A DNA stretch of 19,876 bases from Anaerolineales bacterium (GTDB taxonomy: Bacteria > Chloroflexota > Anaerolineae > Promineifilales > Promineifilaceae). The stretch spans positions 1-19,876 of the forward strand of contig JAGQGA010000026.1 in NCBI GenBank assembly GCA_020432595.1, written 5' to 3'. Each line of letters opens with the position of its first letter. The stretch's first letter is position 1. This document shows, in pieces, positions 1 through 19,876 of the stretch. Under the pieces are notes generated by a model. That model was not told where the DNA came from. It made no database searches and saw nothing but the letters and a program-made list of their open reading frames with translations. The position numbers and the translations under genes are program-made.

Positions 1-904
1 CCCCTTCTTCTTGCAGATATTGCCTGATGCGCGGAACAACGCCCCCTGATAGCATGTTGCCCTGTGGGCCGCGCTGACCACGGCCTTTTTGTTGAGGGTT
101 CGCCTTTTGCTGTGGATTGCCTTTGGGTGGGGTCGCGGCTTCGCCCCCGATGGCAGGCGCCGCGCATCCCAAAATCGGAATCGCCAGCACGCCTTGAAAA
201 CGGTACTGGTCGCCCTCTGCTTGCACCAGCTGATGCGTTGCGGGAATGGTTGTGAGTGCGTCTTGTTCTGCGAGGAAGTCGGTGAGCCATTGCTCGGCCT
301 GTACACCGCGCTGTACACCGTCCGCGACCATCTCTTCGACCAGGCGCACGGCTCCGTTGAGTTGGGAAAGTGCTGGCAGCGACTGCGCGGCTGCTGCCAG
401 CACGCGCTCTTGCGTCTCAGGTGTGATTTTGAGCGTTGTCAGCCGCTGCCGCAGAAAGGCGAGTTGTGATGGGTGCTGCACAGCCTGTTCGCACGTCTCT
501 TTGCTCCATGCAACAGGGTCGAGATAGAGTTCTTGTAGGAGATTAACGGCCGTTACCCAGCGTCGCCCTGCACGCGGATCAAGAATCTGGTAGAGAAAGC
601 CAGCTTTGTTCCAGACGATCACGGGGCGCGGCGGGTCTTCGGGAATGAGGCGGATAAAGACAATGGTGGGATGGGGCGCGGCAAGGATATATTCGGCCGA
701 AACTCCCAACGCACCCACCTCACAGCCCACCGCCCGCGCCGCCTTTGCCAGCCCTTCCACGTGCTCCTTAACCGATCTGCCGGGACGCGGCAACACGCCA
801 TTGATCTGTTCAGCAGGCAAGGCCACATCATACCCGGCATGAATCATTTGCAGAATGGCAAGGCGCGGATCTTGTGCGCGTGTTATTTTGGGGAAAAATT
901 TCAT
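1..904 (-). CDS. N-terminal part of a protein with a degenerate C39-peptidase-like domain, probably an ABC exporter (3' end outside window)
   Basis: An uninterrupted reading frame of 301 codons runs from ATG at 904 to the window edge, so the stop is not visible. Residues about 10-130 have the layout of a C39 (bacteriocin-exporter) peptidase domain: a helix with LAILQMI, a GRSVKEHVEGLAKAARAVG helix region, and a strand ending LDPRAGRRW (D109-P110). The catalytic DCG is replaced by DPR (residues 12-14) and no HFVVL-type His is present, so it should be inactive as a protease. Residues 130-240 look helical, then a Pro/Gln/Gly linker follows (261-283, two NPQQK units). The last residues, VPRIRQYLQEEG, resemble the opening of a second C39 domain. 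It lies 51 nt after the C-A-T-TE gene on the same strand, so it is likely the last part of the same operon and may export the product. No Shine-Dalgarno is visible; TTG at 910 is an alternative start. That it is coding is secure; the exporter call is inference. Confidence 0.7.
   Translation of the reverse strand, partial: MKFFPKITRAQDPRLAILQMIHAGYDVALPAEQINGVLPRPGRSVKEHVEGLAKAARAVGCEVGALGVSAEYILAAPHPTIVFIRLIPEDPPRPVIVWNKAGFLYQILDPRAGRRWVTAVNLLQELYLDPVAWSKETCEQAVQHPSQLAFLRQRLTTLKITPETQERVLAAAAQSLPALSQLNGAVRLVEEMVADGVQRGVQAEQWLTDFLAEQDALTTIPATHQLVQAEGDQYRFQGVLAIPILGCAAPAIGGEAATPPKGNPQQKANPQQKGRGQRGPQGNMLSGGVVPRIRQYLQEEG
56..124 (-). repeat. Low-complexity Pro/Gln/Gly linker with two NPQQK units
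   Basis: Codons 261-283 of the C39-like gene encode a basic linker without hydrophobic residues. It contains NPQQK twice, 6 residues apart (N263 and N269), followed by GRGQRGPQGN. It separates the degenerate C39-like and helical part from the segment that resembles the start of another C39 domain, so it is probably a flexible interdomain tether. Confidence 0.6.
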
Positions 905-955
905 TAACAATTGCTGGAGCGCAAACGCCCCATAACGTCATTCCTTACCACGAAG

Positions 956-3900
956 CTAAATGTGAATATGCTGTTGCAGCAACAACCCGACTTGGTTAAT
1001 GTAAGGCTCTCGCTCCATTTCGCCGTGATCACATGGCAGATGATGGACAATAATTGGATTTTCACAGACAGCCTCCCATCTCGCAACGACCGGGTCAGGA
1101 TCGGGCGGCGTTAGCTGAGTCGCACGGAACAAAATTAACTGTCCTGCATATTTGGCTTCAAGCGTATAGGTCGCTAAACATTGGTACATTGCTTGAAAGA
1201 ATCGCGTTCGCTGTTTAATGTAGATAACACCATCCTCTCCCGACATAAAGCTATGCTTGTCAAATAGGTCAAAAATTGCTTCCCAAAGCTCCGACTCAGG
1301 TAGTTGTTTGAATTGTGTTGTCAGTGCCTGTCCTATTTCTTTATTCAGCAGGGGTCTTGCTGTCAGTACTGTTCTTATCACCCACTCCTGATAGGTAAGC
1401 GTTAAAGACGGGCGAGTACCATCTACTCTGATGGGGGGAACTGTATCCATGATGGCAAGCACCGGAACATGTCTCCCCGCTTGTTGGAGGGCAATAGCCA
1501 GTGGAAATGCCAAGACACCGCCGGCTGAATGCCCAATGATATGCTGCCTGCTGATCTGCGCCGCAGTCAGGGGAGCGATGAAATAAGTTAGAAAGTCGGA
1601 CATCTGGCTCGGCAAAGCAACATCTTCGGGGATGACCAAGTCGCGGTACTGAAGACCGTAGACAGGCAGGCCATTTTTGGCCGCTGCGGCAAAAGCTAAG
1701 AAACTCGTCACGCTCCCCCCACGCCCTGGCAAGCAGAGTAGCGGCGTTTCCGTCGCCATCCCTTCTCGTAGCGAAACAATTTCGACATTTGTCTTGCTTT
1801 GGGTTGCGAAAAGCCCATCCTCCCCACCGCCCTTAGACATCACATAATGGCAGAATGTCCGAATTGTGGGGTAGTGGAGCAGATCGGCCAGCGGCAACCC
1901 CGCGCCCACAATCTTGCGCAGATGATACTGTACCTTGATCAGCAGCAGCGAATGACCGCCAATCTCGAAAAAGCTGTCGTCAATTCCCACTTGCTCAAGC
2001 TGTAGCTCCCGCTGCCAAATCTCAGCGACGCGCTGTTCGAGCCAACTGCGCGGTGCGATATACGCATTGGTCGCGTTTCCATAGCCACTTGGTGCAGGCA
2101 ATGCGCGGCGGTCTAGCTTTCCGCTTGGGGTCAGCGGCATTTCTGTTAGGGTGACAAATGCTGCTGGAATCATGTAATCGGGGAGGGTTTGGAGAGATGA
2201 AGGCTCAAGAATGAAGGATGAGTCGGCTGGGACGTAATAGGCGACGAGTTGCTTATCCCCCTCTGTGTCTTCGCGGGCAATGACGACCGCCTCGCGCACG
2301 CCCTCTTGTGACAGCAGGGCGTTTTCTATCTCGCCTAGCTCAATGCGGAAGCCGCGTATTTTAACTTGGAAGTCGGTTCGGCCGATATACTCAATGTTCC
2401 CATCTGGCAACCAGCGGCACAAATCGCCTGTTTTGTACAATCGGCCGAATTCCGAATGCTCAATAAACCGCTCGGCTGTGAGTTCTGGGCGATCTAAGTA
2501 CCCTCGCGCCAGAATGCCACCCATGTGCAGTTCGCCAGCGATGCCAATTGGCACAATCTGTTGCTCCTTATCGAGCAAGAACACCCGCCGATTGGGAAGC
2601 GGTTGGCCGATTGGCAAGTTGGTCGAGCTTGCCAAATTGTGGGAGGTTAACTCATAGCGTGTGGATGTAACGACCGCCTCCGTTGGGCCGTAGACGTTAA
2701 CCAAGCGCATGGCGTTATCGGGAAGCTGCTGCCACTGCTCAACCAGTTTAGGATCAATTTTTTCATTGCCAACAAGCATCAGTCGCGTCGGCAACGTTGC
2801 CACCATGGAGGGGTTGTCTAGCCAATAGGCAATGACCTGTTGACAGTAGCCAAGCGGCAGATCACAAATCGTCACGCCGTGTTTTCTAACCTGCTGATCG
2901 AATTGCTCAATCGTCCACAAATCAGAGTGGCGCAAGAGTAGCTTTGCCCCGCCGCAGAGTGCGCTAAACAATTGCTCGACCGATACGTCAAAGCTGATCG
3001 AGGCGAATAGCAACGAACAATCGTCTGAGTGAATCCCATAAAGGTCTATGACCGATTGAATATGTTGGCTAATGGCCGTGTGTGAAACAAGAACGCCTTT
3101 TGGCTGTCCCGTCGAGCCAGACGTGTAGATGCAGTAGGCTAAATTTTGGGGCGAAACGGCCGTTTGTGGGTTGTCCCGCGCTGTCTCTAATTTAATAGTG
3201 TCCACATTAACGCGCCGAAAAGCCTCTCCGTCAACAGACAGATGCGATTGCGTCAAGACAATCTTCGCCCCACTATCCGCCAGCATGTATACAATCCGCT
3301 CATCGGGATAGGTCGGGTCAAGCGGCACATACGCTCCGCCCGCCTTCAACACTGACAGCAACGCCACCATCATCTCCACTGACCGCTCCATCAACAATGC
3401 CACCAGCGTATCTGGCTGCACACCCAACTCGATTAGATGATGCGCTAGTTGATTGGCCTGTGCGTTTAGCTCGGCGTAGGTCAGTTGCGCCTCTTCAAAC
3501 AGGAGCGCAATGGCGTCTGGGGTCTTGGCAACCTGCTGTTCAAACAGGGCTTGTATCGTCTGTGGTTCGCCGTAGTTTACGGCCGTATCGTTCCACCCAT
3601 GGACAATCTGCCAACGTTCCTGCGCCGTCAAAAAATCGAGTTTTTGGATAGGGATATTTGGCGCGGTTACAATCGCTTCTAGCAACACCGCAAAATGTTG
3701 CGTCATGCGCTCTATCGTCGCCTCACTAAACAAATCGGCGTTGTATTTGAGCGCACCGACTAACGTGCCGCCAACGCCGTCTTCCATGTCGAGTGTCAAA
3801 TCGACAATCGTCGGCTGTTGGGGCATGTGATAGGGCTCAAGCAGCAATCCGCCCCACTCAACGCGGCAAGCCGAATAGTCGGTATCAGGCGCAGCAACCA

Positions 3901-5029
3901 TAAACTCTTGCAACCCTTCAGATGAAAGCGCGTTCATAAAGTTGAACCCAACCTGCATCAACGGAGAGTAGCTGGGATCGCGTTCAAAATCTGCGTGCCG
4001 AATGATTTCACTGAATGGGTAAGCCTGGTGCATTTGCGCCTTAAATGAGGCGCGTTTAACCTCGTCTAGCCATTCAATAAACGTGAGATTTGGCGTTAAA
4101 TCAGAGCGCATGGGCAAAAAGTTGGAAAAATGACCAACAATGTCCATAAATCCCGATTTAAGACGCCCTGCTGCGGGCGTGCCAACGATGATTTCAGGCT
4201 GACCGGTGTAGCGATAGAGGAGCAGTTGAAACGCTCCCAGCAGCGTCATGTAGAGGGTGCTGCCTGCTTCCTGAGTGAGCTGCTTGAGGGCAGCAGTGCG
4301 TTCGGCCGAAATCCGAAAGTAATTTTCTCTCCCATTAAATGTCTGCACAGGGGGGCGGGGATAATCTGTTGGCAGAACGAGCGGCTGCACGCACCCTAAC
4401 TCTTTTTGCCACCACGCGCCCAACTTGCTTCCCCGCTTTGCCAGCATCTCTGTTTCCCACGCCACATAGTCGGCGTAAGTCGCCTGTAAAGGGGGCAAAT
4501 TGGGTGTTAGGCCAGCACAGTAGGCAGGATAAAGCGTTTTGATCTCCCGCATCATCAACCGCACCATTGACCACCCATCAGAGACAATGAGTGGCACGGT
4601 CACCAGCAAAAGATGGCGCTGTGCGGCTTGGGTAAAGAGACGCACCCGTATGGAACACTCCTTTTCAAGATCAAACGGTTCATTGTGAGCGGCGACCACG
4701 GCCGCAAACAGTTGCGCTTCGTTGTAAACGGCCGTATCTATCTGCATAAAGTTGACCGTGCGCTGCACATGAACGGTTTGACTCAGTCCGCCTGCTGCAT
4801 CCATCTCTATCGTCGTTCGGAGAGCGTCGTGGCGATCAACAAACGCCTGAAATGTCTGACGCAAAGCCGCCACATTGACGGATGACATCACGCGCATAAC
4901 GACTGCACCGCTATACATGGCTGCCGTCGCTGGGTCTTGGCAAAGAGACCACAACGCTTGTTGCCCAATAGAAAGCGGATAAGTTGTGATGTCAGTCGAC
5001 TCTGATTTAGAAATAGGTATAGTTAGCAT
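956..5029 (-). CDS. NRPS, C*-A-T-TE, with a condensation domain lacking the HH motif
   Basis: This is a 1357-residue single-module NRPS. The C domain (about 16-450) has recognisable flanking motifs (YPLSIGQQALWSL, DRHDALRT, ATYADYVAW, IVGTPAAGR), but HHxxxDG reads PLIVSDG at 146-152, so both histidines are lost. The A domain (about 480-980) has YTSGSTGQPKG at about 635, D681 for the substrate amino group, YKTGDL and SGKLDRRALP. Its ten-residue code reads DVEDMVVVTK, to which I can assign no substrate with confidence. The T domain has IGGHSL with Ser1027. The type I thioesterase (about 1090-1357) has GHSAGG with Ser1168, Asp1195 and His1335, a complete triad. Unlike the two upstream NRPSs it has no TubC docking domain; it is preceded by a free carrier protein gene 87 nt upstream. 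An in-frame TAG four codons upstream fixes the ATG; no Shine-Dalgarno is visible. Confidence 0.95.
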   Translation of the reverse strand: MLTIPISKSESTDITTYPLSIGQQALWSLCQDPATAAMYSGAVVMRVMSSVNVAALRQTFQAFVDRHDALRTTIEMDAAGGLSQTVHVQRTVNFMQIDTAVYNEAQLFAAVVAAHNEPFDLEKECSIRVRLFTQAAQRHLLLVTVPLIVSDGWSMVRLMMREIKTLYPAYCAGLTPNLPPLQATYADYVAWETEMLAKRGSKLGAWWQKELGCVQPLVLPTDYPRPPVQTFNGRENYFRISAERTAALKQLTQEAGSTLYMTLLGAFQLLLYRYTGQPEIIVGTPAAGRLKSGFMDIVGHFSNFLPMRSDLTPNLTFIEWLDEVKRASFKAQMHQAYPFSEIIRHADFERDPSYSPLMQVGFNFMNALSSEGLQEFMVAAPDTDYSACRVEWGGLLLEPYHMPQQPTIVDLTLDMEDGVGGTLVGALKYNADLFSEATIERMTQHFAVLLEAIVTAPNIPIQKLDFLTAQERWQIVHGWNDTAVNYGEPQTIQALFEQQVAKTPDAIALLFEEAQLTYAELNAQANQLAHHLIELGVQPDTLVALLMERSVEMMVALLSVLKAGGAYVPLDPTYPDERIVYMLADSGAKIVLTQSHLSVDGEAFRRVNVDTIKLETARDNPQTAVSPQNLAYCIYTSGSTGQPKGVLVSHTAISQHIQSVIDLYGIHSDDCSLLFASISFDVSVEQLFSALCGGAKLLLRHSDLWTIEQFDQQVRKHGVTICDLPLGYCQQVIAYWLDNPSMVATLPTRLMLVGNEKIDPKLVEQWQQLPDNAMRLVNVYGPTEAVVTSTRYELTSHNLASSTNLPIGQPLPNRRVFLLDKEQQIVPIGIAGELHMGGILARGYLDRPELTAERFIEHSEFGRLYKTGDLCRWLPDGNIEYIGRTDFQVKIRGFRIELGEIENALLSQEGVREAVVIAREDTEGDKQLVAYYVPADSSFILEPSSLQTLPDYMIPAAFVTLTEMPLTPSGKLDRRALPAPSGYGNATNAYIAPRSWLEQRVAEIWQRELQLEQVGIDDSFFEIGGHSLLLIKVQYHLRKIVGAGLPLADLLHYPTIRTFCHYVMSKGGGEDGLFATQSKTNVEIVSLREGMATETPLLCLPGRGGSVTSFLAFAAAAKNGLPVYGLQYRDLVIPEDVALPSQMSDFLTYFIAPLTAAQISRQHIIGHSAGGVLAFPLAIALQQAGRHVPVLAIMDTVPPIRVDGTRPSLTLTYQEWVIRTVLTARPLLNKEIGQALTTQFKQLPESELWEAIFDLFDKHSFMSGEDGVIYIKQRTRFFQAMYQCLATYTLEAKYAGQLILFRATQLTPPDPDPVVARWEAVCENPIIVHHLPCDHGEMEREPYINQVGLLLQQHIHI
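2321..2450 (-). repeat. Near-identical A-domain segment, copy 1
   Basis: These 130 nt, in the A-domain C-terminal subdomain of the C*-A-T-TE gene, match 15181-15310 at 113 of 130 positions by hand count. The first 80 nt match at 73 of 80, including an exact run of 21. The encoded segment spans YKTGDL to GFRIELGEIEN. Confidence 0.8.
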
Positions 5030-5116
5030 AGAAAATCTAAGCTAGCACGGGCAAACTTGCCACGCGCCATCGTTTTTTCAAAACACTTGATAGAAAAGCA
5101 CCTCATGCCGCCCATC
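5030..5116 (-). other. Gap between carrier protein and second NRPS
   Basis: These 87 nt contain no reading frame I support, no convincing promoter and no terminator. Read on the minus strand it contains GGCAAGTTTGCC, a weak inverted repeat without a following T-run. It leads into the NRPS ATG without a Shine-Dalgarno. Confidence 0.4.
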
Positions 5117-5398
5117 TCATATATGGGCAAGTTTTGTGTTCATAACCAGCGTCGCAACTGCATTGATCGTCTCAAAGTTCTCCAGCACAATTGCATCTGG
5201 CTCAACCTCTACGTCAAATGCCTCTTCCATAAACGCCATCAGGCGAAAAAGCCCCATTGAATCAACAATTCCCTGCTCAATCAGCTTTGTGTCGTTATCA
5301 ATTGCTGCGTTTTCCACGTCATAGAGAAGTTGTTTCGTGATAAATTGATTGATGCGTGCTGCAACTTCGTCATGTGAGTCATGCCCATTGTTATTCAT
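5117..5398 (-). CDS. Free-standing acyl/peptidyl carrier protein
   Basis: This is a 93-residue protein of the size and helical layout of a discrete carrier protein. The phosphopantetheine site is IVDSMGL with Ser47, and the acidic helix II and III region (MEEAFDVEVEPDAI) follows. D-S-M/L-G/E sites of this kind are typical of DltC-like and PltL-like stand-alone carriers rather than the GGHSL/GGDSI sites of the modular T domains here. A Shine-Dalgarno CAGGAA lies 6 nt before the ATG. It sits between the halogenase-like gene (30 nt gap) and the C*-A-T-TE gene (87 nt gap). In known clusters such carriers hold an aminoacyl or acyl substrate while a flavin halogenase or oxidase acts on it. That role is inference here: no dedicated stand-alone A domain or proline dehydrogenase is in the window to load it. 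Confidence 0.9.
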   Translation of the reverse strand: MNNNGHDSHDEVAARINQFITKQLLYDVENAAIDNDTKLIEQGIVDSMGLFRLMAFMEEAFDVEVEPDAIVLENFETINAVATLVMNTKLAHI

Positions 5399-5428
5399 TG
5401 TTATTCCTGTGTAAAAAGTGTCTAATTG

Positions 5429-6745
5429 TTAGATTGCCAATCTTTCTAAAACGCGATACCGTCTCTTGCGGAACTGCGCCTCATCGAGATTGTCATCTTC
5501 GATTAGATGGAAAAAGTTGTCGGCCCGCGTCGTCATCTGCGACACCGTCGCCATCAACTCTTGCTCCGTTTTGCTTTCAAATGTTACCATCGCCCGTGCC
5601 AGTTCGCTGGCATGATTTCCAGAGCGATAGCCAGGCAACGCCAGAGAACGAGCCACCTCCAAACGCCCTGTCAGTTGCTTGCTGTAAAGGGTTTGATAGC
5701 TCTCCGTTCGTTCGGGTTTTTTGAAACAGCGATCAATACTCCACGCTGCTGTGTAGGCGGAGTACATGCCGATGATAACCCCCGCTGAGAAAATCGGATC
5801 GATAAACCCTGCTGCATCCCCCACGAGGAAGTAACCGGGGCCAGCCAACTGTGTTGACCGATAGGAGTAATCTTGCACACCCGCCACACTCTTTTCATGG
5901 TAGGTTGCTTCCGCTAACAGCTCTTTGAGATAGGGTATTTCCGCACACTTCTTTAAGAAATAGCTTTCCCACGTCTCCCCATTTGTCTTGGCCGCTTTGA
6001 GCTGATCAACGGGCAAAATAAGACCCACGCTCGTTTTATCGCGGAGCGGAATGTGCCACACCCAGCCCCAGTCGCCGCTGTCGGGTATCCACGTCACAAA
6101 TGTGGTTGTCGGAATTTCACTGAGACGCTCAAAGGGATAGGCTCGCCCATCCGTTGAAATATACTTTGAATTGTCAAAGTACCCCCACAGACTGGCAAAC
6201 CGAAAGCCTTCATCAAGCACGCGCGTTCCCATTTGTTTAGCAATGACAGAACTCTGCCCACTGGCATCAACGACAAAGCGACAGGTGATAGCACCTGTTG
6301 TGCGCTCCGCCAGACGGCGATAGTGAACGATAGGCTGTGTTTCATTGCTAAAGTCAACGTTTGTAACCGCCACTTCTTCACAAACGGTTGCGCCTGTCTC
6401 GGCCGCATGGGTCAGCAAAATATGATCAAAGCGATCCCGCTCGACATGCAAACTGGGGCGCGTATGCCCGAAATCTTTGAAACCCACTTGGGAGATCATA
6501 TCTTTCCACACGACAGTGCCACCGGCCTTTTTCGTAAAGCCTTCTGCTTCAATTTTGGCACTCACCCCGGCCTCATCACAGTAACGCCACACGTGTGGCA
6601 GTAAGCTTTCGCCGACATGGGGGCGTGGGTGTTTTGCCCGTTCAAACAAGACGACATCGTATCCTTTCTGAGTGAGATACGTTGCTGTTAGGCTGCCTGA
6701 TGGCCCACCACCGATAACCACCACATCACATAACGTTTTATCCAT
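5429..6745 (-). CDS. FAD-dependent halogenase-like monooxygenase
   Basis: This 438-residue flavoprotein belongs to the tryptophan-halogenase/PrnC-like superfamily. The N-terminal FAD-binding Rossmann motif is GGGPSG (12-17), and the second FAD contact is LVGDAAGFIDP (about 307-317). Halogenase hallmarks are present: GF..K.G (F70, K73, G75), where the Lys is the usual hypohalite-relaying residue; WVWHIP (W228, W230, I232); and F314-x-x-P317-x-x-S320-x-G322, a signature proposed for flavin halogenases. The expected reaction is halide-, FADH2- and O2-dependent halogenation of an electron-rich ring such as phenol, pyrrole or indole. The substrate may be carrier-bound, as in PltA/PltL systems, because a free carrier protein gene follows 30 nt downstream. 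No flavin reductase gene is visible. The start overlaps the preceding hydrolase gene by 8 nt with a good GGAGA Shine-Dalgarno. A non-halogenating monooxygenase of the same fold is the alternative. Confidence 0.85.
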   Translation of the reverse strand: MDKTLCDVVVIGGGPSGSLTATYLTQKGYDVVLFERAKHPRPHVGESLLPHVWRYCDEAGVSAKIEAEGFTKKAGGTVVWKDMISQVGFKDFGHTRPSLHVERDRFDHILLTHAAETGATVCEEVAVTNVDFSNETQPIVHYRRLAERTTGAITCRFVVDASGQSSVIAKQMGTRVLDEGFRFASLWGYFDNSKYISTDGRAYPFERLSEIPTTTFVTWIPDSGDWGWVWHIPLRDKTSVGLILPVDQLKAAKTNGETWESYFLKKCAEIPYLKELLAEATYHEKSVAGVQDYSYRSTQLAGPGYFLVGDAAGFIDPIFSAGVIIGMYSAYTAAWSIDRCFKKPERTESYQTLYSKQLTGRLEVARSLALPGYRSGNHASELARAMVTFESKTEQELMATVSQMTTRADNFFHLIEDDNLDEAQFRKRRYRVLERLAI

Positions 6746-7391
6746 TGTTGTTCTCCGTTAAAATGTCTTCGATGTATTGCGTTAGTAGTTGATTGAAAAT
6801 TGCACTTTTTTCTTGATGGGGAACATGCCCCGCGCCAGCAATGATCTGTACAGCCCCACGCCAAAGCGTCGGCATTTCTAATGCCTCCAGCTGAGCAAGG
6901 TTGACAAACGGTTCATTCTCTCCCTGAAACACCGCGAGGGGTTGTGTCATCGCACTTATCATCTGGATTGCTCTTTTCTCTAGTCTAAAAAAGTTACCCT
7001 CTTTAAAAATGGGCAACGTGCCGCAAAAAGCAAAGCCGGCCGCCTGCGGCAACTGTGTGCTGGTGTAAATAGCAACTGTCCCGCCATAGCTAGACCCATA
7101 AAAAACGGCGTGGGGAACGTTGAGTTTTTCGGCCGTTTGCGCCACAAGCTCTGCGTGCTGTTGCGGTGCTATCTTGTGCTGCAAATCGTGAGCAACCGAC
7201 TCGCCGCCGTGTCCTGGCAGGTCAATGGCGATGACGTGGAAGCGTTCGCCAAACTCCCCCTCTAGCTGTGGGCGAAAGGTCAATGCGTCCCCACCATTAC
7301 CGTGTAGCAGAACGACGGGATAGCCGCGCCCCGCGCTCTCACAGTAGACGACGGTATCCTCACCAATTTGCAGCGACTGCTTGATCATCAT
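6738..7391 (-). CDS. Small alpha/beta-hydrolase, possibly a type II thioesterase or peptide-tailoring hydrolase
   Basis: This is a 217-residue alpha/beta-hydrolase. It has an oxyanion-type HGNGG (30-34), a nucleophile elbow GSSYGG with Ser101, and a C-terminal His189 in GAGHVPHQE. The acid position after strand 6/7 reads GENEP, with Glu160 where most members have Asp. Family members usually run 250-280 residues. Here the lid between strand 6 and the acid loop is cut to about 30 residues, so the active site should be open, as needed for a bulky or carrier-bound substrate. It may hydrolyse a product or free a tailored residue from a carrier, but no substrate can be read from the sequence. It begins 12 nt after the radical-SAM stop and its end overlaps the halogenase start by 8 nt, so the two are translationally coupled. 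TTG at 7400 is an alternative start; neither has a strong Shine-Dalgarno. Confidence 0.88.
   Translation of the reverse strand: MMIKQSLQIGEDTVVYCESAGRGYPVVLLHGNGGDALTFRPQLEGEFGERFHVIAIDLPGHGGESVAHDLQHKIAPQQHAELVAQTAEKLNVPHAVFYGSSYGGTVAIYTSTQLPQAAGFAFCGTLPIFKEGNFFRLEKRAIQMISAMTQPLAVFQGENEPFVNLAQLEALEMPTLWRGAVQIIAGAGHVPHQEKSAIFNQLLTQYIEDILTENNNG
6752..6756 (-). promoter_or_regulatory. Shine-Dalgarno of the halogenase gene, inside the hydrolase gene
   Basis: GGAGA lies 6 nt upstream of the ATG at 6745 and within the last codons of the hydrolase gene (ACG GAG AAC). It supports that ATG and, with the 8-nt gene overlap, suggests coupled translation of the two proteins. Confidence 0.75.
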
Positions 7392-7403
7392 CTTGCCCAA
7401 AAA

Positions 7404-9029
7404 TCAGAACTCCAAAACATCCCCAAAAGAAACGTCTTGGAATAGCTCAACCAGCCGTCGTTCTTGATCCGTGCAATCAATGGCAATGTCATCTAGGCTG
7501 GGAATAAACACTTCTTGAGCAATGCGACCAAAACGCTTGATCTGCTCCACTGTGAACCCTTGAGCAACCAAATAGGCAATTCCCCACATGCTAAATTCAA
7601 AGCTGGGGATCGGGATCGAATTTTGAATGGTCTTATACATATAAATTGACCAATCGGCCGCTTCCCGCCAACTCATTGTATTATGATGCCAATTATATCC
7701 CCCGCCTTTAAGCCCGATCTCATCGGCTTGGGCATGGATTGGCGTGTGGCGATTATGATAATAAAGCTGAACGGTATAAAAGGTTGGGGCAGTATCCTCG
7801 ATAAAAGCAATCGTGTTTTTGACCGTCTCTTCTGTCTCGCCGGGAAAGCCACAGATTAGAGACGTGTACGTGGCAATGCCGCGCTCATGCAGACCCTGCA
7901 TCCCCCACTTATATCTCTCTGGTTTTGCCATCTTGTTCATCTTCTTGAGCATCTCGGCATCACCTGATTCTACACCCAAAAATACGCCCGTGCAGCCGCT
8001 CTCTGCCATCAAATCTAACGCATGTTCATCCAGATTGGAGCAACGGAGAAAGGAAACCCACTTAAAGCCATACTGCTTGTCAATCATTAGCTGCATAATC
8101 TTCTTGAAGCGGGGGAGCGGCACGTTGAATGTATCATCTGTGAAAACAATCATTTCCGTACCTGCTTTATGAAGGGCATCAAATTCACGCTCAATCGTTT
8201 CCAGGCTGCTCAACACATGTGCCCCTGCTTGCGTTGGATAGTTGCAAAATGAGCAGGCAAAAGGGCAACTCCGCGCTGTTCGCATATAGGTCATTGGTGT
8301 CAACAAATGTGACGCAAAGGTTTCCCAATGAATGCTTGTGTGATCCATGTCGTTTTGCTCTGGTTCACGTGTGCTGCGGTACCATTGCTGGTGCTGTTCA
8401 TCAAAGTAGATCAAGTTTGGCACGTCACGCAGGCTGTCCTGATTCTTTAGCTGGCAAAGTGCCCTACTAAGCGTGGTTTCACCCTGCGAATCATTGACAT
8501 AAATATCCGCCCCAACTTCATGGAAGATGTAGTTTTGTGCTGCCTCGTCGAGGTCTGAGCAAACATTGTAGATATGTGGCCCGCCGACGATGATTTTGGT
8601 TTCTGGGTTGTGCTCACGAATAAATTTGACCACTTCGATAATTGGCATATGGTCAACATAAAATGTGGTTGTAATGGCAACGGCAAGCGGGGATTGAGCC
8701 AAGAGCAGGCTTAGCTGCTCTTTGTCGCGGTTAAAAAAGTTGACAACCTCAACCGTGAACGCCCGGGACTGCAAATAGCTTTGCAGGTAGCAGGCTCCCA
8801 TTGACTGTGTGTTAAAGACGTTTAGCTCAGGGTTATAGCCCGTCGCCTTTTCAACAGCATGGTTGAGCAAATCCATGTAGAGCATTCGCCTGCCGTTAAA
8901 AAGAAGCGAATTGGCCTTTACTTCATGGGCGTTCCCTGTGTACATCCCTTTTTGATGGGCTGAAAACTGACTGTAATCAACGGCGTTATAGCCTATAATG
9001 ATGCAGTCTATTGTGTCTTGTAATGGCAT
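7404..9029 (-). CDS. Radical-SAM enzyme with N-terminal B12-binding-like domain, resembling PhpK-type methyltransferases
   Basis: This is a 541-residue protein. Residues about 5-185 form a Rossmann-like domain as in cobalamin-binding radical-SAM enzymes (IIVGGPHIYN at 147-155, EVGADIYV), but I do not see a DxHxxG cobalamin motif. The radical-SAM core begins near 245 with the 4Fe-4S motif C255-PFA-C259-SF-C262, followed by a TDDTFN strand, FLGVESGD and CGFPGETEE. The opening (CIIIGYNAVDYSQF, then KANSLLFNG) matches, from memory, proteins annotated as PhpK, the P-methyltransferase of phosphinothricin-type peptides. Related proteins occur in NRPS clusters that make no phosphonate, so methylation of an unactivated carbon is the safer expectation. 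It starts the tailoring block 77 nt after the thioesterase-ending NRPS. A TTG at 9041 would add four residues, but GGAG fits the ATG at 9029. Confidence 0.88.
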   Translation of the reverse strand: MPLQDTIDCIIIGYNAVDYSQFSAHQKGMYTGNAHEVKANSLLFNGRRMLYMDLLNHAVEKATGYNPELNVFNTQSMGACYLQSYLQSRAFTVEVVNFFNRDKEQLSLLLAQSPLAVAITTTFYVDHMPIIEVVKFIREHNPETKIIVGGPHIYNVCSDLDEAAQNYIFHEVGADIYVNDSQGETTLSRALCQLKNQDSLRDVPNLIYFDEQHQQWYRSTREPEQNDMDHTSIHWETFASHLLTPMTYMRTARSCPFACSFCNYPTQAGAHVLSSLETIEREFDALHKAGTEMIVFTDDTFNVPLPRFKKIMQLMIDKQYGFKWVSFLRCSNLDEHALDLMAESGCTGVFLGVESGDAEMLKKMNKMAKPERYKWGMQGLHERGIATYTSLICGFPGETEETVKNTIAFIEDTAPTFYTVQLYYHNRHTPIHAQADEIGLKGGGYNWHHNTMSWREAADWSIYMYKTIQNSIPIPSFEFSMWGIAYLVAQGFTVEQIKRFGRIAQEVFIPSLDDIAIDCTDQERRLVELFQDVSFGDVLEF

Positions 9030-9033
9030 GATG

Positions 9034-9039
9034 CTCTCC
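9034..9039 (-). promoter_or_regulatory. Shine-Dalgarno that decides the radical-SAM start
   Basis: GGAGAG precedes the ATG at 9029 by 4 nt (6 nt from its GGAG core). It overlaps the first codons of the longer TTG-started frame (TTG GAG AGC), so the ATG is preferred over the TTG at 9041. Confidence 0.75.
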
Positions 9040-9065
9040 AATTATTGTTGCTAAAAATCCGACAA

Positions 9066-9095
9066 ATATTATTAAATTGCCTATATTTGGGTAAA
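9066..9095 (-). promoter_or_regulatory. Possible internal promoter before the tailoring block
   Basis: The 77-nt gap between the thioesterase-ending NRPS and the radical-SAM gene is strikingly AT-rich against its surroundings. It holds TTTACC (9090-9095) and TAATAT (9066-9071) separated by 18 nt, a weak sigma-70-like pair. It could let the tailoring genes and the second NRPS be transcribed separately. AT-rich gaps throw up such pairs by chance, so this is only a candidate. Confidence 0.25.
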
Positions 9096-9106
9096 AACAA
9101 ACTCAC

Positions 9107-12100
9107 CTAACGCTTTTCGAGCAAGGCGTAAGCTGGTTGCAACTGTTCCTCAAGCGCGGTTGCCAGTTTTTCAACGTGTTCGGGGTTCAGCAGTGTATGA
9201 TGTGTGCCTGGCACGGTCACATGTTCTACGGTATCGGATACGAGTGTTTGCCAGCGTTCGATGCCTTTAACGGCCGTTTTCGACCCCTCAGCCGCATAGA
9301 CCACAATCGAGCCGTCGTATGGCTTAAGCTGATACGCATGGAAGATTTCCATGTGGTTGAAATAGGTGTGGAAGATGCGCTCAACTTGGGCTGGCTCAAA
9401 GGGAAAGGTATACCCTTCCGCTGCGAGCAAACGGCACAATGCCGCAATCGGGGTCTCATTGTGCTGTTCCAGTGCCTGCCGCCCCAGCGCGACTAGCTGT
9501 TTGTAAGCAACGGCACGGTTAAGACCCAAGCTATCCGTAAAATGGGCAAGCAGGTATGCACTCACCGTTCCGTTTGGATTAGGCGCGTTGCTGTCTGGAT
9601 ATTCGTCCAAAATACCCAACAGGGACACGTTCTCGCCGTTGGCCTGAAGCTGTTGGGCAATCTCATAAGCCACACGGCCACCAAACGACCAGCCTAAGAG
9701 ATTGTAAGGCCCTGCTGGCTGTATCTTTTTCATCGCCCGAATCGTATCCGCCGCTAGGGCTTCAATCGAACCGAACGGCGGTAGCTCGTCATAGATGCCA
9801 CGCGCTTGCAGGGCATAGATCGGCTGTTTGCGGCTCAAATAGGGGATTAAATTCCCAAATTGGCTGATTGTTCCCGTGATGGGATAGAAGCAGAAGAGTG
9901 GTGGGCGCGCCCCTTCTCCTTGCAGTGTCACAAACCAAGAGTCGCTATCCGCCTGTTCGCGGCGAATGGTGGCCGTGTCGTCGTTCACGGCTTCAACAAT
10001 CAATGAACGCAGCCGCTGTGAAAAGTTTTCTAGCAGCCATTCGGCCGTTTCACGTCGTAATTGGGGGCTAACAGTCCAGGCAATTCGTAGCTGACCTTTC
10101 GCAACGGATGCGTTACTGTCTAGCACGGTGTCACGTTGGAAGTTGGGCGATATGGCCTGCCCCGCAAACTCTGGCGCCAATTCAAAGAAATGATGATCAA
10201 ACCGATCTACCTGACCGAAATAATTATAAATCACGGGTGCGGTCGGAAGGTTGGCAAAGGCTGCCCGAATGTTGTCATCTGGATGCAAATAGCTTAGTGC
10301 GCCAAAGCTGATGCCGCCATCGGTCACGCGCTGCATTTGCTGCAACGTGTTTTGGATGCGCGAAACGGCCGTTCCCGCCACCCGTGGCATCGTGACAGGA
10401 TAGGCAGACGTGAACCACCCCACCGTGCGATTAAGGTTCACCGTATCAAAAAGCTGCTGCCGACCATGACTCTCAAATTTCACCCGCAAGCCATCGTTAC
10501 CCGACCAATCGGCCAGCGTTTCGGTGAGGGCGGTGAGGACAACTGCGTCGAGCGTTACATCATAACGGTCTGGCAAAGTACGCAGGAGGTGGTCGGTCTC
10601 GGCTTGAGACAAAGCGAACTGTAGACGGTGGCTTGTCCCCAGCGTGTTCACCGCCTGTGGCTCATCGAGCGGCAGCGGCAACGCTGTACACTCACTCAAC
10701 CAATCGTTTAGCTTGGCATCAAAATGCCCTTGTGCCGTCGCTGTCTGTAAGGTCTCGCCCCAATCACGATAGCTGCTGGTTTTGGGAGCCAGTTGTCCGC
10801 CACTCAACAGCGTGATCAAATCTTCGAGCAAAATGCGCCACGAAACGCCATCTACCGCCAGGTGATGCACAACGAGCAGGAGCCGCTCTTCCGTACCCCC
10901 ATGAAAATAGACCACCCGCAGCAAATCGCCTGTACAAGGATTGAGACTCACCTGTGTCTTGGCACAAATCGCTTTGATATGAGTCGTTCGTTCGGCAACA
11001 GCGACCGCACGCAGATCAACCAGTTCAAGCGGTATCGCCTCCGTTGGCTCAAGGTATGTTTGCTGCCAGCCCGACTCGCTTTGCGTGTATTGGAAGCGTA
11101 ACGCATCGTGATGATGCAGTAGTTTGCTAACGGCCGTTTCTAGCATTGCCGGTTGCAGCGGCTTTTTCAGCCGCAATAGTGCCGACTGATTAAAGTGATG
11201 GAGATCGGGCTGTTTGGCATCAAAGTACCACTGCTCAATGGGCAGGAGCGGGGCGTTGCCACGCTGTGGTTCTTGTGAGGCAACGACTTGTGAGGTGGCG
11301 TCGTCACAACGCTGTTCGATCACGTTAGCCAAGCTGGCAATGGTCGGGTGCTGGAACAGCTCTTTTGTCGTCAGTTTATACCCCTGCTGCATCAGGCGGC
11401 CAACCACTTGGATACTGAGAATCGAATCGCCACCCATGCGGAAGAAGTTTTCGTGAATCCCCATCTCTGGAACATGCAGAACTTCGGTAAAGACCTGTGC
11501 CAACGCTGTTTCAAGCGGGTTGCGGGGGGCAACAAATTCATCCTGCGCACCAGCAAAATCTGGGGCGGGGAGTGCGCTGCGATTGAGTTTGCCGCTGACC
11601 GTAAGCGGCATCGCCTCAAGCTGCACAAAGGTCGCGGGAATCATGTAGTCGGGCAGATGTTGGCCTAGATAGTGCGCCAGCAGTTCGGCAATGGCTGGCG
11701 TCTCTTCGGCCAAGTCAGCGACAACGTAGGCCACCAACCGCTTGTCTCCGGGATTATCTTCGCGCAGCAAGACCACTGCCTCGCTGACGGCCGGATGTGC
11801 CAGCAGCGCATTCTCGATTTCACCCAGCTCGATTCGGAAACCGTGCAGCTTGACTTGGAAGTCGGCGCGGCCCATAAATTCGATATTGGGCGAGCCATCG
11901 GCGTTTGGTCGCCAGCGGCATAAGTCACCTGTCTTGTAGAGTCGGCCAAAACGAGGGTGCTCGATAAAGCGTTCGGCGGTTAAATTCGGCCGATTGCGAT
12001 AGCCACGCGCCACCCCTAACCCACCTGTATACAATTCGCCCGGAACACCGACGGGTGACAGCTCTAACGCATCATCCAAAATATAGACCTGCGTATTGGC

Positions 12101-14650
12101 AATCGGCACGCCAATCGGAACGGAACCCTGTACGCTGGCGGGATCGGTGAGCGGCGTTGTCGTGGTAAAGGTTGTGTTTTCAGTGGGGCCATAGCAGGCG
12201 ATGTACGTTGTTTGCGGGTACAGCGCCTCGATAGCCCGCCGCACGTGCTGGGTTGAAGTCACCTCACCCCCAACGAGAAGCTGCTTAATCGGCCGTAACC
12301 CGTCCAGATTGTAGTCAACCATTTGGTGGAACAGGGCGGTTGTCAGGAACATTGTCGAGATGTTGTGCTCCTTAATCACGTCCGCCAGCCGCTGCAAATC
12401 TATTTCAAGTTCGGGATAAAGGACGAGCGTTGCCCCGTTGCAAAGACTACCCCAAATCTCGAACGTCGCCGCATCAAACGAGGGGGAAGCCAGCTGCAAG
12501 AAGGTTTGTGAAGCATCAAGCTGGGCATAGTTTGTCTGTCTGACAAGCCGCTGCACGTTGTGGTGCAAAATCTCGATCCCTTTGGGCTGTCCCGTCGAAC
12601 CTGACGTGTACATGAGGTAGAGCAAGTCGTCACCCCCCACCGCAACAGCCAGATTTGTGTCTGGGTAGGTGCTTACATCAATGTTATGGATGTTCACGAG
12701 CGGCACCGTCGTAGGCAGATTTTCGCTTAGCTCATCTTCCGTCAGAATTAGCACCAGCCCCGTGTCATCGCTCATAAACGCCAAGCGTTCGGGCGGATAG
12801 GCTGGGTCAAGCGGCACGTAAGCCCCCCCAGCTTTGATGATTGCCAAGGTCGCTACGATCAGATCGAAGTCGCGTTTTAAACAGATGCCAACGGCCGTTC
12901 CTACGCCAACGCCAGCTTGCTGTAGGTGATGCGCTAGTTGATTGGAACGGCCGTTTAGCTCACGATAAGTCAGTTGCTCTTTGTCGAGAACCAGAGCAAC
13001 GGCATCGGGCGTGCGCTCCACCTGCGCTTCAAAAAGCGCGTGGATTGGCTGAGGCTCACCGAGATTTACGGCCGTTTTGTTCCATTCCTCAACGATCTGC
13101 TGTTCTTCAGTCGCTGTCAACATCGGCAAATTGAGAACAGGGTGATCAGGGTGGGCGATAATCGAGCGCAGCAACGCCGCATAATGCTCAACCATGCGAG
13201 CCATCGTTGATTCGTCAAACAGGTCCGTGTTATATTCAAAATACCCAAAAACGTCGTTGGGCGTGTGGCGCAGATCGAGGCTGAAATCGAATTTGGCAAC
13301 GGCGAGATCGGCCGATTTCGCCGTTACCTCAAGTCCCGGCCAATCAATCGAGCCGCCGCCGCCGCTTTGCATACTAAACGTCGTTTGAAAGAGCGGATTG
13401 TAGCTGGTGTTGCGCTCAATCTGTAGTGCGTTGAGCATCTGATCAAACGAGACATCTTGATGATCATGCGCAGCCAACATATCTTGACGTACCTGTTCAA
13501 GTAACCGTGTGAAGGGTGGGTTGCTGTCGAGCTGTGTACGCAGTGCCAATATGTTGACAAAGAAACCAATCACCCCCTCAATCTCTGTGCGGGTACGACC
13601 TGCCAGCCCCGTGCCAACGACAATATCCGTTTGCCCACTGTAACGGGCTAACAGGACATAGTACGCGGCAAGCATCACCATAAACATCGTCACCTGATGC
13701 TTTTGGGATAACTGTTCCAACCGATTTGTAATGTCCCTGTCTAGGGTAAACGGATAGATCGCCCCATGGTGACTTTGGACGGGTGGGCGCGGCCGATCTG
13801 TCGGCATTTCGAGCAAAGCCGGCGGAGGTGATGTACCTGCGAGTTTGCGCTTCCAAAAAGACAGGTGATGCTCCAGCCGCTCATCGCGCAAATATTGCCG
13901 TTGCCAACTGGCATAGTCAGCGTATTGAATTGGGAGACCACGCAGTGTCGGCGTTTCTCCGCCTGCATAAGCCCTATAAGCCTGTGCCAATTCGGAGCGG
14001 AAGATGCCTATAGACCACCCATCACTGATAATGTGGTGCATCGCAATCACTAACCAATGGTCGGTTGGCGAAATCTGCAATAGCTGCACGCGCAAAAGCG
14101 GCCCATTGCTCAAATCAAACGGTTCAGATGCAATGGTGTGGGTGTGCAGTTGGGCTTCCTCAGCATTTGCAACAGCGTGTATTGGTAGCCTAAAGGGGGA
14201 TGCGTCATGAACAACCTGGACAGGTTCGTTGCCTCGCAAACCAAACGTCGTGCGCAGCGTTTCATGACGCTCAATCAGACAGCCAACAGCCCGCTCCAAT
14301 GCAGCCACGTCCAGCTCTCCTGCAAAATGGAGGGTGGATTGCAGATTGTACGCTGTGCTATCTGGGTCAAGTTGGCTAAATGTCCAGAGCCGCTGTTGGG
14401 CAAAAGAGAGCGGCGCCGGGCCGCCCGCCTGCCGGGGCCGGATCACTTCGGAAACTGCTTGCGGAGCCTGCTGTAGCTGCGTCAGATAGTCAATAATCTC
14501 CGGCTTGTGGTTCTGAATCTGCTGACGCAGTGCCATTGGCAACCGCTTTGTCTGACCATGAAGCCGCAATTTGTCCCCAGCAACCGACATTGATATGCCG
14601 ATTTGATTTAACTCAATGAGTATTTTTTCTGTTACGAGTGCCTGCTGCAT
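9107..14650 (-). CDS. NRPS, TubC docking-C-A-T-E-TE, terminating module
   Basis: This is a 1847-residue NRPS. A TubC-type N-terminal docking domain (about 1-58, with GDKLRLHGQTKRL and LRQQIQNHKPEI) is followed by a C domain of the L-accepting type (LSFAQQRLW, HHIISDG at 205-211). The A domain (about 530-1020; YTSGSTGQPKG, D726) has code DAFFLGCTFK, which fits a branched aliphatic residue such as Ile or Val. The T domain ends GGDSI (Ser1076), the form expected before an E domain. The epimerisation domain (about 1105-1575) has HHLAVDG from 1262, ESHGR, RTVGWFTS and YNYFGQ. The thioesterase has GWSFGG (Ser1655), Asp in GILDEYP and His in GTHHTLLNP. It should add one residue, invert it to D and release the chain. 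The start lies 2 nt after the preceding stop with a strong Shine-Dalgarno. An E domain directly before a TE is uncommon. Confidence 0.96.
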   Translation of the reverse strand: MQQALVTEKILIELNQIGISMSVAGDKLRLHGQTKRLPMALRQQIQNHKPEIIDYLTQLQQAPQAVSEVIRPRQAGGPAPLSFAQQRLWTFSQLDPDSTAYNLQSTLHFAGELDVAALERAVGCLIERHETLRTTFGLRGNEPVQVVHDASPFRLPIHAVANAEEAQLHTHTIASEPFDLSNGPLLRVQLLQISPTDHWLVIAMHHIISDGWSIGIFRSELAQAYRAYAGGETPTLRGLPIQYADYASWQRQYLRDERLEHHLSFWKRKLAGTSPPPALLEMPTDRPRPPVQSHHGAIYPFTLDRDITNRLEQLSQKHQVTMFMVMLAAYYVLLARYSGQTDIVVGTGLAGRTRTEIEGVIGFFVNILALRTQLDSNPPFTRLLEQVRQDMLAAHDHQDVSFDQMLNALQIERNTSYNPLFQTTFSMQSGGGGSIDWPGLEVTAKSADLAVAKFDFSLDLRHTPNDVFGYFEYNTDLFDESTMARMVEHYAALLRSIIAHPDHPVLNLPMLTATEEQQIVEEWNKTAVNLGEPQPIHALFEAQVERTPDAVALVLDKEQLTYRELNGRSNQLAHHLQQAGVGVGTAVGICLKRDFDLIVATLAIIKAGGAYVPLDPAYPPERLAFMSDDTGLVLILTEDELSENLPTTVPLVNIHNIDVSTYPDTNLAVAVGGDDLLYLMYTSGSTGQPKGIEILHHNVQRLVRQTNYAQLDASQTFLQLASPSFDAATFEIWGSLCNGATLVLYPELEIDLQRLADVIKEHNISTMFLTTALFHQMVDYNLDGLRPIKQLLVGGEVTSTQHVRRAIEALYPQTTYIACYGPTENTTFTTTTPLTDPASVQGSVPIGVPIANTQVYILDDALELSPVGVPGELYTGGLGVARGYRNRPNLTAERFIEHPRFGRLYKTGDLCRWRPNADGSPNIEFMGRADFQVKLHGFRIELGEIENALLAHPAVSEAVVLLREDNPGDKRLVAYVVADLAEETPAIAELLAHYLGQHLPDYMIPATFVQLEAMPLTVSGKLNRSALPAPDFAGAQDEFVAPRNPLETALAQVFTEVLHVPEMGIHENFFRMGGDSILSIQVVGRLMQQGYKLTTKELFQHPTIASLANVIEQRCDDATSQVVASQEPQRGNAPLLPIEQWYFDAKQPDLHHFNQSALLRLKKPLQPAMLETAVSKLLHHHDALRFQYTQSESGWQQTYLEPTEAIPLELVDLRAVAVAERTTHIKAICAKTQVSLNPCTGDLLRVVYFHGGTEERLLLVVHHLAVDGVSWRILLEDLITLLSGGQLAPKTSSYRDWGETLQTATAQGHFDAKLNDWLSECTALPLPLDEPQAVNTLGTSHRLQFALSQAETDHLLRTLPDRYDVTLDAVVLTALTETLADWSGNDGLRVKFESHGRQQLFDTVNLNRTVGWFTSAYPVTMPRVAGTAVSRIQNTLQQMQRVTDGGISFGALSYLHPDDNIRAAFANLPTAPVIYNYFGQVDRFDHHFFELAPEFAGQAISPNFQRDTVLDSNASVAKGQLRIAWTVSPQLRRETAEWLLENFSQRLRSLIVEAVNDDTATIRREQADSDSWFVTLQGEGARPPLFCFYPITGTISQFGNLIPYLSRKQPIYALQARGIYDELPPFGSIEALAADTIRAMKKIQPAGPYNLLGWSFGGRVAYEIAQQLQANGENVSLLGILDEYPDSNAPNPNGTVSAYLLAHFTDSLGLNRAVAYKQLVALGRQALEQHNETPIAALCRLLAAEGYTFPFEPAQVERIFHTYFNHMEIFHAYQLKPYDGSIVVYAAEGSKTAVKGIERWQTLVSDTVEHVTVPGTHHTLLNPEHVEKLATALEEQLQPAYALLEKR

Positions 14651-14652
14651 AA

Positions 14653-17600
14653 CTAAATCTCCTCAAACGCCTCATCTACGCTTTGTGAATTGGCCTGTAG
14701 CATCGCTGTGAAGCTGGCTAAAGTTTCCAGCGTCCGATATTGAAAGATTGATGCCATCGGAATGTTCACCATCATTTGGGCTCGAATACGCGAGATAACC
14801 TGAGCCGCCAAAAGTGAGTGACCACCTAGCACGAAAAAGTCGTCACACACGCCCACCTGCTCTACCCGCAACACGTCTCGCCAAATAGCCGCGATTTGTT
14901 GTTCGGTTTCTGTGCGCGGGGCTACAAATTCAGCTTGGGCATCAGCATAAACAGGGGCTGGTAACGCTTGGCGGTTCAACTTGCCGTTGGGTGTTAGCGG
15001 GAAGCTATCCAGTAGCACAAATGCCGAGGGCAGCATGTACTCTGGCAGACGTTGCAATAGCTGTCGGCGCAGTAAGTCAATCTCGGCATCGCCAACAAAA
15101 TAGGCAACCAGCCACTTGTCCTCGTTTTCTTCTCGTACCACAACGGCCGTTTGCTGTACGCCGTCTTGTGCTATCAGCACGTTTTCTATCTCGCCTAGCT
15201 CGATGCGGAAGCCGCGTATCTTGACTTGGAAGTCAGTTCGGCCGATATACTCAACATTGCCATCAGGTAGCCAGCGGCACAGGTCGCCTGTTTTGTAGAG
15301 CCGTCCAAATTTTGGATGGATGATGAAGCGAACGGCCGTTAATTCAGGCCGATTGAGATAGCCTCGTGCCAACTGCGCCCCACCAATATACAGTTCACCC
15401 ACAACGCCGATTGGCACAGGCTGCAAACCGTCATTCAGGATGTAAATTTGCGTGTTGGCGATGGGACGGCCGATTTTGATCCATTCATCATCATCCTCTG
15501 GCGCAACCGTGTGAACCACGCAACCCACCGTTGCCTCAGTCGGTCCGTATTCGTTAATAAGGCGCGTTTCGGGCGCAAGCTGTCGCCATGGCGCAACAAT
15601 CGACTCGTGCAGCGCCTCCCCGCCGATAATCAAACGGTTCGTGCGCCCTGCAAATTGGTCTGATTCAAGCTGATGGTTGATTAACTGTAGATGTGCGGGA
15701 GTCAGCTTGATAAAGCTCAGGTCTGACAGTTGGTCAATGCGATCCAACAGCACATTAACTGTGTCGCTCTCTGGCAGAATTGTCAACGAGTTGCCTGCCA
15801 GCAGCGGACTCCAAATGCTGGTCACGGTTAGGTCGAAGGCCAGCGGGGAATGAAGAATTGAGCCTGAACCTTGATCAGGGCCATACGTTGCCAGCGACCA
15901 CTGCAAATAATTGAAGACCGCCCGATGCTCAATACCAACCCCTTTAGGGCGACCTGTTGAGCCCGATGTGTAGATGACGTAAGCGAGCGAATCGGCCGAT
16001 TGGAAACGCTGCGGATTGCCGACCGATGATTCCTCTGCCTCAAACTGATCGACCGCAATCAGATATTTGACGTCAACAGCCAAATCAAGGTGTGACTGTG
16101 TTAGAACAATCAATGCGGCACTGTCAGTCAGCATATATTGAATGCGCTCAGTCGGATAAGCTGGGTCAACTGGCACATACGCCCCACCCGCCTTCAACAC
16201 CGCCAGCAGGCTGACGACCATCTCAATCGACCGCTCCATCGCCACCGCTACAAGCGTGTCGGCTTGTACGCCTAAGCTAATCAGGTGATGAGCCACCTGA
16301 TTAGCACGGCGATTGAGTTGTGCATAATTCATATGTTGATTGCCATGAACGATAGCGGTCGCGTTCGGCATTTTGGCAGCCTGCTGCTCAAAAAGCGCAT
16401 GAATCGTCTGTGGTTCGCCAAAATCTACGGCCGTATCGTTCCATGTATGCACAAGCTGGTGGTATTCAGCGTCCGTGAGCATGGGCAGTTGCAGCACGGA
16501 TTGGTCAGGGTTTGACACAATGCCCATCAGGAGCTGCTGCCAGTGGGTGAGCATACGGGAGATCGTGTGGGCATCGTAACGCATTGTATCGTAGCTCAAT
16601 GCGAGCGTGGCTTTGCCTCCCGATGCACCCAGCATTGCAAATGCCACCAGCGGATATCCCGTGTCTCCGGGTTCGATCCGGTCGGAGCGCAGCTCAATGT
16701 TGTTGGCAGTGATCTTCGGGGTTTGGGGTGTGTTTTGGAACAGGAATAAACTGTGGAATAAGCGAGTTCCCGCCGGCACCTCACTCAGTTGTTGTACATC
16801 CATCAGCGGGGTATATTCGCGTTGTTGTAGTTCAACTTGGGTATGAGTCACTTGCTGGAGCAAAGCTGAACCCGTTAGCTCCGCATCCAGTTTCACTCGG
16901 AATGGCAAGGTGTTGATGAATAATCCAAGTATTGATTCAATCTCATTGATAGGCGCGGTACGGCCTGATGTTACCATGCCAAAGACCACATCAGATTCAC
17001 GAACATACCGTGCCAGTAATACAGCCCATGCTGCTTGAAACAAGATATTGACGGTTAGACCTTGTGTACGGGCAAAAGTCATGATTTGTTCGGTTTCTTC
17101 GGCCGAAAAAGAGCGCGTGCTGGTGATAAGCTTGCCTTGCTCTTGCGGCGATGTCGCCGCAGCAGGTAGCGGTGTGGCGGCGTAAAACTCACTTAGATAC
17201 GCTTGCCAAAATGGCTTATCGCCTGATTGCTGGCGCAGATATTGGATATAGGCCTGATAGGGTGCGGCGGGCGGCAGTTGTTGGCCTGCATAAACGCGCC
17301 GGACCTCTGACCAAAACAAATTAACAGACCAGCGATCCATCACGATATGGTGGAACGTAAAGAGCAAATCATGCCCCCCGTCGCGCTCAATCACTGTTAA
17401 ACGGCATAAGGGTGCTTGTGAAAGATCAAAATCAGTGTAGCGATCTTCTTCAACCAGCGCCGAGAGTTGGGATTGATGAGTATCTGGCGGCAGATCTCGC
17501 CAATCTAACACGGTGACAGGCAGGTGTGTATGTTCATAGACAACCTGTACCGCATCATTGCCTTCCTCGGCCAAAAACGCCGCTCTTAGGCTGTCGTGTC

Positions 17601-17943
17601 GGTTGATGACTGTTTGTATTGCTTGGATAAAGCGTGAAACGTCAAACGCAGCATCATCGAAATGGAACACGTTTTGTTCAATATATGTTCCCTGTTTGGG
17701 TGCAAGCTGGCTGTGAAAAAACATGCCCGACTGCATGGGGGAAAGAGCAAAGATTGTTTCGACGGCTTTCTGCTGTTCACTATTCAGCAGGTCACGAATG
17801 GTTGCGCTATTTGCCCTTATTTGGCTTCGCAGCTCATCGGTCAATCGTTTGTGCGTATCACGGACGCGCAGCTTTTCCCCGTCCATGTAGGGGTAAATGT
17901 CAAGCGACTTTAGGGAGTTAAGTAATTTAAGGGTTGTTAGCAT
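14653..17943 (-). CDS. NRPS, TubC docking-C(DCL)-A(Asn)-T
   Basis: This is a 1096-residue single-module NRPS with a TubC docking domain at about 1-55 (LNSLKSLDIYPYMDGEKLRV, then a helix). The C domain opens with LSPMQSGMFFHSQLAP, the form typical of domains that accept a D-configured donor, matching the E domain that ends the upstream protein. Its HHxxxDG reads HHIVMDR (198-204): both His and the Asp remain, but Gly is Arg. The A domain (YTSGSTGRPKG, D704, YKTGDL, NGKLNRQALP) has code DLTKIGEVGK, one conservative change from the classical Asn code DLTKLGEVGK. The T domain has LGGHSL (Ser1043). No E domain is present, so L-Asn should pass to the next protein. The C-terminus ends acidic (SVDEAFEEI), a likely docking tail. 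ATG at 17943 is chosen over one at 18000 because it sits 1 nt after the upstream stop, has GAAGAG upstream and starts at the docking domain. Confidence 0.95.
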   Translation of the reverse strand: MLTTLKLLNSLKSLDIYPYMDGEKLRVRDTHKRLTDELRSQIRANSATIRDLLNSEQQKAVETIFALSPMQSGMFFHSQLAPKQGTYIEQNVFHFDDAAFDVSRFIQAIQTVINRHDSLRAAFLAEEGNDAVQVVYEHTHLPVTVLDWRDLPPDTHQSQLSALVEEDRYTDFDLSQAPLCRLTVIERDGGHDLLFTFHHIVMDRWSVNLFWSEVRRVYAGQQLPPAAPYQAYIQYLRQQSGDKPFWQAYLSEFYAATPLPAAATSPQEQGKLITSTRSFSAEETEQIMTFARTQGLTVNILFQAAWAVLLARYVRESDVVFGMVTSGRTAPINEIESILGLFINTLPFRVKLDAELTGSALLQQVTHTQVELQQREYTPLMDVQQLSEVPAGTRLFHSLFLFQNTPQTPKITANNIELRSDRIEPGDTGYPLVAFAMLGASGGKATLALSYDTMRYDAHTISRMLTHWQQLLMGIVSNPDQSVLQLPMLTDAEYHQLVHTWNDTAVDFGEPQTIHALFEQQAAKMPNATAIVHGNQHMNYAQLNRRANQVAHHLISLGVQADTLVAVAMERSIEMVVSLLAVLKAGGAYVPVDPAYPTERIQYMLTDSAALIVLTQSHLDLAVDVKYLIAVDQFEAEESSVGNPQRFQSADSLAYVIYTSGSTGRPKGVGIEHRAVFNYLQWSLATYGPDQGSGSILHSPLAFDLTVTSIWSPLLAGNSLTILPESDTVNVLLDRIDQLSDLSFIKLTPAHLQLINHQLESDQFAGRTNRLIIGGEALHESIVAPWRQLAPETRLINEYGPTEATVGCVVHTVAPEDDDEWIKIGRPIANTQIYILNDGLQPVPIGVVGELYIGGAQLARGYLNRPELTAVRFIIHPKFGRLYKTGDLCRWLPDGNVEYIGRTDFQVKIRGFRIELGEIENVLIAQDGVQQTAVVVREENEDKWLVAYFVGDAEIDLLRRQLLQRLPEYMLPSAFVLLDSFPLTPNGKLNRQALPAPVYADAQAEFVAPRTETEQQIAAIWRDVLRVEQVGVCDDFFVLGGHSLLAAQVISRIRAQMMVNIPMASIFQYRTLETLASFTAMLQANSQSVDEAFEEI
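14658..14664 (-). promoter_or_regulatory. Shine-Dalgarno inside the docking-tail codons
   Basis: GAGGAGA lies 7 nt before the ATG at 14650 and is formed by the codons for the last residues (EEI) of the upstream NRPS. The same bases therefore encode its acidic tail and recruit ribosomes for its docking partner, with only 2 nt between stop and start. Confidence 0.75.
15181..15310 (-). repeat. Near-identical A-domain segment, copy 2
   Basis: This is the partner of 2321-2450, in the Asn-type A domain. The corresponding stretch of the third NRPS (around 11800-11950) is visibly more different, with an inserted PNADGSP stretch, so the likeness goes beyond general A-domain conservation. Confidence 0.8.
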
Positions 17944-17944
17944 A

Positions 17945-19876
17945 TTAGAACTCTTCATCATCAATACTTGGAATGAGTGCTGTTCGGTTAGATGTGGCAC
18001 TGTTCAGCACAGACTCAAGTTTGGCTTTAGAGAGAGCGACGTTGGTGAAGTCGGTAGGAATGGCAACTCGCTCATGGGTGTCGAGCGCTTCGGTAATCAG
18101 TAGGTTGATGCCGTGTGTGAATGTATCTAGCAGTGATGCAGCCGATTCAACGCTAATCTGTGGGCTGACCATCCAACTAATCCTTAGTTGCCCATCTATC
18201 ACCATTGCGTTGATCTCAACTAACGTATCTCGTTGGAAATCGGCCGAAATCGGCCGGCCCGACGATTCTGGCGCACGCACGAATTGGTGGGCATTGTGTG
18301 AACCACCGTCCATCTGCCCAAGATAGTTATAGAGGACGGGCGCGGCTGGCAATTGGGCAAACTGCTCACGCACGTCGGCATCGGGATGGTAATCGCGCAA
18401 CGCGCCAAAACTAACGCCGCCATCTGTCACACGCCGCAAGGTGTCGAGGGTGTAGCGGATGCGGCGAACGGCCGTTCCCGCAAAACAAGGAATCGTCAGC
18501 GGATAGACCGATGTAAACCAGCCAACCGTTCGATTGAGGTTAATCGTGTCAAATAGCTCCTGTCGACCGTGGCTCTCAAACCTCACCCGCAGCGCATCAT
18601 GTCCAGCCCAACGGGTCAACGTCTCAGTCAGGGCAGTCAGCAACAGCGCGTCAACGGTGATGGCGTGCCGTTCTGGTAACGTCCGCAGCAGATGAGCCGT
18701 TTGTTCACGAGACAGGGTGTAGCGCAATAGATGACTGCTGCCCATTGTGTTTGGCGCATCAGGGTTATTCAGCGGTAGTGGCAGCGCTTTCGCCTCTGCC
18801 AACCAGCGAGCGATTTCGCCATCGAAACGCCCCTGTACTGTTTCAGCTTGTAACGTTTCCACCCACTCACGGTAGCTGCTCGTTTTGGGTGGCAACTGTT
18901 TACCATCGAGTAAATTCGCTAAATCTTCAAGCAAAATGCGCCACGACACCCCATCAACGGCCAAATGATGAATGACAATGAGCAGACGGTCGCCAATATC
19001 CTCTCCTTTGAAGTAAACCCAGCGCGTGAGTTCGCCTTTCACAGGGTTGAGAGAGGTCTGTACTTGGTCGGAGACCGCTTCGATTTCAGCCTTTTTATGC
19101 ACAACGCCAGACAAGTCGATCACCTCTAGCGGGACGCATTGGTTCGAAGCCATATACTGCTGCTGCCAACCGCGCCCATCCTGCTTGTACTGGAAGCGCA
19201 AAGCGTCGTGATGTTGCAGCAACGCACCTATCGCTGACTCCAGCCGGGCAATCTCAATAGGCAAGGTGACTGATAGTAAATACGACTGGTTGTAATGGTG
19301 CATTTGCGGCTGGTTGGCATCAAGAAACCACCACTGAATTGGTGAGAGGGGGGCGTAGCCATGTTGCACTGCTTGCGAAGCGCGTATCTGTACCTGCTCT
19401 GTCTGAACGGCCGTTGCCAGTTTGGCAATTGTTGGATGCACAAACACATCCTTGACACGAATGGTGTACCCATTTTGGGCAATCCGATTGACTAACTGAA
19501 TACTTAAGATCGAATCGCCGCCCATGCGGAAAAAGTCATCGTGGATACCGACTTGGGGCAACCGCAGCACGTCCGCAAACGCTTGCGCCAGCACCCTTTC
19601 GATCTCACTGCGTGGCGGCGTGAAGTTGGCCTGAAATTCCTCTTGTTGATCGGGGGTGGGCAACGCGAGCCGATCCACCTTCCCATTTGCTGTTAGCGGC
19701 AGCGCATCGAGCGAGACAAATGCTGTCGGAATCATGTGGTGGGGCAAACGCGCTGTGAGTTGTTCACGAACCGTCTCGTGGCTGCTTTCCCCCGTGTAAT
19801 AGGCGACCAACTGCTTGTCCGCTGCGCCGTCTTCGCGGACGATGACGACGGCATCGTCCACGCCATCCAGCCCACG
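17945..19876 (-). CDS. NRPS C-terminal part, ...A-T-E (5' end outside window)
   Basis: The frame is open to the window edge, so the N-terminus is missing. It begins within the C-terminal A subdomain (DDAVVIVREDG, then NGKVDRLALP), so substrate specificity cannot be read. The T domain follows with MGGDSILSIQ (serine codon 19511-19513), the GGDSI variant seen before E domains. The epimerisation domain has HHLAVDG (HH at 18965-18970), ESHGR with the conserved Glu, RTVGWFTS and YNYLGQ. It would convert its residue to the D form before transfer to the next protein, whose C domain is of the D-accepting type. After the E domain a PTDFTNVALSK segment leads to an acidic tail SIDDEEF, a likely docking motif for the TubC domain that starts 1 nt downstream. 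The T-E region closely resembles that of the 9107-14650 gene, pointing to module duplication. Confidence 0.95.
   Translation of the reverse strand, partial: RGLDGVDDAVVIVREDGAADKQLVAYYTGESSHETVREQLTARLPHHMIPTAFVSLDALPLTANGKVDRLALPTPDQQEEFQANFTPPRSEIERVLAQAFADVLRLPQVGIHDDFFRMGGDSILSIQLVNRIAQNGYTIRVKDVFVHPTIAKLATAVQTEQVQIRASQAVQHGYAPLSPIQWWFLDANQPQMHHYNQSYLLSVTLPIEIARLESAIGALLQHHDALRFQYKQDGRGWQQQYMASNQCVPLEVIDLSGVVHKKAEIEAVSDQVQTSLNPVKGELTRWVYFKGEDIGDRLLIVIHHLAVDGVSWRILLEDLANLLDGKQLPPKTSSYREWVETLQAETVQGRFDGEIARWLAEAKALPLPLNNPDAPNTMGSSHLLRYTLSREQTAHLLRTLPERHAITVDALLLTALTETLTRWAGHDALRVRFESHGRQELFDTINLNRTVGWFTSVYPLTIPCFAGTAVRRIRYTLDTLRRVTDGGVSFGALRDYHPDADVREQFAQLPAAPVLYNYLGQMDGGSHNAHQFVRAPESSGRPISADFQRDTLVEINAMVIDGQLRISWMVSPQISVESAASLLDTFTHGINLLITEALDTHERVAIPTDFTNVALSKAKLESVLNSATSNRTALIPSIDDEEF

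Follow-up and report, generated by a model that had tools for sequence, protein, structure and literature searches.

The NRPS protein encoded by ORF 956-5029 opens with a condensation (C) domain in which the HHxxxDG motif reads PLIVSDG. The ORF lies in the window, i.e. the whole stretch of 19,876 nucleotides that was analyzed. With moderate confidence, the domain is regarded here as an N-terminal C domain that was silenced or weakened recently, in which an older change of the first His to Pro, shared by its group, would be combined with a change of the second His to Leu specific to this copy. The motif, the His present in both relatives found, the kept motifs, the N-terminal position and the neighboring genes were observed directly, and the fold is kept according to a structural model.

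Domain layout and the altered motif

ORF 956-5029 (956..5029, minus strand) encodes 1357 aa with the layout C-A-T-TE, assigned from the ORF and its Pfam domains. The C domain covers residues 15-475 (3605..4987; Pfam Condensation, 287.1 bits), the adenylation (A) domain residues 496-971 (2117..3544; PF00501 and PF13193), the thiolation (T) domain residues 999-1063 (1841..2035; PF00550) and the thioesterase (TE) domain residues 1096-1337 (1019..1744; PF00975), all on the minus strand. The C3 motif, PLIVSDG, occupies residues 146-152 (4574..4594, minus strand) and is encoded by CCA CTC ATT GTC TCT GAT GGG, running from position 4594 down to 4574, with the Leu codon (residue 147) at 4589-4591. A preliminary description of this DNA had read the motif in this way, and the ORF translation and the codons confirm it. 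The same description held that the C-domain fold and the flanking motifs survive, which is borne out by the Pfam match, by the intact motif Asp (151), two core Arg (71, 289) and Asn (303), and by a predicted structure corresponding to a normal C domain. By fold and profile the domain is a general NRPS condensation domain; reading PLIVSDG, it does not have the second His of a catalytically canonical one. A Cy domain was ruled out, as PLIVSDG stands in place of DxxxxD.

Among 284 aligned condensation-family domains, five of which are E domains by motif, the His-pair columns read HH in 275, PH in two and PL in the window domain alone, the other readings being HQ (2), HN (1), HE (1), HP (1) and YH (1). 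In domains of other proteins the second-His column holds His in 228 of 233 and Leu in none. Judged from these sequences, the window reading is unusual, and PLIVSDG is more than chance. Five other domains of the 284 are also without the second His, so this loss is rare but not unique.

Close homologues and the origin of the Pro-Leu pair

When homologues were sought with the C-domain region, 7997 candidates were scored and 1660 matched; the best 120 of these consisted of the window's own protein, two close homologues (P0002 and P0003) and proteins of at most 41% identity. P0003 is 84% identical to the window over the C domain and 90% overall, P0002 is 79% and 69% identical, respectively, and the motif in both is PHIVSDG. 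Since both nearest homologues read PH, Pro is not new in the window copy, and a joint loss of both His was ruled out, Pro being common to all three proteins. The preliminary description was right that both His are absent from the window, but its change of HH to PL does not hold for Pro as a novelty of this copy. As a finding that would speak against its reading it had named close homologues with an intact HH, among which this copy would simply be mutated; half of this was found, as P0002 and P0003 keep the second His but have Pro in the first place. The PLxxSDG form that it had proposed to look for was seen in neither close homologue found.

In this group Pro probably already stood in the first place, in which case only the second His is missing in the window. 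The change from His to Leu at residue 147 is achievable by a single base. The ancestral state is drawn from two sequences, because only two close homologues turned up. A profile search of genome contigs with the C-domain alignment gave no further orthologue. Nor was one seen in 396 Anaerolineae-class genomes drawn from a larger group, six of which gave a match with an E of at most 1e-85 (best listed identity 41%), and of 615 plasmid records with a match to the C domain none reached 60% identity. A halogenase (P0121) that is 96% identical to that of the window may belong to the same cluster as P0003, since the longest contig given for each of the two proteins measures 10,417 bases.

The C-domain tree groups the window with P0002 and P0003 (support 1.0), within a clade of 31 (support 0.968). 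This clade contains the window, 18 N-terminal domains (including P0002 and P0003), two internal domains (P0008 and P0080, both carrying Pfam PF23024) and 10 Anaerolineae-class loci (L074-L083) that have no N-terminal or internal label. P0015 and P0018 read HQ, so that, with the window, three of the 31 are without the second His. The preliminary description had proposed a phylogeny including Cy, X, starter and interface domains; the tree provides the grouping with P0002 and P0003. As regards an acyl-accepting or starter-type C domain, the window domain is N-terminal and falls in a clade with two PF23024 proteins, in a tree free of named-subtype references.

Signs of decay

In a three-way comparison, unique C-domain residues numbered 30 in the window, 25 in P0003 and 47 in P0002 (window vs P0003, p 0.59). 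By profile score (233 domains), the window changes were not significantly harsher than those of the other two pooled (p 0.41; 0.57 without H147L). Harsh changes, i.e. log-odds below -3, a limit chosen after the scores were seen, amounted to 11 of 30 in the window and 13 of 72 in P0002 and P0003 (p 0.07), which is only suggestive. With no excess and no significantly harsher changes, the comparison does not clearly point to long decay, and prolonged neglect would fit the pattern less well than a recent loss, a weak relaxation or an artefact.

Between the window and P0003 the C domains are 83.5% identical, compared with 95-96% for T, TE and the C-terminal part of A, indicating a livelier history in the C-domain part of the gene. 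The A core (window 2510-3109, residues 641-840) is 93% identical to P0003 and 33% to P0002, the C domain being 79% identical to the latter. The A core was probably replaced between these close relatives, and the acceptor amino acid may consequently differ.

Free carrier protein and halogenase

Directly upstream of ORF 956-5029, across a gap of 87 bases, lies the ORF of a free carrier protein (5117..5398, minus strand; 93 aa; PP-binding E 1.1e-6), in agreement with the earlier view that the C domain is placed after a free carrier. A DSM stretch in the carrier is presumably the phosphopantetheine site. The next ORFs encode a flavin halogenase-like protein (5429..6745, minus strand; 438 aa) and an alpha/beta hydrolase (6738..7400, minus strand; 220 aa; Pfam). 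The PDB relatives of the carrier include PltL and PigG, and those of the halogenase are CmlS, ChlB4 and PltA, a likeness to PltA/PltL-type cassettes; unlike in these, no free A domain was found among the eight ORFs scanned, and a C-A-T-TE protein adjoins.

At the limits chosen, the halogenase had matches in 3 of 400 genomes and in 1 of 386. In G507, from the phylum of Fischerella, the halogenase is 61% identical to that of the window; its neighbors are a free A domain and a free carrier, and two ORFs away lies a C-T-TE protein that has no A domain and reads HHIVYDA (L072). The free A domain and the A-less protein set this related cassette apart from the window. The G507 cluster spans L072 9125-15362 and L073 1-2030, and also has two 340-aa ORFs. 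In a Chloroflexi MAG (L002), a halogenase of 41% identity is followed in the next gene by a C-T-TE protein with HHLITDA, and in a second such MAG (L001) the halogenase is preceded by two additional flavin proteins, together with an A domain and a carrier. The intact motifs of the C-T-TE proteins near the L072 and L002 halogenases point to ordinary condensation in such clusters. The window set resembles these clusters but has a C-A-T-TE protein, and a common plan may be proposed in which the free carrier would be loaded, its cargo modified on the carrier and handed to a C domain, and the product released by the TE.

Interface domains recruit a beta-hydroxylase encoded nearby. The eight ORFs scanned, part of a cluster that extends past the window, gave no match to a hydroxylase family apart from the flavin halogenase-like protein, and there was no match to a P450 family among the eight main ORFs.

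Loss of the second His in N-terminal C domains

In a first set of domains, chosen for likeness to the window and not as a random draw, the second His was missing in 5 of 100 N-terminal and 0 of 132 internal C domains (p 0.014). These 232 domains come from 117 proteins among the best 120 of 1660 matches, with P0001-P0003 left out; N-terminal means a domain start before residue 150, by which cut proteins could be mislabelled. A second set, from 40 hand-picked stretches of six genomes and not from every match, gave 6 of 41 against 2 of 76 (p 0.021); when two DxxxxD Cy-like sequences were removed, the counts were 5 of 40 and 1 of 75 (p 0.019). Among the six N-terminal losses, the G1128a match is partial and its motif poor. 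Genomes G802 and G938 were left out of this set; 142 of its 156 domain rows were aligned, 9 without motif columns were dropped, and 15 E domains and one domain of unknown start were set aside, leaving 117. If the excess holds in a random sample, His loss would be commoner in N-terminal C domains, as it is in these two chosen samples.

Three of the second-set losses are LPAxxxD/LPSxxxD-type domains of Fischerella sp. PCC 9431, 23-25% identical to that of the window. These N-terminal C-type domains (L135, L137 and L138) have LPSLCAD, LPAICAD and LPAICSD, respectively, for HHxxxDG.

A similar case is the C domain of NcpA1, the first module of nostocyclopeptide synthesis, which reads HQIVGDL, a motif that in the words of its authors "might suggest" inactivity (PMC7551626). 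As in the window, an N-terminal C domain has its second His replaced and the rest kept; in NcpA1, however, His is changed to Gln and the first His is kept, whereas the window has Leu and the first His is already Pro. The window domain, which starts at residue 15 and has Leu at 147, shares the N-terminal position and the replaced second His. As for a first module with no donor, the adjacent free carrier and halogenase suggest a donor, and the cluster extends past the window. Given N-terminal losses in both sets and NcpA1 in print, the window adds a member to an already described kind of C domain. The C domains of the window (Leu) and P0003 (His), at 84% identity, form a natural pair usable as a test object, and the N-terminal excess, should it hold in a random sample, could help annotation tools to flag silent C domains. 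Neither alters existing knowledge of the system.

Consequences of the change and alternative explanations

The domain would be an ordinary N-terminal C domain. Its original task was probably to accept an acyl group from the neighboring free carrier and to link this group to the amino acid carried by its own T domain, followed by TE release. The first His of HHxxxDG would already have been Pro in the ancestor of the group, and the second, catalytic His would then have become Leu in the window lineage. The likely outcome would be little or no condensation, so that the protein would act as an A-T-TE unit carrying a silent C domain. The free carrier as donor, His as the ancestral state and the reduced activity are what we infer here. 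A module acting through A-T-TE only, one of the options in the preliminary description, fits this reading.

A review describes the role of the second His as debated, its mutation not always abolishing activity (PMC11546977). Changing it to Ala abolishes condensation in AmbB, and the same paper cites this outcome for mutation to Ala or Val in EntF, TycB1 and SrfA-A, and little to moderate effects in VibH and VibF (PMC8968710). In the fuscachelin C3 domain, H2697Q leaves about 1% activity (PMC8097023). By analogy, Leu in the second place is most likely disabling; silence of the window domain is not certain, because VibH and VibF tolerate mutation of this residue. The first His can apparently vary, as a fungal C subtype usually has SHxxxDxx (PMC10212144), in agreement with Pro in P0002 and P0003.

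The tolerance of VibH and VibF also speaks for the idea that the domain is still catalytically useful, holding the carrier arms and substrates in place, which we consider unlikely. ORF18, which adds the L-beta-lysine oligopeptide onto streptothrisamine, is a natural C domain that works with HQxxxDM and, like the window domain, is without the second His (PMC11546977); Asp 151, Arg 71, Arg 289 and Asn 303 are intact in the window, and the model is that of a normal C domain. However, ORF18 is active with a Gln whose change to Ala lowers activity, and Gln can hydrogen-bond while Leu cannot. The near-total losses in the fuscachelin domain, AmbB, EntF, TycB1 and SrfA-A, and Leu in 0 of 233 related domains, likewise speak against retained activity. 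Quite unlikely, too, is a non-catalytic platform to which the halogenase or the free carrier would dock. In glycopeptide synthetases, X domains have a C fold with a changed HHxxxDG and recruit other enzymes (PMC8949500; structures 4tx2, 4tx3), a likeness to the window; they lie, however, between the last T and the TE and serve P450s, neither of which was seen in the window. X-domain identity was ruled out, the window domain being N-terminal and no P450 occurring among the eight ORFs scanned. The structure search did not separate C from X domains, so that the fold match does not discriminate, and ordinary C domains score higher (6p1j 41.4). Both close relatives found have the second His, identity to the Fischerella domains is no more than 23-25%, and nothing found singles out the docking, gating or halogenase-recruiting role raised in the preliminary description.

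It is similarly doubtful that the Leu stems from a sequencing or assembly error or from mixed strains and that the gene really reads PH. It would take a one-base difference, at a codon where both relatives have His, and the window looks like uncultured material; on the other hand, the ORF is open over 1357 codons and the site lies outside a homopolymer. The cluster of the window protein has six member sequences, which may or may not carry Leu, on 11 contigs of up to 118,041 bases. Very unlikely is a domain on a path, followed by other N-terminal C domains too, that leads from HH through PH to forms with Pro first and no His, for example the LPAxxxD of Fischerella; an amide-forming enzyme would thereby turn into a non-catalytic gate that receives the free halogenated carrier and positions it for A-T-TE.

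Other genes of the cluster

Beyond the hydrolase follow a B12-binding radical SAM protein of the PhpK family (7404..9041, minus strand; 591.5 bits, curated cut-off 600), an NRPS with TubC_N-C-A-T-E-TE (9107..14650, minus strand; 1847 aa; E by motif VVHHLAVDGVSWR), an NRPS with C-A-T found by domain search (14653..18000, minus strand; 1115 aa) and the end of an NRPS with A(part)-T-E (17945..19861, minus strand; E by motif VIHHLAVDGVSWR). ORF 956-5029 and its neighboring genes share one strand, and they either overlap or are separated by no more than 87 bases. The overlaps are 56 bases between 14653-18000 and 17945-19861 and 8 bases between 5429-6745 and 6738-7400, as expected of one operon.

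The radical SAM protein falls just below the cut-off of the PhpK P-methyltransferase model, yet lies within an NRPS cluster. Part of it (57% covered) matches, at 95% identity, a partial protein of 348 residues from an Anaerolineales MAG, so that the DNA probably comes from an uncultured member of this order. Of the 120 relatives listed, 10 are proteins of 753-787 aa that themselves also contain a condensation-family domain. Two NRPSs of the gene row, 956-5029 and 9107-14650, end in a TE, the latter in E-TE, so that the cluster has two possible release points.
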